Shown: in pieces, positions 1-64,000 of the stretch
Layout of the letters: each line of letters begins with the position of its first letter
Numbering within the stretch: position 1 is the stretch's first letter
NCBI RefSeq assembly: GCF_003383615.1
Contig: NZ_QNUL01000001.1
Span: 310,001-374,000, forward strand
Origin: Dyadobacter luteus
Lineage (GTDB): Bacteria; Bacteroidota; Bacteroidia; Cytophagales; Spirosomataceae
Direction: 5' to 3'
DNA: 64,000 nt
The notes under the pieces: generated by a model
What the model was told of the DNA's origin: nothing
The model's database searches: none
The model's input: the letters and a program-made list of their open reading frames with translations, nothing else
Translations under genes and position numbers: made by a program

Positions 1-176
1 ATGTGTTCTTTCACCTGCTCACGCCCCTGATAAACAACCGGAGCCTTTGAGAAGCTGCTGATCAGTAAGGCATCATCTGTATACTGGTCCAGAAGCGCTT
101 CTATGTTTTTATCGAGAATATGCTGGATGTGCTCGGTATACATTTTACCAAGCTTAGTATCAGGAATATTTTTCAT
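1..176 (-). CDS. NTF2-like (SnoaL-type) protein, C-terminus outside window
   Basis: The first 58 codons read on the minus strand from an ATG at 174-176 and run off the window edge. The visible part begins MKNIPDTKLGKMYTEHIQ and continues with a helix and an aspartate-rich turn (DQYTDDALLISS), then VVYQGREQVKEH. This is the usual opening of the NTF2/SnoaL fold, in which a helix is followed by 'Y.dDa.l..p....ykG...I'. These small cone-shaped barrels act as isomerases, cyclases, lyases or ligand binders, so no reaction can be named. It lies 30 bp downstream of the metallo-beta-lactamase gene on the same strand and is probably the last or next gene of that operon. A second NTF2-like protein sits two genes upstream. 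Confidence 0.7.
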   Translation of the reverse strand, partial: MKNIPDTKLGKMYTEHIQHILDKNIEALLDQYTDDALLISSFSKAPVVYQGREQVKEH

Positions 177-206
177 TTGAAAAGGTCGGGTTTGAGGAAC
201 AAATAA

Positions 207-1052
207 TTATGGATTGGGATATAAAAACAACATGTAATTAGACATGTGCAGCGTGAGAGGCAGCTTATAGTCAGGATATTTTGAAATAATCTTTCCGATC
301 AGTTCCTGTCCCTGAAGCCCCTGATATACCAACTGTTTAACGTATTGCAGGTAAGCGATCTGTTTGTCAAGCACTGATGCATCTGTTGGCTCACCGTGAC
401 CAGGGAAAACGTGCAGAAAGTCTCTACTTTTCAGCCTCGTAAGTATGCTGATCCAGTTATCAAAACTGTATTGACCACCCGATGTTTTGTCTCCAAAAAA
501 GGCATACACTTCATTGTAAATCAGGTCCTGCGCAAGAAGTACCTTCTCTGCCGGAATCTCCAGAATCAAATTCACCTGACACTCTGTATCAAGCACTTTG
601 ATAAGATTCAGATCGACACCGTCAATCGTCAGAATTCCTTCTGCAAGCACTTCGGCCGGCAAGTTTTTCTCCGCGAAAATCACCTGATCTGCGTTGTCGG
701 GATGCAGGCTTCTGTGGTAACCAATGAAATAATCGGCCATCGCGTTAATTGCACCAATTACTTCCGGGAGTGCATATACCGGTGTTCCGGCAAATGCTGG
801 TGCACCCATCCAATGATCCGGATGAAGATGTGTAATAATGATCCTATCCAGCGGTTTTCCGATACTTTCGATGTAAGTCCGGAGTTCTTCTGAATGAGGT
901 TTGAGCTGAAGCGTATCGACAAGGATGAGTTTTTCAGCAGTTTCGATCAATTGGGCATTAGTAAGTTCTCCGTCTTCGGGCGACTGTACACAGTGGATTG
1001 TCACTGTTTCGAGAACGACCTTATTGACTTTGATATACTTGAAATTTTCCAT
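207..1052 (-). CDS. MBL-fold metallo-hydrolase
   Basis: A 281-residue cytoplasmic protein of the metallo-beta-lactamase superfamily with no signal peptide. The metal-binding signature is intact: THLHPDHWMG places His75, His77, Asp79 and His80. Further ligands are probably the Asp in LLAQDLIYNE and the His in FPGHGEPTD. The closing FPGHG motif is typical of glyoxalase II-like or quorum-lactonase-like members, which hydrolyse thioesters, lactones or esters. The gene lies 83 bp downstream of the NTF2-like gene and in the same direction as the ThDP enzyme and DJ-1 genes, so it probably acts on a product or side product of that pathway. The substrate cannot be assigned from sequence. Confidence 0.85.
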   Translation of the reverse strand: MENFKYIKVNKVVLETVTIHCVQSPEDGELTNAQLIETAEKLILVDTLQLKPHSEELRTYIESIGKPLDRIIITHLHPDHWMGAPAFAGTPVYALPEVIGAINAMADYFIGYHRSLHPDNADQVIFAEKNLPAEVLAEGILTIDGVDLNLIKVLDTECQVNLILEIPAEKVLLAQDLIYNEVYAFFGDKTSGGQYSFDNWISILTRLKSRDFLHVFPGHGEPTDASVLDKQIAYLQYVKQLVYQGLQGQELIGKIISKYPDYKLPLTLHMSNYMLFLYPNP

Positions 1053-1135
1053 AACATTAAATAAAGAAGGGTCTACTTTTCTGCAGTAGTGAGGATCTGT
1101 CGCCAGATCAGGTCAACAGGTTGTGTAAGAGGTTG

Positions 1136-1561
1136 CTACAGCGTAGCTGAGCCCTCGTGGTATTCCAATCCGTCTACAATGTATTTTGTGATTAATGCGC
1201 CACCATTTCCATCGGATTTCACTTCCCAGGTCTGGAACGCGTCGCAGGCAATTCTTTTACTGTAAGCTTCCGGAGCATTCCATACACTGGCTTCCCACTG
1301 TACCACCACTTTGACGGTTGCAGTATCGCCGGTAATGTCGGCTACAACCGATTTTACAGTATGTACTTCGTCAAAAAAGATGCGAACAACACGCTGAAAC
1401 CAGCCTTCAAATCCAGCCCAGCCGTAAACTGTCGCTTCAGGAAAAACCATTTCCAGACCTTCATCAATGATCAGGGGTAGCAATTCAACCTGAGGAGCAT
1501 GTACGTCCAGTTTACGATACCAGACTTCTGCTAATTTTTCAATGGATTCCTGAGTAAGCAT
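1136..1561 (-). CDS. Nuclear transport factor 2-like (SnoaL) protein
   Basis: A 141-residue protein with the NTF2-like alpha+beta barrel pattern: an N-terminal helix (LTQESIEKLAEVWYRKLD), a predicted pocket segment around VYGWAGFEGWFQRV, then strands ending in KYIVDGLEYH. It has no signal peptide or transmembrane segment. Proteins of this fold occur as steroid isomerases, polyketide cyclases and small lyases. Its position between the metallo-hydrolase and the ThDP enzyme suggests a role in handling one metabolite of the pathway. The ATG at 1559-1561 follows the upstream gene by about 95 bp. The function is unknown. Confidence 0.75.
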   Translation of the reverse strand: MLTQESIEKLAEVWYRKLDVHAPQVELLPLIIDEGLEMVFPEATVYGWAGFEGWFQRVVRIFFDEVHTVKSVVADITGDTATVKVVVQWEASVWNAPEAYSKRIACDAFQTWEVKSDGNGGALITKYIVDGLEYHEGSATL

Positions 1562-1630
1562 TGGAAATTATGAGTTAATAATGATGAGTTAAGCGTTTAC
1601 AGTTTTGTGGTTAGCTGGTAATCTCAAAAA

Positions 1631-1652
1631 GCTGACAGCTCATAGCCATTAG
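1631..1652. repeat. Short dispersed repeat, copy A
   Basis: This 22-bp stretch lies just 3' of the ThDP enzyme stop. It matches the reverse complement of 55179-55200 at 18 of 22 positions. Both copies abut stop codons of minus-strand genes, which suggests a small intergenic repeat family. Confidence 0.35.
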
Positions 1653-1656
1653 TTAC

Positions 1657-3363
1657 TTATTGTGAGCAATTTGTTTTGACCCAGTCGGCCTTATGATCAC
1701 CTTGTAAAACCAGATCGATCAGAAACGGCTTGTCATCTGCCAGCATACGCTCAATGGCCGGGGCAATCTCTTCTTCCTTTTCTACCCTCACTGCATCTAC
1801 TCCCATAGACTGCGCCAGCAAATCGAAGCGGATCGCAGGATAGGAAAGGTCAAATGAAAGTGGATGGTCATGTTTCGGAATCTCCCGTTCCTGCCAGTAT
1901 ACATCGATATTGAGCTGAAGGAGTTTATATGATCCATTGTTGCAGACCACAAACTTGGCTCCGGTGTTATGCCTGACTGCCGACCAAAGCGCCTGTATCG
2001 TGTACATGCTTCCGCCATCGCCCGAAAAGCCAATAACGGTTTTCTCAGGGTTAGCAAGTTTCGCACCGATCGCACCGGGAAAACCTACACCCAGCGATCC
2101 GCCACGTGTGACGAAGTAATTTCCGGCTACCTTTGGCACTATATATCTTGTCACCGCTGGCGAGCTGGTAAGCGCTTCATCAAAAACGATGGTATCGGCA
2201 GGTAATTTTTCTGCCAGGGCACTGGAAAACTGCGCCATTTGCAAAGGATGATTTCCTTTCCGGCCAAGATCAGCCTGGAGCTCCGCTGCGATTTTTTTAT
2301 TTTTCTGAGCAGTGATTTCTTCAATCCGTGCTGCTGCTTTTTCTTTCTGCGCCGGCGTAATTCTGTCGTTCAAAACATCATACAGTGCTTCCAGTGAAAG
2401 CTTTGGATCGCCTACCACACCGATATCAACGCGGTGATTTTTAGCAATCTCGTAGGCATTCAGGTCTATGTGAATGACTTTCGCGTCCGGAGCATAAATC
2501 TCACCCAGATCCGGGAAGACTTCGGGAACCATATAAGTGCCCACGACAAGATTTACATCCCCCTTTGTAGTGATCGGTTTGCTGTATTCGCCGAACATGT
2601 GGCCGGTGGTTCCCTGGTACAACGGATGCGAATTATCCATGACCAGATCTCCGAACTCTACCCCATATACTTCTGCGCCCAAAAGCTCCGCAACGGCAGT
2701 CAGTTCGGGAATCGCCCCGGAGTAAGCCACGCCGTCACCTACGAAAATCATAGGTTTTTGTGAAGCCAGCAAGGCATCGGCCATGTCGTTAATCAGCTCT
2801 GCGGAAGGCAACACCCTGGTCGATGGAATATGCGTCGGGATCACTTCTTCATCGTTCAACTCGTCGAGCACGTCCATCGGAAGACAAACATACACAGGAC
2901 CCATCGGCGGCGTGGCGGCAATTTTGATTGCTCTGCGCAGGGTTCTGAGTACCGATTTGGAAGAATGCACCATGGTTGAATACTTAGTTACCGGCGCCAT
3001 CATACCTACAAGGTCATTGGCCATCTGTGCATCCATGTTCATGTAGCGCGTCCCTGCGTCAGAACCGATTACCACCAAGGGAGCATGCCCCCGTTTGGCC
3101 TGATACAACGCCCCCACCGCATTTCCAATACCCGGGGAACTATGCAACTGAACCAGTGTCGGTTTCTGTGTGGCACGTGCATATCCGTCGGCTGCCATGA
3201 CGGCAATACTTTCCTGTAACGTCAGGATGTATTTCATTTCCGGATACTCCTCCACAGCGTCAAGGAAACCCTGCTCTACGGTTCCCGGATTTCCGAACAT
3301 GTGATCCATGCCGTCGGCCAGAAACTGCTCGATAATCTTCTGATTCCCTGTTTTACCAGCCAT
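1657..3363 (-). CDS. Thiamine diphosphate-dependent lyase (benzoylformate decarboxylase/acetolactate synthase-like)
   Basis: A 568-residue enzyme with the three-domain ThDP decarboxylase architecture. The N-terminal pyrimidine-binding domain (about 1-175) carries the activating glutamate Glu51 in LTLQESIAV. A central Rossmann-like domain follows (about 190-330). The C-terminal PP-binding domain has the GDG...NN motif, with Asp449 in GFSGDGGS and NN about 25 residues later. Length and the opening GNPGT...LQES pattern resemble benzoylformate decarboxylase and related 2-oxoacid decarboxylases more than acetohydroxyacid synthases, and no regulatory subunit is nearby. It overlaps the upstream DJ-1 gene by 11 bp, so the two are translationally coupled. 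The expected reaction is non-oxidative decarboxylation or carboligation of a 2-oxoacid or aldehyde. The substrate is unknown. Confidence 0.85.
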   Translation of the reverse strand: MAGKTGNQKIIEQFLADGMDHMFGNPGTVEQGFLDAVEEYPEMKYILTLQESIAVMAADGYARATQKPTLVQLHSSPGIGNAVGALYQAKRGHAPLVVIGSDAGTRYMNMDAQMANDLVGMMAPVTKYSTMVHSSKSVLRTLRRAIKIAATPPMGPVYVCLPMDVLDELNDEEVIPTHIPSTRVLPSAELINDMADALLASQKPMIFVGDGVAYSGAIPELTAVAELLGAEVYGVEFGDLVMDNSHPLYQGTTGHMFGEYSKPITTKGDVNLVVGTYMVPEVFPDLGEIYAPDAKVIHIDLNAYEIAKNHRVDIGVVGDPKLSLEALYDVLNDRITPAQKEKAAARIEEITAQKNKKIAAELQADLGRKGNHPLQMAQFSSALAEKLPADTIVFDEALTSSPAVTRYIVPKVAGNYFVTRGGSLGVGFPGAIGAKLANPEKTVIGFSGDGGSMYTIQALWSAVRHNTGAKFVVCNNGSYKLLQLNIDVYWQEREIPKHDHPLSFDLSYPAIRFDLLAQSMGVDAVRVEKEEEIAPAIERMLADDKPFLIDLVLQGDHKADWVKTNCSQ

Positions 3364-4180
3364 AACGTGTCAGACCTTTGTCGAGCACATTCACAAACTG
3401 TTCGCCAAACTCAAAAGAGCATTGCAGCGAGCGCGCCGTGATGAACGGATAATCGACGATTACAGAAGTTTCTTTACCAAAGTTTCCGTGATACTGACCT
3501 TCCGGCCCTACCGCGTCGCTCAAAATGTATTCAAGAACATAGGGAGGAGGTCCCATATTCAGATCGGTATGCAGGAAGCCGGTTCCGTCGTGGTAGTCGT
3601 ATTCAATACAATGTCCTGTAACGTGCTTGCCGAGAATAATTGATTTGCGTTCGTTGAAATCACGTGCGAAAACCAGCGGTGCAACACCATAGCAAATCCC
3701 GGCAACAGGAAGGTTTTTCTTATAAAATCCTAAGATCAGGTCGTGGACGCGCTGGTTATTCACCATATCAATGATCGGGCCACTACCGCCCACCAAAAGT
3801 AATGCTGCATATTCTTCTGTCAGGTTTTCCTGTGCAGTTTTCAGATCAGCAAAATACTGCTCAAATGCCCGCAGGAAATCAGGCGTGGAAAAATAAGGGC
3901 GTTCAGGAATTTCCAGGGAAAGGTTTCTGGTCTTCTCCAATCTGTTGGTTGCTTCAAAAGCCTTTACTTTCTCTGCAGCCAGCGGCGTTGTTACGCAAGT
4001 ACCAAGAGGAGGATCTACGTAAGTGGTATCGTAGCTGGGTGGTAATGCTTCGGCTTTTTTGCCGTTTGGGGTTATGAATTCTACTACATAACCTGCTTCT
4101 TCAAGTTTTTCAAGAGGGCCTACCAGTTCTATTCCCCAGTAACCGTATTCCGAGAGAACAGCTAAAATTTTCTTTGACAT
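3353..4180 (-). CDS. DJ-1/PfpI-family (class I glutamine amidotransferase-like) protein
   Basis: A 275-residue cytoplasmic protein with the DJ-1/PfpI fold. The nucleophile elbow is visible as AGICYGVAPL, with Cys163 as presumed nucleophile, and LLVGGSGPIIDM precedes it. Family members include Hsp31-like glyoxalase III, isocyanide hydratase and glutamine amidotransferase-like hydrolases. It is the first gene of the minus-strand operon: the ATG at 4178-4180 follows a 530-bp intergenic region, and its 3' end overlaps the ThDP lyase start by 11 bp. Coupling to a ThDP lyase suggests processing of a reactive 2-oxoaldehyde or 2-oxoacid, but this is inference. Confidence 0.8.
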   Translation of the reverse strand: MSKKILAVLSEYGYWGIELVGPLEKLEEAGYVVEFITPNGKKAEALPPSYDTTYVDPPLGTCVTTPLAAEKVKAFEATNRLEKTRNLSLEIPERPYFSTPDFLRAFEQYFADLKTAQENLTEEYAALLLVGGSGPIIDMVNNQRVHDLILGFYKKNLPVAGICYGVAPLVFARDFNERKSIILGKHVTGHCIEYDYHDGTGFLHTDLNMGPPPYVLEYILSDAVGPEGQYHGNFGKETSVIVDYPFITARSLQCSFEFGEQFVNVLDKGLTRYGW

Positions 4181-4710
4181 TGGATTAGGAAGTTTTTATA
4201 ACGTTTAATTGCCAGATTCATCAAGGAAATATTCCCGTTTCCGCTTATTGATGCAGTAAATTTGGCAGATCAAATGTCTTGCAAACTCAAAATCATGACT
4301 GAAACTGTAAAAAAAAGACTTGAACCAGTTGATTCGAGACTTTAAACCGTTCAATTCCCGAAGTGAACTTTTGTAGCCCTAATTCTATGCGCCACAGGCA
4401 CGAATAGTAAAAGTGTGTCTCAAAAAAATCACATAGTCATCTAAAAAGTAACGACAACCTGCTAGTTGAGTGATCGTCAGTAGTTTTAAAAATTTATTCT
4501 AAGATAATTATAGTATTTTGCACATATATTGCACTAAATTTGGCAGCCTAAGTAGTACTATTTAAAAATCCACGGTAATATCTCTTACAGATTGTAAGTT
4601 TTGAAAAGTCAAGGTGGATTTATGGACAGGAGCTTTACTCTCTCCGTCAATTAAGCTGGTTAAGCGCTAAACGTTATTGTTAAAACCAACCCTCAACGTA
4701 CAACTTCGCA
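4181..4710. other. 530-bp divergent intergenic region
   Basis: AT-rich region between the DJ-1 operon (leftward) and the signalling triplet (rightward). I see no credible coding frame. It contains two nearly identical 16-mers, GCAGTAAATTTGGCAG at 4253-4268 and GCACTAAATTTGGCAG at 4531-4546. Each includes a perfect Bacteroidota -7 consensus, TAAATTTG, on the plus strand. The promoter of the leftward operon must lie at the left end but has no clear match. Confidence 0.6.
4535..4542 (+). promoter_or_regulatory. Candidate -7 box (TAAATTTG) for the signalling triplet
   Basis: Exact match to the Bacteroidota -7 consensus TAnnTTTG. A TTTTG stands upstream at 4514-4520, but the spacing is shorter than the usual 19 or so. 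It would give a leader of roughly 160 nt. The same octamer recurs at 4257-4264. Confidence 0.35.
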
Positions 4711-5670
4711 ATGGAACCCTTAAATTTATTAATCGTTGCAATCAGACAAGACTGGCAACCTCTTATCTCCGAATCACTATCTAACGCCGGTTATCAATTT
4801 CAAGCTACAAAGGTGGGATCTAAGCAACAAGCTCTGGCAGCCTGCCACCAATCCAAATTTGACCTGATCATTTCTAACTGCACTTTGCCGGACGGACAAG
4901 TTGCTGATCTTATGTCTGTTCTGGGAAAACTCAGCCCATGTCTTGTAATGGCAGAAGGCCACTGCCCTACCACCTCAGAAAAAGCGTTGTCACTACTGGC
5001 AACCGACTTTTACATTACCAGCTCTGAACAGAGTTCCTGGCTGTCGGCGATGGAGCACACGCTTTCCAAGTGGAAATCCAACGCAAGGCAGAATATTGAA
5101 AAAATTCATCAGAACAGCAGCAGCCTGCACAGAAAGGTTCTTGCGATTTGTGAGGAAGAATTATCAGTAGAAAATTTAGATAAAAAACAGGCTGACCATT
5201 CTATAGCCAATGTCTTCACGATCATTCTCGAAGCGCTGGATCTGAGCAGGATTTATCTGTATACAAAAAAATCAACGCCGGATGGAGAAGAAATTATCGT
5301 TCAGCAAAATGAGGTGTCCGCTCCCGGGGTTAACAGCCGTACAGTAAAAACTACGGATATCCCTAATTTCAAAAGATGGAATAACCTTTTTGTATCCAAA
5401 CAACATGTTCAGGGAGATCTTAAGTCGCTTCCTGCCGAAGAAAAACACTGGCTTAACCAACGTGATGCCCAATCCGTGCTGGCTGTGCCACTGCACAACA
5501 ACGACACCTGGAACGGCTTTATCGGTCTGGAAGACATGATGAACGCCAGGCAATGGTCAGAGGCGGAAGTTAATCTGCTTGAATCTGTTGCCCGGTTAAT
5601 CCAGCAAAATCAACTCCATCAAAACCTGCCTGCATTCGGTCAGAACCGACTTTATACCACTCAGGTATGA
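4711..5670 (+). CDS. Pseudo-receiver plus GAF domain signalling protein
   Basis: A 319-residue cytoplasmic protein. Residues about 4-120 have the length and strand pattern of a response-regulator receiver, but the conserved acidic residues are missing. The phosphoacceptor position in DLIISNCTLPDGQ is Asn56 rather than Asp, and the N-terminal acidic pair is absent (LLIVAIRQD). Residues about 155-305 resemble a GAF domain, with VLAVPLHNNDTWNGFIGLED as the characteristic core. There is no DNA-binding or kinase domain. Its last codons overlap the LytS-type kinase start by 4 bp (ATGA), so the two are probably made together. It may be a non-phosphorylated scaffold or ligand sensor for that kinase. 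Confidence 0.7.
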   Translation: MEPLNLLIVAIRQDWQPLISESLSNAGYQFQATKVGSKQQALAACHQSKFDLIISNCTLPDGQVADLMSVLGKLSPCLVMAEGHCPTTSEKALSLLATDFYITSSEQSSWLSAMEHTLSKWKSNARQNIEKIHQNSSSLHRKVLAICEEELSVENLDKKQADHSIANVFTIILEALDLSRIYLYTKKSTPDGEEIIVQQNEVSAPGVNSRTVKTTDIPNFKRWNNLFVSKQHVQGDLKSLPAEEKHWLNQRDAQSVLAVPLHNNDTWNGFIGLEDMMNARQWSEAEVNLLESVARLIQQNQLHQNLPAFGQNRLYTTQV

Positions 5671-6713
5671 GCGCAAATGTCGATTACAGCAAAGGGATGT
5701 CATTAGGTTGGCGTCTCTGCTTTATTTTGAGCCTGCTGGCAACCATCCCCAGACTGATATTTGTATGGGAGGCTCTGTCATTTGATGGGCAGTATGGTAT
5801 TAGCATCCTGGATATTCTGATACAGTTTGTAATCAGTTTCGAGTTCGCCTGGATATTTCTATACATATGTCTGAATTATACCTATAAAATTCCGAGCTGG
5901 TTCAACGATCAGAAAATATATGTTCAGATGGCACTGATGATCATTCTTTTTTTTTCGCTCAATGAAATCCTCTTTCAGTTAAAACTGGCATTGGATAAAG
6001 ACAACAGCGATATTCTGATTTTCAGGATTGTATACTACCTCTATCATTTTCTGTTACTGCTTGCTATTCTGGGCTACCGCAATTTTCTGCTTGCCTCTCA
6101 GGCCTATTACCGCGTTGCGCTGGAAAATGAGCTGCTTAAAGTAGAGCAAATCAAGGCGCAACTCGAAGCGCTCAGAAATCAGCTCAACCCCCATTTTCTT
6201 TTTAATGCGCTCAACATTCTGAACATTTCTATTTTCACCAACCCGGACCTTGCTCAGCGTATCGTGCTGGATCTGTCTGACATTCTCAGATATAACCTGA
6301 AAGTGCAAAACCAGAGTCTGGTGCTCCTGAGCGACGAGCTGGCAGCAGCCAAATCTTATCTGGACCTGTACAAAGCACGCTTTGGCGAAAAGCTTCTTTT
6401 CTTTTTTGAGGATGTATGTACAACCAAAGAATGGTTCATCATTCCGTTATCGCTTCAAATCCTGATCGAAAATGCGATTAAACACAATGTAATTACTTCC
6501 AATCAGGTACTTTTTATTGAGATAAAATTAAACGAAAGTGAAAAGTCATTGATCGTTCAGAACTCGGTAAACAAAAAACTTGATGTTCCCGGAACGGGAA
6601 TTGGTCTGAAAAATCTGGATAAAAGATATAAAATTCAAACTGGCATTAACCCTTCACATCTGGAGAAGGACGAACAATTTACCGTAAAGGTACCCCTCAT
6701 TGAAGCTCCATGA
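5667..6713 (+). CDS. LytS/YehU-type sensor histidine kinase
   Basis: A 348-residue membrane histidine kinase. Four hydrophobic segments fill about residues 10-150 and are followed by a short coiled linker (ALENELLKVEQIKAQLEAL). The His_kinase domain of the LytS family carries the phosphoacceptor His176 in NQLNPHFLFNAL. The ATPase part shows the N box LIENAIKHN and a G box GTGIGLKNLDKRY. There is no recognisable extracytoplasmic sensor domain, so sensing may be membrane-based or come through the partner GAF protein. It overlaps both neighbours by 4 bp, forming a coupled three-gene unit with the LytTR regulator. Confidence 0.9.
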   Translation: MSANVDYSKGMSLGWRLCFILSLLATIPRLIFVWEALSFDGQYGISILDILIQFVISFEFAWIFLYICLNYTYKIPSWFNDQKIYVQMALMIILFFSLNEILFQLKLALDKDNSDILIFRIVYYLYHFLLLLAILGYRNFLLASQAYYRVALENELLKVEQIKAQLEALRNQLNPHFLFNALNILNISIFTNPDLAQRIVLDLSDILRYNLKVQNQSLVLLSDELAAAKSYLDLYKARFGEKLLFFFEDVCTTKEWFIIPLSLQILIENAIKHNVITSNQVLFIEIKLNESEKSLIVQNSVNKKLDVPGTGIGLKNLDKRYKIQTGINPSHLEKDEQFTVKVPLIEAP

Positions 6714-7483
6714 CACAAATACTCATCATAGAAGACGAAGTTCCGGCAGGTCAATATCTTACTCAGCTGATTCAGCGGATTAATCCGAAAGCTGAAATTC
6801 TTGATATACTTGAAAGCGTTGAACTGGCAGTGGATTGGCTTTCATCTAATCCTATACCGGATCTTATCTTTTTAGACGTTCAGCTCGGTGACGGAACCTG
6901 CTTTCAGATTTTCGAACAGATCTCGATCAGTTGTCCGGTTATATTCACGACCGCGCACGATGAGTACGCCATGCGCGCCTTCAAACTAAACAGTATCGAC
7001 TATCTGCTGAAACCAATCCGGCAGGAATCACTCAAATTCGCTCTTGACAAATACTACCAGCTCAATGAAGAAAATGCGATTACCAAAATCAAGTATCTTG
7101 AAGAGCTGATGCATTCGCAGATCCTGCAAAGGAAAAATCCTAGGCGAAGTTTTCTAGTACCCTTTCGCGACAAACTCATTCCTTTGAAGGATACGGATAT
7201 CGCTTGGCTTACTATCCGTAACAGTGTTGTGGTTGCAACTTTACATGATGACCGTAATTTTGTGATTGACAAAAACCTGGAAGAACTTGAAAACCAGCTC
7301 GACGCTGCAAGTTTTTTCAGAGCCAACAGACAATTTATCATCGCCCGGGAAAGTATCAGTGAAATAGAACTTTACTTCAACGGCCGGCTTCTGGTTCGTA
7401 CATTGCCCGTTTCAGCCAATCAGATCCTGATCAGCAAAGAGCGTGTGCCGGTATTTAAAAAGTGGTTTGAAGAGCTTTCATGA
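6710..7483 (+). CDS. LytTR-family response regulator
   Basis: A 257-residue response regulator. The receiver domain (about 1-120) has the acidic pocket EDE near residue 8, phosphoacceptor Asp56 in LIFLDVQLGDG, a Thr in TTAHDEYAM and Lys in LLKPI. The C-terminal LytTR DNA-binding domain (about 150-250) shows the signature segments FFRANRQFII and ISKERVPVFKKWF. The start overlaps the kinase gene by 4 bp, making it the obvious output of that kinase. LytTR regulators bind pairs of short direct repeats; the target genes are not evident here. Confidence 0.92.
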   Translation: MTQILIIEDEVPAGQYLTQLIQRINPKAEILDILESVELAVDWLSSNPIPDLIFLDVQLGDGTCFQIFEQISISCPVIFTTAHDEYAMRAFKLNSIDYLLKPIRQESLKFALDKYYQLNEENAITKIKYLEELMHSQILQRKNPRRSFLVPFRDKLIPLKDTDIAWLTIRNSVVVATLHDDRNFVIDKNLEELENQLDAASFFRANRQFIIARESISEIELYFNGRLLVRTLPVSANQILISKERVPVFKKWFEELS

Positions 7484-7612
7484 TTAGAAAATTTTAAGCG
7501 GCGTATTTTCAGCTTGATGCCGGAAATTTTCCGTTTCACATCAGGTTGCATTTCCCGGCTGTCTGATTTTTTAAAACTTACGCCTGAAACCTACCCCCTT
7601 TCTGAGTAAGCA

Positions 7613-8608
7613 ATGTATACAGCCCGAGAAATCAAGCCGTCCATTATCCTGTCCTTTGCCTGGCCGTCACTTCTGTTTTATCTGATTTATTCCGTTTGTC
7701 TGTGCAGCCTCACCTACTGGGGCCATATCCCTGTCGGATTTTCGTTTGTTCCCATTGGTCTGATCGGCACGGCGGTTGCATTTTATGTCGGCTTCAAAAA
7801 TAACTCATCTTACGAAAGGCTATGGGAAGCCAGAAGGATCTGGGGTGCCATCGTGAACGCCAGCCGTACATGGGGCACATACTCAGTTTCCTATGTAAAA
7901 ACGGAAACAGACATTTCGGGACTGACTGAAAGACAACTTCAGACAAAACTCATACACGGACTGATTGCCTATATTAATGCGGTTAGAATACAATTAAGGC
8001 AAAAAAGTGTCTGGAACGACAGTAATACCACCGCTCACGCCGTGTTGAAAGGAAGCCATGACAATGCTCCTCTTCATTTGTCATTAAGTGTATTTTTAGC
8101 TGAATCCGAGGTCAAATATTTCCTATCCAAAAAGAATCCCGCGACGCATATCCTTAAAGCTCAGGCAAAACTACTTGATCAGATATTTCGTAACGGCGGA
8201 ATTAATGAGCGTTTTTACGTGCAGATGATGGCACTTATCCAGGAGTTTTACAATCAGCAAGGAGCCGCTGAAAGAATCAAAAACTTTCCTTTTCCACGTC
8301 AGTATGCCTATTTCAGCAAAGTATTTGTGTGGCTTTTCATTCTGATTCTTCCTTTTGGCCTCATCAATGAGTTCCTTAAGCTCGGAACGGAAATGGCATG
8401 GGTAGCAGTACCCGCCTACATGGTGATTGCCTGGGTTTTCAATACCATGGAAGTTGTTGGCGACACCAGCGAAAATCCATTTGAAAATGCGATCAACGAT
8501 ATACCGATGACAGCGATTTGCCGCACTATTGAAATTGATCTTCGGGAAATGCTCGAAGAAACCGCGATTCCCCCTGCTCTTACCCCTGTTGACAACATCC
8601 TGATGTAA
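7613..8608 (+). CDS. Bestrophin-family (UPF0187/YneE) anion channel
   Basis: A 331-residue membrane protein of the bestrophin family. The N-terminal hallmark is clear: two transmembrane segments, then FYVGFKNNSSYERLWEARRIWGAIVN (core NNSSYERLWEARRIWG). Two further hydrophobic segments occur near residues 235-280 (VFVWLFILILPFGLI and WVAVPAYMVIAWVF), then a conserved NPFENAINDIP motif. Bacterial homologues form pentameric ion channels. It is 26 bp upstream of the KefF-like gene and co-directional with the KefC-like antiporter, so this stretch looks like an ion-homeostasis operon. It starts 129 bp after the LytTR regulator. Confidence 0.9.
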   Translation: MYTAREIKPSIILSFAWPSLLFYLIYSVCLCSLTYWGHIPVGFSFVPIGLIGTAVAFYVGFKNNSSYERLWEARRIWGAIVNASRTWGTYSVSYVKTETDISGLTERQLQTKLIHGLIAYINAVRIQLRQKSVWNDSNTTAHAVLKGSHDNAPLHLSLSVFLAESEVKYFLSKKNPATHILKAQAKLLDQIFRNGGINERFYVQMMALIQEFYNQQGAAERIKNFPFPRQYAYFSKVFVWLFILILPFGLINEFLKLGTEMAWVAVPAYMVIAWVFNTMEVVGDTSENPFENAINDIPMTAICRTIEIDLREMLEETAIPPALTPVDNILM

Positions 8609-8634
8609 TTTTTATAATCTTACCCTATTGATTC

Positions 8635-9234
8635 ATGCAAAACCGCATACTTGTTCTGCTTGTACATCCCCTTTTCGAAAAATCGAGGATGCATAAATCC
8701 CTCGTCAATCACATTCCGGAGGGTGTCACAGTACATGATCTCTATCAGGAGTATCCCGATTTTAACATTGATATAAAAAGAGAACAGAAGCTACTGCTGA
8801 ACCATGATATTATTATCTGGCAACACCCCGTTTACTGGTACAGCTGTCCGGCGCTTTTGAAGCAATGGATAGACATTGTTCTCGAAGCAGGCTGGGCGTA
8901 CGGACCTAACGGGAAAGCACTGGAAGGCAAGGTTGTCATGCAGGTTTTATCTACAGGAGGAGCCAGATCCACCTATCAGCCGGAAGGTTACCATCATTTC
9001 ACGTTAAAGGAATTTCTGACGCCTTTTAACCGTACCACCACCTTGTGCAATATGCAGTATCTGCCGCCCTTTGCAGGACAGGGATCGCACAGAATAAGTG
9101 ATGATGAACTGCTGACACTCAGCCGGAACTATGCGCATCTTCTGGATTATCTTCAGCACAACAGACTGGATGTAGCTGAATTTCAGACATTTGAATACTT
9201 AAACGACTGGTTACTAAAAGATAAAATTGCATGA
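8635..9234 (+). CDS. KefF-like NAD(P)H-dependent oxidoreductase
   Basis: A 199-residue flavodoxin-like quinone reductase of the NQO1/KefF/MdaB group. Visible family motifs are LVHPLFEKSRMH at the N-terminus, HPVYWYSCPALLKQWID in the middle, and a flavin/substrate loop near GWAYGPNGKALEGK. It overlaps the following antiporter gene by 4 bp (ATGA). In Escherichia coli, KefF is encoded next to KefC and activates it, so the gene order supports the same ancillary role in potassium efflux under electrophile stress. No membrane segment is present. It would act at the cytoplasmic face. Confidence 0.88.
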   Translation: MQNRILVLLVHPLFEKSRMHKSLVNHIPEGVTVHDLYQEYPDFNIDIKREQKLLLNHDIIIWQHPVYWYSCPALLKQWIDIVLEAGWAYGPNGKALEGKVVMQVLSTGGARSTYQPEGYHHFTLKEFLTPFNRTTTLCNMQYLPPFAGQGSHRISDDELLTLSRNYAHLLDYLQHNRLDVAEFQTFEYLNDWLLKDKIA

Positions 9235-11105
9235 GCAGCGACTTTCTACCACAGGCATTGGTTTACCTTTCGGCAGCAGTTGTATGCGTGCCCCTTGCCA
9301 AAAAAATTGGAATGAGTTCAGTACTCGGCTATCTGATTTCCGGCATCATCATCGGTCCCTTTATACTCGGCTTTATTGGCCAGGAGGGCGAGGGAATTAT
9401 GCATGTAGCCGAATTCGGGGTAGTGATGATGTTGTTTCTGATAGGTCTTGAACTCGAACCCAAAGCATTCTGGGAAATGCGAAAAGCAATTGCCGGATTC
9501 GGATTTTCTCAGCTCATCGGCACTACAATACTTATTTTTGGCCTGTTTATGCTTTTGGGGTGGGAATGGACCATGTCTTTTTCCATTGGTTTGGCGCTGA
9601 CCATGTCGTCAACGGCCATCGTATTGCAGACATTAAAGGAAAAAGGGCTTTCCAAATCCCAGGCCGGTGAGGCATCATTTTCAGTGTTGCTTTTTCAGGA
9701 TATAGCGGTCATCCCCATCCTGGCCATTTTACCATTGCTTGCCACCACGAGCATAGCGCCCGAATCAGCACATCCTTCTTTACTTGGAGGACTTGATCCC
9801 TGGCTGCAAACTGTGATCGTAATCGGAGCAGTTGCTTCCATTTATGGGATCGGCACGTATCTGGTTGTGCCTCTGCTTCGCATGATCGCCAAAACGGGTC
9901 TGAGAGAAATGTTTACTGCCTCCTCCCTGCTACTGGTTGTAGCTGTGGCACTTCTAATGGAAACCGTTGGATTGAGTCCTGCCCTTGGAACTTTCGTTGC
10001 CGGTGTAGTATTGGCTAACAGCGAATTCCGTCATGAGCTTGAAAGTGATATAGAGCCGTTCAAAGGTTTGCTTCTCGGACTGTTTTTTATGGGTGTTGGC
10101 GCATCCATCAACTTTCAGTTACTGGCTGAATCGCCCGGACAAATAGCACTGATTGTCTGCGCTGTAATCCTGATCAAGTTTGCGGTGTTGTTTGTAATTG
10201 GAAAAACCTTCAAACTAAAAAATGACCAGAATTTCATGTTTGCTCTGGGGCTTAGTCAGGTTGGCGAATTCGCTTTCGTTTTACTTTCTTTTACAGGACA
10301 ACTTCATATCATCAACGAAGAATGGCTCGGCAAACTTACTGCTGTAACAGCCATCAGTATGATGACAACACCATTGCTGCTGCTTTTCAACGAAAAAGTG
10401 ATCACACGCTTTTTTGGTACAAATGAAGTTCCTGAAAAACGCGCTGCGGACGCAATAGATCAGCAGCATCAGGTAATTATTGCCGGCTTTGGTCACTTTG
10501 GAAGCACCATTGGTCGGTTACTGCGTGCCAACGGCATTGAGGCGACGATTCTTGACAATAACTCGGATCAGGTGGAATTATTAAGGCGAATGGGTTTCAA
10601 TGTCTATTATGGAGATCCCACCAGAACAGACTTGTTAAAATCGGCGGGGATAGAAAATGCCAAACTGCTCATCGCCGCTTTCGACTCACCTGAAATCAAC
10701 GGAGAACTGATTAAAACAGTCAAAAAACATTATGGACATGTGAAAGTACTGGCAAGGGCGAGGAATCGCTTTGATGCCCACGAGATTATGGAAATGGGTG
10801 TTACTAATATCTATAGGGAAACACTTTACACCTCCGTTCATCTGGCTATTGATGCACTGCAGGAGTTGGGCTTCAGAAAATACACAGCCACCCGCCAGGG
10901 ACAAAAGTTTATTACTTACGATGAAAAAGCGCTCGAAAGACTGGCCGGCTCCCGAAGTGACATGAAGGAGTATGCGATTCATGCCCGCAGGGAGATTGAA
11001 ATGCAGGAAAAACTGCTGCAGGATGATCTTCTCCTTGATTTCTCGACAGGCGATCACAGCTGGGACAGCAATTTTGTCAAAGAAACCTTAATGGGCAAAA
11101 AGTAA
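9231..11105 (+). CDS. KefC/KefB-like CPA2 cation:proton antiporter with TrkA-N domain
   Basis: A 624-residue protein, close to the roughly 600-620 residues of KefB/KefC. Residues 1-390 contain about a dozen hydrophobic helices, including the CPA2 core segments FGVVMMLFLIGLELEP and TMSSTAIVLQTL and the glutamine-rich ALGLSQVGEFAFVL. Residues about 410-530 form a TrkA-N (RCK) domain with GFGHFGSTIG as the nucleotide-binding glycine motif and ILDNNSDQV after it. The upstream overlapping KefF-like gene supports a glutathione- or nucleotide-gated potassium efflux role. An intrinsic terminator follows within 25 bp, closing the operon. Confidence 0.9.
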   Translation: MSSDFLPQALVYLSAAVVCVPLAKKIGMSSVLGYLISGIIIGPFILGFIGQEGEGIMHVAEFGVVMMLFLIGLELEPKAFWEMRKAIAGFGFSQLIGTTILIFGLFMLLGWEWTMSFSIGLALTMSSTAIVLQTLKEKGLSKSQAGEASFSVLLFQDIAVIPILAILPLLATTSIAPESAHPSLLGGLDPWLQTVIVIGAVASIYGIGTYLVVPLLRMIAKTGLREMFTASSLLLVVAVALLMETVGLSPALGTFVAGVVLANSEFRHELESDIEPFKGLLLGLFFMGVGASINFQLLAESPGQIALIVCAVILIKFAVLFVIGKTFKLKNDQNFMFALGLSQVGEFAFVLLSFTGQLHIINEEWLGKLTAVTAISMMTTPLLLLFNEKVITRFFGTNEVPEKRAADAIDQQHQVIIAGFGHFGSTIGRLLRANGIEATILDNNSDQVELLRRMGFNVYYGDPTRTDLLKSAGIENAKLLIAAFDSPEINGELIKTVKKHYGHVKVLARARNRFDAHEIMEMGVTNIYRETLYTSVHLAIDALQELGFRKYTATRQGQKFITYDEKALERLAGSRSDMKEYAIHARREIEMQEKLLQDDLLLDFSTGDHSWDSNFVKETLMGKK

Positions 11106-11125
11106 TTCATTTTGAGTCAGTATAC

Positions 11126-11161
11126 TACCTCCCGTTTTCAAAAAACAGGAGGTATTTTTTT
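11126..11161 (+). terminator. Intrinsic terminator after the kefC-like gene
   Basis: TACCTCC at 11126-11132 pairs with GGAGGTA at 11148-11154; the stem extends inward with one mismatch (CGTTTT against AAAACA). It is followed by a run of seven T from 11155. Confidence 0.85.
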
Positions 11162-11347
11162 GTCGCTGATTAAAAACCATCTCGCTTGTTAATTAAACAT
11201 TAGCCTACTTTACAGCTACACAGCACCTAAGTAGCTATTGTGAACTGATCCTGATTACCGGCATTTTACGTGAAAGTGTTGTCACTTTATTTATTGGAAA
11301 AAAATACGGAGATTTATGGCATTTAGAATGCGACACTCAACATCGAA

Positions 11348-14300
11348 ATGAACTTTTCTCCTCTTAATGATCATGAGGCTAAAAGGCTTCAGGCCCTTCG
11401 TGAATATAAAACGCTTGCTACTGTCAAAGAACGTGAATTTGATCGTTTGACTGAGCTGGCATCCCTTATCTGTGGTACGCCGATATCGATGTTGTCCCTG
11501 ATCGACGATACAACCCAGTGGTTTATATCAGGATACGGAATGGATCTGGCAGAGCTTCCCAAAGAGGATTCATTTTGTCAGTATACCATTCTGACAGAAG
11601 AATTAATGCAAATTGAGGACGCTACTCAGGATGAGCGCTTTGCAACCAACAAGTTCGTTATCGGGGAGCCCTTTGTAAGATTTTATGCAGGATATCCCAT
11701 TATAGATCCTAACGGTTACACGCTCGGCGCTTTCTGTGTCTCAGGTTCTGAGAAAAAGAAACTTACAGACGATCAGTTGCAGGCACTGAAACTGTTGTCG
11801 GATCAGGCTACTTCGCTGATTCTCGAACAAAGAAAAAAGGATGAGCGCCGAAATTTCGACAGGCTGTTCAATCTCAGTAATGATCTGATTTGCATCGCAA
11901 GCTTTGACGGATATTTTAAGAAAATAAACCCTGCATTTACGAATGTTCTGGGTTGGGATGAACAATATATCCTCAATACCCATTTCCAGGACATGGTACA
12001 TCCTGAGGACAAGATCAGGACGAACGAGGATTTGTCCAGCCTGATAAATGGTGAGACTACTACTACAGCAATACATCGGGTTAGGCACAAGAATGGCAGT
12101 TATGTATATATTCAATGGGTTACAACCACAGAACAGAGCACCGGAAACCTGTTCTGTATTGGCCGGGATGTAACAGAAGAAAAACTTAAGGAGGAAAAGC
12201 TTAAAATCAGCGAAGATAATTTCAGGTCATTTTTTGAGAACTCACAGGGATTCATGTGCACACATGACCTTGCGGGAAAATTTCTTACTGTCAATACAGT
12301 AGGCGCCAAGCTTTTAGGCTATGATAAGGAACAGATATTGAAAATGAGCCTGTTTGATATAATTCCGGAAAAGCATCATGTTATACTCAGACAATATCTG
12401 ATCGATATTCAGGAAAACGGCGTATCAAGCGGTTTGATGACTACCCGCCACCTGGACGGCTCGCATAGAATATGGAACTATCAAAATATTCTTGTAACCA
12501 CCGAGAATGGACAACACCATATTGTAGGCAATTCGATTGACGTTACCGAAAGTCAGAAGCTGGCTAAAAAGTTTGCAAAGGTGCAAAACATGCTTGTGCA
12601 AACCAGTCAGATGGCACGTGTAGGCGGCTGGGAGGTCGACATGAGTAATTACCAGGTATATTGGTCGGATGTTACTAAATCTATTCTGGGAGTAGATCAG
12701 GATTATATTCCTGATGTCGATAGTATCAGGCATCTGTACAAACATGAAGAAACGTTAAAAAAAATTACTGAAGCCGTTCAGATTGCTATTGATGAAAGAA
12801 AAAGCTATGATCTGGAACTGGAAATTACTACCCATACCGGAGAAAGTAAATGGCTCAGGACCATCGGACACGCAGAGTCGGATGGACAAAAGGGCTTAAA
12901 ACTTTACGGTATGTACCAGGACATCGACGAAAAGAAAAGAGCCGAACTGGCAACTGCCAATTCTCAAAAACTTCTCGACGATGTTCTGAATGCAGCTTCT
13001 GAGGTAAGTATTATCGCAACAGACACCGACGGGCTTATTACTGTATTCAATAAGGGAGCGGAGAATCTGCTTGGTTACAGCGCTGATGAGATGGTGGGGA
13101 TTAATCAGCCTGGCATGTTGCACCTGCTTTCTGAAATGCAGATACGTTCCAGGGAGCTGACTGAGGAGTTTGGATCCCCGATAGAAGGTTTCAGAATATT
13201 TGTACATAAAGCAGAAATTAATAAATCCGAAGTGCGGGAGTGGACCTACCGCACCAAAACAGGTGAGCTTAAGCCAGTTACGCTTGTTACTACAACAATC
13301 AGGGATCATAACGATGAAGTGATTGGTTACCTTGGCGTAGCTACCGACCTGACAGCCAGAAAGAAAGCTGAGCAGGAACTCTTTAACGAAAAAGCCCGCT
13401 TACTTGCTTTCGTTGAACACGCCCCGGCAGCTGTAGCAATGTTCGACAGAGACATACAATACATAGCCGTGAGCAGGAAATGGATGGAAGAGTATCGGCT
13501 CACAGAACAAAACATTATCGGAATTTCCCATTACGACATTTTCCCGAACATAAAAGAGCACTGGAAAAAGCATCACCAACAGGCATTAAAAGGTGAAACT
13601 ATCTCCTGTGATGAAGAACTGTGGCGTCCTCCAGGTTGGGATATTGACCAGTATCTGAAGTGGGAAGTGCGGCCTTGGTACCAATATGACGGCTCGGTAG
13701 GTGGTATTATGATGTTTACAGAAGACATCACAGAAGCCACATTGGTGCGCCACGAACTGAAACAGGCGAAAATACAGTCAGAACAGGCAAGCATTGCCAA
13801 ATCAGAGTTCCTGGCCAATATGAGCCATGAGATCAGAACACCGCTGAATGGTATTATCGGGTTTACCGATCTGGTACTAAAAACCAATATGAATGATACG
13901 CAGAAGCAGTATCTGACGATTGTCAATCAATCGGCCAATGCGCTTTTAAGTATCATCAACGACATCCTTGACTTTTCCAAGATAGAAGCCGGTAAGCTGG
14001 AGCTCGATATTGACAAGTGTGATATTTTCGATATTACGTCTCAATCGGCAGACATCATTTCTTTCCCGATACAGAATAAAGGGTTGGAAATGCTGCTGAA
14101 TATTCCCGCGGAACTGCCTCGTTTTGTATGGGTAGACGAAATCAGATTGAAACAGGTACTGATTAACCTGTTGAGTAATGCGGCAAAGTTTACCGAAAGC
14201 GGGGAAATAGAATTAAAAATTGAAATACTAAACTACCATCCTGAACAAAGCGATCACATTACCTGCCGCTTCATTGTACGCGATACAGGGATCGGGATCA

Positions 14301-15703
14301 GAGAAGAAAAACAGGCGAAGATATTCGACGCATTTCTTCAGGAGGATGGCTCGACAACCAAGAAATACGGCGGAACCGGGCTCGGGTTGACCATCTCCAA
14401 CAAATTGCTCGCTATGATGGGCAGTCACCTGCAGCTTAGCAGCGTGCATGGTGTAGGGAGTACGTTCTTCTTTGACCTGACTATGACATCAGAGCCCGGT
14501 GAGCAAATCATCTGGGACAATGCAGAATCCATCAGACGTGTACTGATCGTAGATGATAACCAGAACAACAGACTTATCGTGGAACGGATGCTGCAATTGA
14601 TGCATATCCGGTCGGATCAGGTTACCAATGGATTTGAAGCACTGGAAGTACTCGAATCGGAAGCAGTTTACGATGCCATTCTGATGGATTACCATATGCC
14701 TTATATGGATGGGCTGGAAACGATCAGGCATATCCGGAATACGTTTCCCTTGAAAACGGAGAATATTCCGATTGTCTTGCTGAACAGTTCTGCAGACGAC
14801 GCTACTGTGATCAAAGGGTGTGAGGAGTTGAAGGTCAATTACCGACTCATGAAACCCCTAAAAATCAACGATATACATCTTTGCTTATCAAGGCTGTCGC
14901 AAAAGGAATACGCTAACGAGCCAGCCGGTACTACGGATCCTATTGACATCAATCAGGACATCTTGACTATCCTGATCGCAGAAGATAATCCAGTGAATAT
15001 GTTCCTGGCCAAAACCATTATCTCCAAGGTTGTTCCTGCAGGGCTAATTCTGGAAGCAGCCAATGGCCTGGAAGCTGTTGAACATTGCAAGCGCGTCAAA
15101 CCGGATCTGATATTTATGGATGTTCAGATGCCGGAAATGAATGGTTATGAAGCAACATTTGCAATCCGTAATATTTTCAGCAATAGCTATGTTCCCATTA
15201 TTGCGCTCACAGCAGGGAATGTGAAAGGTGAACGAGACAGATGTATTGATGCGGGAATGAATGATTTTGTGGCAAAACCGTTTGTTGAGGATTCTATCAG
15301 AACGATTATTTCCCGATACGCCCAACCTGGTGCACACCGGGAAGAAACACCAAAAGTAACTCAACAAAACCAGGAAGAGCATTTCGACATTGCGTTACTA
15401 AAAACAACCTACATGGACGACCAGGAATTCATCACTGAATTCCTGACTCTTACAGAGGAAGCGCTGGAAGCGGGTGTTATTGATCTGAATAAGCACTACC
15501 AAAACAACGACCTTTCAGGTATCAAAAATGCTGCCCATAAACTTAAGGGTGCATCTGCGTCTGCCTTCATGAACCAGGTAACAGCAATCACCCAGGAGTT
15601 GGAGCACATGACATCTTTTGATAAAAACCGTATCGAGTATCTGGTTTCCGAACTTCAGCAGGAATCACAGGTGTTAATGCCCATGATTGCCTCAGTTAAA
15701 TAA
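11348..15703 (+). CDS. Hybrid histidine kinase: GAF-PAS(5)-HisKA-HATPase-REC-REC-HPt
   Basis: A 1451-residue soluble sensor kinase without transmembrane segments. In order: a GAF domain (about 20-160), a series of about five PAS domains (about 165-800, with PAC-like ends such as GRDVTEEK, VGNSIDVTES, MYQDIDEKKRAE and GVATDLTARKKAE), HisKA with His827 in MSHEIRTPLNG, HATPase with the N box NLLSNAAKF and GTGLGLTIS, receiver 1 with Asp1114 in LMDYHMPYMDG, receiver 2 with Asp1258 in FMDVQMPEMNG, and a C-terminal HPt with His1397 in AAHKLKGAS. The whole phosphorelay is therefore in one chain and there is no DNA-binding output, so the final acceptor must be encoded elsewhere. It is monocistronic: 242 bp upstream are non-coding and the next gene converges. 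Confidence 0.93.
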   Translation: MNFSPLNDHEAKRLQALREYKTLATVKEREFDRLTELASLICGTPISMLSLIDDTTQWFISGYGMDLAELPKEDSFCQYTILTEELMQIEDATQDERFATNKFVIGEPFVRFYAGYPIIDPNGYTLGAFCVSGSEKKKLTDDQLQALKLLSDQATSLILEQRKKDERRNFDRLFNLSNDLICIASFDGYFKKINPAFTNVLGWDEQYILNTHFQDMVHPEDKIRTNEDLSSLINGETTTTAIHRVRHKNGSYVYIQWVTTTEQSTGNLFCIGRDVTEEKLKEEKLKISEDNFRSFFENSQGFMCTHDLAGKFLTVNTVGAKLLGYDKEQILKMSLFDIIPEKHHVILRQYLIDIQENGVSSGLMTTRHLDGSHRIWNYQNILVTTENGQHHIVGNSIDVTESQKLAKKFAKVQNMLVQTSQMARVGGWEVDMSNYQVYWSDVTKSILGVDQDYIPDVDSIRHLYKHEETLKKITEAVQIAIDERKSYDLELEITTHTGESKWLRTIGHAESDGQKGLKLYGMYQDIDEKKRAELATANSQKLLDDVLNAASEVSIIATDTDGLITVFNKGAENLLGYSADEMVGINQPGMLHLLSEMQIRSRELTEEFGSPIEGFRIFVHKAEINKSEVREWTYRTKTGELKPVTLVTTTIRDHNDEVIGYLGVATDLTARKKAEQELFNEKARLLAFVEHAPAAVAMFDRDIQYIAVSRKWMEEYRLTEQNIIGISHYDIFPNIKEHWKKHHQQALKGETISCDEELWRPPGWDIDQYLKWEVRPWYQYDGSVGGIMMFTEDITEATLVRHELKQAKIQSEQASIAKSEFLANMSHEIRTPLNGIIGFTDLVLKTNMNDTQKQYLTIVNQSANALLSIINDILDFSKIEAGKLELDIDKCDIFDITSQSADIISFPIQNKGLEMLLNIPAELPRFVWVDEIRLKQVLINLLSNAAKFTESGEIELKIEILNYHPEQSDHITCRFIVRDTGIGIREEKQAKIFDAFLQEDGSTTKKYGGTGLGLTISNKLLAMMGSHLQLSSVHGVGSTFFFDLTMTSEPGEQIIWDNAESIRRVLIVDDNQNNRLIVERMLQLMHIRSDQVTNGFEALEVLESEAVYDAILMDYHMPYMDGLETIRHIRNTFPLKTENIPIVLLNSSADDATVIKGCEELKVNYRLMKPLKINDIHLCLSRLSQKEYANEPAGTTDPIDINQDILTILIAEDNPVNMFLAKTIISKVVPAGLILEAANGLEAVEHCKRVKPDLIFMDVQMPEMNGYEATFAIRNIFSNSYVPIIALTAGNVKGERDRCIDAGMNDFVAKPFVEDSIRTIISRYAQPGAHREETPKVTQQNQEEHFDIALLKTTYMDDQEFITEFLTLTEEALEAGVIDLNKHYQNNDLSGIKNAAHKLKGASASAFMNQVTAITQELEHMTSFDKNRIEYLVSELQQESQVLMPMIASVK

Positions 15704-15719
15704 GAGCAGCACTTAGGCG

Positions 15720-16799
15720 CTAGTCGATACTTTTGATTTTAGCTCTCTGTTGCCGGATACCTTCCGGCGCAGAATCGGGCTTTTCATTACCCATCAAAAA
15801 TGCAAAAGAGCGCGTTTCTTTAAAATGGTGGAAACTCACCCTGAGTATGCCGGTGATCGGAATAGCGATAATGGCTCCTGCTACACCCCATAAGAGCCCG
15901 AAACCGATCACTGAGGCAATCGTCATAAACGGGTTCAGATCGACTTCTTTTCCAACCACATACGGCTGTGTGATATAGTTATCGATCATCTGAGCTGCGA
16001 ACATAACACCGATCACTACCAGAACTGCCGTAAAGCCACCCGATACCATCGCCAGCATCGCAGCAAGCCCTCCTCCGATAGCATTGCCCAGATAAGGAAT
16101 AAATGAGAAAACAGCGGCAATCAAAGCGAGAAGAGGCGCATATTTGATCCCTCCGATCAGAAATCCGGTTCCATACAGAACAGCAAGAATAAGCATCGCC
16201 TTAAACATTCCCCAAAAGTATCCGCCTGAGGTTTTACGGATTTCCTTCAGCACTTTGCGCACCCGGGTCTGTTCGCCGGCTTCTACATTCAATAAAATAA
16301 ACTCCTTAAAACGCTCGCGCTGAGAAAGTACCAGCACTACATACACAATTACAAGAATGGTACTGGCAATGGCTCCTCCCACAGTTCCCAGCGCGGCCGG
16401 TCCCCCTTTGCCAAGGCTTGCAAGCATTCCTTTTGCCTGTTCAAGCTGCTGATCGGGATCCACACCTGCTTTGTCTTCAATAAAAGCCTGCGCGTCTTCA
16501 AGAAGTTTCACAGAAGTTTTTTCAATCTCCGGCCAATCCTTAGCGATCATTTTAACCTGAATCGTGATCAGTCCTCCCAGAAAAAGAAAGAAAAGAATCA
16601 GAACAAAGGTACTCGCAGCCACAGCCCATCCACGTCCCAGTCCCTTTTTCATCAGCCAGTCCATGACGGGAATAAGCATCATGGAAAGCACAGCGGCAAT
16701 AGCAAGCGGCGCAAGGAAAGTTTTACCCAGGTACAATCCGGCTGGCAAAGCGATAAGCAGCATTACCCAACGGAGGATTTTAGTAATTTGATTATCCAT
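15720..16799 (-). CDS. AI-2E family transporter (YdiK/PerM-like)
   Basis: A 359-residue integral membrane protein. Hydrophobic segments cluster at residues 10-85 and 145-330, separated by a hydrophilic loop around 90-145. The family signature appears in the C-terminal half: FIPYLGNAIGGGLA, then DNYITQPYVVGKEVDLNPFMTIASVI (core LNPFMTIASVIGFG) and GAIIAIPITGIL. Members of this family have been described as AI-2 exporters or as Na+(Li+)/H+ antiporters, so the transported species is open. The gene converges on the hybrid kinase with only 16 bp between stops and shows no terminator there. Confidence 0.88.
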   Translation of the reverse strand: MDNQITKILRWVMLLIALPAGLYLGKTFLAPLAIAAVLSMMLIPVMDWLMKKGLGRGWAVAASTFVLILFFLFLGGLITIQVKMIAKDWPEIEKTSVKLLEDAQAFIEDKAGVDPDQQLEQAKGMLASLGKGGPAALGTVGGAIASTILVIVYVVLVLSQRERFKEFILLNVEAGEQTRVRKVLKEIRKTSGGYFWGMFKAMLILAVLYGTGFLIGGIKYAPLLALIAAVFSFIPYLGNAIGGGLAAMLAMVSGGFTAVLVVIGVMFAAQMIDNYITQPYVVGKEVDLNPFMTIASVIGFGLLWGVAGAIIAIPITGILRVSFHHFKETRSFAFLMGNEKPDSAPEGIRQQRAKIKSID

Positions 16800-16890
16800 A
16801 TATCAATGATTTCTGAATAGTATCCAAAAATCATTCCACAAAGTGGTAGGCGCTTACGGATTGTACCCGGGATTATATTAAAGTCCGTTG

Positions 16891-17907
16891 TTAAAGTACT
16901 TCAACCATCGCTTTAATTACTCCAAAGTCAGGATTCAGCCAGTTTTCGAAATTTGCCTTCACGTCTCCGAACGCCACACGGTGCGTAATATAGGTTGTCG
17001 GATCTATAAAGCCCGCTTTCATACTGCTAATCACATGTTCGAAATCTTCGCGGGTTGCATTACGGCTACTCATTAGCGTAGCTTCCCGTTTATGAAACTC
17101 GGGATGTACAAAACTGATTTCTCCTTTCTGCAAACCGATCAGCGCATATGTGCCTCCATGCGCCAGATATTGAAATGCGTTATTGATTGCTCTCTGATTT
17201 CCCGTCGCATCGATAATTACCGTGGGCATATCTCCATTTGTAAACTCAGCAAGTTTTTGATGCACATTGTCAGTCAAAGCATTCACCGTATGAGACACGC
17301 CCAATTTCTCCCGGCAGAATTTTAGCCGGTCTTCGTTGATATCCATGGCAATAACTGTAGCTCCCGCAATACGTGCGAACTCCATCGTTCCCAAACCGAT
17401 AGGTCCGGCACCAACTACCAACACCGTGTCGTTGGACGAAACAGCCGCCCGACGAATGCCATGTGCCCCAATGGCCAGGGGTTCTACCAAAGCCAGCTCA
17501 TCAAAACTTAATCCGTTGCCATGAACGAGCGAATAAGAAGGAACGGAAACATACTCGGTCATCCCTCCATCAATATGCACTCCAAAAACCTTGATATCCG
17601 TACAGCAGTTAGGCTTCCCGTTGCGGCATGCGACACATTTACCACAATTGAAATAGGGAATAAAAGTGACAGATTCTCCCACCTCAAACCCTTCTGCTCC
17701 ATGTGTTTCTACGATCTCCCCGGCAAGCTCATGCCCTAATATCCGGGGATAATTGAAAAATGGCTGCGTGCCTTCATAAGCATGTAAATCAGTTCCGCAG
17801 ATACCAATACGGCGGATACGAATAATTGTATGGTCGGACTGCAGGGTCGGGCGGGATATTTGCGCGTAGTCAAACTGCCCCGGCGTTGTACAAACTAATG
17901 TATTCAT
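16891..17907 (-). CDS. Zinc-dependent alcohol dehydrogenase (MDR family), sugar-acid type
   Basis: A 338-residue medium-chain dehydrogenase. The catalytic zinc site is GICGTDLHAY plus GHELAGEIVE, and the structural zinc lobe is visible as CGKCVACRNGKPNCC. The Rossmann motif is VLVVGAGPIGLG, followed by an acidic residue in AMDINEDR, which suggests NAD+ rather than NADP+. It is the last gene of the leftward mutarotase-permease-SDR-ADH cluster, 28 bp after the SDR. In Bacteroidota deoxysugar oxidation clusters such an enzyme oxidises a downstream keto-deoxy acid or lactaldehyde-type intermediate. The exact substrate is inferred from context only. Confidence 0.85.
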   Translation of the reverse strand: MNTLVCTTPGQFDYAQISRPTLQSDHTIIRIRRIGICGTDLHAYEGTQPFFNYPRILGHELAGEIVETHGAEGFEVGESVTFIPYFNCGKCVACRNGKPNCCTDIKVFGVHIDGGMTEYVSVPSYSLVHGNGLSFDELALVEPLAIGAHGIRRAAVSSNDTVLVVGAGPIGLGTMEFARIAGATVIAMDINEDRLKFCREKLGVSHTVNALTDNVHQKLAEFTNGDMPTVIIDATGNQRAINNAFQYLAHGGTYALIGLQKGEISFVHPEFHKREATLMSSRNATREDFEHVISSMKAGFIDPTTYITHRVAFGDVKANFENWLNPDFGVIKAMVEVL

Positions 17908-17935
17908 TTATCAGTACTCAAAAAGAATGTTAAAA

Positions 17936-18724
17936 TCAGGAGTTAGCCAGTGCTCTGTCCAGGTGCACATAGCCGCCGTCTACATAAATGAGCTGGCCTG
18001 TTGTATGGCTGGAACGTTCGGACAACAAAAACACAGTCATATTCGCAATTTCCTCAGCGGTAGTCATCCGGTTTTCCAAAGGAATATTAGCTGTGATCGA
18101 AGCCAGTTTTTCAGTAGGATTCGGAAGTGTTTCAATCCATCTTTCATAAAGAGGCGTCCAGCATTCTGCCACGATCACCGCGTTTACGCGGATTCCATAT
18201 TTAAGCAGTTCAACTGCCCATTCACGTGTCAGCGCATTTCTTCCACCATTTGCAGCCGCATAAGCCGAAGTGCCCCCCTGACCAGTCTCTGCAGTTTTGG
18301 AACTGATATTTACAATTGCTCCCTTAGATGCTTTTAAGGCAGGCAATGCGTGCTGGGCTATAAGATAATAATGCACCACATTTTTATGCAATGAAGCTAT
18401 AAAGTCCTCATAATTGCCATTTTCCAACCCCACACCGTCATTAACTCCTGCATTATTAACCAGTCCGTCGATGCGGCCAAACTCTGCGAGAACGGCATCT
18501 ACAGCTTTTTTAGATTCTTCGGGGCGTGTCAGTTCAGCAGCAACCTGGAATGATTTAAAACCCTTTGCACTCAGCTCATCCACTACTTTTTGGTTATCAG
18601 CAGCGTTTCTTCCTATAATCACCGGTATGGCGCCTTCTGCCGCAAGTACCTGCACTATCCCCTCTCCGATTCCCTTGGCCCCGCCTGTTACAATAACCAC
18701 CTTATCTTTCAGATTCAGATTCAT
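17936..18724 (-). CDS. SDR-family oxidoreductase, probable L-fucose dehydrogenase-like
   Basis: A 262-residue short-chain dehydrogenase. The cofactor motif is TGGAKGIG (residues 13-20), NNAG follows at 90-93, catalytic serines lie in NISSKT, and Tyr155 is in the active-site helix. That helix reads YAAANGG, so the usual catalytic lysine of YxxxK is Asn159. The DNA codon is clearly AAT. The C-terminal pattern (LTREWAVELLKYGIRVNAV, then ECWTPLYE) is one I associate with SDRs from Bacteroidota fucose clusters. It sits between the FucP-type permease (45 bp) and the alcohol dehydrogenase (28 bp). The probable role is oxidation of a free deoxysugar to its lactone. Substrate assignment is from context. 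Confidence 0.8.
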   Translation of the reverse strand: MNLNLKDKVVIVTGGAKGIGEGIVQVLAAEGAIPVIIGRNAADNQKVVDELSAKGFKSFQVAAELTRPEESKKAVDAVLAEFGRIDGLVNNAGVNDGVGLENGNYEDFIASLHKNVVHYYLIAQHALPALKASKGAIVNISSKTAETGQGGTSAYAAANGGRNALTREWAVELLKYGIRVNAVIVAECWTPLYERWIETLPNPTEKLASITANIPLENRMTTAEEIANMTVFLLSERSSHTTGQLIYVDGGYVHLDRALANS

Positions 18725-18768
18725 TTTTTTTAAAATTTAATAATGTTAGATAAACTCACAGCGATCAA

Positions 18769-20022
18769 CTAGTGTGATGCTCCGAGCTTTACGTTTTTGA
18801 TAGAATTATTTTTGATCGCAAAATAGAATACAACCAGGAAACAAACAGCCGGAACAATGTAAGCAACCTGAATCGTGGATACATCCGAAACCTGTCCCAT
18901 GATTACGGGAAAAATCGCTCCTCCGACTATTGCCATAATGACAAGTGAAGATCCCATTTTGGTTTTTGCGCCAAGACCTCTGATACTAAGCGCGAAAATA
19001 GTCGGGAACATAATCGACATAAAGAACTGTACACCCACCAACGCATACACAGACAACATCCCTGTTGTAGTGACCGCCGCAGCCAAAAGCACAACATTGA
19101 TCAGACTGTATAAGGCAAGCAGCTTTGGAGGTGCGATAAATTTCATCAGATAAGTCCCGATAAAGCGCCCGATCATAAAGCTCAGGAAAGCCCCCGACAA
19201 CAAGTACGCTGCCGTTTTCTCTTCGATACCCGCCACGTGATCTGCGAAGCGTATAAAAAAACTGCTGATACATACCTGAGCTCCCACGTAAAAAAACTGA
19301 GCGATTACACCCAGGATAAGATTTCTTTCACTCATGATCGAACCGGAAACCTGCGCAGACTCTTCTTCTTCGTCCTGAATTTCAGGAAGTGTGGTTCTCC
19401 ATATCAGAATGGCCACCACAAGTACCACAATACCAATTACAACAAAGGGCATTTGTACGGAAGCCGCTTCCATATCCAGATAATCATTGAGTTGTGCAAC
19501 AGACATACTTTGCTGATCCTGTTCTGAAAGTGTCTTTCCGGAAAGTATAAATGTGCCTCCCATGAGCGGAGCCAGAAATGCAGCTAACCCATTGAAAGAC
19601 TGTGCAAAATTGAGCCGTTGCGTGGCAGAATCAGCATCACCTAATACGGTGATGTACGGATTAGCAGCTGTTTCAAGCATGGTAAGTCCGCTGGCGATGA
19701 TGAACAGGGCCACCAAAAAGAAACCAAAATGTCGCATTTCTGCAGCTGGGTAAAACAGAAACGTTCCGAATGCAAAAAGCAAAAGTCCTAAAGTGATACC
19801 TGCCTTATACCCGAATCGTTTCATAAAAAGACCGGCTGGCAAGGCAATCAGAAAATAAGCGATGTAGGAAGCGGAATCAATCAGTGCAGATTGAAAATCA
19901 CTCAACTGGCAAGCCTTTTTCAGATGCGGAATCAATATAGGATTGAGATTGAGGGCAAAGCCCCAGAGAAAAAACAGAGAAGTTATCAGTATGACAGCCA
20001 GTCTTGTTTTACGATCAGCCAT
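18769..20022 (-). CDS. fucP: FucP-type MFS sugar:H+ symporter
   Basis: A 417-residue transporter with twelve predicted transmembrane segments. Diagnostic FucP/GluP-family segments are present: SAYIAYFL-like SASYIAYFLIALPAG, then LETAANPYITVLGD and NFAQSFNGLAAFLAPL. The protein is slightly shorter than Escherichia coli FucP (438). It is 31 bp downstream of the mutarotase and 45 bp upstream of the SDR, so it most probably imports the sugar that those enzymes use. L-fucose is the best guess, but FucP-type carriers in Bacteroidota also take other hexoses. Confidence 0.85.
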   Translation of the reverse strand: MADRKTRLAVILITSLFFLWGFALNLNPILIPHLKKACQLSDFQSALIDSASYIAYFLIALPAGLFMKRFGYKAGITLGLLLFAFGTFLFYPAAEMRHFGFFLVALFIIASGLTMLETAANPYITVLGDADSATQRLNFAQSFNGLAAFLAPLMGGTFILSGKTLSEQDQQSMSVAQLNDYLDMEAASVQMPFVVIGIVVLVVAILIWRTTLPEIQDEEEESAQVSGSIMSERNLILGVIAQFFYVGAQVCISSFFIRFADHVAGIEEKTAAYLLSGAFLSFMIGRFIGTYLMKFIAPPKLLALYSLINVVLLAAAVTTTGMLSVYALVGVQFFMSIMFPTIFALSIRGLGAKTKMGSSLVIMAIVGGAIFPVIMGQVSDVSTIQVAYIVPAVCFLVVFYFAIKNNSIKNVKLGASH

Positions 20023-20052
20023 GTGTTTATGATTAGAGAATGAGATGTTTAA

Positions 20053-20394
20053 TTAGTTGGTGAGTTTGAATATCTGATCCATCAGCATCCATTTCTCGCC
20101 CGGAGCAGCCCAGGGCAGTGGTTGCTGGAATTTCCAGACAAACTCTTCCCAATCCTGCACCTTTTCGTTATCCTGGTCCATTTTCGCCTTGTTTTCAAAT
20201 GTGAAATCATCCTCCGTTTCCATGATCATGAAGAGGCGATTCCCTAACCTGAAAATTTCCATACTGGTCACTCCGGCATCCAGTATACTTTTGGTTATCT
20301 CCGGACGAGCGTGCTCAGGCTTATGCCATTTTTCGTACTCTTCAATCAGTTTCGGATCGTCTTTCAGATCCACTGCAAGGCAAAATCGTTTCAT
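20053..20394 (-). CDS. L-rhamnose/L-fucose mutarotase (RhaM/DUF718 family)
   Basis: A 113-residue protein of the RhaM family, close to the usual 104-115 residues. It has the ferredoxin-like dimer pattern and family residues KRFCLAVDLKDDP, YEKWH at residue 20, MEIFRLGNRLFMIME in the middle and a C-terminal WMLMDQIFKL. It interconverts the alpha and beta anomers of a 6-deoxy-L-hexose in the cytoplasm. Neighbours on either side are a secreted glycoside hydrolase (90 bp upstream) and the FucP-type permease (31 bp downstream). This supports a release, import, mutarotation and oxidation sequence. Confidence 0.88.
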   Translation of the reverse strand: MKRFCLAVDLKDDPKLIEEYEKWHKPEHARPEITKSILDAGVTSMEIFRLGNRLFMIMETEDDFTFENKAKMDQDNEKVQDWEEFVWKFQQPLPWAAPGEKWMLMDQIFKLTN

Positions 20395-20484
20395 AATCTT
20401 GGGTTAAGCAAGTGTTTAATTAAAGTTGGCGGAATCTCCGCAATGCGATGTTTCAGATATCTTTTCGTTTCGTTCAATATCAAT

Positions 20485-22668
20485 TCATTCTAAGACAAGC
20501 CAGGTATAGCCATTTGCAGGAATTTTGACCGAAATACCCGCCTCGTAATTCCTGCTTACCTTGTAACTTTTCGCCTCGCCCTCTTTTTCCCGGATTTTCA
20601 CATAATCGTGCAGCCCGCTGAAATAGACAGGAATTTTGATATCGCGGGTTATTTCTTCATTCAAGGGATTATACAACATCACCAGCCCTTTTTCTTTCAA
20701 AGCAGGATTCACATGCATAATACCGTCCCAGTCCCGCCCGTCTGCACGGCGCAGGTGAATAATGTCTGAATTAAGAATATTCCTGTATTTCTTGTACCAA
20801 TCGATCACACCGGATACAGTCGTCCTCGTTTTTTCTGTGTCGTAAAGCCTCGGACCACGGTAACAAGCCTGAATTCCTGCACCATAATACTGCATCATAA
20901 GCTGCTCGTAAGCATCCAAATGTTCTGACAGCGGCTCCAGAATTGCATCAGCATCACCACCCTGATACTTTGTAAGTGGTACAAAACCCCAGACCATAGA
21001 TGGCGTTTCAGCCCATGTAGCATCAAAAATATTCTGTCTGTTCAGTATTTTCTGCTGCTCTCTGGAAAGAGAAAAATTGACCTCTCTGTACCCCAGAGCA
21101 ATTTTGTTGGTACCATCCAGAAAGTACCAGTCAGGCGCATTGACGTACACCCCATTTTCGTTACACCAGCGGTAAAGGCTCTTCTGCAATTCCATCTGCT
21201 TCCACTGCGAATCATGAAGACCTTCATGGCCAGGATGACTCTGTGAAGCACAAACATCCCCGGGATAAGGACCATCATTTTCGAAGATACTAAACCCGGT
21301 ATATTTCATAAAAATCTTAAGCTTTTCCAGATACGCCAGCCCCCACTTACTTCCCATACATGGTGCGTTTCCAAAAAATGCGCCTCCGGGTTTTCCTGTT
21401 TTAGGATCAATGACATCGTCCTCATCACTGATTTTCCTCGAACTAAACAGAGAATAGCTGCCAATAAAGATCTTCTTGCTGTGTGCATATTCAGCAAGCT
21501 TTTTCCACTTCTTCAGATTCTCAGCTGTAGTGTCTTCCATATTGCAGTGACTTCCAAAACTCAGGATCAGCGCTTCGTAACCCGTTGCCGCACATTGGTC
21601 AATGGCAGTGACGACCTGCTGATCATTCTTACTTATCAGATGCATAAATATCGGATTGCTCGTAACCCAGGGAGCAATAGTCCTGTACATTCTACGAATT
21701 GCCAGCCCTTTTCGCTCCCTGTCATAGGAATCCTGCAGTAGTTCGTAGGTCTTGATAGATTCGACCGATTCACCTGGTTTCAAACTTACACCCACCGGAA
21801 CTTTCGGGTGAACTTCGAGTAAACAGGGAGTCTGAAAATCGTAATTTACCTGAGATGTATACGTGGTATCAATCTTCCAATGAGTCGCCTGATCACTCAG
21901 CGGATAGCGCATGGCGTTATTAAAAGCAAAATTGTTTTCTATATAAATACCGTTGGGTTTACTCATCTTTTCAGGACTTCCTACAACCGCACTTTCTTCC
22001 TCAGCAACTGCCAAAATCTCGTTAACAATCTGATCAACAACAATTTTTACGTTACCATTATTGTGGATTGTCACCCATTTACGCAGCAACGGTATCCCGT
22101 CGTACACAGCGTAATGCACCTGTACCAGAATTCCTTCTAAAGCAGGAAAGTTTGATTCGAAGTAGAAACTTATTCTCTTTCCAGTTGGCATTTTTGAACT
22201 ACCTGTCCACATCGACGTTTTCCATTGTATCTCGTCTTGAATGTCTGAAACAGCATACTTTTTGAAGTGGAAAGCACTGTCTGCTATTTTCATTTTGTCG
22301 ACCCATCCGGTCAGCAGATAGCCCTTCTCCTTTTGTCCCGTCAGGCCACCAACTGCATAATTTTTGCCATTGATCACAACTCTGGCTTCCGGCTGCACCG
22401 AGCGTACCAGCTCCTGCTTCGTAGTTGGATTTTTGAAACTGATACAGGCAAGATCAGGCGTATTTCTGAACGTCCTTTGCAAAAGTCCATTATACAGAAT
22501 GATATCTTTCCCATCTGCAGACTGATATATCCCTGCTTTTGTCTCAACCGGTTTTATCAACCAGTCTACCGGACTTGCCGTCTCAAAAGCCTTATTCCAG
22601 CCAGACAGTTTCTGAGCTGACAAAGAAAGGCTGCACAAAATCAGAATACCGGTAAGAAAAAATCTCAT
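20485..22668 (-). CDS. Secreted glycoside hydrolase, clan GH-D-like (alpha-galactosidase-like), family uncertain
   Basis: A 727-residue protein with a cleavable signal peptide (MRFFLTGILILCSLSLSAQ). The N-terminal half (about 25-330) looks like the beta-sandwich of GH36/GH31-type enzymes. The middle (about 340-620) looks like a (beta/alpha)8 barrel with strands LILSFGSHCN, FIGSYSLFSS, GFSIFENDGPYPGD and VNAPDWYFLDG. The C-terminus (about 640-727) is a small beta domain. FENDGPYPGD occupies the position of the catalytic-Asp strand, but I cannot assign a CAZy family. It is the first gene of the leftward sugar cluster, with the AraC regulator diverging. It probably releases the 6-deoxysugar or a galactosyl unit handled by the downstream enzymes. 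An alpha-galactosidase-like annotation is tentative. Confidence 0.6.
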   Translation of the reverse strand: MRFFLTGILILCSLSLSAQKLSGWNKAFETASPVDWLIKPVETKAGIYQSADGKDIILYNGLLQRTFRNTPDLACISFKNPTTKQELVRSVQPEARVVINGKNYAVGGLTGQKEKGYLLTGWVDKMKIADSAFHFKKYAVSDIQDEIQWKTSMWTGSSKMPTGKRISFYFESNFPALEGILVQVHYAVYDGIPLLRKWVTIHNNGNVKIVVDQIVNEILAVAEEESAVVGSPEKMSKPNGIYIENNFAFNNAMRYPLSDQATHWKIDTTYTSQVNYDFQTPCLLEVHPKVPVGVSLKPGESVESIKTYELLQDSYDRERKGLAIRRMYRTIAPWVTSNPIFMHLISKNDQQVVTAIDQCAATGYEALILSFGSHCNMEDTTAENLKKWKKLAEYAHSKKIFIGSYSLFSSRKISDEDDVIDPKTGKPGGAFFGNAPCMGSKWGLAYLEKLKIFMKYTGFSIFENDGPYPGDVCASQSHPGHEGLHDSQWKQMELQKSLYRWCNENGVYVNAPDWYFLDGTNKIALGYREVNFSLSREQQKILNRQNIFDATWAETPSMVWGFVPLTKYQGGDADAILEPLSEHLDAYEQLMMQYYGAGIQACYRGPRLYDTEKTRTTVSGVIDWYKKYRNILNSDIIHLRRADGRDWDGIMHVNPALKEKGLVMLYNPLNEEITRDIKIPVYFSGLHDYVKIREKEGEAKSYKVSRNYEAGISVKIPANGYTWLVLE

Positions 22669-22728
22669 AGACGGCTGGGAGATATATGGAGATCAAGGTT
22701 TAGCAATGCATGTCAGCATTTTACCAGA

Positions 22729-22736
22729 CAAATGTA
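22729..22736 (-). promoter_or_regulatory. Candidate -7 box (TACATTTG) for the deoxysugar operon
   Basis: On the minus strand this octamer is TACATTTG, an exact TAnnTTTG match, about 60 bp upstream of the glycoside hydrolase ATG. A TTTG on the same strand (22763-22766) is a possible -33 element, although the spacing of 26 is long. Confidence 0.4.
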
Positions 22737-22773
22737 TAGTATAATTATTTGCAGTAATTGTACAAAATTAGCT

Positions 22774-22781
22774 TACATTTG
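22774..22781 (+). promoter_or_regulatory. Candidate -7 box (TACATTTG) for the AraC gene
   Basis: Exact TAnnTTTG match 60 bp upstream of the AraC ATG, with TTTG at 22748-22751 as possible -33 (spacer 22). It mirrors the leftward box at 22729-22736, so the two promoters are back to back with their -33 regions intermingled. Confidence 0.4.
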
Positions 22782-22841
22782 AACAAATCAGACTTTTTTT
22801 AGGATTCAGAAGAAGTCAAAAAAGATACTGAATACTGGATT

Positions 22842-23717
22842 ATGCAGAATAATGACTTCAAAGGCAGTTTTTCCTTATTAAATGCGGACCACATCCGGTT
22901 GAACAAAAATTGGAATTACCACAATGTAATCAGCCCTTTTTACCGTATTTACCTGATTGATGACGGCGCGGGCTCACTCGGAGACAGTAGTCAGGATTTG
23001 ATACTGGAAAAAGGTTTTTTGTACCTGGTTCCCAGTTTTACAATTTGTAATCATCATTGCAGCGATTTTCTGAGTCAGTATTATATCCATGTACTGGAAG
23101 AAAGTGCAGACGGGAATTCTCTTTTTGCCACCAGCAGAAAGATCCATAAGATAGCTTCCAACGAACAGGACATGGTGATTTTCAAAAGAATTCTCAGCCT
23201 CAATCCCGGGCGGGACCTGGGCAAAACGGACAATCCCAAATTGTATGACAAGCAGCCTACACTGGCCGGTTTCCGTCAACGAAATAACCTGATACCATTT
23301 GCCGATTATATTGAAACACAGGGGTTAATCCTGCAACTGATGTCAAGGTTTATGAATAGAAATGACTTTCATAATGAAAAGGATACAAAAATTCCATCCA
23401 GGATTCTGGAGGCCATTCATTTTATGCAAACCAACCTGCACACCAACATCACCGTCGAACAGCTTGCGGAGCGTGCCAGCCAGCATCCCAATTACTTCTC
23501 CCGGCTTTTTCAGCGCTACACATCAGAAAGACCATTGAGCTACTTACAAAAAAAGAGAGTGGAGAGAGCACAGTTTCTGATTGCAACTACATCTCTCCCC
23601 CTCTCTGAAATAGCCTCGGAAACAGGTTTTGAAAGTCTTTCTTACTTTTCCCGAATATTCAAAAATGTTACCGGACTCAGTCCGACCCATTATAAGATTA
23701 ATAATCATATTGTTTAG
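22842..23717 (+). CDS. AraC-family transcriptional regulator
   Basis: A 291-residue regulator. Residues about 1-160 form a cupin-like ligand-binding domain (LYLVPSFTICNHHC is typical of the sugar-sensing arm). Residues about 185-290 form the AraC HTH pair: TVEQLAERASQHPNYFSRLFQRY as first helix-turn-helix (core SQHPNYFSRLF), then LSEIASETGF and SYFSRIFKNVTGLSPTHYK. It diverges from the deoxysugar operon with 173 bp between starts, and promoter-like boxes are arranged symmetrically. It is therefore the likely local activator, responding to the imported sugar. Confidence 0.88.
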   Translation: MQNNDFKGSFSLLNADHIRLNKNWNYHNVISPFYRIYLIDDGAGSLGDSSQDLILEKGFLYLVPSFTICNHHCSDFLSQYYIHVLEESADGNSLFATSRKIHKIASNEQDMVIFKRILSLNPGRDLGKTDNPKLYDKQPTLAGFRQRNNLIPFADYIETQGLILQLMSRFMNRNDFHNEKDTKIPSRILEAIHFMQTNLHTNITVEQLAERASQHPNYFSRLFQRYTSERPLSYLQKKRVERAQFLIATTSLPLSEIASETGFESLSYFSRIFKNVTGLSPTHYKINNHIV

Positions 23718-23729
23718 GGCGATCAGCTG

Positions 23730-23766
23730 CCCCCCCCCCTTAACCCTTTAACCCTTTAACCCTCAA
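23730..23766. repeat. C10 homopolymer followed by three TTTAACCC-like units
   Basis: A run of ten C (23730-23739) is followed by TTAACCC, TTTAACCC, TTTAACCC and a decayed TCAACC. The tract covers the last codons and the TAA stop of the leftward ABC permease gene. Confidence 0.8.
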
Positions 23767-24946
23767 CCGAAACTACTCCCGTTTCCGCTTTACTCCACAC
23801 TTTCATTTTGTACTGTAATGCAGCGATGGCCAATACTCCGTACGCTATGATCTGAATCCCGAGGTGTTTTACAAATGGCAGCACATTTTGCAGGCTTCCC
23901 TGTTCGATCAGCAGGATTTTGTGCGCATTCAAAAACGGAGTTAGCGGAATCAGATTGGCAATAAACTGAACTCCTTCAGGCATGGAAGACAAAGGCCAGC
24001 TAAAACCGCCGATCAGGAACGCCGGAGTTGAAAACATCATCAGGATCTGGGTAGCTTTCAGTGCGTCCGGAATCACAACACTAAAGAGTATACCCATAAA
24101 TGTAATAGCCAGCACAAACATAGATGTTGTAATCACAAAGGGCTGCAGCGACACGGGCATAGGCGCGTGAAATACACCATGCATCACGTAATAGAATCCC
24201 AATACACCGATCGTTAACAACCAAATCGGAAGCGCTTTTACAAAAATAGCCAGCACAGAATTACGCGTATAGCTCATCAGCTCTGTCTGAAAAGTTCGGT
24301 TTTGTAATTCAGAAGCAAAACTTACGGCAAATGCCAGGAGCAATACCTGTTGTAAAACCACTGCCAAAACTGCCGGCCACATGAAAGTGAAGTAATTTCC
24401 GGTTGGGTTAAAAAGGCGGATATAATTCGACTTAAAAGGCTCATACTGCGTTGCCGCCTGAGGAACGCCCTTTTTCATCAACCCCTGTATTTCTATTCCT
24501 GCGCTGAAAGTGCCTAATACTGACTGAATTCCCTGAGATGCCATATTAGCGGTAAGCAGATTAGCCGTGTTGATAAAGGTATTTACCTCAGGATACCTTT
24601 TCTGTAATACATCTGCTTCAAAACGCTCAGGGATTGTTACCACCAGCACCGCCTGTGAATTCAGCAAGTCTTCCTGTGTGCCTGTGTTTTCTCTTTTGAT
24701 CTGTTTGATATGCAGCCTTTCGCTGTCTTCAATCATATCTGTCAACTTATTACTCAGTGGTGAATTATCCTGATCAACAACGATCACCGGCAATTCTGTC
24801 ACCTTTCCTTCTTTGTATACAAATCCGATCAGGACTGCATATATGATCGGAGCGAAGATCATCACGGACAACAACGTACGATTGGCGAAAAACAACCTGA
24901 ATTCTCTTTGCACTAATTCTTTGAAAGTTTTCATAGTGTAGGTCAT
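23756..24946 (-). CDS. ABC-2 type transporter permease (YhhJ/YbhR-like)
   Basis: A 396-residue inner-membrane protein. One transmembrane segment lies near residues 25-45 (TLLSVMIFAPIIYAVLIGFVY core LSVMIFAPIIYAVLIG). A large periplasmic domain of about 170 residues follows, then a five-helix block (about 195-385) with the ABC2 pattern FLIGGFSWPLSSMPEGVQFIANLIPLTPF (core GFSWPLSSMP). This layout is that of drug- or bile-acid-efflux permeases working with a HlyD adaptor. It is the third gene of the TolC-HlyD-permease operon, 12 bp after HlyD. No ATPase domain is present and no ATPase gene is adjacent. The ATG at 24946 could instead be the Met four codons later. Confidence 0.85.
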   Translation of the reverse strand: MTYTMKTFKELVQREFRLFFANRTLLSVMIFAPIIYAVLIGFVYKEGKVTELPVIVVDQDNSPLSNKLTDMIEDSERLHIKQIKRENTGTQEDLLNSQAVLVVTIPERFEADVLQKRYPEVNTFINTANLLTANMASQGIQSVLGTFSAGIEIQGLMKKGVPQAATQYEPFKSNYIRLFNPTGNYFTFMWPAVLAVVLQQVLLLAFAVSFASELQNRTFQTELMSYTRNSVLAIFVKALPIWLLTIGVLGFYYVMHGVFHAPMPVSLQPFVITTSMFVLAITFMGILFSVVIPDALKATQILMMFSTPAFLIGGFSWPLSSMPEGVQFIANLIPLTPFLNAHKILLIEQGSLQNVLPFVKHLGIQIIAYGVLAIAALQYKMKVWSKAETGVVSVEG

Positions 24947-24958
24947 GAAAAAGTAAGA

Positions 24959-25918
24959 TTACAAAACCACTGTTGCGTTAGCCAGCAGGCTCTCGGCATA
25001 TTGCGCGTCCCGTGGCTGTACTTTCAGCTCATACACAGCATCTTCAATCTGGTAATCCGGGTAGGCACTTGTAACATCGGCATAGCGGTTCAGCTGCTTG
25101 ATATTCTGAATGGTAGCTTTCAACTCACCTTTGGTGTAAGGAATATGTACTGTGAGCTCCTCACCTTTTTTGTAGGCCGCGATACGGCTTTCAGGAACGG
25201 TGAAGCGGAAATAGGTAGTTCCCGGCAAATAACCGCTGAAAACAGGATAACCGGCTGTTGCCAATTCCCCCTGGCGCAGTGTGATGGTTTCGATCTGCAT
25301 AGCGTTGGCCGCGATGATATATCTTTCAGAATAAGCCACTTCCACTTCCTGCAGTACACCTAAGGCCTGGTCGGCCTGTCCTTGCGATGCGGTTTGTGTT
25401 TCTGTTCTCACACCTCTCAGCGCTTCTGCAAGCTCGGCATCTACTGCATCCAGCTGCGCGCGTGCTCCCTGAAACTTGGCCACCATTTCATCATAAGCCT
25501 GAGGCGTTATCATACTGTCGGCAAACATAGCCTTTGCCCTTGCAAATGACTTTTCAGCAAAATGGTATTGCTCTTTTGTACCTGCTTGTTTGGCTTTTAA
25601 CTGTTTGATCTGGTTGTCTGTAGCACCGTTTCTCGCCAGTGAGCGTTGCGCTCCGGTAGCTTTCACAGCTCCTTTGGCCTGTGCCAGTTTCGCATTCACT
25701 TCAGGAACATCAAGCATAGCCAGAGTATCGCCCTTTTGCACCAAGTCGCCCTCCTGCACATAAATTTTCAAGATCCTTCCGGTAACCTTTGGGGCAAATG
25801 CTAAAGTTTCTCTCTTCACCTTTCCTTCAACAGGTTTCTGTGTTTTTTCAGAACAGCCCGAGCCGGCTATTAATAAACTCACTATCAGTGTATATGGCAA
25901 AATTGATTTCGTATTCAT
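24959..25918 (-). CDS. HlyD-family periplasmic adaptor lipoprotein
   Basis: A 319-residue membrane fusion protein with a lipoprotein signal (LIVSLLIAGSGCSE, Cys22 as lipidation site). A biotinyl-lipoyl half-motif follows (residues 45-75, GRILKIYVQEGDLVQKGDTLA core). An alpha-helical hairpin (about 75-180) includes the MITPQAYDEM turn, then come the second lipoyl half and a beta-barrel with FTVPESRIAAYKKGEE. It links the inner-membrane ABC-2 permease to the TolC-type outer-membrane channel encoded on either side (26 bp from TolC, 12 bp to the permease). The substrate is unknown. Confidence 0.88.
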   Translation of the reverse strand: MNTKSILPYTLIVSLLIAGSGCSEKTQKPVEGKVKRETLAFAPKVTGRILKIYVQEGDLVQKGDTLAMLDVPEVNAKLAQAKGAVKATGAQRSLARNGATDNQIKQLKAKQAGTKEQYHFAEKSFARAKAMFADSMITPQAYDEMVAKFQGARAQLDAVDAELAEALRGVRTETQTASQGQADQALGVLQEVEVAYSERYIIAANAMQIETITLRQGELATAGYPVFSGYLPGTTYFRFTVPESRIAAYKKGEELTVHIPYTKGELKATIQNIKQLNRYADVTSAYPDYQIEDAVYELKVQPRDAQYAESLLANATVVL

Positions 25919-25944
25919 GTTTTTAAATTTTTTAGTTTGATATT

Positions 25945-27330
25945 TTATTTCAAAGCTTCTGTGGTAAGGCTCCCTGTTGCTTTCAATAGCTCTATACCGG
26001 CCCGTCTTTGGTCAAATACTGCCTGCAGATAATCCAGCGCAGCATTCTGATAATCTGTCTCAGCACCAACGAGATCCGACGTTTTTATTAAACCTGTCTT
26101 AAACTCTTTGGAAGCCTGAGTAAGCGCATCAAAAGCCACCTGTTTCTGCTTTTCACGAGCGCTCATCTCTGCCCCGGCTTGTGCCAGCTCTGTTTTTTGC
26201 CTGATCAGGTTCAGCTCCAGTTTTTCAACTACTTCTTCCTTTTCAAGACGGGCTTTCTGCAATTCAATTTTAGATTGCTGCACCTCTCTTTTTCCTTTAT
26301 TTCCATCAAACAAATCCCATTTAAATCCGACACCCACATTGAAATTGGGCACTAGCTCCAGTTTGTTTGTTTTTAAAGTCATCGTATTTCCCGTTGGAAA
26401 TGGCTCTGTTGCTTTCAGTTGCATGCCAAACAGGTTCAGATAACCAAGCGAAGCAGACGCTTCCACTTTGGGTTTCCACCAACTTTTGGCTGCTTCAATT
26501 TTATATTGCTGTCCCAAAATACCTGCGTCAAGTGCAGCCAGCTCCGCCCTGCCTTCTATAGTAGCTGCGGGTTGATTTTGATAGAAAGCATTCAGATCAT
26601 GATGTATCAATTCCAGTCTTTCTGTTTCTATACCCGTATACTTATGCAGCAAATGGATAAGCAGGGTGCGTTTTCCTTCATACTGCTGACGTTTGGCATC
26701 AAGCTGAGCCCTGCTCACATCTATTTTCTTATGTTCAAATTTGGTAATCAGACCGTATTCAAAAGCTTTGTCGGCGATCGCAGCGGTGGCATCCAGTCTT
26801 TTACCGCTTTCGGCCAGCACCACTTTAACCTGTTTGAGTAAAGCAAGCTGATCGTATGCTGTGCTTACGTCGGATATAATTTGCTGTCTGTCAGTTTCGA
26901 GCAGAGCCTTCTGTGCATTTTGCTTTTGATTCAATGCTCTTTTAAGGGCAGGTACTTTGCCACCGGAGTATAACAGCATTTCCGCTTTTAGTCCACCTGT
27001 AACCAGATTGGCGCGATTGGTAAATGACTCGTCCATAGCTGGCAAAGCAATACCGAGTTCCGGTACGGCGTTCACCGGCGCACTCAGATTAACTCCCGAG
27101 GCGAGAAATGCGTACTTACCCGACAAGTCCATATGTGGCAGATATGTTTCCGATAATTTTCGCTGATCTATGTGGGTAAGGTCGATGTCCAGTTGCTTCA
27201 CGGCCAGACCATGATCTTTCTGAAGTGCTGCGGAAACCAGTTCTTCCAGACCGGGTGCGTTTTGGGCAAACACGTCTGTTGCTCCGAGTACTGCCACAAA
27301 ACCTAACCCCAATTTCATTATCCTTTTCAT
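25945..27330 (-). CDS. TolC-family outer-membrane efflux protein
   Basis: The mature architecture is that of TolC/OprM proteins: a signal peptide (MKRIMKLGLGFVAVLGATDVFAQ), then two repeats of helical hairpins with a beta-strand pair each, rich in Ala/Gln/Lys/Glu coiled-coil sequence. I place the start at the ATG at 27328-27330. A longer in-frame ATG at 27396 adds 22 residues that do not look like a signal peptide and lies inside a Crp/Fnr-type palindrome. The gene is first in the efflux operon, followed by the HlyD adaptor and the ABC-2 permease, and preceded on the same strand by the Crp/Fnr regulator. Confidence 0.87.
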   Translation of the reverse strand: MKRIMKLGLGFVAVLGATDVFAQNAPGLEELVSAALQKDHGLAVKQLDIDLTHIDQRKLSETYLPHMDLSGKYAFLASGVNLSAPVNAVPELGIALPAMDESFTNRANLVTGGLKAEMLLYSGGKVPALKRALNQKQNAQKALLETDRQQIISDVSTAYDQLALLKQVKVVLAESGKRLDATAAIADKAFEYGLITKFEHKKIDVSRAQLDAKRQQYEGKRTLLIHLLHKYTGIETERLELIHHDLNAFYQNQPAATIEGRAELAALDAGILGQQYKIEAAKSWWKPKVEASASLGYLNLFGMQLKATEPFPTGNTMTLKTNKLELVPNFNVGVGFKWDLFDGNKGKREVQQSKIELQKARLEKEEVVEKLELNLIRQKTELAQAGAEMSAREKQKQVAFDALTQASKEFKTGLIKTSDLVGAETDYQNAALDYLQAVFDQRRAGIELLKATGSLTTEALK

Positions 27331-27359
27331 AATGGTTCGATTTGCATTTTTTGATGATA

Positions 27360-27367
27360 CAAATTTC
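27360..27367 (-). promoter_or_regulatory. Candidate -7 box of the efflux operon
   Basis: The minus strand reads GAAATTTG, one mismatch from TAnnTTTG, 30 bp upstream of the chosen tolC-like ATG. The Crp/Fnr palindrome centre lies about 33 bp further upstream of this box. Confidence 0.3.
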
Positions 27368-27389
27368 CCCATACCTGCCCTCAGTTCTT

Positions 27390-27403
27390 TTGACATAGAT
27401 CAA
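27390..27403. promoter_or_regulatory. Crp/Fnr-type operator palindrome
   Basis: TTGACATAGATCAA matches the Fnr/Crp-family half-site pattern TTGAT-N4-ATCAA at nine of ten arm positions, and flanking bases extend the symmetry (CTTT on one side, AAAAG on the other). It lies between the Crp/Fnr regulator gene and the efflux operon, centred about 40 bp upstream of the inferred transcription start, as in class II activation. Binding by the adjacent regulator is inference. Confidence 0.6.
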
Positions 27404-27496
27404 AAAGCACCGAAAGAGAGCAAAAAGTGATGTATTGATTAAAGAAGTATTGCGGCAGTAAAACCGCCATTTTAGAAATTTTAAAGAATGGTACTA

Positions 27497-28066
27497 CTAG
27501 GAAAGCCGCCGTGCTCTGATCCGGCTAAGTGTTTCCTGGGTTATGCCCAGATAAGAGGCAATAGCGCCCAATGGAGCACGCTGTAAAATAGAGGGCTGAG
27601 ATTCTTCAAGTTTGATATACCGCTCCTCTGCGCTTAAAAACTGTAGTGCTACAATCCTATCTGAGACCTTTAACAAAAGCTCCCTTAATACATGGTTTTC
27701 AATCAATTGCAATTCGGAGTGTTTCTCCCTGAGCCGTGTCATTTCCTGATAGCTCACTGCATATAAAGCGCAGTCTTCGAGCAGTTCCAGATAATAGCGG
27801 CTTGCCGAATGACCGAAGAAACTATCTGGAACGGTCACAAACTGCTGTTCGGTATAAAAACCATAGGTAACATCTTTGCCTTGTTTGTTGATATAGTACA
27901 TGCGAACCAGCCCACTCTGAATATAATATAGCTGATTGACCACCTGTCCTTGTTTGCAAAGGTGATGCTTGCGGGGATGCTGTTGCTGTTTAAACCCGGT
28001 CACTATTCCGTTCTCCGCTTCGGCAGAAATGGTCGTGATCAGTTTGAAGTAGGTGAGTAAATCCAT
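27497..28066 (-). CDS. Crp/Fnr-family transcriptional regulator
   Basis: About 189 residues from the ATG at 28064-28066; a ten-codon extension would need a TTG start. Residues about 20-130 are a cyclic-nucleotide-binding-like barrel, with KQGQVVNQLYYIQSGLVRMYY as the conserved strand pair (core VNQLYYIQSGLVRMY). The C-terminal winged helix carries the recognition helix in YLGITQETLSRIRAR and ends almost directly after it, as in many Bacteroidota paralogues. No iron-sulfur cysteine cluster typical of Fnr is visible. It precedes the TolC-HlyD-permease operon on the same strand, with a Fnr/Crp-like palindrome in the 166-bp gap, so it is the probable local regulator. Confidence 0.88.
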   Translation of the reverse strand: MDLLTYFKLITTISAEAENGIVTGFKQQQHPRKHHLCKQGQVVNQLYYIQSGLVRMYYINKQGKDVTYGFYTEQQFVTVPDSFFGHSASRYYLELLEDCALYAVSYQEMTRLREKHSELQLIENHVLRELLLKVSDRIVALQFLSAEERYIKLEESQPSILQRAPLGAIASYLGITQETLSRIRARRLS

Positions 28067-28305
28067 AGGTACTTGTTTCTTCTGTAATATGTTCAACTAT
28101 GAGGACATGTCCAAAAACAGGTGCTGTTACACTCATTCTGACCACAGAATAATATCAATATAATCACAGAAAATACAGATCACTATATCACAAAAGAAAG
28201 TATTTACAGGAATCAAATTGCATTATTTGGATTTAATTCAATATTTCATTTGATTGACCTATCTGATATTGAAAGTGTCTCTTGCTACCTAATTGTTATT
28301 CCAAA

Positions 28306-29604
28306 ATGAAAAAAACAATACTTGCCGTTTGCCTTTGCATTGCATCGACCGCCGTTTTTGCCCAGAAACCTAAATCTCAGAGAGTCGGTTTGAAAAAGGA
28401 ATTCGTAGAGGAAATCACTGCACTCGGCTCAAAACCGCAGGTAAAGGCTGCTTTGCAAACCATTCTGGATCTAGAGCCCGAAACCAGAAAAGACCATATA
28501 CTGCTCACCGAGATTCCCGCGCCTCCGTTTGCTGAAGAAGTCCGTGGAAAACAGTATGGTAAAATGCTTTCTGAGATCGGTGTTGATTCATTATGGACGG
28601 ATGCTGTCGGGAATGTGATTGCATTGCGGAAAGGCAAGTCGGGCAAAAAGAAAGTAGTGATTGATGCGCACCTGGACACAGTATTTCCTGAGGGGACTGA
28701 TGTAAAAGTCAGGTATGCGGGGGATACGCTGAAGGCTCCCGGCATCGGAGACGACACGCGCGGACTTGCTATTGTACTTACAGTCTTGAAAGCTTTAAAC
28801 AAAAATAAAATTCAGACAGAGGCCGATGTATATGTAATTGGTACTGTGGGAGAAGAAGGCCTCGGCGACTTACGCGGTGTGAAGCAGCTCTACAGTAAAG
28901 ATGGATTGAAGATTGACTCGCACATTGCTGTTGATGGCGGAGGTGTTGGAAGAATCGTAAACGGTGGCGTGGGTTCACTTCGTTACAAAGTTACATTCAA
29001 AGGTCCGGGCGGACACTCCTACGGTGCTTTCGGATTGGTGAATCCGCATAACGCGTTGGCAAGAGCAATTCACTACTTTACAGTGGAAGCCGATAAATTC
29101 ACTAAAACAGGTGAGAAAACTACTTATAATATTGGTGTAATCGGCGGTGGCACTTCGGTGAATGCCATCCCTTTTGAATCCTGGATGGAAGTGGATATGC
29201 GCTCAGAGAGTCCTGAAAAGTTGAAACAAATTAATCAGCTTTTGCAAACCGCCATCAAACGCGGCCTTGCTGAAGAGAATGCTATCAAAAGAATGGGCGA
29301 AGACCTGACTGTGGATGTAAAAAATGTAGGCGACCGTCCGACGGGCTTTCTGGCTGAAACAGCACCTCTGGTTCAAAGAGCAGCTGCGGTTGCGGACTTT
29401 TTTGGCTCGGTACCAATGCTTGGCATGAGTTCTACCAATGCCAATACTCCCTTGTCTCTGGGCATTCCATGTGTAACGATTGGCGGTGGCGGCACGGGCG
29501 GTAATGCGCACGCGCTGGACGAATGGTGGTATAACGACAAAGGACATCTGGCAATTCAGAATGCGCTTTTGCTGCTGTTAGCTGAAGCTGGCTTCGCCAA
29601 ATAA
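28306..29604 (+). CDS. Secreted M20-family zinc peptidase
   Basis: A 432-residue exported peptidase. I start it at the ATG at 28306 because a signal peptide begins there (MKKTILAVCLCIASTAVFAQ). The M20 zinc-binding core is visible: VVIDAHLDTVFPEG (His ligand and catalytic Asp), PGIGDDTRG (bridging Asp), and GTVGEEGLGD (catalytic Glu and Glu ligand). A dimerisation domain intervenes around GGPGGHSYG-like PGGHSYGAFG, and the last His ligand lies in GNAHALDEWW. It resembles the peptidase T/tripeptidase branch, so it probably cleaves short peptides in the periplasm. The gene stands alone and is divergent from the Crp/Fnr gene. A strong terminator follows. Confidence 0.9.
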   Translation: MKKTILAVCLCIASTAVFAQKPKSQRVGLKKEFVEEITALGSKPQVKAALQTILDLEPETRKDHILLTEIPAPPFAEEVRGKQYGKMLSEIGVDSLWTDAVGNVIALRKGKSGKKKVVIDAHLDTVFPEGTDVKVRYAGDTLKAPGIGDDTRGLAIVLTVLKALNKNKIQTEADVYVIGTVGEEGLGDLRGVKQLYSKDGLKIDSHIAVDGGGVGRIVNGGVGSLRYKVTFKGPGGHSYGAFGLVNPHNALARAIHYFTVEADKFTKTGEKTTYNIGVIGGGTSVNAIPFESWMEVDMRSESPEKLKQINQLLQTAIKRGLAEENAIKRMGEDLTVDVKNVGDRPTGFLAETAPLVQRAAAVADFFGSVPMLGMSSTNANTPLSLGIPCVTIGGGGTGGNAHALDEWWYNDKGHLAIQNALLLLLAEAGFAK

Positions 29605-29634
29605 GATCTGAATTATAAGGAGTTATATAAAAGC

Positions 29635-29666
29635 AAAGGAGACCGCCGGTTAAAGCGATCTCCTTT
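29635..29666. terminator. Bidirectional intrinsic terminator
   Basis: AAAGGAGACCGC (29635-29646) pairs with GCGATCTCCTTT (29655-29666) with one mismatch and an 8-nt loop. It lies between the convergent M20 peptidase and DUF4374 genes, with T-rich tails on both strands. Confidence 0.85.
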
Positions 29667-29685
29667 GTTTGTTTATACCCTAAAC

Positions 29686-30924
29686 TTATTTCGTAGGATG
29701 AGGCGCGATCAACTGCACCTGCACTGATCCTCCTCCATCCAAAGCAAGGCCTCTTTTGAAACCATCCGCTCCGCCGGCAGGATCAAACTCATAGATGTAT
29801 GCCTTTTTGCCAACCGGACTGATACCCGTGTAATATTTGTTGTTGAACACCAACGGCGATCTGACCATACCCACAGGGCTCAAAGGGGTAGTCATAACTG
29901 TCACCGCCTTCGTATTTAGATTCAGCTTTACTACCTGCGCTACATCGTTCAACCGGTCACGTACCGAAGTCATTTTATTTTCGTATTGAACCGTACCGAA
30001 TGCAATCCCGTTTCCAACATAGTTCAATCCCATCAGACAAGCCTGATCACCTACCGGTGTGGTTACATCAAAGAAATAATCCTTATCAAATTCGGCAGCA
30101 CCTTTTTTGATTCTCACTACGCCCGATTTACCTCCCAAACCAGTCCAGAATTTACCAGCACTTACTACGAAATAGTGATTTCCTTCTTCATCCTTGTCAA
30201 CAGAATGCAGATAATCGTAACCTACACTTCCGTTTGTCACGTTTGTAGTAATCACTTTCATATTGGTCATAGAAGGATAATCGTATACCAAAGCTTTTAC
30301 CCCATCAACAACGTACCCCTTGGCTGCCGCGTCGTAGAAGTACCCCCCCATGATAAACTTTCCATTATCAACGAATCCACGTCCCAGGGAAAAGGAAACG
30401 TCCGGTTTGGCAGCATCGTAAGGAACTGTTAAAGTACCTTTATCAATAACAGAGAAATCACTCACGCGTATTCTGGCCCATCCTGCCTGACCTTTATTGG
30501 GATCCAAAGCACCTAATACAAGCAGCGTATTGTCATCAACTACATTCAAAGACATGAAATAGTTAGGAACGATACCGTCGGTGAGTATGTAAGATTTAGG
30601 CGAGATTGTGCCATCAGCTTTCATCTCATATTGAATGAATCTTTTTTCGAGTATATTCATTTGATAAACATATTGCTTATGCCACAAATACCTCGATCCC
30701 TGCGCTTCAATCCCCTTCCCTTTTAATGTGAGACTATCCTTATCGTTCATCAAAGAAGGCACAGATGCTATGTATTGATCCGGGCTTTGCAACCATGCTG
30801 ATATAGCAAAGTGCTGCTCTGAGGGTGCTACTTCTTCAGATTTATTGTCATCATTACTGCAAGAGAGAAGGCCAAAACTGGCAATCCCCACAAGCATCCA
30901 CAACCTGATTATGTTCTTTTTCAT
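29686..30924 (-). CDS. DUF4374 lipoprotein, XusB-like (first paralogue)
   Basis: A 412-residue lipoprotein: the signal MKKNIIRLWMLVGIASFGLLSCSND has its lipobox at LLSC, and an acidic S/D/E-rich stretch follows, typical of surface export in Bacteroidota. The body shows repeated beta-strand blades of the DUF4374 propeller family (for example SLNVVDDNTLLVLGALD, then YLHSVDKDEEGNHYFVV and FNNKYYTGISPVG). In Bacteroides thetaiotaomicron a DUF4374 protein, XusB, is a surface lipoprotein that binds ferric siderophore for the TonB receptor XusA. It is the last gene of the operon, 11 bp after the TonB-dependent receptor. A second DUF4374 paralogue sits near the operon start. Confidence 0.82.
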   Translation of the reverse strand: MKKNIIRLWMLVGIASFGLLSCSNDDNKSEEVAPSEQHFAISAWLQSPDQYIASVPSLMNDKDSLTLKGKGIEAQGSRYLWHKQYVYQMNILEKRFIQYEMKADGTISPKSYILTDGIVPNYFMSLNVVDDNTLLVLGALDPNKGQAGWARIRVSDFSVIDKGTLTVPYDAAKPDVSFSLGRGFVDNGKFIMGGYFYDAAAKGYVVDGVKALVYDYPSMTNMKVITTNVTNGSVGYDYLHSVDKDEEGNHYFVVSAGKFWTGLGGKSGVVRIKKGAAEFDKDYFFDVTTPVGDQACLMGLNYVGNGIAFGTVQYENKMTSVRDRLNDVAQVVKLNLNTKAVTVMTTPLSPVGMVRSPLVFNNKYYTGISPVGKKAYIYEFDPAGGADGFKRGLALDGGGSVQVQLIAPHPTK

Positions 30925-30935
30925 TATTAATTGAT

Positions 30936-33326
30936 TTATTGATTATGTAAAAAGTACCTGATATTCAAACTCATAAAACGCCCTGGCTTTTGCAGTAAAT
31001 AGTTATCATAAACCTGGCGATCAAAAATATTACGGCATTCCAGACTCACGCTCAACGCATTTTGCAACACACTGTAGGTCACTCCGGCATTGCCAAGAAA
31101 TTGTGTAGGAATTCTTTTTTTAGTAGACCGGTCGCCCAGGCTTGGCCAGCTAAGAAAAAAGCCCTGGACATAATCGGTGCCTGCATAAAAACTCAGATCG
31201 CCGGAAGCTCCGAAAGCGGATGGATATTTGAGCCGGATTTCTCCATTCGCCATCAGCGAAGGCATATTTTTCATTTTGTCGTTGTAGACAATGTTGCGGG
31301 CACCTGATGCAGTAAAACGCTGTCTGTTGCGGACATCCTGATAGGTTACTGCTGCGTTGACTTCCAGCCAGTTCTTACGGGCATACCTGACAGACAGGTC
31401 GCCTCCCTTACTTCTTAACTTATCAATATTCTCATACCTCGCAGTACCATACAGATCTCCTTCTCCCAACCATATCAGATCACGGGTATCACGGAAGAAT
31501 AGTCCGAGTTCATAGCTCCATTTATCAGTATCCGTTCGGAATGATTGGGATATGCCTGCATTCACATTGCTACTTTTTTCAGGCCTGAGGCCAGGCGCAT
31601 TCAGAATCGTATTTCCATTTCCCATCAGCTCCACGCCGTCGGGCATACGTGCAGTACTTTCAAAGGAGAGTTTCACCAGACTTCTCTGATTCAACTGAAA
31701 CTTAGATCCCAAACCCGCTCCCCAATTGTTGCTTTCTGAGAAATAAGGAATCAGTTCCTTTTGCGCGCCGCCATTGTAATTGTATATGTTCGTACGAGCT
31801 GAGTAGCCAAAATTCTTGACAAAAAACAAATTAGTCCAACGCTGGTCTAAAAGAACTGCTTGGTACGACAGCGCCGCGGCATGCCGGTTCAGGTGCTGCG
31901 GCTCCCGAAAAGGTATTGCCCATTCGGCTGTTTCGAGAGGGTCATTACCCGTCCTGCGTGTCGTGTTGAAAGAGAAACTTGCTGCGATTGTGTGATGCGG
32001 ATTAATAACATAGGAGCCGCTGGAGATCAGCATGGCATTACGATCTCGAAACTCATACCGGGATTTCTGAGCACGTATACCGTTCAGTTCTCCCGGTGTC
32101 TGCCCTATAATGGTCTGAGCCCAATTGTACTTCCTCGAACTTGTATCGGTGGTCTGCGCTTGCATCCGGTTCATCACACCGTAAATATCCAGACTAAAAC
32201 CTTTCGCATTCTTTTTGGAATACCTGATAGAGGGAGCCAGAAGCTTTTCTGCATAACGCACCTCACCGTATACAAACGCCATCGTACGGCCGGTCTGCAC
32301 GCCTTTATCCATGTCAGAACCGATCACTCCGAACATCAGCGCATCTGCCCAGGGCTTACCGGTGATGCCGGCTTCTGCCTTTACATTGACTGCACGAAAA
32401 TCATCATTAAAGCGTCTGTATTTCTTGCCGGCAATGGGCTTCCCGAATTCATCGGCGACTTCAACAGTAGGCCCCCATACTCTGTAATTATTTTCAGAAG
32501 AGCGGTAAGAACTGCTCAACTGAAAAGTGAGCCCGTTTTTTTGACGCCATTTTCCGGAGAGCTCCGCCTTATGCGTCTGAAAAGATCCGATGCTGTAAGA
32601 CACATCCAGATAGTCGCCCAGATCCTTTCGAGTGATCAGATTCACAGAGCCTCCAAGTGCATCCCCGCTGAGTTCTATGGGCGTTACTCCTTTATAAACC
32701 TCAATATGGTCGAGTGAGTTAACAGGAAAGTTTTGAATGCTATAGCCTGTTCCATACGCCTCCATAGGTATACCGTCCACAAAGAATCGCACCGATTTTC
32801 CCGATAGACCATGTATAGAATAATTAAACTCCGAACCCATGCCTCCGCTTTCTCTTACTCTTATTCCCGGCATAGCGTCCAAAAGCCTGTTAATTTCCAG
32901 GTTCCTTCCCGCGATGCCCTTCAAATCCAGTACATCCACTGCAAAGACCCGTTCTTTTACCTGGCTGATATCTGTTTTACCAAGAACCGTTACCTCACCT
33001 AAATTTTTCATATCTGCCTGTAATCTGAAGGTTTCACCCGAAGTAGCATGATTTACACTGATCTCTACGCGCTCGGTTTTAAAACCTACACTACTGATTA
33101 TCAATGTGAATTTCCCGAAAGAAAGTGGCAAACTGAATGTACCATCAGTATCCGTAATCGTATGTTGCCTACCATCCAGCACTTTTACAGACGCTCCCAC
33201 AACAGCCTTTTCTGCTTCGTCCAGCACTTTGCCAGTGAAAGAGTGCGTTTGCTGTGCGAATGTTTTCCCTAAACATATAATGCAGAAAGTGAACAACAGG
33301 ATACTATGTTGGCTCAAACGAATCAC
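30936..33326 (-). CDS. TonB-dependent outer-membrane receptor, XusA-like siderophore type
   Basis: A 796-residue receptor with signal peptide ending near FAQQ. A carboxypeptidase-regulatory-like beta-sandwich (about 27-105) is followed by the plug (about 120-230, with INRLLDAMPGIRVRESGG and YKGVTPIELSGDALGGSVNLITRKD; core GGSVNLITRKD). A 22-stranded barrel runs to the C-terminal aromatic signature RFMSLNIRYFLHN. No N-terminal STN signalling domain is present. Translation appears to start at a GTG (33324-33326) that overlaps the PepSY gene stop by 4 bp. The neighbours suggest import of a ferric siderophore through the outer membrane. The ECF sigma factor at the operon start probably controls it. 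Confidence 0.88.
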   Translation of the reverse strand: MIRLSQHSILLFTFCIICLGKTFAQQTHSFTGKVLDEAEKAVVGASVKVLDGRQHTITDTDGTFSLPLSFGKFTLIISSVGFKTERVEISVNHATSGETFRLQADMKNLGEVTVLGKTDISQVKERVFAVDVLDLKGIAGRNLEINRLLDAMPGIRVRESGGMGSEFNYSIHGLSGKSVRFFVDGIPMEAYGTGYSIQNFPVNSLDHIEVYKGVTPIELSGDALGGSVNLITRKDLGDYLDVSYSIGSFQTHKAELSGKWRQKNGLTFQLSSSYRSSENNYRVWGPTVEVADEFGKPIAGKKYRRFNDDFRAVNVKAEAGITGKPWADALMFGVIGSDMDKGVQTGRTMAFVYGEVRYAEKLLAPSIRYSKKNAKGFSLDIYGVMNRMQAQTTDTSSRKYNWAQTIIGQTPGELNGIRAQKSRYEFRDRNAMLISSGSYVINPHHTIAASFSFNTTRRTGNDPLETAEWAIPFREPQHLNRHAAALSYQAVLLDQRWTNLFFVKNFGYSARTNIYNYNGGAQKELIPYFSESNNWGAGLGSKFQLNQRSLVKLSFESTARMPDGVELMGNGNTILNAPGLRPEKSSNVNAGISQSFRTDTDKWSYELGLFFRDTRDLIWLGEGDLYGTARYENIDKLRSKGGDLSVRYARKNWLEVNAAVTYQDVRNRQRFTASGARNIVYNDKMKNMPSLMANGEIRLKYPSAFGASGDLSFYAGTDYVQGFFLSWPSLGDRSTKKRIPTQFLGNAGVTYSVLQNALSVSLECRNIFDRQVYDNYLLQKPGRFMSLNIRYFLHNQ

Positions 33327-34627
33327 GATATAGACAAAAGAATGTTTTCAATTAAAAAAAGCAGCGCCAAACAGATCGCTTTTGTCGAAATCTGCATAGC
33401 TCCTGGCTTCACCTGTGATTTAGACTTGCGATTTTTCTTACCAAATCCTTTTCTGTTAAACCAGACAATGAAACCTGTTACCGGCAAAGAAGCGCCGATC
33501 AGCGAACAGACAAACGCCAGGATTTTACCAGGCAAACCCAATATGGTTCCAATGTGAATGTCGTAGTTCATTCGGCGAAGCTTTGCTCCCGCAGAAGCCT
33601 GTTCAAAGCTTTTATCGAATACCTCAAAGAACTCTAACCGCTTCAAAGTATGCCTGTCGAATGTGTGACGGGCCACATCATAAAACCTGCCCGGTGCGGG
33701 ATAGGTACGTATGCTGATGGTGGAATGCGCCTGTGTAGAATCCGGAAAAGCGTAATAAAATCCTCCTGATGAAGGATTCTCAGTGATCATTCTTTCCCAT
33801 ACCAGATCCAGCGCCTGATTATAGGAATAATGCTTTCCCTGCTGCGTTGTGTCTGAGCTTACGCGCTTCCACTCCGGTTCGCTTTCACCGCCTGAAGTAA
33901 CCCAGTACAGCCCTTTGCTATACCACGCGATTCCATAAACCATTCCGGAGAGTGCCAGCGCGAGTGAGACAAGCAATGCATAAAAACCAAGAACGTTGTG
34001 GAGATCAAGGTTAATTCTTTTCCAGCCAGCCTTCCATTTGATGTTGAAACTTTTCTGACGAGAAGCCGCATTCCATTTGGCCGGATACCACCAGATCAGC
34101 CCGGTAATCAGCAAAATCACAAAGACCAACGTTCCATAATTGACCAATGGCTGCCCGATTTCGTGGGGTAACCATATATGGCGATGACCAACCAAAATCC
34201 AATCAAAAAAAGCTGTTTCGCCTTTTTTATAAGTTGTTTTTCCCTGAATATGTCCGTCGTAGGGATTCAGATAAAGTATATACCTTTCAGAATCGGCTTC
34301 CGTTCCCACTCCCACTCTCACCGCTGTTCCTTGCTGGTAGTAAGCGTAGGTTGTTTTGCTTTCAGGATACGCGGTTGCAGCTATTGATAACACTTTCGAA
34401 GGCTCGACAACTGCCTCATTGCGAACCTCCACCCGCATGGAAGGTTCAAACCAGCGCATGATTTCTTCATTAAAAACCCAGATGGCACCAGTAAGGCATA
34501 CCACAAACACCACAATGCCTGAAGCCAGACCAAGCCATAAATGCAGCCACTTATTCACTCTTCGCAGAGCTGTTTTTCCGGACTTTTTTGGCGCTGTATT
34601 GCGCATCTGCTTAAAATCAGAACTCAT
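33323..34627 (-). CDS. PepSY-domain inner-membrane protein, XusC-like
   Basis: A 434-residue membrane protein with about four transmembrane helices: HLWLGLASGIVVFVVCLTGAIW near residue 30 (core LWLGLASGIVVFVVCLTG), YGTLVFVILLITGLIWWYP near 165, LHNVLGFYALLVSLALALSG near 215, and a final one near 365. PepSY-like periplasmic segments lie between them. The family often acts as a ferric-siderophore reductase; in the xus system XusC is the inner-membrane partner. It lies 84 bp after the second DUF4374 gene and overlaps the TonB receptor start by 4 bp. It probably reduces or imports iron delivered by the receptor. Confidence 0.85.
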   Translation of the reverse strand: MSSDFKQMRNTAPKKSGKTALRRVNKWLHLWLGLASGIVVFVVCLTGAIWVFNEEIMRWFEPSMRVEVRNEAVVEPSKVLSIAATAYPESKTTYAYYQQGTAVRVGVGTEADSERYILYLNPYDGHIQGKTTYKKGETAFFDWILVGHRHIWLPHEIGQPLVNYGTLVFVILLITGLIWWYPAKWNAASRQKSFNIKWKAGWKRINLDLHNVLGFYALLVSLALALSGMVYGIAWYSKGLYWVTSGGESEPEWKRVSSDTTQQGKHYSYNQALDLVWERMITENPSSGGFYYAFPDSTQAHSTISIRTYPAPGRFYDVARHTFDRHTLKRLEFFEVFDKSFEQASAGAKLRRMNYDIHIGTILGLPGKILAFVCSLIGASLPVTGFIVWFNRKGFGKKNRKSKSQVKPGAMQISTKAICLALLFLIENILLSIS

Positions 34628-34711
34628 GATTTTCTTTCAATTTCACACACACTTATCCTGACAGAAACTAATGGTTTCGTCTCAAAACAAAAATTTATCT
34701 GAATTGGATAT

Positions 34712-35899
34712 TTAAAAGGCCAACAGCCCGCTCAGGTATTCTGCACCATGGTATACGAGGCCTTTCTTCACAGTTCCTGTATCTGCATCATAGATGTACA
34801 AGGCATTTTCTCCGTTTTCAGCATTGATGGCAATAGCCACTTTCCCGTTTTTTAGTCGTTCCAATGCCCTTCTGGGATATTTACTCAATGGCACATCCAG
34901 CTTTTTCAGCGATTTTGATTTAAGATCTGCTTCGTAATAACTGATCACATAGCCTTGCTGATAATCCTTGTATGCCTTCACAAGAGAGCTTTCAAAAACC
35001 TGAACAACCACTTTATCACTCCCCGCATAGATCATCCCGCCTGAATGGTTGCCATTCAATTGCGCACTCAGATTCAAAAAATAGCTTTTATCGAAATCCG
35101 TTTCCCCCTTTCTGATCCGAACAATACCAGATGGCAGAGATTCATTACCACCCCAGTAATTGGAATTGGAGGAAACAATATAAAGATCACCATGCTCCGT
35201 AAAAGCATGGGAAGACACTACGCTATAGCCGAGGCAAGCCGTATTCTCAGTGGATATGGTCTTTTCATACGTCATATCCTGTGCATTAAAAATAGCCAAA
35301 TTCGCCTTGCCGTAAGCATGATTCTGCTCATCAGCGTGAATGTACGGCACCAGCACTTTTCCTTCCTTCACGATATACATGCTGGGTGAAGCCACGCTCC
35401 CTTTCGTAACCGGAAGCTTTATCTTCCCGCTGACCACCTCTGTCATATCAGAAGTATTGATAATCTGATAAGCAAAAAGACTGTCGCTTACCTGCCGTGG
35501 AGCTGTGCTCACCAAAAGGCGATCCTGATCCAGAAAAGCCGATATTGGACCTCCTAAAAGGCCTGTATTAGGGACGGAGCCTTTCTCTTCCAGACTATTG
35601 TCAGCTCTTACCGCATAACGGGTGAGCTTCTCTTTCGAATTTAAATAAACGAAACCATCTTTTCCCGCAACCAATACGCTATTAGGAACTTGGGGAATAG
35701 GTCTTGCATTACTGATATCCGCCACACCGCTTTCCGGAGTGCGAACTACCTGAAATGGATATGCTGACTGAGCAGGCAAACTCAACGACAAAATATATTG
35801 CCCTTCATGATCATGCGACGTATTATCCGTTTTACTTTGCCCGCAGGAATTCATGAGCAAGGCCACCAAAAAACAGGGAAGTAAAAAATTCTTTCGCAT
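34712..35899 (-). CDS. DUF4374 lipoprotein, XusB-like (second paralogue)
   Basis: A 395-residue lipoprotein with signal LPCFLVALLMNSCGQSK (lipidation Cys near residue 19) and the same propeller-like repeats as the paralogue 5 kb away (for example VPYIHADEQNHAYGKANLAIF, and GDLYIVSSNSNYWGGNE). The start overlaps the anti-sigma gene stop (TGATG), so the two are coupled. Two divergent XusB-like binding proteins flanking one receptor and one PepSY protein suggest that the system either handles two ligands or uses a two-protein surface complex. Siderophore binding is inferred from the XusB family. Confidence 0.8.
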   Translation of the reverse strand: MRKNFLLPCFLVALLMNSCGQSKTDNTSHDHEGQYILSLSLPAQSAYPFQVVRTPESGVADISNARPIPQVPNSVLVAGKDGFVYLNSKEKLTRYAVRADNSLEEKGSVPNTGLLGGPISAFLDQDRLLVSTAPRQVSDSLFAYQIINTSDMTEVVSGKIKLPVTKGSVASPSMYIVKEGKVLVPYIHADEQNHAYGKANLAIFNAQDMTYEKTISTENTACLGYSVVSSHAFTEHGDLYIVSSNSNYWGGNESLPSGIVRIRKGETDFDKSYFLNLSAQLNGNHSGGMIYAGSDKVVVQVFESSLVKAYKDYQQGYVISYYEADLKSKSLKKLDVPLSKYPRRALERLKNGKVAIAINAENGENALYIYDADTGTVKKGLVYHGAEYLSGLLAF

Positions 35900-36558
35900 C
35901 AGATTTCTAAAACTTCAAGTGCTTTTTGCTGTAACGGAAGCGGCAGATCGAAAATCCTGTCTTCTTCCACAACCACGAGTTCATCAGACTTAAAATGATA
36001 TTGAAAGGCGACATAACGCGTATCCTTTCTTGCTTTTAAAAGTATAGACTTGTTTTGATGGCTATCGTTAACACAGCTCAGGTTCAACCTCATGTCAATA
36101 TCTTCTTTCGAAGTATTGTGAATACGCACATTTCCGCAGAATACCAGATTAGCGCTATTGGAAACCACGCCGGGCACAACCCGCGCTGCCGCTTGCGGAG
36201 GCAGGTTCAGCTGAAGGCCATTGGCATCAAAAGCCTCATAGTGCTGAGATACATTGCGCACTACGTAGTCCTGTGTCACGATTTTCCAACCAATACCACC
36301 CAGTGTCACCAGTACCATGCATGCCGCGGCCAGATATGTTGACCACGGATTGAAGGAACGAACTAATCCTTGCCGGATATAGAACGATACATTCTGCCAC
36401 GATTCGGATAGTAGCCGTTTTTCATCCGCAACAGGTTTCCGAAGCCAAAGCTCTACACGGGCTTTTTCCTCAGGTGTGCATGTTCCGGCAAAATATCTAT
36501 CCAGTAAATCCTCGTCCATGTTCAGGTTTGTATAATAACCAGTAACCTGAACAGACAT
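35899..36558 (-). CDS. FecR-like anti-sigma factor, atypical and short
   Basis: A protein of 206-219 residues; homology to the FecR N-terminus begins at MDEDLLDRYFAGTCTPEEKARVELWL, so the internal ATG at 36517-36519 may be the true start. A single membrane-spanning segment (STYLAAACMVLVTLGGIGWK) separates the cytoplasmic sigma-binding part from about 115 periplasmic residues. The periplasmic part does not resemble the usual FecR plus DUF4974 domains. It has short beta-strands and two cysteines (LVFCGNVRI, LSCVNDSH). It follows the ECF sigma gene by 27 bp and overlaps the DUF4374 gene. The role as anti-sigma factor is inferred from context and the N-terminus. Confidence 0.65.
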   Translation of the reverse strand: MSVQVTGYYTNLNMDEDLLDRYFAGTCTPEEKARVELWLRKPVADEKRLLSESWQNVSFYIRQGLVRSFNPWSTYLAAACMVLVTLGGIGWKIVTQDYVVRNVSQHYEAFDANGLQLNLPPQAAARVVPGVVSNSANLVFCGNVRIHNTSKEDIDMRLNLSCVNDSHQNKSILLKARKDTRYVAFQYHFKSDELVVVEEDRIFDLPLPLQQKALEVLEI

Positions 36559-36585
36559 TTAGTCCTAGTGAGAAAAAAATATTTT

Positions 36586-37161
36586 TTAGCTGATCAAAAA
36601 AATGAATGCAAAAAGAGCTTCAATATTCCGTCTGAGGAACCCCAGCGCTTTGGTAAGATGATTTTTGACTGTTTTTTCTGACAGAGAAAGTTCTTTAGAA
36701 ATTTCAGCGGTATTTAATCCTTCGCCCCTGCTCATTTGATACACTTTCCGGCACTGGTCAGGAAGCTGCTCAACCAGCTGATTAACATTATGCGTCAGCT
36801 CCCGGTATTCGATGTGCTCCTGGGTGCTGTCATCACTTTCGTCACTTGCAGCAAATACACTGTCCTGTACAGTCCGGAAGCGGGAGAGACTACGCTGATG
36901 GTTATAATACTGATATTTAGCACATCTGTAAAGGTAATTCTCCCACGAACCTTTTACTGAAATAGTAGTCCTACGATCCCATATGGAGCAAAAAACCTCC
37001 TGCATCATATCGGCTGCAAGGTTTTCATCATGGCATAACGCCTGACAAACCCTTAACAGAAAAGGGGCGTATTGTTTGTAAAGATTTTCGAAATCCCGCT
37101 GACTCACAATCGCAGCACGCTGCTCCTGAACGGCTGCTGATATGATATGCGGATCGGACAT
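36586..37161 (-). CDS. ECF RNA polymerase sigma factor (FecI-like)
   Basis: A 191-residue sigma factor. Region 2 (about 24-95) has FENLYKQYAPFLLRVC, the -10-recognition helix ADMMQEVFCSIWDRR and NYLYRCAKYQYYNHQR. Region 4 (about 125-180) has LPDQCRKVYQMSRGEGL and the HTH TAEISKELSLSEKTVKNHLTKAL (core SEKTVKNHLTKAL). It heads the siderophore operon and is followed after 27 bp by a FecR-like gene, the standard Bacteroidota arrangement for TonB-linked surface signalling. The intergenic region upstream contains an A+T-rich stretch with TACTTTG, one base short of the housekeeping -7 consensus. Confidence 0.92.
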   Translation of the reverse strand: MSDPHIISAAVQEQRAAIVSQRDFENLYKQYAPFLLRVCQALCHDENLAADMMQEVFCSIWDRRTTISVKGSWENYLYRCAKYQYYNHQRSLSRFRTVQDSVFAASDESDDSTQEHIEYRELTHNVNQLVEQLPDQCRKVYQMSRGEGLNTAEISKELSLSEKTVKNHLTKALGFLRRNIEALFAFIFLIS

Positions 37162-37272
37162 AGAAGGAAGTGGGAATATTCAGGATCGTAGCGCAAAGTA
37201 ATATATTTTAAATAGAACAATTACAAATAAGTGTTCAAAATCTTTGTTCGACGAGAATTAAAATTTCATAGC

Positions 37273-37320
37273 ATTCTTATCCATTTACCATCAAGCAATT
37301 GATAATGAATGGATAAGAAT
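37273..37320 (-). terminator. Perfect 13-bp inverted repeat after the Gfo/Idh/MocA gene
   Basis: ATTCTTATCCATT (37273-37285) is the exact reverse complement of AATGGATAAGAAT (37308-37320). The loop contains a smaller ATCAA/TTGAT stem. It starts 16 bp beyond the stop of the leftward oxidoreductase gene and leads into a T-containing tail on that strand. The AT-rich stem is not a classic GC-rich terminator. Confidence 0.5.
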
Positions 37321-37335
37321 ACCAGAATTCCTCGT

Positions 37336-38736
37336 TTAACCCAACTTCATTTTTACAGGATCCCACTGAATGACCTTCTTGCTGAAATAACTTTCGTTAC
37401 ATGCCAAAGCCGGCGCAGCAGCTCTGAAACCGAATTCTACGTTTTCAATAACCGGTTTGTTGGTACGGATTGAATCAAAGAAATTGGTAAAATGGTCCAG
37501 ATGATCATCGTAACCGGCAGGCGCTTTAAACACTATATCTTCCTTTGTTTTTCTTTTCCGCTGCTCCGTAGTCCATTTGGCTTCATAGTCTTTTTTCATC
37601 TCCTCTTGCATGCTCTTCTGGAAAGTAAACAGAGAATCATATCCTCCGAAACCTGGTGCTTCTGGAAGCAAGCTATGCTTTACCTTAATGTCATTTCCCA
37701 TCACATCAATTACTCCTTCTGAACCAACGAGCCTGATTACCTCCTGCCCTCCCGTCCCACTGATAAAATTCACCTGTAGTGTCAACTGGAAAGCGTTATG
37801 TTGAGGCGAATCGGGATATTGCATCACTCCGGACATGACATCAGGCAGATTTCGTCCATCCTTCCAATAACTGAACTGCCCCGTGCTGTATATGCTTTCA
37901 GGTCCGTTAGAGCCCGTGATAAAATGCGTCCCGCTCAACAGGTGAATGAATAAATCACCTGCTACGCCAGTCCCTACTTCTTTAAATGCACGCCACCAGA
38001 AAAATTTCCTGGCATCGAAAGGCATCTTTTCAGTTACTGCTATAAATTTATCCCAATCGGTTGTCGAGGCATCTGCATCTTTGGGAATGGTGTATTCCCA
38101 CGCACCGATAGAACTTTGCCGGTCGTACACCGCATTGACCATGTTGAGCTTTCCTATTTCGCCCGCCGCCAGTAATTCCTTTGCTTTGGCGTAACCAATA
38201 CTGCTCACCCGCTGACTCCCCACCTGCAGCACCTTCCCCGACTTTTTTGCCGCAGCAATTACCTGGTGTCCTTCGCTGATTTTATACACCATCGGCTTTT
38301 CACAGTATACATGTTTTCCTTTCGCCAGTGCGTCCAGGGTAATACGGGCATGCCACACATCGGTTGTGGCGATGATCACCGCATCAATATCACTACGGTC
38401 CAGAAGCTCCTTGTAGTTCCTTGTTGTATAAAGCTGATTACCAAACTTCTCCTTGGCATTCTGAATTCTTCCGGTGTACAAATCACAGATTCCGGCCAGT
38501 TCCACGCCAGGGACTTTCAGGGCTGTATCAAGATCAAAATGCCCCTGCACGCCGTAACCAATGACTCCAATCCGGATTTTATCATTTGCCGAACCTGGTC
38601 TTTCATAATGCATGATACGCTCCTCTGCTTTTTCACGCGCAGCCAAAGACGAGAGTGGTGACGAGGCTGCTACCAAACCTACAGCTCCGATGCGTTCCAG
38701 AAACTGTCTTCTTGAATTCTTGTTATGCTTTTCCAT
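37336..38736 (-). CDS. Gfo/Idh/MocA-family oxidoreductase with Tat signal
   Basis: A 466-residue dehydrogenase. The N-terminus has a twin-arginine signal (NSRRQFLERIGAVGLVAASS), so it is probably exported folded with its cofactor. The Rossmann domain (about 50-180) has IGVIGYGVQGH and the family's ATTDVWHA and CEKPM motifs; the EKP lysine is conserved. The C-terminal GFO/IDH domain (about 190-440) follows. Related exported members oxidise or epimerise sugars, inositol or glycoside moieties, and some cleave glycosidic bonds by an NAD-dependent route. It is followed after a short gap on the same strand by no further gene, and preceded 23 bp upstream by the beta-propeller gene. The substrate is unknown. 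Confidence 0.85.
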   Translation of the reverse strand: MEKHNKNSRRQFLERIGAVGLVAASSPLSSLAAREKAEERIMHYERPGSANDKIRIGVIGYGVQGHFDLDTALKVPGVELAGICDLYTGRIQNAKEKFGNQLYTTRNYKELLDRSDIDAVIIATTDVWHARITLDALAKGKHVYCEKPMVYKISEGHQVIAAAKKSGKVLQVGSQRVSSIGYAKAKELLAAGEIGKLNMVNAVYDRQSSIGAWEYTIPKDADASTTDWDKFIAVTEKMPFDARKFFWWRAFKEVGTGVAGDLFIHLLSGTHFITGSNGPESIYSTGQFSYWKDGRNLPDVMSGVMQYPDSPQHNAFQLTLQVNFISGTGGQEVIRLVGSEGVIDVMGNDIKVKHSLLPEAPGFGGYDSLFTFQKSMQEEMKKDYEAKWTTEQRKRKTKEDIVFKAPAGYDDHLDHFTNFFDSIRTNKPVIENVEFGFRAAAPALACNESYFSKKVIQWDPVKMKLG

Positions 38737-38758
38737 AAGATGACTTTTGCAAAAAAGA

Positions 38759-39718
38759 TTATTGAACTGAGTAACTTACAAATGCGAATTTCTTGCTGTC
38801 CGGGCTCCATGAAGGCACATTGATTGTTCCCTGACCGCCATAAAATACGGGTGTCAGATCCTTGATCTCTTTGGTCTGCAGATTCATCAGACGTAGTTTC
38901 ACATCCTTCCCAAAGAGATGGCTTTGCTTTTGATCCGAGGTATAGGCTATGTATACGATCCATTTATTATCCGGGGAAGGATGCGCAAACCAATTGGAAT
39001 TGGTATCAAAAGTCAGCTGTTCGGGATTGGATCCATCCGTATGCATGCGCCATATCTGCATGTGCCCTGTGCGGTAGGAATTGAAGTAAATGTATTTTCC
39101 ATCCGGTGAATAGTCAGGTCCGTCGTCCAGGCCTTCCTCTGTAGTCAGCCGCTTCTCAGTTCCGCCGTCAATACCTATTGTGTAAATATCAAAATTCCCG
39201 TTCCGCTCTGCGCAGTAAGCAAGTGTTTTACCATTGGGTGCCCAGCCATGCCAGAACGAGGGTACCTCAGGTGTGATCCTGCGTGGTTCTCCCCCCTCTA
39301 TCGGTAAAACATAAATGGCCGATTTATATGGCTTTGGAGATGGATCTTTCTTATCATTATGACTGATCACCAGCCACTTGCCGTCCGGCGATATACCGTG
39401 GTCATTGTTTGACTGATCCGCAAATCCTGTATTCAGTTGTGCCAGCTTTTTCGATGGCAGATCAAGCGTATAGATTTTACCCTTGCTATTCAAAATCAGA
39501 TAATTATCCCGATGCCAGTTGGGAGCTTCAAAATGGGTTTTCACCGCCATGACAGTATCTGTTTTACCGCTGTAAATGTCGAGTGTCTGTACATAACTGG
39601 TGGTGTCCTTTTTCACCTGAGCCGAGGAATCCAATGCATAAAATACCAAAAGAGCTGCAAGAACCCGCTTGCAACAACCTGAAAGAAAATGCCGGTGTAA
39701 AATGGGTTGTCTGATCAT
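38759..39718 (-). CDS. TolB-like PD40 beta-propeller protein
   Basis: About 320 residues from the ATG at 39716-39718; a GTG at 39763 would add 15 residues without a better signal. After a probable signal peptide ([17 protein letters not shown]-like hydrophobic stretch ending at SSAQ), the protein has at least four WD40-like PD40 repeats. These show the pattern [58 protein letters not shown] and [13 protein letters not shown]. Such six-bladed propellers bind ligands or peptides and occur as TolB or the N-terminal part of DPP IV-like enzymes; no peptidase domain follows. It lies 23 bp upstream of the Gfo/Idh/MocA gene and is probably cotranscribed with it. Confidence 0.8.
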
Positions 39719-39862
39719 GTTTGAGAGATGTTTAAGTGATTGAGCAGAAGCGAATGTAGACACAAACTTTTACATTCTAAAAAAAAGAATATAAATTATT
39801 TTATTCCTTAACTAACTTTAAATTATACCATATTGAAGAATTCGAAGTTTTTCAGATTTGAT

Positions 39863-39870
39863 TACATTTG
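39863..39870 (+). promoter_or_regulatory. Candidate -7 box (TACATTTG) for the Nudix-type regulator
   Basis: Exact TAnnTTTG match 46 bp upstream of the ATG at 39917. No well-spaced -33 element is obvious. Confidence 0.35.
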
Positions 39871-39916
39871 CAGAAGCACGGCTGCGTGTAGCCAACCTTA
39901 CCGGTAAAAGTGAATA

Positions 39917-40654
39917 ATGAAAAAATCAGCTTACGACCAATACATTCCACATCTTTCGATTGACTGTGTGATTTTTGGTTATGAAAACAAAGAATTGAAA
40001 GTCCTGATCTCCAATTACAGATTGGGCGGTGGAAGCTGGTCGTTGCCGGGCGGTTATATCAAAAAGACGGAAAGCGTGGATGCAGCAGCAAGCAGGGTAC
40101 TGAAGCACCGTACCGGTCTGGAGGATATTTACCTGGAACAGTTCCGCATTTTCGGAGATGAAAACCGGATTGTTAACAGCCCCAACAACGCCCATTTGAG
40201 TAATGAGTTAAGGAAACTTGACAGTGACCGGTACAGTGAAGAGGTTATTGAATGGATAACAGGCCGTTTTGTATGTGTTGGTTATTACGCTCTTGTGGAC
40301 ATTAGTAAAGTACAGACACAACCCGGTGAGTTCGACGACTACCTTGAATGGTGCAGTATCAATCACATACCGGCTATGATGCATGATCATAGGGAGATTA
40401 TCACCTATGCACTGGAGGCACTTCGTGAACGGCTGGATAAAAAACTGATAGGTTTTAAGCTCCTGCCTGAAACTTTTACGATAAAAGAAGTACAGCAGTT
40501 GTATGAAACGGTGTACGAGAAATCGTTTCCAATCAACAATTTCCAAAAGAAAATGATGGATCTGAATGTATTGGAAAAACTGCATAAAAAGTACACCGGC
40601 GCTTCCAATACCGCACCTTATCTTTATAAATTCAAAAAAGAAAGCGTGGCCTGA
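39917..40654 (+). CDS. Nudix-derived transcriptional regulator (NrtR/AraR type)
   Basis: A 245-residue protein with an N-terminal Nudix fold (about 10-150) and a C-terminal winged helix (about 160-235, with FTIKEVQQLYETVYEKSFPINNFQKKM; core FPINNFQKKMMDLNVL). The Nudix box keeps Gly46, Glu52, Arg60 and Gly67 but has Val61, His64 and Arg65 where hydrolases carry the metal-binding glutamates of REUxEE. It is therefore unlikely to hydrolyse nucleotides. In Bacteroidota, degenerate Nudix regulators of this build sense sugars; the arabinose regulator AraR of Bacteroides is one. It lies 1.9 kb upstream of the GH30 gene of the xylan locus, so a pentose-sensing role is plausible. Confidence 0.82.
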   Translation: MKKSAYDQYIPHLSIDCVIFGYENKELKVLISNYRLGGGSWSLPGGYIKKTESVDAAASRVLKHRTGLEDIYLEQFRIFGDENRIVNSPNNAHLSNELRKLDSDRYSEEVIEWITGRFVCVGYYALVDISKVQTQPGEFDDYLEWCSINHIPAMMHDHREIITYALEALRERLDKKLIGFKLLPETFTIKEVQQLYETVYEKSFPINNFQKKMMDLNVLEKLHKKYTGASNTAPYLYKFKKESVA

Positions 40655-40671
40655 TCCCAGGTACGGGATCA
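40652..40671. promoter_or_regulatory. TGATCCC-N6-GGGATCA inverted repeat
   Basis: A perfect 7-bp inverted repeat that begins at the TGA stop of the Nudix-type regulator and ends 37 bp before the Crp/Fnr gene. It is not followed by a T run. It may be an operator for either regulator or a weak stem-loop. Confidence 0.35.
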
Positions 40672-40707
40672 AAATGACATGAATATTCTGCTCTAACTCA
40701 CCTATCA

Positions 40708-41289
40708 ATGACTGATCAATTCCGAACCTATCTGCGCCGTTTTGTTGAGCTGAACGATCAGCAGTGGCAGGCGCTTGCAGAGAAAATGGTCGTAAAAACA
40801 ATCCGTAAAAAGGAGTTTCTGGTAAAGCAAGGGCAGATCTCCAGAGATATTTATTTCATGATCAGCGGTTCCTGCAGGCTCTATTACGAAAAGGACGGAG
40901 AGGAAAAAACCACTTATTTCTTTTTTGAGAATAACCTGATCGCTGATTATCTCGGATGTGTAACCGACAATCCCAGCAGTATGTCCATACAAGCCCTGGA
41001 AGACTGTGAATTAATTTATTTCAAATATCAGACTTTAACAGATCTATACGAAAGTCACCCGATCTATCAGGTTTTCGGACGGAAACTGGCTGAGTATCTG
41101 TTTGCAGGTCTGGATATGCGCCTGGCAGAACTTCTTACACTTACTCCGGAAGAGCGCTATCTCAAATTCATGAATACTGCCATCAAGCGCAAGATCATCG
41201 AACGCATCCCTCAGCAATACATCGCCTCCTATTTGGGTATCACACCTGTTTCGCTGAGCCGCATCCGCCGGCGTATTATTTTTTCCTGA
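40708..41289 (+). CDS. Crp/Fnr-family transcriptional regulator (second)
   Basis: A 193-residue regulator. The cNMP-binding-like barrel (about 20-125) includes VKQGQISRDIYFMISGSCRLYY (core SRDIYFMISGSCRLYY) and FFENNLIADY. The C-terminal winged helix has the recognition helix in YLGITPVSLSRIRRR and stops within a few residues, like the other Crp/Fnr protein near 28 kb. Fnr-type N-terminal cysteines are absent. It lies 53 bp downstream of the Nudix-type regulator and 73 bp upstream of a DUF4260 gene. Its targets are unknown; the inverted repeat upstream is a candidate autoregulatory site. Confidence 0.88.
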   Translation: MTDQFRTYLRRFVELNDQQWQALAEKMVVKTIRKKEFLVKQGQISRDIYFMISGSCRLYYEKDGEEKTTYFFFENNLIADYLGCVTDNPSSMSIQALEDCELIYFKYQTLTDLYESHPIYQVFGRKLAEYLFAGLDMRLAELLTLTPEERYLKFMNTAIKRKIIERIPQQYIASYLGITPVSLSRIRRRIIFS

Positions 41290-41362
41290 TTTCTTATCTT
41301 AAGTTAACAATTTAAGACTTTTTCCCGCCTGACCTTTGCATCATCATCTAATGTATCAAATC

Positions 41363-41713
41363 ATGAAAACGCTGATCAAAGTCGAAGAAGCAGCCCAGTT
41401 TATCGTTACCATTATCTTGTTTAATCAACTACCATTTGCCTGGTGGATATTTCCTGCCTTACTACTATCGCCTGACCTGAGTATGCTCGGGTACGCACTG
41501 GGCAACAAAGCAGGAGCTTTTTTCTATAATTTATTCCACCACAAGGCATTAGCGGTAGTTATTGGCCTGGTTGGTTACTGGCTGGTGAGTGATCAATTGC
41601 TATTGGCGGGTATCATTCTCTACGCACATTCGAGTATGGATAGAATGCTCGGATATGGCTTAAAACTTAATACTGGTTTTAAATTTACCCATTTGGGGGA
41701 AATCGGCAGGTAG
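41363..41713 (+). CDS. DUF4260 membrane protein
   Basis: About 116 residues from the ATG at 41363; ATG 41351 and a TTG at 41336 are alternatives. It has the DUF4260 layout: KVEEAAQFIVTIILF, three or four hydrophobic helices, the conserved LLLSPDLSMLGYALG segment, and the C-terminal HSSMDRMLGYGLKL and FTHLGEIG motifs. The conserved Asp and His residues within membrane helices suggest a metal or proton role, but the function is not established. It lies 73 bp after the Crp/Fnr gene and may be its target. The csaA gene converges on it 36 bp away. Confidence 0.82.
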   Translation: MKTLIKVEEAAQFIVTIILFNQLPFAWWIFPALLLSPDLSMLGYALGNKAGAFFYNLFHHKALAVVIGLVGYWLVSDQLLLAGIILYAHSSMDRMLGYGLKLNTGFKFTHLGEIGR

Positions 41714-41749
41714 CGTTATAAAAATGTGCTGCAATTCTCAATACCAATT

Positions 41750-42085
41750 TCAGCACATTTTACTTCCATTGGGGACATTACCCGCTAGTGTAGTGAGCAC
41801 GATAGCCCCATCAGCATCTGCAAAGCCCGTTACCAGGAATTCGGACATGAATTTACCAATCTGTTTTCTTGGAAAATTAATCACCCCAACGATTTGTTTT
41901 CCTACCAGCTCTTCGATGGTGTAGTGCGTGGTGATTTGCGCGCTACTCATCCGGATGCCAAATTCTCCAAAATCCACTTTTACTTTATAGGCAGGTTTTC
42001 TGGCCTCGGGAAATACGAAAGCTTCCATAATAGTGCCTGCCCTTAACTCTACTTTTTCAAAATCTGCCCAGGAAATCTCTTGCAT
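41750..42085 (-). CDS. csaA: CsaA-type tRNA-binding-domain protein
   Basis: A 111-residue protein that is an isolated tRNA-binding (OB-fold) domain. Characteristic segments are WADFEKVELRAGTI, FPEARKPAYKVKVDFGEFGI, SSAQITTHY, VGVINFPRKQIGKFMSEFLV (core VINFPRKQIGKFMSE) and VPNGSKM. Length and pattern match Bacillus CsaA closely. Family members bind tRNA or show chaperone-like activity in protein export. It converges on the DUF4260 gene. The region upstream is a 492-bp gap before the xylan locus. Confidence 0.85.
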   Translation of the reverse strand: MQEISWADFEKVELRAGTIMEAFVFPEARKPAYKVKVDFGEFGIRMSSAQITTHYTIEELVGKQIVGVINFPRKQIGKFMSEFLVTGFADADGAIVLTTLAGNVPNGSKMC

Positions 42086-42577
42086 ACTAAGTCTTTCAAT
42101 TTTTCCCCAAAGTTAGTCGCCGCAATCCATAAGTTACCCATCACTGACTTACTTTTTAACATTTGATCTCCTGAAGGCCATACATATCCGGCATGTCAGC
42201 ATTTACACTTTAAATGGAGATATCCTTCTTGAAATGAACAATACGTCCTCGCTTTTTATCCAAGGTGACGAACCATAAACATCTCTGCACAAATTTGTTC
42301 AGGACCTTTCATCGGGAAAACATCAGTGTCATGATTTTTTTTACCCTCGAACATTAGTGCTACAAATTTGACGATTTGTGTCCACGATTCAGATTCCGGC
42401 TCACTTACTTTGCTAAATAAAATTATATTATTTATTAAGTAAATCACAAAACATCATGCTCATTTTCAATTCCCCAGATACCGGCCCCGTGGCGTTTGAT
42501 CCTACTCTCATTGTTGTGTACAACCAGCAATACCGCATCGTCAGATCAGCACTCAACCATCCAAATTTGTAGAAAAA
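42086..42577. other. 492-bp region upstream of the GH30 xylanase
   Basis: Divergent intergenic region between csaA (leftward) and the GH30 gene (rightward). It is AT-rich around 42412-42445 and must hold the GH30 promoter, although no exact TAnnTTTG is present. A 63-codon minus-strand frame at 42256-42447 and a 38-codon plus-strand frame at 42456-42572 are open; neither resembles a known protein. Confidence 0.5.
42456..42572 (+). CDS. Possible 38-residue upstream reading frame
   Basis: An ATG-initiated frame whose TAG stop lies 5 bp before the GH30 ATG. The peptide ends DPTLIVVYNQQYRIV then RSALNHPNL. I recognise no family, and it could be a leader peptide, a fragment, or chance. Its close spacing to the xylanase start is the only support. 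Confidence 0.2.
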   Translation: MLIFNSPDTGPVAFDPTLIVVYNQQYRIVRSALNHPNL

Positions 42578-45500
42578 ATGAAAAGAAAATTACTCAGTTT
42601 ATTACAAGTATTGCTCATTACCGGCCTGATTTCCGGTTACCAGCATGTTTGTGCTCAGGCAGTCAATGCAACTGTCAAGTTAAACAAAGACATTTCCTAC
42701 CAAAAGATTACCGGTTTCGGCGGATTTGTCAACAGTCCTCAGTTTGGCTACAATCATATTAGCGAAGCTGAGATCCGAAAAATGTGGGGCGCAGGCAGTG
42801 AAGCGGGTTACAATATAATGCGTATATACATTCCCGTAGGAGAAACCAATTGGCCGCAGTCTCTTGCCACAGCACAACTTGCACAGTCATTGGGTCTGAA
42901 AATCTTCGCATCTCCCTGGTCTATGCCTGCTGAATGGAAAACCTACAACACAATCGCCTCCAGATATACCGATGATGGTGGTGTTGTCAGACCGGTTTAT
43001 CTCAGAGAAGAGCACTATGCCACCTACGCCAAATACCTGGACGATTTTGTCACTTATATGCGTACCAATGGCGTGGAGTTAGAGGCCATTTCATTGCAAA
43101 ACGAGCCGGATTACCAGGTCGATTATGCAGGATGTATCTGGACGCCCGCTCAGATGGCTAATTTTATCAAAAACCATGCGGACAAAATCAATTGCAAAAT
43201 CATTGCCCCTGAGAGTGTCGGTATTACAGACAACTATGCAGCAGCTTTCATGGACCCGGCAGTGCTGGCCAACTTTGATATCTTTGGCGGACATCAATAC
43301 GGAGCCGTTCAAACAGGACACCTGAATGTGCAGGCACAGGGAAAAGAGGTGTGGATGACTGAGTACCTGATCAATTGGAATGCTGATGGAGGCGCGCGTA
43401 ACTATGACTGGCAGCGCGACGCATTCGACTTTGCCAACAGGTTGAATGATGCAATGCTGGCCAATATCAATGCATGGGTGCATTATGCCACCAAGCGTTA
43501 TTACGGGCAAATGGGTGACGGGCAATTTGGCACAGTGGCAGGCGAGATCACCAAACGGGGACATGTCCTTTCGCATTATGCCAAATATGTTACAGGTGCA
43601 AAGCGTATTCAAAACATCTGGAACGACAACACAAGTCTCCTGAACGGTTCAAGTTATATTTCTGAAACAGGCAACAAGGTTTTTGTAGTCGTAATTAATT
43701 CATCGGCCAACACCTACAATTTATCAGTCGATCTGCCATTCCTTTCCAATTCCGGCAAAGCGGTAACGACTACAAGCTCAACCAGTATGGCTGAAACCAG
43801 CATTGCATTTACCACAGAAACAGCCCGCCCGAAGGTAACGATAGCTCCTTCGAGTATTACCACGCTGGTGTTTGACAAAAGTGGCGAGCGCGAGGTTTCT
43901 CAGATGAGTAGCGAGCTGATTAACTTTGGAAAAATAGAAAACCAGAATGTCACAAATCCGGCCTTCGGAACGGCATATCAGCTCAGTGGCAAAACAGCAA
44001 CGATTAAATTTGACCAGCAACTGATCAGCCCCAACAAAACGGCAGATAACGGGTATGTACAGTTAAACAGCAAGTTTAACAAGCTGGTCTTCCGGGTTGA
44101 AAATCTCACCTCTACCAACCAGTATTCATCCAGTAACACAACGCTTTATTACGTAAACAGCGCCGGCGCTTTGAGTTCACATAATTATGGAAGCGTTAAT
44201 TTCAGCAGGCGACAAAACTTCGACTGGGTATTCGATATTTCAGAAAACGTGCTTACGGACGGGTGCAGCGGTATTATCGGAATCAGTAATGGAAATTACA
44301 GTTCTATCCTGACATTCAAATTTGCCAATGTTTATTTCTCAGTAGGCAGCGAAAGAGGCTATCGTTTTTCAGGCCCCTACGCCAGTACAGACAGCTATCT
44401 CCTGGATGCCATGGACGATAAAAGCTATACTTCCTTCGATTTTGGCAGCGTAACCAATATCGCCGCGCAAACAGACTGGCATACGAGTGCTGTTAACAAA
44501 AATGCCGTGTTCTACACCCAGGATGCCGGGCTCAGTGGTAAAACAAATGTTGTCTACGGTGGCATTTGTGCAGACCTGCAACTTAGCGATATGGGAACAG
44601 ATTTCTATCCGCCAACTGGTTTCACTGCCACCATGGCCTCATACAGCTGCACATTAAACGGCCTGAAAATGTTGGTACTTCCTTTTGAAGCTAATATTCC
44701 CGCCGGAGTAAAAGCCTACACGCTTGAATACACAGATCCGGAAATAATGGGAAAGGTGATTATCAGCGGAAAAATACCTGCCAACACACCTGTGCTTGTC
44801 AATGGTAATGGAAGCTTCGTATTCCAAGGGTCCGGGCCGGTTGCCGCAACACCGAATTTACGACTAGCTATCACCACTGCCCGCACCATGCAAGTTGGCA
44901 TTACGGGCGGGGTTTACATAGGCATTCAGGCTCCTGTTGGCAGCTATTACCTGACTACGACTACCGGCACACCGGTATTTAACCGGATTACCAGCGCTTC
45001 TCAGCGTAGTGTCAGCCCGTTTGATGCTTACCTGGCACCCGGCCTTGATACAACAGCTTCCAGTTTGGAGCTTACCCTGGATGAAAGTGCACTTCCCGTA
45101 CGCCTGGGAATGTTCACTGCCAAAGCGATTGAAAACACCGTACGCCTTGATTGGACCACGCACAATGAGACAGGCAACGCAGGCTTTGATATAGAGCGCA
45201 GCAGCGATGCGGTCAGATTCACAAAAATCGGGTTTGTGAAAGGGTACGGAAACAGCCAGACTGATAATCATTACAACTGGACTGACACCTCAGTGCTTAA
45301 CGGTATAAATTACTACCGTTTAAAACAAAATGACCTTGATGGTAAATATGCTTACTCAATTATAAGATCAGTTAAAAATGGACATGCACAGCCTGTTATT
45401 ATTTACCCTAATCCGGTAAAAAATATCCTGACACTGGACCTGAAAGGTAACAGAACGGAAGGGGCATTATCCATACTGAATGTAATGGGACAAAAGGTGA

Positions 45501-45613
45501 TCCAATCACAATTGATCAGAAGCGAGAAAACTGATATTGATGTTTCCCGATTAAGCCCTGGCATTTACTTTTACAGTATCGGAAACTTCAAAGGCTCATT
45601 TGTCAGACAGTAG
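42578..45613 (+). CDS. Secreted GH30 glucuronoxylanase with T9SS sorting tail
   Basis: A 1011-residue secreted enzyme. After a signal peptide ending near VCAQA, residues about 28-430 form a GH30 barrel plus beta-domain. Acid/base Glu176 lies in SLQNEPDY and nucleophile Glu262 in WMTEYLIN. The segment ATKRYYGQMGDGQ followed by GEITKRGHVLSHYAKYV matches the loop where GH30 subfamily 8 enzymes recognise a glucuronosyl side chain, so cleavage of glucuronoxylan is likely. A long beta-rich middle (about 440-840) of unknown function follows. The C-terminus has a type A T9SS signal (IIYPNPVKNILTLDL then LNVMGQKV and LSPGIYFYSI). It is the only plus-strand enzyme of the locus and ends in a strong terminator. 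Confidence 0.9.
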   Translation: MKRKLLSLLQVLLITGLISGYQHVCAQAVNATVKLNKDISYQKITGFGGFVNSPQFGYNHISEAEIRKMWGAGSEAGYNIMRIYIPVGETNWPQSLATAQLAQSLGLKIFASPWSMPAEWKTYNTIASRYTDDGGVVRPVYLREEHYATYAKYLDDFVTYMRTNGVELEAISLQNEPDYQVDYAGCIWTPAQMANFIKNHADKINCKIIAPESVGITDNYAAAFMDPAVLANFDIFGGHQYGAVQTGHLNVQAQGKEVWMTEYLINWNADGGARNYDWQRDAFDFANRLNDAMLANINAWVHYATKRYYGQMGDGQFGTVAGEITKRGHVLSHYAKYVTGAKRIQNIWNDNTSLLNGSSYISETGNKVFVVVINSSANTYNLSVDLPFLSNSGKAVTTTSSTSMAETSIAFTTETARPKVTIAPSSITTLVFDKSGEREVSQMSSELINFGKIENQNVTNPAFGTAYQLSGKTATIKFDQQLISPNKTADNGYVQLNSKFNKLVFRVENLTSTNQYSSSNTTLYYVNSAGALSSHNYGSVNFSRRQNFDWVFDISENVLTDGCSGIIGISNGNYSSILTFKFANVYFSVGSERGYRFSGPYASTDSYLLDAMDDKSYTSFDFGSVTNIAAQTDWHTSAVNKNAVFYTQDAGLSGKTNVVYGGICADLQLSDMGTDFYPPTGFTATMASYSCTLNGLKMLVLPFEANIPAGVKAYTLEYTDPEIMGKVIISGKIPANTPVLVNGNGSFVFQGSGPVAATPNLRLAITTARTMQVGITGGVYIGIQAPVGSYYLTTTTGTPVFNRITSASQRSVSPFDAYLAPGLDTTASSLELTLDESALPVRLGMFTAKAIENTVRLDWTTHNETGNAGFDIERSSDAVRFTKIGFVKGYGNSQTDNHYNWTDTSVLNGINYYRLKQNDLDGKYAYSIIRSVKNGHAQPVIIYPNPVKNILTLDLKGNRTEGALSILNVMGQKVIQSQLIRSEKTDIDVSRLSPGIYFYSIGNFKGSFVRQ

Positions 45614-45660
45614 CTGCATAAGTTTCTCACAAACAAGTTGGGTTTTATTTAATACGCAAA

Positions 45661-45710
45661 ACATCCTTCTACCTGCTCTGATTAATAGCAGGTGGAAGGA
45701 TGTTTTTTTA
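45661..45710. terminator. Strong intrinsic terminator after the GH30 gene
   Basis: A 17-bp stem, 45661-45677 (ACATCCTTCTACCTGCT) with 45687-45703 (AGCAGGTGGAAGGATGT), has one wobble position and a 9-nt loop, and a T run reaches 45709. It can also serve the convergent lipoprotein gene. Confidence 0.92.
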
Positions 45711-45733
45711 TTCAATCTGCTCCGAAATCGGAT

Positions 45734-46552
45734 TTATTTGCAGTCCCAAACAACCGCTTCGGGGATTCGACCTATTACATTAAAGTGATCATCGTAGGCT
45801 AGCGGCGTATCCAACACAGAACCCGGATACTCAGTTTTGACCGGATTGTTTACGGAGAAAACATTCTGAACCGAAAAATACTCAAAGTTAATAAAATTCA
45901 ACACCTTGACCGTATTTGGATAATCATCATAATAATATTTGATAGGGAGCCTTGATTGGACTTGTCCATTTATTATGGATTCACTTATTTCATTCGACAC
46001 ATTACCTCTACTATCATATTCGAATGTTCTTTTACCACGCACTCTCAAATCATCGATTTCTCGGTTAAAAGGTACATAGGTAAGCATCTCCACTGGCTTA
46101 CGAGAATTAGCATATTTAAACTCATGGCGACCTGTCTCAACACGTGCGCTCTGACCGTTGCGAATACCCTCATATCCAAATTTTCGAATGATCGTCACAC
46201 CATATTCTCCATATTCGTATTCTACTTCCGTCCACGCTTCTCTACCTTCTTTAAAAAGCTCTGTTGGCTCAATCTTAGGCACGACAATCCTTTTAAGCTC
46301 TCCATTTTCATACACCAGGGTTCTGTATAATTCGGTAACCTTAGTTGCGCCAAAATAAACCATGTGCCTGTATATTTCTATCATCTGGTTATCGGCATTG
46401 TACCTGGCGGAAAATTCGTTCCAAGATGTCAGTTTGCAGTCAGGGGTAAAATATCCAAAATTTTTGGGCTCAGGAGCATTATCCTTTTTACAACCTGCAA
46501 TAGCAGCACAAATAATAAAAATTGGAATAAAACGAAAACTATATTTATTCAA
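45734..46552 (-). CDS. Lipoprotein of unknown function
   Basis: A 272-residue lipoprotein: hydrophobic signal FIPIFIICAAIAGCKKD with lipobox at IAGC. No upstream in-frame ATG exists, so the apparent start is a TTG at 46550-46552. The body contains repeated beta-strand/turn units reminiscent of loosely conserved YD-like repeats (EFSARYNADNQMIEIYRH, FEYDSRGNVSNEI, IKYYYDDYPNTV), a pattern common in Bacteroidota surface lipoproteins. No enzyme motif is visible. It lies between the convergent GH30 gene and the leftward xylan operon, and 339 bp separate it from the symporter stop. A link to xylan use is possible but unsupported. Confidence 0.65.
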   Translation of the reverse strand: MNKYSFRFIPIFIICAAIAGCKKDNAPEPKNFGYFTPDCKLTSWNEFSARYNADNQMIEIYRHMVYFGATKVTELYRTLVYENGELKRIVVPKIEPTELFKEGREAWTEVEYEYGEYGVTIIRKFGYEGIRNGQSARVETGRHEFKYANSRKPVEMLTYVPFNREIDDLRVRGKRTFEYDSRGNVSNEISESIINGQVQSRLPIKYYYDDYPNTVKVLNFINFEYFSVQNVFSVNNPVKTEYPGSVLDTPLAYDDHFNVIGRIPEAVVWDCK

Positions 46553-46891
46553 AATTAATGAGAGATAAGGTTTAAACTGGTTACAAATATATAGATTTAT
46601 TCAGCTAAGCTATCTGTGAAGTTTGTTATAGCAGATCACCAGTCAGATTCTTTGACCTACATCATAGAAATGACCTCTCGGGATTAGAATCATTTATCGT
46701 CAACAAATAACATTTGTCACCGCTATGTAACTTAATTGCAGCAATGAGGTATATGAGCATGACTACCCCTACGCTTCAGGCTTATTCTTACATTTTTTTA
46801 TTAATCATATATAACGGTAGGCTCACGCAAAAAAAGTCCCCGAAAAGCTATTGCTCCCGGGGACGTAGATGAGATAATTGACCTGATTATC
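46553..46891. other. 339-bp gap between lipoprotein and symporter genes
   Basis: No coding frame is supported. It contains the symporter terminator at its right end and a TTGACCTACATCAT sequence at 46652-46665 that resembles a Crp/Fnr site with an imperfect right arm. Confidence 0.55.
46828..46864 (-). terminator. Intrinsic terminator of the symporter gene / xylan operon
   Basis: GTCCCCG (46836-46842) pairs with CGGGGAC (46858-46864). On the minus strand the hairpin is followed by a run of seven T. It lies 28 bp beyond the symporter stop. Confidence 0.85.
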
Positions 46892-48508
46892 CTACCAAAA
46901 ATAAACGTACAATAAAATCAACATAATAAATATAACAACAGAACCCCATACAAAGCCTTTATGAGCGCGGAACATAGATGCGTCAACAGTGAGTCCTTTT
47001 TTCTCGTCGGGTAGAACATAACTCAGTATAAACATTCCTGCAACGCAAATCACAAAGACCCAACCCATCCGGTCAAGGAACGGAACCTGAGACCAGTCCG
47101 CAAAGGGAAGCCAGTTGTTGTGCATACTCAGTGCGATCAGAAAGCCGCCCACGATGGCGAATAGCGCGCCGGCCGAATTGCTGCGTTTCCAGAAAAAGCC
47201 CATAATAAACGAAGCGAAAATTCCCGGAGAAAGAAGTCCTGTCATTTGCTGTATAAACTGGAAACCACCCGCTTTATCAATACCCATGTAAGGTGAAACC
47301 ACGATAGCAAGTATCATGGATATTACAATTACGATGCGGCCAATTGTCACCAGCTGTGCTTCGGTTTTATTCTTGCCGATATACACTTTGAAAATGTCCA
47401 GCGTAAAAATGGTAGATATACTATTGGCTTTACCTGCTAGTGACGCTACGATTGCTGCAGTTAGTGCGGCAAAGGAAAGACCTTTCAGTCCGGCAGGTAA
47501 CAAATTGAGCAAGACAGGATAGGCCTTATCAGCAACGATCACGCCGTTTTCTGTCATTTCCTGCTGAAATAATCCCTGATTATAAAGCGTGTAGGCAGCA
47601 ATACCTGGCAAAACTACGATCACCGGCATCAGAAGTTTAAGGAAAGCCGCAAACAAAAGTCCGTTACGGGCAGTCTTAAGATCAGCTCCCAGAGCGCGCT
47701 GGGTAATATACTGGTTGCAACCCCAGTAGTTCAGGTTTACAATCCACATACCACCAAGCAGCACAGTAAGTCCGGGAAGCTCCATGTAGTGTGTACTATC
47801 CTTTTTAAAGATCATGTGGAAGTGGTCAGAATGATTCTCTTTCATCATTTTCAATCCGTTCATCAGACCAGACGTATCAAAGTTATCTGATACCAGATTG
47901 ATCGCAATGTAGCTGGTCGCAAGACCACCGATGATCAGAAAAAACACCTGTATCACGTCTGTAAAACCGATCACCTTCATACCGCCGATCGTGATTACAA
48001 TAGAGAATATGGCCAGCCCCCACATGCATAAATCAAAGTCAAGTCCGGATATACCGGATACTGCCAATGCTCCCAGGTAGAGGATTGAGGTTAGATTGAC
48101 CAGAATATATAAGCCGAGCCAGAATACTGCCATGATCAGACTCACCGTAGGATTGTAACGCTGACTGAGAAACTGAGGCATTGTAAAAATATTGTTTTTC
48201 AGATAAATCGGCATGAAGAATAACGCAACGATGACCAGAGTCGCCGCTGCCATCCACTCATAACTGGAAATGGCAAGACCCATTGAAAAGCCATTCCCCG
48301 ACATACCGATAAACTGCTCAGCCGAAATATTGGATGCAATCAGGGAAGCACCTATCGCCCACCAGGTAAGTGATCCTTCCGCAAGAAAGAAATCTTTGGT
48401 GGAAGCGGCTTCACTTTTTTTCCTGTTGTAGATCCAGTAGCCATAGGCAGATACAATAATGAAGTAAATAAAGAAAATGACATAATCCAGAAATTGTAAC
48501 TGTTTCAT
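46892..48508 (-). CDS. SSS-family sodium:sugar symporter
   Basis: About 538 residues from the ATG at 48506-48508; a longer frame adds 27 residues that break the usual SGLT start. Fourteen or so hydrophobic helices are predicted. SGLT-type segments include YWIYNRKKSEAASTKDFFLA (core KDFFLAEGSLTWWAIGASLIASNISAEQFIG in two parts), GMKVIGFTDVIQ and KGLSFAALTAAIVASLAGKANS-like SFAALTAAIVASLAGK. It probably imports xylose, xylo-oligosaccharides or other released sugars with Na+. It is the last gene of the leftward xylan cluster and has a 300-bp structured upstream region, so it may also have its own promoter. Confidence 0.88.
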   Translation of the reverse strand: MKQLQFLDYVIFFIYFIIVSAYGYWIYNRKKSEAASTKDFFLAEGSLTWWAIGASLIASNISAEQFIGMSGNGFSMGLAISSYEWMAAATLVIVALFFMPIYLKNNIFTMPQFLSQRYNPTVSLIMAVFWLGLYILVNLTSILYLGALAVSGISGLDFDLCMWGLAIFSIVITIGGMKVIGFTDVIQVFFLIIGGLATSYIAINLVSDNFDTSGLMNGLKMMKENHSDHFHMIFKKDSTHYMELPGLTVLLGGMWIVNLNYWGCNQYITQRALGADLKTARNGLLFAAFLKLLMPVIVVLPGIAAYTLYNQGLFQQEMTENGVIVADKAYPVLLNLLPAGLKGLSFAALTAAIVASLAGKANSISTIFTLDIFKVYIGKNKTEAQLVTIGRIVIVISMILAIVVSPYMGIDKAGGFQFIQQMTGLLSPGIFASFIMGFFWKRSNSAGALFAIVGGFLIALSMHNNWLPFADWSQVPFLDRMGWVFVICVAGMFILSYVLPDEKKGLTVDASMFRAHKGFVWGSVVIFIMLILLYVYFW

Positions 48509-48608
48509 TGACAGTATTTTTTTGTTTAAATAAGGTGAAATATGACGTATTGAACTCCTTGATAAAACTGTAAATACGAGATGGGGCAAGACAAATCATC
48601 AGATAAGT

Positions 48609-48634
48609 TTTCCCGGCGAAAGCTCGCCGGGAAA
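48609..48634. other. Perfect 11-bp GC-rich hairpin
   Basis: TTTCCCGGCGA and TCGCCGGGAAA flank a four-base loop (AAGC). No T run follows on either strand, so it is not a standard intrinsic terminator. Confidence 0.7.
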
Positions 48635-48720
48635 TAAACCAGAATTACTCTAACCAATAAGATCTCATTTTACCCCCATTCAAACAGGGGGCTGCACGCT
48701 TGATAGCTATACGTCACACG

Positions 48721-48728
48721 CAAAGTTA
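48721..48728 (-). promoter_or_regulatory. Candidate -7 box (TAACTTTG) for the symporter gene
   Basis: The minus strand reads TAACTTTG, an exact TAnnTTTG match, about 213 bp upstream of the symporter ATG. No -33 element with standard spacing is evident. Confidence 0.35.
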
Positions 48729-48821
48729 AAAGTGCAAATATGTCCGGTGTTAGCAATTTTGTCTGAATTAGGAGCATTTATGTGTAAGTGCGGGTTTTGT
48801 TGCGGCTACTTAATGCTACTT

Positions 48822-50951
48822 TTACCTGATCAGATATACATTTACAGACTTTTTCACATCCTCCAAAGTCTGTTTAGGGGCTTCAAATTCTGCCGGTACC
48901 GGTTGGCGGGCAAAGGACTGTAAGTACAGTACCCAGGCATCTCTCCACCAGAGTGCTTCCCTATGCTGCACTTTTAATCTTTGGGCAACATTGGTATACA
49001 CTTCCGGATCAAGATTTACCTTTGCAAGATCCCATTGCTTTTGCATCCATAACACAGAATCCGCTCCGGCGTACAGACGCGTACAAAGCTCGCCCCATAA
49101 CGTTTTTCCCGTGCTTAATTTTTTATCCCAACCTACGTAATGAAACCACAAAAGGTACGGCAGAGCAGTTTTATCGGGGTTGTTCCATTGCTTCTGAACC
49201 TGCAGTTGGTACTGAGCCAATGCATTACTACCACCTGTGGTTCTGTCAAAACCCAGGCCTGTAGAATCCGCGCGGTGGTAGTACGTAGCTGTCCAGTCCG
49301 GACGCGAGCCCCTGCTCTGCCAGGGTTCTGGCGCAAAGTGTACGCCCATCCACGGGCGCGAAAGGCCAAGAGGCGTATTGTAGTCGACATAAATCTCACG
49401 TGACCTGAGCAGCATATTCACAACATGCCCCCGCGCTTTTTGATCGCGTGTCAATGTGAGCCGCGTCCATTCGTCTGCGATTTGCTCAGCACTTAACTGA
49501 TGATCCCAGCTTAGCCTGCCGAATGCATACCAGTTGGCTTGCGCAAGCGGATGGCCTGTCCAGTTTCTGTCACTGCCGGTATTGGCTACTCCGGCCATCA
49601 GCGTTTTTGTGTAACCATGCAGACTTCCGTCAATAACCTTCGCAACGGTCGAACCCTGCCCATTCACATAGGTATCTGAATCAAGGCATTCCTTGAATAG
49701 CGGAGCTTCATAAACAGCGTGCGCTGCAAATCCCAGGTATTCCTGCGTGATCTGAAATTCCATTCCCAATGGCGTTTTGGGCATATTACCAAACAGTGGC
49801 GAAAAAGGCTCGCGCGGCTGAAAATCGATCGGACCATTTTTCACCTGCACGATCACCTTCGGGTCAAACTTACCATCCAGAGGGACAAATTCTTCATAGG
49901 CCGCTTTGAACCGGTCCGCATTCGGATCCGCTTTGTACACAAACGCTCGCCAGATCACAATGCCATCATAGGGCTTGAATGCTTCAGCGAGCATATTGGC
50001 ACCATCCGCATGTGTGCGGCCGTAATCCTGAGGGCCGGGTTCACCTTCCGAGTTAGCCTTCACAAGAAAACCTCCGAAATCAGGAATTTCTTTATAAATC
50101 TGAGCCACCTTCTCTGTCCACCACGCCCGGACTTTTGGATCCAGAGGATCAGAAGTGGTCAAACCGCCCAGGGTTTTGGGAGCTGCAAAGTATACAGACA
50201 AATAGGTCTTAATCCCATACTTCCGCATTACATTAGCAATCGCAGCTACTTTGACTATGTATTCCTGCGACATAAACCTGGCGCTGGCATTCACATTGTT
50301 GAGCACGGTGCCATTAATGCCCAAAGACGCATTGGCACGGGCGTAATCTTCGTAGCGCGGATCAACACGCTCGGGCAATTCATACCATTTCCAAAGAGAT
50401 GAGCCGGCGTAGCCCCGCTCAATGGTTCCATCCACATTATCCCAATGGTTCAGCATACGGTACTGTACCTTAGGTCTGCTGGCAATGTTAAGATTTTTTA
50501 ATGGCTGCTGCATCTGCAAACGTCTGAGCAAAGCGAATGCCCCATAAAGCAGGCCGTTTTCAGATTCGGAACTAATGACGATATTACCAGCTGATAACTG
50601 AATCTGATACCCTTCGTGGTCCTGTTTATCAGCTGTTTCAGATTTTAGTTTGAAGACGATTCCGCCTGCACGATTACCCGGCGAGCTCACAACAGAAATG
50701 CTTTTTCCAAGGAGTTGCTGCATCCCCCGCTGCAACTCCTTGGATGCGCTGCCAATAGTTTCACCATTTGATGACTGCCCGATAAATCCGGAATATTTCA
50801 GGTAATCGGCCTTTATAGCCGGAATGGTGACAGGCTCGTATTTTAGCCAAAGCCGGTAGCCATCATCCCCATCAGAGGTTACCGGAGCAGCGGCAAATGA
50901 CGTCGCAACGATCAGAATAAAATGGGTTAATAATAGTAGGAATTGTTTCAT
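48822..50951 (-). CDS. aguA: GH67 alpha-glucuronidase
   Basis: A 709-residue exported enzyme (signal MKQFLLLLTHFILIVATSFAAA). GH67 architecture: an N-terminal beta domain (about 25-150), the (beta/alpha)8 catalytic barrel (about 155-480) and a C-terminal helical domain. Strongly conserved family segments are MLNHWDNVDGTIERGYAGSS (core NHWDNVDGTIERGY), GTVLNNVNA, VYFAAPKTLGG, FLVKANSEGEPGPQDYGR and LGMEFQITQEYLG. It removes 4-O-methyl-glucuronic acid from the non-reducing end xylose of xylo-oligosaccharides, in the periplasm. It lies 82 bp after the deacetylase gene. The presence of GH67 together with GH30 marks the locus as specialised for glucuronoxylan. Confidence 0.93.
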   Translation of the reverse strand: MKQFLLLLTHFILIVATSFAAAPVTSDGDDGYRLWLKYEPVTIPAIKADYLKYSGFIGQSSNGETIGSASKELQRGMQQLLGKSISVVSSPGNRAGGIVFKLKSETADKQDHEGYQIQLSAGNIVISSESENGLLYGAFALLRRLQMQQPLKNLNIASRPKVQYRMLNHWDNVDGTIERGYAGSSLWKWYELPERVDPRYEDYARANASLGINGTVLNNVNASARFMSQEYIVKVAAIANVMRKYGIKTYLSVYFAAPKTLGGLTTSDPLDPKVRAWWTEKVAQIYKEIPDFGGFLVKANSEGEPGPQDYGRTHADGANMLAEAFKPYDGIVIWRAFVYKADPNADRFKAAYEEFVPLDGKFDPKVIVQVKNGPIDFQPREPFSPLFGNMPKTPLGMEFQITQEYLGFAAHAVYEAPLFKECLDSDTYVNGQGSTVAKVIDGSLHGYTKTLMAGVANTGSDRNWTGHPLAQANWYAFGRLSWDHQLSAEQIADEWTRLTLTRDQKARGHVVNMLLRSREIYVDYNTPLGLSRPWMGVHFAPEPWQSRGSRPDWTATYYHRADSTGLGFDRTTGGSNALAQYQLQVQKQWNNPDKTALPYLLWFHYVGWDKKLSTGKTLWGELCTRLYAGADSVLWMQKQWDLAKVNLDPEVYTNVAQRLKVQHREALWWRDAWVLYLQSFARQPVPAEFEAPKQTLEDVKKSVNVYLIR

Positions 50952-51032
50952 TTCACTTATTCAAAATTTGATTTATGTCTTTAATCTCTCAAAATTCACG
51001 ATCTATAACAGGTCATGTTATGCGCTTCAAAG

Positions 51033-53699
51033 CTATTTATTCAGACTTTTGATATGCTCAGCTACATTGAGCATGGTATCAATGTAAATGTCATTTTGCT
51101 GTTCTTTCAGATAATGCAGCAACTCACTGTGCGCCTGGCTCGACACATTCAGTGCGTGCTCCCCTCCTACGCCGTGGAAAAGAAAAACCAATAGTTTCCC
51201 ACTTTTTTGCGCCTCTTTTACCAGGTCAATCATCTGCTGACCAGTTTGTTCCACCATCGAATAACAATCAATGTCCAGCAATTTCTGCTGATCAAACGTA
51301 TGCATTTCATGACGGACAGATCTGGCAGCCACAAAATCTTCAGAAAGGGATTCTATAAACTCCCCCTCAGCGACTTTCTTGTGGCCGCAAGTAAAAGCGA
51401 AGGTACGTTTGTCCCGACCGTCAATGGATTTCAAAAAAGCATTACACATCCTGATCTCATCCTGAATTCTGCCTAAGCTATACTTGCTCAGATCATACTC
51501 CGGCTTTACCCAATTCATGCCAGGCCCCGTTGCATCGCAGGGATGATACAAGGTGTGATTGCCAAGTTCATGGCCACCAGCTGCTGCATTTCGCCAGTCT
51601 TTAATTCTTGTTCTGGCGGCTTCTGAAGAAGCTGTCAGGTAAAAAGTACCTTTCAGACTTAATGAATCTAAAGCCGGAATTACATTATCCAGATGTACAT
51701 TCAGCGCGTCGTCGTAAGTGAGCACCACGGCCGCTTTCTTTCCTTTCCAGGGTTTTGATTCATCCAAAACTTCCGCATCAGTTCTGAACGGCGAGGCCGG
51801 CAAACCTTCCGAATTATAAAAGTTAATTCCTTGGGGATTGTCCTGCCAGCCATAACGGACATATTTCGGACTTTTCACAGCCTCACTTGCTAATTCAATC
51901 TGGTCTTTGCCTGATATCTTTGCTTTTGCCCATACAAACTTTTTGTCGTAATCCGCCACAGCAAACCAGCGTAAATCCTCCCCATCGCCAGACTGTACTC
52001 CCTCACCCACATCGCTGAATGTAAGCAGAATTTTATCGCCCAGAATGCTTTGTGACTTAAGCCTGGGGCCGCTATATATTACTTGTTTATCACCGTAGGC
52101 CAGGTTTCTGGCAGAAAGTGCCAGTCGTTTGCCTATATCCTTTTTGTTCAAAGGATGTATATCGTTCCATTCCCCCAAATCCAGCGTTACCGTGACCGAC
52201 GTGTTTTTCAATGTCAATGCCTGGTTTTGTGCCTCTCTGATCACAGCCCAGCTGCTCTCGGCAGGCTTATAATTTATATCCTGAAAGTTAGGTAACTGCA
52301 CTACCAGAAAAGGCAGGTTTTCGTTTCTCCAAAGACTGCGCCAGTCCTTAATCAGCACCGGCATAAGTTTGTAATACGCATTTGCAGTCATCACATTTGA
52401 TTCGCCCTGATACCAGATGAAGCCTTTCACTTTGGCTGGCAAGAGTGGCGCAACCATTGCATTGTATAAAGCCGTTGGCTGATTTTGGGCTACCAACGGT
52501 GTAGTGGCTAGTTCGCCTGCATTTAAGGATTTATATACCTGACCAACCTTATACTGCCAGGTTCCTTTGAGATTAATTTCCTGATCCTTGGTTGTCATGA
52601 AATAGGGTTTATCGGCTACAAAACCGCCTTTTCCTGTCTGATTTGTGACACGTATTACAAACGTGTTCTTACCCTCTTTGAGTAAATCAGCAGGAATTTC
52701 GTATCGTCGTGGCGGATATTGATAAGTTGTTCCGCCAATTCTTTTTCCGTTCACATACATTTCGTCTGCATCTACAATACGGCCCATGAAAAGCTTGACT
52801 GGCTTTCCTATCCAATTTTGTGGAACCTCAAATTCTTTTCTAAACCATACAACCCCATCCAGGTCTTTAAGCCCCTGATCTTCCCAATAGCCGGGTATAT
52901 TGAAATTCCGCCATCCTTTTGGCTGATAGCTTTCACTCTCCCAATGTTCCTTTTTCCCATGGTCAAATGCGTCGCTATTTCCAGGAATGATAACAGGCCG
53001 AAATGTTCGGGATCTGACGTAACTACTATCCTTGTTCAGGCTGATCACTTTCTGAATATCATCGGAGTTTTTATACCCCTGCTCACTGATCCATGCTTCA
53101 ATGGGTGTTCCTCCTACTGAGCTGTTGATAATACCGATAGGAACCTTGTATTGGTGATACAAATCTCTGGCGAAAAAATAGGTGACAGCGCCAAAGCTCA
53201 ATACATCAGCTCCATTGGCTGTTTTCCACTGTGATTCGGGTAAATCCTGCTTCGGCCCATTCAGATCTGCAAGAGTGGGAATGAAAAAATTGCGGATATC
53301 CGGGTAATCAGCGGATGCGATATCCTGAGCAAAACGCTCTTTGACTCTTTCCATATTGATAACCATGTTGCTTTGACCGCTGCAAAGCCAGACGTCCCCG
53401 AAGGCAATGTTTTTAATCCTGATTTGATTTTTGCCTTTGACAAGCATCTCAAAGCCAACACCTGCCGGTTGGGCTGGCAACTGCATTTCCCACCGCCCGC
53501 CGGCGCTTGTAACTGCACTATTACTTTTGTTTTTCAGAGTGACCGTAACCTTCTCTTTCGGATCTGCCCAGCCCCAAATCGTAATGGACTGATCCCGTTG
53601 CAGTACCATATCATCAGAAATCAACTGCGGTAAACGGATATCTGCAAACAAATCAGCAGATAAGAAAAACAGCAAAAATGCAAACTTGAAAAATTTCAT
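51033..53699 (-). CDS. Bimodular acetyl-xylan esterase: SASA-type esterase plus NodB-type deacetylase
   Basis: About 888 residues from the ATG at 53697-53699, where a signal peptide begins (MKFFKFAFLLFFLSADLFA). A longer frame would run into intergenic repeat DNA. Residues about 95-490 form a SASA (sialate O-acetylesterase-like) SGNH domain with Ser110 in CSGQSNMV and the catalytic WYQGESN block. It is interrupted by a jelly-roll insertion (WFRKEFEVPQNW, then YVNGKRIGGTTY). Residues about 650-885 form a polysaccharide deacetylase domain with Asp663-Asp664 in VLTYDDALN and the metal-binding GNHTLYHP. Both modules would remove acetyl groups from xylan. It lies between GH10 and GH67 genes. Confidence 0.9.
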   Translation of the reverse strand: MKFFKFAFLLFFLSADLFADIRLPQLISDDMVLQRDQSITIWGWADPKEKVTVTLKNKSNSAVTSAGGRWEMQLPAQPAGVGFEMLVKGKNQIRIKNIAFGDVWLCSGQSNMVINMERVKERFAQDIASADYPDIRNFFIPTLADLNGPKQDLPESQWKTANGADVLSFGAVTYFFARDLYHQYKVPIGIINSSVGGTPIEAWISEQGYKNSDDIQKVISLNKDSSYVRSRTFRPVIIPGNSDAFDHGKKEHWESESYQPKGWRNFNIPGYWEDQGLKDLDGVVWFRKEFEVPQNWIGKPVKLFMGRIVDADEMYVNGKRIGGTTYQYPPRRYEIPADLLKEGKNTFVIRVTNQTGKGGFVADKPYFMTTKDQEINLKGTWQYKVGQVYKSLNAGELATTPLVAQNQPTALYNAMVAPLLPAKVKGFIWYQGESNVMTANAYYKLMPVLIKDWRSLWRNENLPFLVVQLPNFQDINYKPAESSWAVIREAQNQALTLKNTSVTVTLDLGEWNDIHPLNKKDIGKRLALSARNLAYGDKQVIYSGPRLKSQSILGDKILLTFSDVGEGVQSGDGEDLRWFAVADYDKKFVWAKAKISGKDQIELASEAVKSPKYVRYGWQDNPQGINFYNSEGLPASPFRTDAEVLDESKPWKGKKAAVVLTYDDALNVHLDNVIPALDSLSLKGTFYLTASSEAARTRIKDWRNAAAGGHELGNHTLYHPCDATGPGMNWVKPEYDLSKYSLGRIQDEIRMCNAFLKSIDGRDKRTFAFTCGHKKVAEGEFIESLSEDFVAARSVRHEMHTFDQQKLLDIDCYSMVEQTGQQMIDLVKEAQKSGKLLVFLFHGVGGEHALNVSSQAHSELLHYLKEQQNDIYIDTMLNVAEHIKSLNK

Positions 53700-53768
53700 T
53701 AACTGGTGGTTGTAACGTGTATTAAAATTGGTATGGACCTGTGTGAACGCGGTAAAATGGTTGATGTC

Positions 53769-53830
53769 GCACTTCGACAAGCTGGGTGGCATTTTTATTT
53801 ACAAGCCACTTCGACAAGCCTGTGTGACAA
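53769..53830. repeat. Pair of CACTTCGACAAGC direct repeats (REP-like)
   Basis: The word CACTTCGACAAGC occurs at 53770-53782 and 53807-53819; the second copy continues as CTGTGTGACAA. Both sit in the 173-bp gap between the GH10 stop and the deacetylase ATG. Confidence 0.55.
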
Positions 53831-53872
53831 TGCATGACAATCAATTACGATACCTGACACTATTTGCCCGTA

Positions 53873-54961
53873 TTACTTAAAATCAACCACCCCTTTAAAA
53901 GCCTTTTTTGGTTTGTAATTCTGATCGAAAAGCAGTGGATAGTCTTTGCGGCCTGCAACCGGGAAATTATCCAGCCAACTCGACTTGTCTGATACATTCC
54001 AGAACGTCACACCAGTTACTGTGCCCTTGTATTTTCTGAAGGTATCAAAAAGCATTTTATAATGTGCCGATTGCTTTTGGATCATTTCTTCGGTATAGAC
54101 ACTTTGATCTGTATCCTTTTTCTGTCTGCGCTCATGTTCTTTCGGATAAACGGAAACATCAAGTTCGGTGATCTGCACCTGTAGTCCCAAGCTGGCAAAC
54201 TGCTCAATTGACTTTTCCAGTTGCTGCTGCGTCGGTTCATAAATAGACCAGTGTCCTTGTAATCCTACACCATGTATCGGGACTTTTTTATCTTTCAGTT
54301 TTTTAACCAACTGATAAATCTTTTCCCTCTTTGCAGCACTTTCAGTATTATAATCATTGTAAAACAGTTTTGCAGAAGGATCAATTTCGTGTGCAAATTC
54401 AAATGCCTTCTCAATATAATCCTCACCAATAATTTCGTAGAATTTCGATTGGCGATAGATGCTTTTACCCGTATCAGGAACCGCTTCGTTAACCACGTCC
54501 CAGGCGTAGATTTTACCTTTATAACGGCTCATCACGTCAGTAATGTGTTGCTTTAAGCGGGCTAACAACTGTTCTCTCGAAACCTGCTTACCTTCTGTAT
54601 CTGTGAAAAACCACCGTGGCGCCTGGCTGTGCCAACACAGCGTATGCCCCCTGACCATGATTCCATTTTTTTGACCAAACTCCACAATCGCATCCGCATC
54701 CTGCCAGTTGTAGCGGTTTTCCTCCGGATGAACAGGTCCCATTTTCATCGCGTTTTCAGGTGTGATGCTGTTGAATTGTTGTTTGATTAACTCCGCTTCG
54801 GGTCCGGAAAGATTGCGTGGAGCCACTGCTACCCCAATGGAAAAATAGTCTTTATATACGTCTTTAAGCGTTTTTTGCGCTAAAAGATCGTTTGTAGAGA
54901 GTAACGTTACTGAAAAGGCCACACAGCTAATCCAATATTTTATTCCTTTCGACTTTGTCAT
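53873..54961 (-). CDS. GH10 endo-1,4-beta-xylanase
   Basis: A 362-residue exported xylanase, signal peptide ending near STNDLLAQ. It is a single GH10 (beta/alpha)8 domain with no carbohydrate-binding module. Conserved segments in order: PENAMKMG, VRGHTLCWHSQAPRWF (core GHTLCWHSQAP), acid/base Glu159 in WDVVNEAVPD, GLQGHWSI, nucleophile Glu266 in ITELDVSV, and FWNVSDKSSWLDNFP. It cleaves the xylan backbone, preferring decorated regions, into short oligosaccharides for GH67 and GH43 enzymes. It lies downstream of the esterase gene (240-bp gap) and upstream of the deacetylase. Confidence 0.95.
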   Translation of the reverse strand: MTKSKGIKYWISCVAFSVTLLSTNDLLAQKTLKDVYKDYFSIGVAVAPRNLSGPEAELIKQQFNSITPENAMKMGPVHPEENRYNWQDADAIVEFGQKNGIMVRGHTLCWHSQAPRWFFTDTEGKQVSREQLLARLKQHITDVMSRYKGKIYAWDVVNEAVPDTGKSIYRQSKFYEIIGEDYIEKAFEFAHEIDPSAKLFYNDYNTESAAKREKIYQLVKKLKDKKVPIHGVGLQGHWSIYEPTQQQLEKSIEQFASLGLQVQITELDVSVYPKEHERRQKKDTDQSVYTEEMIQKQSAHYKMLFDTFRKYKGTVTGVTFWNVSDKSSWLDNFPVAGRKDYPLLFDQNYKPKKAFKGVVDFK

Positions 54962-55178
54962 AAATTACATTGATTGAAATTGAATTATTTGTGACAATAG
55001 ATTCTATTTGATAGCCTCATTTTATTGTTAATCCATCATAAAGCTTCCAGTTGCCTTACTTTCTTCTTGGTAACAAAGTAACCGCGCGGCGACCGCAAAA
55101 ACCCAAGGCAAAAAATGCTTCCATACGCCTACCCATCGCACACCCCCGCTTTTTTGCCGAGCCCACGCACTCATCCCG

Positions 55179-55200
55179 CTAATGGCTAACAGCTAACAGC
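55179..55200. repeat. Short dispersed repeat, copy B
   Basis: CTAATGGCTAACAGCTAACAGC adjoins the TAA stop of the tandem esterase gene. Its reverse complement matches 1631-1652 at 18 of 22 positions. It contains an internal GCTAACA direct repeat. Confidence 0.35.
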
Positions 55201-55201
55201 T

Positions 55202-57139
<1,938 letters not shown>

Positions 57140-57255
57140 TTAGGGATTATCAAATATTCCGTCCTTTATAATGTTAAGGCTCAGCTGTGATACGGACCAG
57201 ATAGCCATACCGGGAGTTATGACCGGGCCGGGTATCAACAGCTGAGTAATTTTAT

Positions 57256-58950
57256 TTATTTTCCGGCAGGTTGAAACATCGGATCGTTACCACTGTATTT
57301 CAAATATTTAAAGGAAGCCGAATTACTGGTCTGCTCACCAGATGATGTGGCATACATACCAAACAGACAGCCGATAAAACCACCTGCCACCTGTGTACTC
57401 AGCAGTTTTGCATCCACTTTATCTTGAAGTAACTCCCACTGCGACCCTTTGGAAAAATAAAAGCTGTAGGTATCCCCTTTCGCCTCAATGCGAAGTTTCA
57501 CCGGCTTGCTGCCATCCGTGAGAGCCTGTTGAGCCAATAGCTCCATACTTTTCTTATCTGCTCCGCTTTTGTAAAGCTGCATAACCGGCTTGCCATTCTC
57601 CAACGATTTACCAATGAAATAAAAGTGGGATTCATCCTGAAAAACAGTCAACCCTGCTTTTTCATTCTCAGATTTTGCTGAGAAATCAATCTCGGTATCT
57701 GTTGTGCAATACAAATGCTGCTGGCGCTTTCCAATGAAAGAAGGGTTGCCCATTTCCATAATTGTTTCCGGTTTCAGTTTCATGGTTAAACCACGTTTAC
57801 CGGAAAGCGAGAACGAGCTGCTGTCGATCGTGCGCATAAAGAGAAGCGCCGGATCCAATTTTTTATCGAAAGTGAGGGTATACTGGAAATTTCCAGCTTG
57901 TGGAAGCGCATCCTTTTGCTTCTCTTCCTTATAATTCACAGTATACTTATACTTAATTTCCTTACTATCCGGGTTGATAATGGGCCAGTCGTCTTTCCAT
58001 TCCACTGGTGCTATGAAAGTCTCGCGGCCTGTGTTGTAGAAATTGCCTTCATACGGGCGAACCGCCAAAAAAATGGCATACGTTTTACCGTCGGGTCCGT
58101 CGACAAACTGCGCGTGACCGGCCGATGTGATAGGGTCCTCGCGGTCGTCGGGCAATCCCATTTGCGTGAGTATGGGGTTATTTTCGTAAGCTACATAAGG
58201 TCCCCAAACTGACTTACTACGGAAAACGACCTCTGTATGATTCACTGAAGTTCCGCCTTCTGCCGCGTACAAATAGTACCAGCCATTTCTTTTCATGATA
58301 TGAGGTGCTTCAATCCAAACCGGTTTCTTGCTCAGATCGACCCCACCGTTCACCAACTGCTTTTCCTCTCCAATCACTTTCAGACTGACAGGATCAATCT
58401 CATACATCCTGATGGTTCTGTGACCAGAATACAGTGGTTTTCTGTCGGGAGCATCGCTGTTGTAGATGATGTAAGCTTTGTTATCATCGTCAAAATAAAG
58501 AGACGGATCGATACCCTTCACCTGAGGAACACGTACCGGATCGCTCCACGGACCAGCCGGATTTTTAGCCGTAACTATGAAATTTCCTTCATGATCAATA
58601 TCTGTACAGGTAACATAAAAGGTTCCGTTGTGGTAGCTGATTGCGGGAGCAAACAAACCTCTTGTCAGCTTTTCACCCATAAAATCCATCTGAGTAGCAC
58701 GGTCAATCACATTACCGATCTGCTTCCAGTTTTTGAGATCCTTACTATGAAAAACAGGTATACCGGGAAAGTAAGAGAACGTAGAATTGACAAGGTAATA
58801 GTCTGTTCCAACCTGCACCACGCTTGGATCCGGATAGAAACCGGTTAAGATTGGATTTACTATCGTGGTGGTTTGAGCCACCGAAGCATTCGCAAAGAAC
58901 ACGGATGCGATCAGGATTGTGGAGATAATTTTTTTAATCATTATATTCAT
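57256..58950 (-). CDS. GH43 beta-xylosidase/alpha-L-arabinofuranosidase with C-terminal beta-sandwich
   Basis: About 564 residues from the ATG at 58948-58950 (a TTG four codons upstream is less likely). The signal peptide ends at NASVAQ. A five-bladed propeller catalytic domain (about 30-330) has base Asp41 in YPDPSVV, the pKa-modulating Asp in GIDPSLYFDD and acid Glu in VWIEAPHI. A C-terminal concanavalin-like domain (about 355-545, FFSK-like FYFSKGSQWELLQDKV) is that of the GH43 beta-xylosidase subfamilies 11/12. It would trim xylose or arabinose from xylo-oligosaccharides in the periplasm. It is 15 bp downstream of the GH95 gene and upstream of the tandem esterase. Confidence 0.9.
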   Translation of the reverse strand: MNIMIKKIISTILIASVFFANASVAQTTTIVNPILTGFYPDPSVVQVGTDYYLVNSTFSYFPGIPVFHSKDLKNWKQIGNVIDRATQMDFMGEKLTRGLFAPAISYHNGTFYVTCTDIDHEGNFIVTAKNPAGPWSDPVRVPQVKGIDPSLYFDDDNKAYIIYNSDAPDRKPLYSGHRTIRMYEIDPVSLKVIGEEKQLVNGGVDLSKKPVWIEAPHIMKRNGWYYLYAAEGGTSVNHTEVVFRSKSVWGPYVAYENNPILTQMGLPDDREDPITSAGHAQFVDGPDGKTYAIFLAVRPYEGNFYNTGRETFIAPVEWKDDWPIINPDSKEIKYKYTVNYKEEKQKDALPQAGNFQYTLTFDKKLDPALLFMRTIDSSSFSLSGKRGLTMKLKPETIMEMGNPSFIGKRQQHLYCTTDTEIDFSAKSENEKAGLTVFQDESHFYFIGKSLENGKPVMQLYKSGADKKSMELLAQQALTDGSKPVKLRIEAKGDTYSFYFSKGSQWELLQDKVDAKLLSTQVAGGFIGCLFGMYATSSGEQTSNSASFKYLKYSGNDPMFQPAGK

Positions 58951-58976
58951 ATTTTTCGACAAGCGGACCCAACAAG

Positions 58977-61451
58977 TTATTGTCCTGCAAATACATAAGA
59001 CTTACCCGCCTGAGTGGGCACATCATAAAGTAAGGTAGGTTTGAGATTTGTTTCTGTAAGTTTTGCCTTAGGCGAAACCACGACATCCGCTACTTCCACA
59101 CTACGGTAGAACTCATTGAGATTTTCTCCGGATGCTTTTTGCATTGGTTTTCCATTCACAGATTTGAGTGCATTGGGCAAACGAAGGCGAAGATTTCCAC
59201 CCAGCCTGGATTTCACTTCAAGCGTTGTGAGTTTTCCTTCGCTCCATTTCATATTCACCACCTCAAACCCGCCCTGAGCCAGCAATCCGCCAATGCTTCC
59301 TGCCGGCCACACGTCTGGAAGAGCCGGGAGTAGATGGACCGCTCCATCGGCACTTTGCATAAGCATTTCCGTAATACCGGAAGTACAGCCAAAGTTGCCA
59401 TCAATCTGAAACGGAGGATGCGCGTCAAAAAGATTGTTGTAGGTGCCTCCTCCTTCTTTCGATGTTCCTAACGGAGAAAGCTGATTTTTAATCAATGTGA
59501 AAGCATGGTTTCCGTCCTGTAATCTCGCCCACCAGTTCACCTTCCATCCCATACTCCATCCGGTCGAAACATCACCCCGATGCATTAGTGTGGTTCTGGC
59601 AGCAGAAAAAAGTTCTGGTGTCCGGTACGCAGATATCTGATCCGACGGAAACAATCCATACAAGTGGGAAACATGGCGGTGATGGTCGTTGGGATCGTCC
59701 ACGTCGTCGAGCCACTCCTGCAATTGGCCATGCTGCCCAATATGCATGGGTGGTAAACGCTTTCTGATCTGCCTGAGTGTATCTGCAAATGCTGCATCTC
59801 TTTTCAATATTTCAGCAGCACGGATTGTGCTGGTTAAAACATCAAATGCAATCTGGTTGTCCATTGTTGTACCAGCATCCAGCGATGATCCCTCATGAGC
59901 AGCCGGCGCGTTTTCCGGTGAACTCCCCGGATTGACAACCAACCATTTGTATTTCGGATGTTCAATTAAAAAGTCAGCATAGAAAGTAGCGGCACCTTTC
60001 AAAATCGGATATACTTTGGCCAGATAGGCCTTATCTCCCTGGTAGAGGTAGCGATGCCACAAATGCTGGCTGGTCCAGCCACCTCCTGCAATCCACATTC
60101 CCCAGAATGCTCCATCAATTGCTCCGGTTGCCCGCCAGATATCTGTATTGTGGTGTGCCATCCAGCCCCTGGCTCCGTACATGGTCCTGGCAGTTCCCTT
60201 ACCGGTGTGGGCCAGTTCTTCTACCATTTTAAAAAACGGCTCATGTAACTCGCTCAGGTTGGCGCGCTCTGCAGGCCAGTAATTCATTTGGGCATTGATA
60301 TTAATGGTGTACTTACTATCCCAGGGCGGTCTCATTTTATTATTCCAAATACCCTGTAAATTGGCAGGCTGTCCGCCAGGCTGCGAACTGGAAATCAGCA
60401 GGTAACGACCGTATTGATAGTAAAGCGTTACAAGTTCAGGATCATTCACATTCCGGAAGTTTTTAAGCCTTTCGTCAGTAGGCAATTTCCCCTGGTCGGT
60501 TTTACCTAAATCGAACTTCACCCTATTAAAGTACTTCTGATAGGCAGCTATATGAGGATTGAGGATAGCGCTATATGGCTTGGCGGATGCCTTATTCAGA
60601 TACGATAGAGCAAGTGCGTTTTCATCACCGCTTACATCGTTGTAGTTTTTAAAGTTTGTAGCAATGGAAATATAAATAGTGGCTGCATTGGCTCCTTTGA
60701 CATTCAATGAAGTATCGCTTGCGGATAGGATTCCACCTTCGGTTTTGATGCGTGCAATTCCTTTAAACCTAACAGCACTTTTAACGCCTTCATGATCCGA
60801 GCTGTTTCCTGAAATAGTCAAATCCTTCGCGGATGTAATCTTTACTTCCTTCCTTGTATGCTGTGAAGCAAACGAAGCATCAAAAGACAGACTGCCAGGT
60901 TTGTCTGCGGTCAGTCTGATCACAATAACTCTGTCGGGAAAAGATGCCAGCACCTCTCTGGTATACGTTATGCCGTTCACCTGATAAGTGGTTTTAGCCA
61001 GTGCCCGCTCGATATCCAGTTCGCGGTAATAATTGGTAAAATTATCGTGTCCTGAAAAATTCAACCGTAGCTCTCCCAAAGGCTGAAACATCTGTCCATG
61101 CGACTTCTTTGTAATGATAGCTTTGTTGGCCAGCTTCTCAGCTTCCTTCTGCTTTCCATCGAAAATCAACTGGCGAATTTCGGGCAAAGCTGCCAATGCA
61201 TCAGGATTATCATTTCTATTGGGTCCACCCGACCAAAGTGTGTGCTCATTGAGTTGAACAATTTCATCGACAACGTTTCCATAGACCATCCCTCCCAGCC
61301 TTCCGTTCCCAACTGGAAGCGCATTTTCCCAGGTTTTACCGGAGGGTTGGTTATACCACAGTTTCTGTACCCGGTTGTTTTGACCATAAACAAACGCCGG
61401 ACACGTCAACAGAAAAAACAAAACGGAGCGTCGTATATAGATTGCGAACAT
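58977..61451 (-). CDS. GH95 alpha-L-galactosidase or alpha-L-fucosidase
   Basis: About 824 residues from the ATG at 61449-61451, which begins a signal peptide (MFAIYIRRSVLFFLLTCPAF). The GH95 layout is complete: N-terminal beta domain with ENALPVGNGRLGGMVYGN (core PVGNGRLGGMVYG), helical linker, (alpha/alpha)6 barrel with NLQGIWN and NAQMNYWPAE, PGSSPENAP as acid loop, and a C-terminal beta-sandwich. In the catalytic strand YTININAQMNYW, the conserved pair is Asn384/Asn386, preceded by Thr382. Characterised fucosidases have His at that place. The gene is embedded in the xylan operon, which fits removal of L-galactose from complex xylan side chains. It is 154 bp downstream of the second GH43 gene, with a hairpin terminator between. 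Confidence 0.88.
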   Translation of the reverse strand: MFAIYIRRSVLFFLLTCPAFVYGQNNRVQKLWYNQPSGKTWENALPVGNGRLGGMVYGNVVDEIVQLNEHTLWSGGPNRNDNPDALAALPEIRQLIFDGKQKEAEKLANKAIITKKSHGQMFQPLGELRLNFSGHDNFTNYYRELDIERALAKTTYQVNGITYTREVLASFPDRVIVIRLTADKPGSLSFDASFASQHTRKEVKITSAKDLTISGNSSDHEGVKSAVRFKGIARIKTEGGILSASDTSLNVKGANAATIYISIATNFKNYNDVSGDENALALSYLNKASAKPYSAILNPHIAAYQKYFNRVKFDLGKTDQGKLPTDERLKNFRNVNDPELVTLYYQYGRYLLISSSQPGGQPANLQGIWNNKMRPPWDSKYTININAQMNYWPAERANLSELHEPFFKMVEELAHTGKGTARTMYGARGWMAHHNTDIWRATGAIDGAFWGMWIAGGGWTSQHLWHRYLYQGDKAYLAKVYPILKGAATFYADFLIEHPKYKWLVVNPGSSPENAPAAHEGSSLDAGTTMDNQIAFDVLTSTIRAAEILKRDAAFADTLRQIRKRLPPMHIGQHGQLQEWLDDVDDPNDHHRHVSHLYGLFPSDQISAYRTPELFSAARTTLMHRGDVSTGWSMGWKVNWWARLQDGNHAFTLIKNQLSPLGTSKEGGGTYNNLFDAHPPFQIDGNFGCTSGITEMLMQSADGAVHLLPALPDVWPAGSIGGLLAQGGFEVVNMKWSEGKLTTLEVKSRLGGNLRLRLPNALKSVNGKPMQKASGENLNEFYRSVEVADVVVSPKAKLTETNLKPTLLYDVPTQAGKSYVFAGQ

Positions 61452-61505
61452 ATTTAAACAGATTGATCTGGACTTTGACACTATTCCCGCTGGCAACTGA
61501 TTTGT

Positions 61506-61540
61506 AAAACCCGCTCCCACGGTAGGGAAGTCGGGTTTTT
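61506..61540. terminator. Terminator-like hairpin between GH43 and GH95 genes
   Basis: AAAACCCG (61506-61513) pairs with CGGGTTTT (61532-61539), with an inner TCCC/GGGA stem. T-rich ends occur on both strands. It lies between two co-directional genes of the operon, so it may attenuate rather than end transcription. Confidence 0.65.
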
Positions 61541-61604
61541 CTCATCAATATGCATGTATCGTGTATCGGTTGTCAGACAGGGGCAAGGTGATTGGATATG
61601 GTTA

Positions 61605-62645
61605 TCAGGGAGTAATCGTTTTGATACTTCCTTTTTCGTCGCGCTGTAACTCTCTCACCTTTACATTGCGAAGGTGGGTTTTACCTGAAAGCTCTGAATC
61701 GTGGTAGTACAGATACCATTTGCCTTTGAATTCAACGATAGAGTGATGGGTTGTCCAACCTTCAACCGGATTCATGATTACCCCTTTGTAGGTAAAAGGT
61801 CCGTATGGCGAACTTCCTTCGGCATAACACAGCAAATGTGTATCGCCTGTCGAGTAAGAAAAATAGTACTTACCGTTATACTTATGCACCCACGCGCCTT
61901 CGAAAAATCTGCGGCTATTGTCACCAGCCAGTAAAGGGTTTCCGTTTTCATCCAGAATCTGTACATCGCGTAACGGCTCATCAAAAGTCAGCATGTCGCC
62001 ACTCATCCTGGCTACTTTGGCGCTTAGAGCAGGTTCATTTTCATGGCCTTTCCCAAGATCCATCATCAGCGTTTTGTCATAAGTCCCCGTATGCCAGCGC
62101 TGCAATTGTCCGCCCCAGATCCCTCCCAGATACATGTAAGATTTACCGTCAGTGTCAGTAAATACAGCTGGATCTATGCTGTAACTTCCCGGTATGGGTT
62201 TGTCCTCAGCTTTAAAAGGACCTGCCGGCGATTTGCTGGTAGCAACCCCGATCCGGAATACGCCATCTTTATCCTTGGCAGGAAAATAAAGGTAATAGGT
62301 ACCATTTTTGTAAGCTGCATCCGGAGCCCACATCTGCTTTTCGGCCCAGGGCACATCCTTAACATCAAGCGCCATGCCATGGTCTGTTACTTTGCCACCG
62401 ATTTTATCCATGGAATATACATGGTAATCGCGCATCTGAAAGTGTCCGCCTTCATCATCCTGGGGGACATCGGCCTCTACATCATGAGAGGGATAGATAT
62501 ATATTTTTCCGTTAAAGACGTGTGCAGATGGATCTGCTGTATAAAGGTCCTTAACTAATGGCTGAATTTGGGATGGTGTTTGCTGGCCATAAACGCTTCC
62601 AATTCCGGCTGCAAATACAAAAATGAGTTTGTTGAAAGAAATCAT
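61605..62645 (-). CDS. GH43 exo-acting glycosidase (xylosidase/arabinofuranosidase)
   Basis: About 346 residues from the ATG at 62643-62645, which opens a signal peptide (MISFNKLIFVFAAGIGSVYG). It is a single five-bladed propeller without accessory domain. Catalytic residues: base Asp in YTADPSAHVF, pKa Asp in YSIDPAVFTD, and the acid Glu likely in FFEGAWVHKY. The shape loop DDEGGHFQMRDYHVYS is typical of single-domain GH43 arabinofuranosidases and xylosidases acting on xylan. It lies 158 bp after the SusD gene and heads the enzyme series. Substrate between xylose and arabinose cannot be settled from sequence. Confidence 0.88.
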   Translation of the reverse strand: MISFNKLIFVFAAGIGSVYGQQTPSQIQPLVKDLYTADPSAHVFNGKIYIYPSHDVEADVPQDDEGGHFQMRDYHVYSMDKIGGKVTDHGMALDVKDVPWAEKQMWAPDAAYKNGTYYLYFPAKDKDGVFRIGVATSKSPAGPFKAEDKPIPGSYSIDPAVFTDTDGKSYMYLGGIWGGQLQRWHTGTYDKTLMMDLGKGHENEPALSAKVARMSGDMLTFDEPLRDVQILDENGNPLLAGDNSRRFFEGAWVHKYNGKYYFSYSTGDTHLLCYAEGSSPYGPFTYKGVIMNPVEGWTTHHSIVEFKGKWYLYYHDSELSGKTHLRNVKVRELQRDEKGSIKTITP

Positions 62646-62756
62646 ATTCAATTTAAAAGCTAAGTTATGTTGGTAATCAAATGAGTAAGTCAACGAATAC
62701 TGAATCTACTCTCCAACCATCTGACATCTGAATCTCAATAAATTTGAAGCAAAACC

Positions 62757-62793
62757 CGGATGTAAGTAACTAATGGTTAATCACTTACATCCG
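62757..62793 (-). terminator. Terminator-like hairpin after susD
   Basis: CGGATGTAAGT (62757-62767) is the reverse complement of ACTTACATCCG (62783-62793), with a 15-nt loop. On the minus strand it is followed by GGGTTTTGC. It lies between susD and the GH43 gene and could lower expression of the enzymes relative to the SusCD pair. Confidence 0.6.
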
Positions 62794-62850
62794 CATTCAC
62801 TTTGCAGTCAACCGATTATCATGATGCAACCGGCTGATCTGCACTTTGTT

Positions 62851-64000
62851 TTACATATACCCGGGATTCTGATAAGCTGCCTTTTCTTCAGCAGTAATAT
62901 CCAGATTATCCAATTGACCCTGCGGTATAGGTCTGAGGAAATGATAGTTTTCAATAGTTCGTTTGTAAGTAACCGGCTTATGATCACCTACCCCAGTGCC
63001 GCATATCGTGTAGCTTGCAGCAATCTCTTTCCAGGTCTGAGTACGTACCAGATCATACCAGCGGTATCCCTCGCCATAGTATTCACGTGAACGTTCTGCC
63101 AGAATGTAATTAACAGTGATTGCTGCAGGCGTAGCCGCAATCATGGCAGCGCTATTGTTTGCAATTTTCTCTACATTTCCCTGATTGTTCCAGCGCCATT
63201 TTCCTGCGCGACCACGGATTACGTTAACCAGATCCCGTGCAGTCTGGCCGGATTTTGCTGTAGCACCTTTTACAGCTGCTTCAGCCGCTACGAAATAAAG
63301 TTCTGAGAATTTGGCGATATTAAACGGACGGGTATTGGCTGCATTCGGTTGCCCCAAACCGGTTCCGTTATCAGTTCTGTAAGTTCCCAGTTTCCACAGA
63401 CCAGGGTATACAAGACGGCTTATTGCACTTGGTGCGACAACATAATCAGCTCTTCCCGGCAAAACGCCCAGTCCCACGCTACTTTTGTAGACTGAATTAG
63501 AATAGTCAATTGTTTCCGCAGGATCTTCGTTCAGAAATGTGAGAATCGCTTGCCCGGGGCGCACCTGCATATTGTTAGCATTGTACAAAAATTCATTTGT
63601 GACACCAGCTTTCGGCCAGTTACCGCGGTAAGCGGTTGTGAAAGTTCCGTCGTATCTTGAATCATTTGTTTTATCGGCAAATGTATTTTTAAAAACCTCA
63701 TGAGGAGGCGCCATACGTACCCATGGACGTCCCAGAGACTGGTCTGCTTCACGTTGAACAGAGTTAACTGTTTGTGGTGCACTCCAATTGGTCTTTGAAC
63801 TTGTAATACTTGTATAGTTCCATGTGAGCATCCAAACAGCAAAGTTATCTGCATCTCCTCCTCCTGCATAAGTCAGGCTTGATCCATTGAAAAGCTCACT
63901 GGTTTCAGTATGATCAGCATAAAGCAGCATTTCGCTGTTTCTGTCATTAGGTCCCCAGTTGACATCGTAATAGGTATCCTGAAGTTTAAACGGCCCCGGA
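62851..64000 (-). CDS. SusD/RagB-family nutrient-binding lipoprotein, N-terminus outside window
   Basis: The reading frame stays open to the window end, giving 383 C-terminal residues of a SusD/RagB protein; the apparent Met at 63928-63930 is internal. Family features: the RNSEMLLYAD element, the helical core VAEAAVKGATAKSGQTARDLVNVIRGRAG (core EAAVKGATAKSG), and the C-terminal signature YILAERSREYYGEGYRWYDLVRT (core RSREYYGEGYRWYDL) ending at RPIPQGQLDN and YQNPGY. SusD caps the SusC TonB-dependent transporter and binds oligosaccharides at the cell surface; here the ligand is presumably xylo-oligosaccharide. The SusC gene is expected just upstream, beyond 64000. Confidence 0.93.
   Translation of the reverse strand, partial: PGPFKLQDTYYDVNWGPNDRNSEMLLYADHTETSELFNGSSLTYAGGGDADNFAVWMLTWNYTSITSSKTNWSAPQTVNSVQREADQSLGRPWVRMAPPHEVFKNTFADKTNDSRYDGTFTTAYRGNWPKAGVTNEFLYNANNMQVRPGQAILTFLNEDPAETIDYSNSVYKSSVGLGVLPGRADYVVAPSAISRLVYPGLWKLGTYRTDNGTGLGQPNAANTRPFNIAKFSELYFVAAEAAVKGATAKSGQTARDLVNVIRGRAGKWRWNNQGNVEKIANNSAAMIAATPAAITVNYILAERSREYYGEGYRWYDLVRTQTWKEIAASYTICGTGVGDHKPVTYKRTIENYHFLRPIPQGQLDNLDITAEEKAAYQNPGYM

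Follow-up and report, generated by a model that had tools for sequence, protein, structure and literature searches.

Does the GH95 glycoside hydrolase encoded in a xylan utilisation locus of Dyadobacter luteus release L-galactose or L-fucose, and which features of the sequence bear on the choice? Members of GH95 frequently carry the annotation fucosidase. L-Galactose caps hinder the digestion of corn-type xylan, and the Thr/His position of the GH95 active site is an attractive but wrong shortcut to specificity. GH95 alpha-L-galactosidases are already known, namely BACOVA_03438 (BoGH95, PDB 4ufc) of the Bacteroides ovatus locus PUL-XylL and two enzymes of strain LL1355 (alpha-L-Galp_687 and alpha-L-Galp_697), likened here by description, which free L-galactose from corn-fibre glucuronoarabinoxylan oligosaccharides (PMC7176698); according to that paper, alpha-L-galactosidases were so uncommon that no EC number existed. 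A sequence-only reading of the window (the whole 64,000-nucleotide stretch of DNA analysed) had taken a threonine on the catalytic strand, together with the xylan operon, to predict release of L-galactose from complex xylan.

The GH95 gene lies on the minus strand (58977..61451) and encodes, by Pfam and phmmer, an intact, full-length family member, probably a periplasmic alpha-L-galactosidase. Pfam finds the catalytic domain (609.5 bits, positions 2-408 of 408), the N-terminal domain (255.4 bits), and the C-terminal domain (70.8 bits), all above their cutoffs. The ATG start gives a protein of 824 residues whose N-terminus, by eye, resembles a signal peptide; a GTG start further upstream gives the longer program ORF of 847 residues. 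The translation, with codons verified, reads Y381 T382 I383 N384 I385 N386 A387 Q388 M389 N390 Y391 W392. The catalytic strand YTININ (residues 381-386; 60294..60311, minus strand) thus precedes AQMNYW and carries Thr382 (60306-60308) and the pair Asn384 (60300-60302) and Asn386 (60294-60296), as the sequence-only reading had stated. In phmmer comparisons, the protein scores 885 bits against BACOVA_03438 and 727 bits against XacAfc95 (PDB 7kmq), an alpha-1,2-L-fucosidase of Xanthomonas. The SKYTININ segment aligns gap-free to SKYTININ of 4ufc, pairing Thr382 with Thr370 with no shift to another column, and Asn384, Asn386, and Glu513 (59913..59915, minus strand) fall in the columns of Asn372, Asn374, and Glu501. 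In the numbering of the 4ufc chain, Thr370, Asn372, and Glu501 at the aligned columns are the residues named in PMC4491172. By this alignment, Glu513 would serve as the general acid and Asn384 and Asn386 would hold the water. Fold family, catalytic residues, the surrounding locus, and LgoD-like genes beside GH95 in relatives (see below) are evident from sequence; the released sugar, the linkage, and the pathway we infer.

The published structures are as the sequence-only reading describes them. PMC4491172 pairs the Thr370 column of BACOVA_03438 with His419 of AfcA and reports that the Thr370 oxygen touches O6 of L-galactose. It also reports that the T370H substitution abolished activity and created no fucosidase activity, and it judges the Thr/His polymorphism inconclusive. 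Two later papers, PMC8245568 and PMC10063614, state that the position does not decide GH95 specificity. XacAfc95 has Thr at this column, yet is very specific for L-fucose, and its T395H mutant keeps the preference; a Bifidobacterium fucosidase, named Blon_2335 in one of the two papers and Blon_2355 in the other, has Thr too. Therefore, Thr382 does not predict an L-galactosidase. The contact with O6 and the inactivity of T370H would favour the idea that Thr382 itself makes the enzyme an L-galactosidase, but Thr is the usual residue, fucose-specific enzymes included, and the idea is contradicted in print by the unchanged XacAfc95 mutant, which makes it highly improbable.

Thr is the commonest residue of the column. 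Among 152 aligned GH95 rows (147 locus ORFs, out of 148 distinct ones with a 350-residue filter, and five PDB chains), a set rich in close relatives, T occurs in 140, H in 10, and a gap in 2. Thinning at 85% identity leaves 71 rows, 61 with T and 10 with H, and a single change on the 71-row tree (support 75/71) accounts for the two states. Counted over 144 loci, T is found in 126, H in 16, and a gap in 2; the subset less than 64% identical to the window GH95 (n=69) gives T 52, H 16, and gap 1. Four of the five PDB enzymes have Thr, including 8zbv, an alpha-L-fucosidase by its deposition name, and the fucosidase FucOB has His. The D. luteus genome encodes five GH95 enzymes, four with Thr and one with His. 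Thr at this column is no discriminator of GH95 specificity, and we reject it as a specificity determinant, Thr being the majority residue; His may point to fucosidases. Thr382 is compatible with release of L-galactose and does not demonstrate it.

Kinship is more informative. The closest characterised enzyme is BACOVA_03438, with 63.9% identity in the catalytic part, followed by XacAfc95 (56.3%), 2rdy (51.0%), 8zbv (47.5%), and FucOB (43.9%); the closest named relatives among the matches listed are Dyadobacter proteins at 84-85%. In the tree, the window GH95 belongs to a 28-row clade (support 98/97, starred), which together with BACOVA_03438 and two further locus proteins (L155 and L130) forms a 31-row group (support 89/87, branch not starred). 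Ten alignment columns are common to the clade and 4ufc and absent from 7kmq and from the Thr-type GH95s L213 and L214. BACOVA_03438 resembles the window enzyme as a full-length GH95 with the same Thr/Asn/Asn strand and acid Glu. In addition, PMC4491172 reports that BACOVA_03438 does not cut pNP-alpha-L-galactoside. Therefore, an assay with this substrate could mislead.

The +1 subsite differs from that of BACOVA_03438. The window GH95 has Gly447 and Trp450 (60102..60104, minus strand), the same as XacAfc95; BACOVA_03438 instead has Phe435, four alignment columns before the Trp450 column, and Ala at that column. By alignment, the BACOVA_03438-type +1 subsite (Phe435, no Trp) is absent from the window GH95, and Trp450 corresponds to the +1 aromatic Trp453 of FucOB, whose role is described in PMC10063614. 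The close relatives share this arrangement, with Trp at the Trp450 column in 72 of 74 (2 gaps) and Gly at the Phe435 column in 70 of 74; the B. ovatus pattern occurs in L220 and L222 alone among 21 rows displayed. Since the +1 subsite is unlike that of BACOVA_03438, the leaving sugar recognised by the window GH95 may differ from that of BACOVA_03438. Direct transfer of the BACOVA_03438 specificity by similarity was rejected on the same ground. The pair Trp450/Gly447, found as in XacAfc95 and not as in BACOVA_03438, is an observation against an L-galactosidase.

It is unlikely, though several features point that way, that the enzyme is an alpha-1,2-L-fucosidase resembling XacAfc95 whose substrates are fucosylated plant oligosaccharides found alongside xylan. 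XacAfc95 is fucose-specific with the same SKYTININ strand (PMC8245568), and the +1 Trp is common to XacAfc95 and FucOB. The Thr-type enzymes L213 and L214 are encoded in operons that read mutarotase, FucP, SDR, GH95, SDR, and L-fuconate dehydratase (FucD), the FucP and fucose-type dehydrogenase included, and are likely fucosidases with Thr. A sugar operon of the window also bears fucose-family names (see below). XacAfc95 itself comes from a xyloglucan locus with GH74, GH31, and GH35 genes (PMC8245568). Against a fucosidase, the neighbours of the window GH95 are xylan enzymes. L-Fuconate dehydratase is a mark of the fucose route. It is found in 0 of the best 80 of 597 relatives' loci. Moreover, the His-type GH95 paralogue of the D. 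luteus genome (locus L149) has as neighbours SusC/SusD, an SSF transporter, an SDR, and an L-fuconate dehydratase that scores 358 bits against 2hne, and is a better fucose candidate in this genome than the window enzyme.

The placement of the GH95 gene inside a xylan operon, also part of the sequence-only reading, is confirmed by its neighbours. The minus-strand locus reads regulator, SusC, SusD, GH43, GH95, GH43, double CE1, GH10, SASA/deacetylase, GH67, and sodium symporter, with intergenic gaps of 14-240 bp. The SusD-like protein (651 aa; 62851..64000) continues to 64806 beyond the window, as read in L145, the window locus, and the genes that follow it there encode a 1046-residue SusC and a hybrid two-component regulator of 1373 residues. 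The GH95 gene is flanked by a GH43 gene (61605..62693; top PDB match 5glk, GH43) and, 14 bp away, by a gene for a GH43 enzyme with a beta-xylosidase C-terminal domain (57256..58962; top PDB matches 7erl and 7jvh, GH43_12). Then follow a feruloyl-esterase-like double CE1 esterase (55202..57127), whose N half is near XynZ 1jjf and whose C half is near 7b5v; a GH10 endo-xylanase by Pfam (53873..54961); an acetyl-esterase-type protein with SASA, GH2-type sugar-binding, and polysaccharide deacetylase domains (51033..53792); a GH67 alpha-glucuronidase (48822..50951); and a sodium:solute symporter family protein (46892..48589), all on the minus strand. CE1-CE1 fusions are reported to occur in Dyadobacter, and a Dysgonomonas example has feruloyl esterase activity (PMC8040265). 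Xylan is also the target of the BACOVA_03438 locus, which carries GH43, GH10, GH67, and esterase genes (PMC4491172), whereas BoXylL has a CE6-CE1 fusion (PMC8040265) in place of the double CE1.

The xylan context is conserved among relatives. In the set of the best 80 of 597 pattern matches, which are the closest relatives, 59 loci are at least 20 kb long, and a homologue of at least one of the window's GH43, CE1, GH10, and GH67 genes is found in 56 of these 59 at loose thresholds and in 48 at close thresholds. Such a homologue was not found at loose thresholds in 3 of the 59, an observation against an L-galactosidase. In loci of other GH95s from this family, xylan-gene homologues occur in 2 of 19 (L155 and L156), of which L155 branches beside BACOVA_03438 (89/87, not starred). 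Recurrent neighbour clusters in the best 80 of 597, named from one representative per cluster, are GH127 (19 loci), BD-FAE esterase (13), GH97 (11 and 8), GH31 (9), GH8 (7), and GH3 (6). In the B. ovatus locus for complex xylan, the side-chain enzymes are GH31, GH95, and GH97 (PMC4491172), so that GH31 and GH97 are shared with the relatives' loci. One Sphingobacteriales MAG (L096) encodes a 2038-residue ORF that is a natural fusion, GH43-CBM6-GH43-GH95-SASA.

A second recurrent neighbour is a Zn-dehydrogenase resembling L-galactonate dehydrogenase (LgoD, YjjN) of E. coli, found in 15 of the best 80 of 597 loci. In 13 of the best 80 it lies directly upstream of the GH95 gene on the same strand, with gaps of 19-211 bp, and these 13 loci span eight named families; in one of them (L092) the gene matched in two pieces. 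Of the remaining cases, L110 has one ORF in between, and in L065 the gene is on the opposite strand, 5 kb away. In the DNA examined of the other 65 of the best 80 loci no LgoD-like gene was found, an observation against an L-galactosidase. Compared with seven E. coli proteins (LgoD, RspB, YdjJ, Tdh, IdnD, GatD, and Ahr), the LgoD-like proteins are nearest to LgoD (42-47% identity and 276-298 bits for the four proteins listed), versus 143-163 bits for RspB and at most 163 bits for any of the six others. The corresponding tree group has support 91/86, not starred. In 3 of the best 80 loci an aldo/keto reductase gene lies beside the GH95 gene; its sole PDB match at 1e-10 is a plant L-galactose dehydrogenase, a weak match (48.6 bits over 90 residues). 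Judged by titles, our literature search found no paper joining GH95 to L-galactonate dehydrogenase, and the papers listed with both terms concern fungi or carrageenan; the coupling of LgoD to GH95 is a new lead.

The control set comprises 144 GH95 loci of at least 10 kb, with the window locus L145 placed outside both identity groups. Close relatives (at least 64% identity, n=74) have LgoD in 14 loci and FucD in 0, versus LgoD in 2 and FucD in 7 of the other loci (below 64%, n=69). Sorted by the Thr/His column, 16 Thr loci have LgoD, 2 have FucD, and 108 have neither; for His loci the counts are 0, 5, and 11, and two gapped rows have neither gene. Fisher's test on this table gives p 0.0006, with kinship ignored and with a sample that is biased because most of the His loci entered it as kin of the paralogue whose operon gave the FucD query. 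Two Thr-type GH95s that are more distant from the window enzyme, L218 and L232, also have LgoD-like genes nearby, an observation against an L-galactosidase.

The predicted release of L-galactose from complex xylan therefore stands as the likeliest outcome, because of the nearest characterised relative, the conserved xylan context, and the LgoD coupling, and without help from Thr382. From these sequence comparisons, we put the probability that the window GH95 is an alpha-L-galactosidase of complex xylan at roughly 60%. The enzyme would be an inverting exo-glycosidase, secreted and probably periplasmic, that belongs to a locus for glucuronoarabinoxylan utilisation. It most likely takes terminal alpha-L-galactose caps off feruloylated side chains in complex, grass-type xylan. 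Cap removal would open the chain to debranching and backbone cleavage by GH43, GH67, the feruloyl and acetyl esterases, and GH10. An SDR or aldo/keto reductase dehydrogenase would then oxidise the released L-galactose to L-galactonate, and an LgoD-like dehydrogenase would oxidise L-galactonate to D-tagaturonate, leading into the hexuronate route. At somewhat under even odds, we tentatively extend this to a clade of environmental Bacteroidota GH95s that would be distinct xylan alpha-L-galactosidases with their own +1 Trp, coupled to a dedicated L-galactose route (an SDR or aldo/keto reductase L-galactose dehydrogenase and an LgoD-like L-galactonate dehydrogenase), in which the partner gene (LgoD versus L-fuconate dehydratase), not Thr/His, would predict specificity. 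If the coupling is true, genome context would sort GH95 enzymes by the sugar released, and an L-galactose route in soil Bacteroidota would become testable gene by gene.

The window itself holds an LgoD-like gene (16891..17907, minus strand), kin of the gene upstream of GH95 in the 13 loci, whose product scores 276 bits (42.6% identity) against E. coli LgoD versus 163 bits against RspB among the seven E. coli proteins; in NCBIfam, no equivalog exceeds its cutoff for this Zn-dehydrogenase. It belongs to a tight minus-strand operon with genes for an SDR sugar dehydrogenase (17936..18724; NCBIfam L-fucose dehydrogenase, 422 bits, cutoff 300), a FucP-type sugar:H+ symporter (18769..20022; TIGR00885, 382 bits, cutoff 280.4), a mutarotase of the L-rhamnose mutarotase family (20053..20394), and a secreted 727-residue protein. 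The symporter scores 348 against a second FucP model, under its cutoff of 427. The SDR may accept L-galactose as well. The distance of the operon from the GH95 gene, 36 kb, and the fucose families matched by its dehydrogenase and permease are observations against an L-galactosidase.

The presence of an LgoD-like enzyme together with FucP and a dehydrogenase of the fucose type in one operon also fits a GH95 that is not strict, acting on both L-fucose and L-galactose or on L-galactose in another glycan, with a -1 site tolerant at C6 and a +1 site that chooses. The +1 difference from BACOVA_03438 and the suggestion that GH95 specificity lies beyond the -1 site (PMC4491172, PMC10063614) agree with it. 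However, the characterised GH95s named in the papers cited here are largely strict, BACOVA_03438 with trace activity on fucose and XacAfc95 and FucOB being fucose-specific (PMC4491172, PMC8245568, PMC10063614), and the conserved xylan locus argues for a single main substrate, leaving a non-strict enzyme quite improbable.

For the preferred L-galactosidase, known routes offer a model. Phocaeicola vulgatus and Luteolibacter LG18 convert L-galactose to L-galactonate, D-tagaturonate, D-altronate, and KDG (PMC12632266), with BVU_0219, BVU_0222, LguA, and LguD likened here by description; unlike the clade described above, these routes have no GH95 link, the word GH95 occurring 0 times in PMC12632266. 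For the later steps, the D. luteus genome has one PF04295 and two PF01232 proteins as candidates, both broad families. Across 247 genomes of the class, a search for the aldo/keto reductase yielded weak matches only, in 8 genomes including that of D. luteus. The LgoD-like protein has a match below 1e-150 in 38 of the 41 Dyadobacter genomes searched, and of ten Dyadobacter regions around the LgoD-like gene, 8 contain the SDR and 2 an aldo/keto reductase instead, which suggests that the two may stand in for each other at the first oxidation step.

Two of the compared GH95 loci, L220 and L222, both from Bacteroidia, encode GH95 enzymes at 53–54% identity and are of the xylan type, with homologues of GH43, CE1, and GH31. 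The +1 pattern of the two enzymes is Phe/Ala, common to the Bacteroides ovatus α-L-galactosidase BACOVA_03438. The L220 and L222 enzymes are better candidates for the BACOVA_03438 type than the window enzyme. In a Sphingobacteriales MAG, GH95 is part of a fusion, where a single ORF of 2038 aa (L096:7127–13240, plus strand) combines GH43, CBM6, GH43, GH95, and SASA esterase domains.

The genome of the window also contains a His-type GH95 paralogue, with histidine in the column of Thr382. The paralogue locus, L149 (C1:479501–499500), has an operon in which the GH95 gene is accompanied by SusC/SusD, a symporter, an L-fuconate dehydratase, and an SDR. L149 is likely a fucose locus of this bacterium.

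The sugar operon that contains the LgoD-like dehydrogenase gene also encodes a secreted protein of 727 aa (20485–22668, minus strand), which has relatives in 80 of the 150 family genomes searched and gives no match in Pfam and PDB sequence searches. Its AlphaFold model (mean pLDDT 78.2) resembles GH36 α-galactosidases in Foldseek (top E-value 1e-21), and the GH36 matches heading the list have TM-scores of 0.53–0.59 at 10–13% identity. The protein may be a clan GH-D-like glycosidase that is as yet unassigned.

Between the xylan locus and the remainder of the window lies a gene for a NUDIX protein with an NrtR/AraR-type winged-helix domain (39917–40654, plus strand), a possible pentose regulator. 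A protein of 1011 aa (42578–45613, plus strand), which weakly matches the GH30 type and carries a Por secretion tail, is possibly a type IX-secreted glycosidase.
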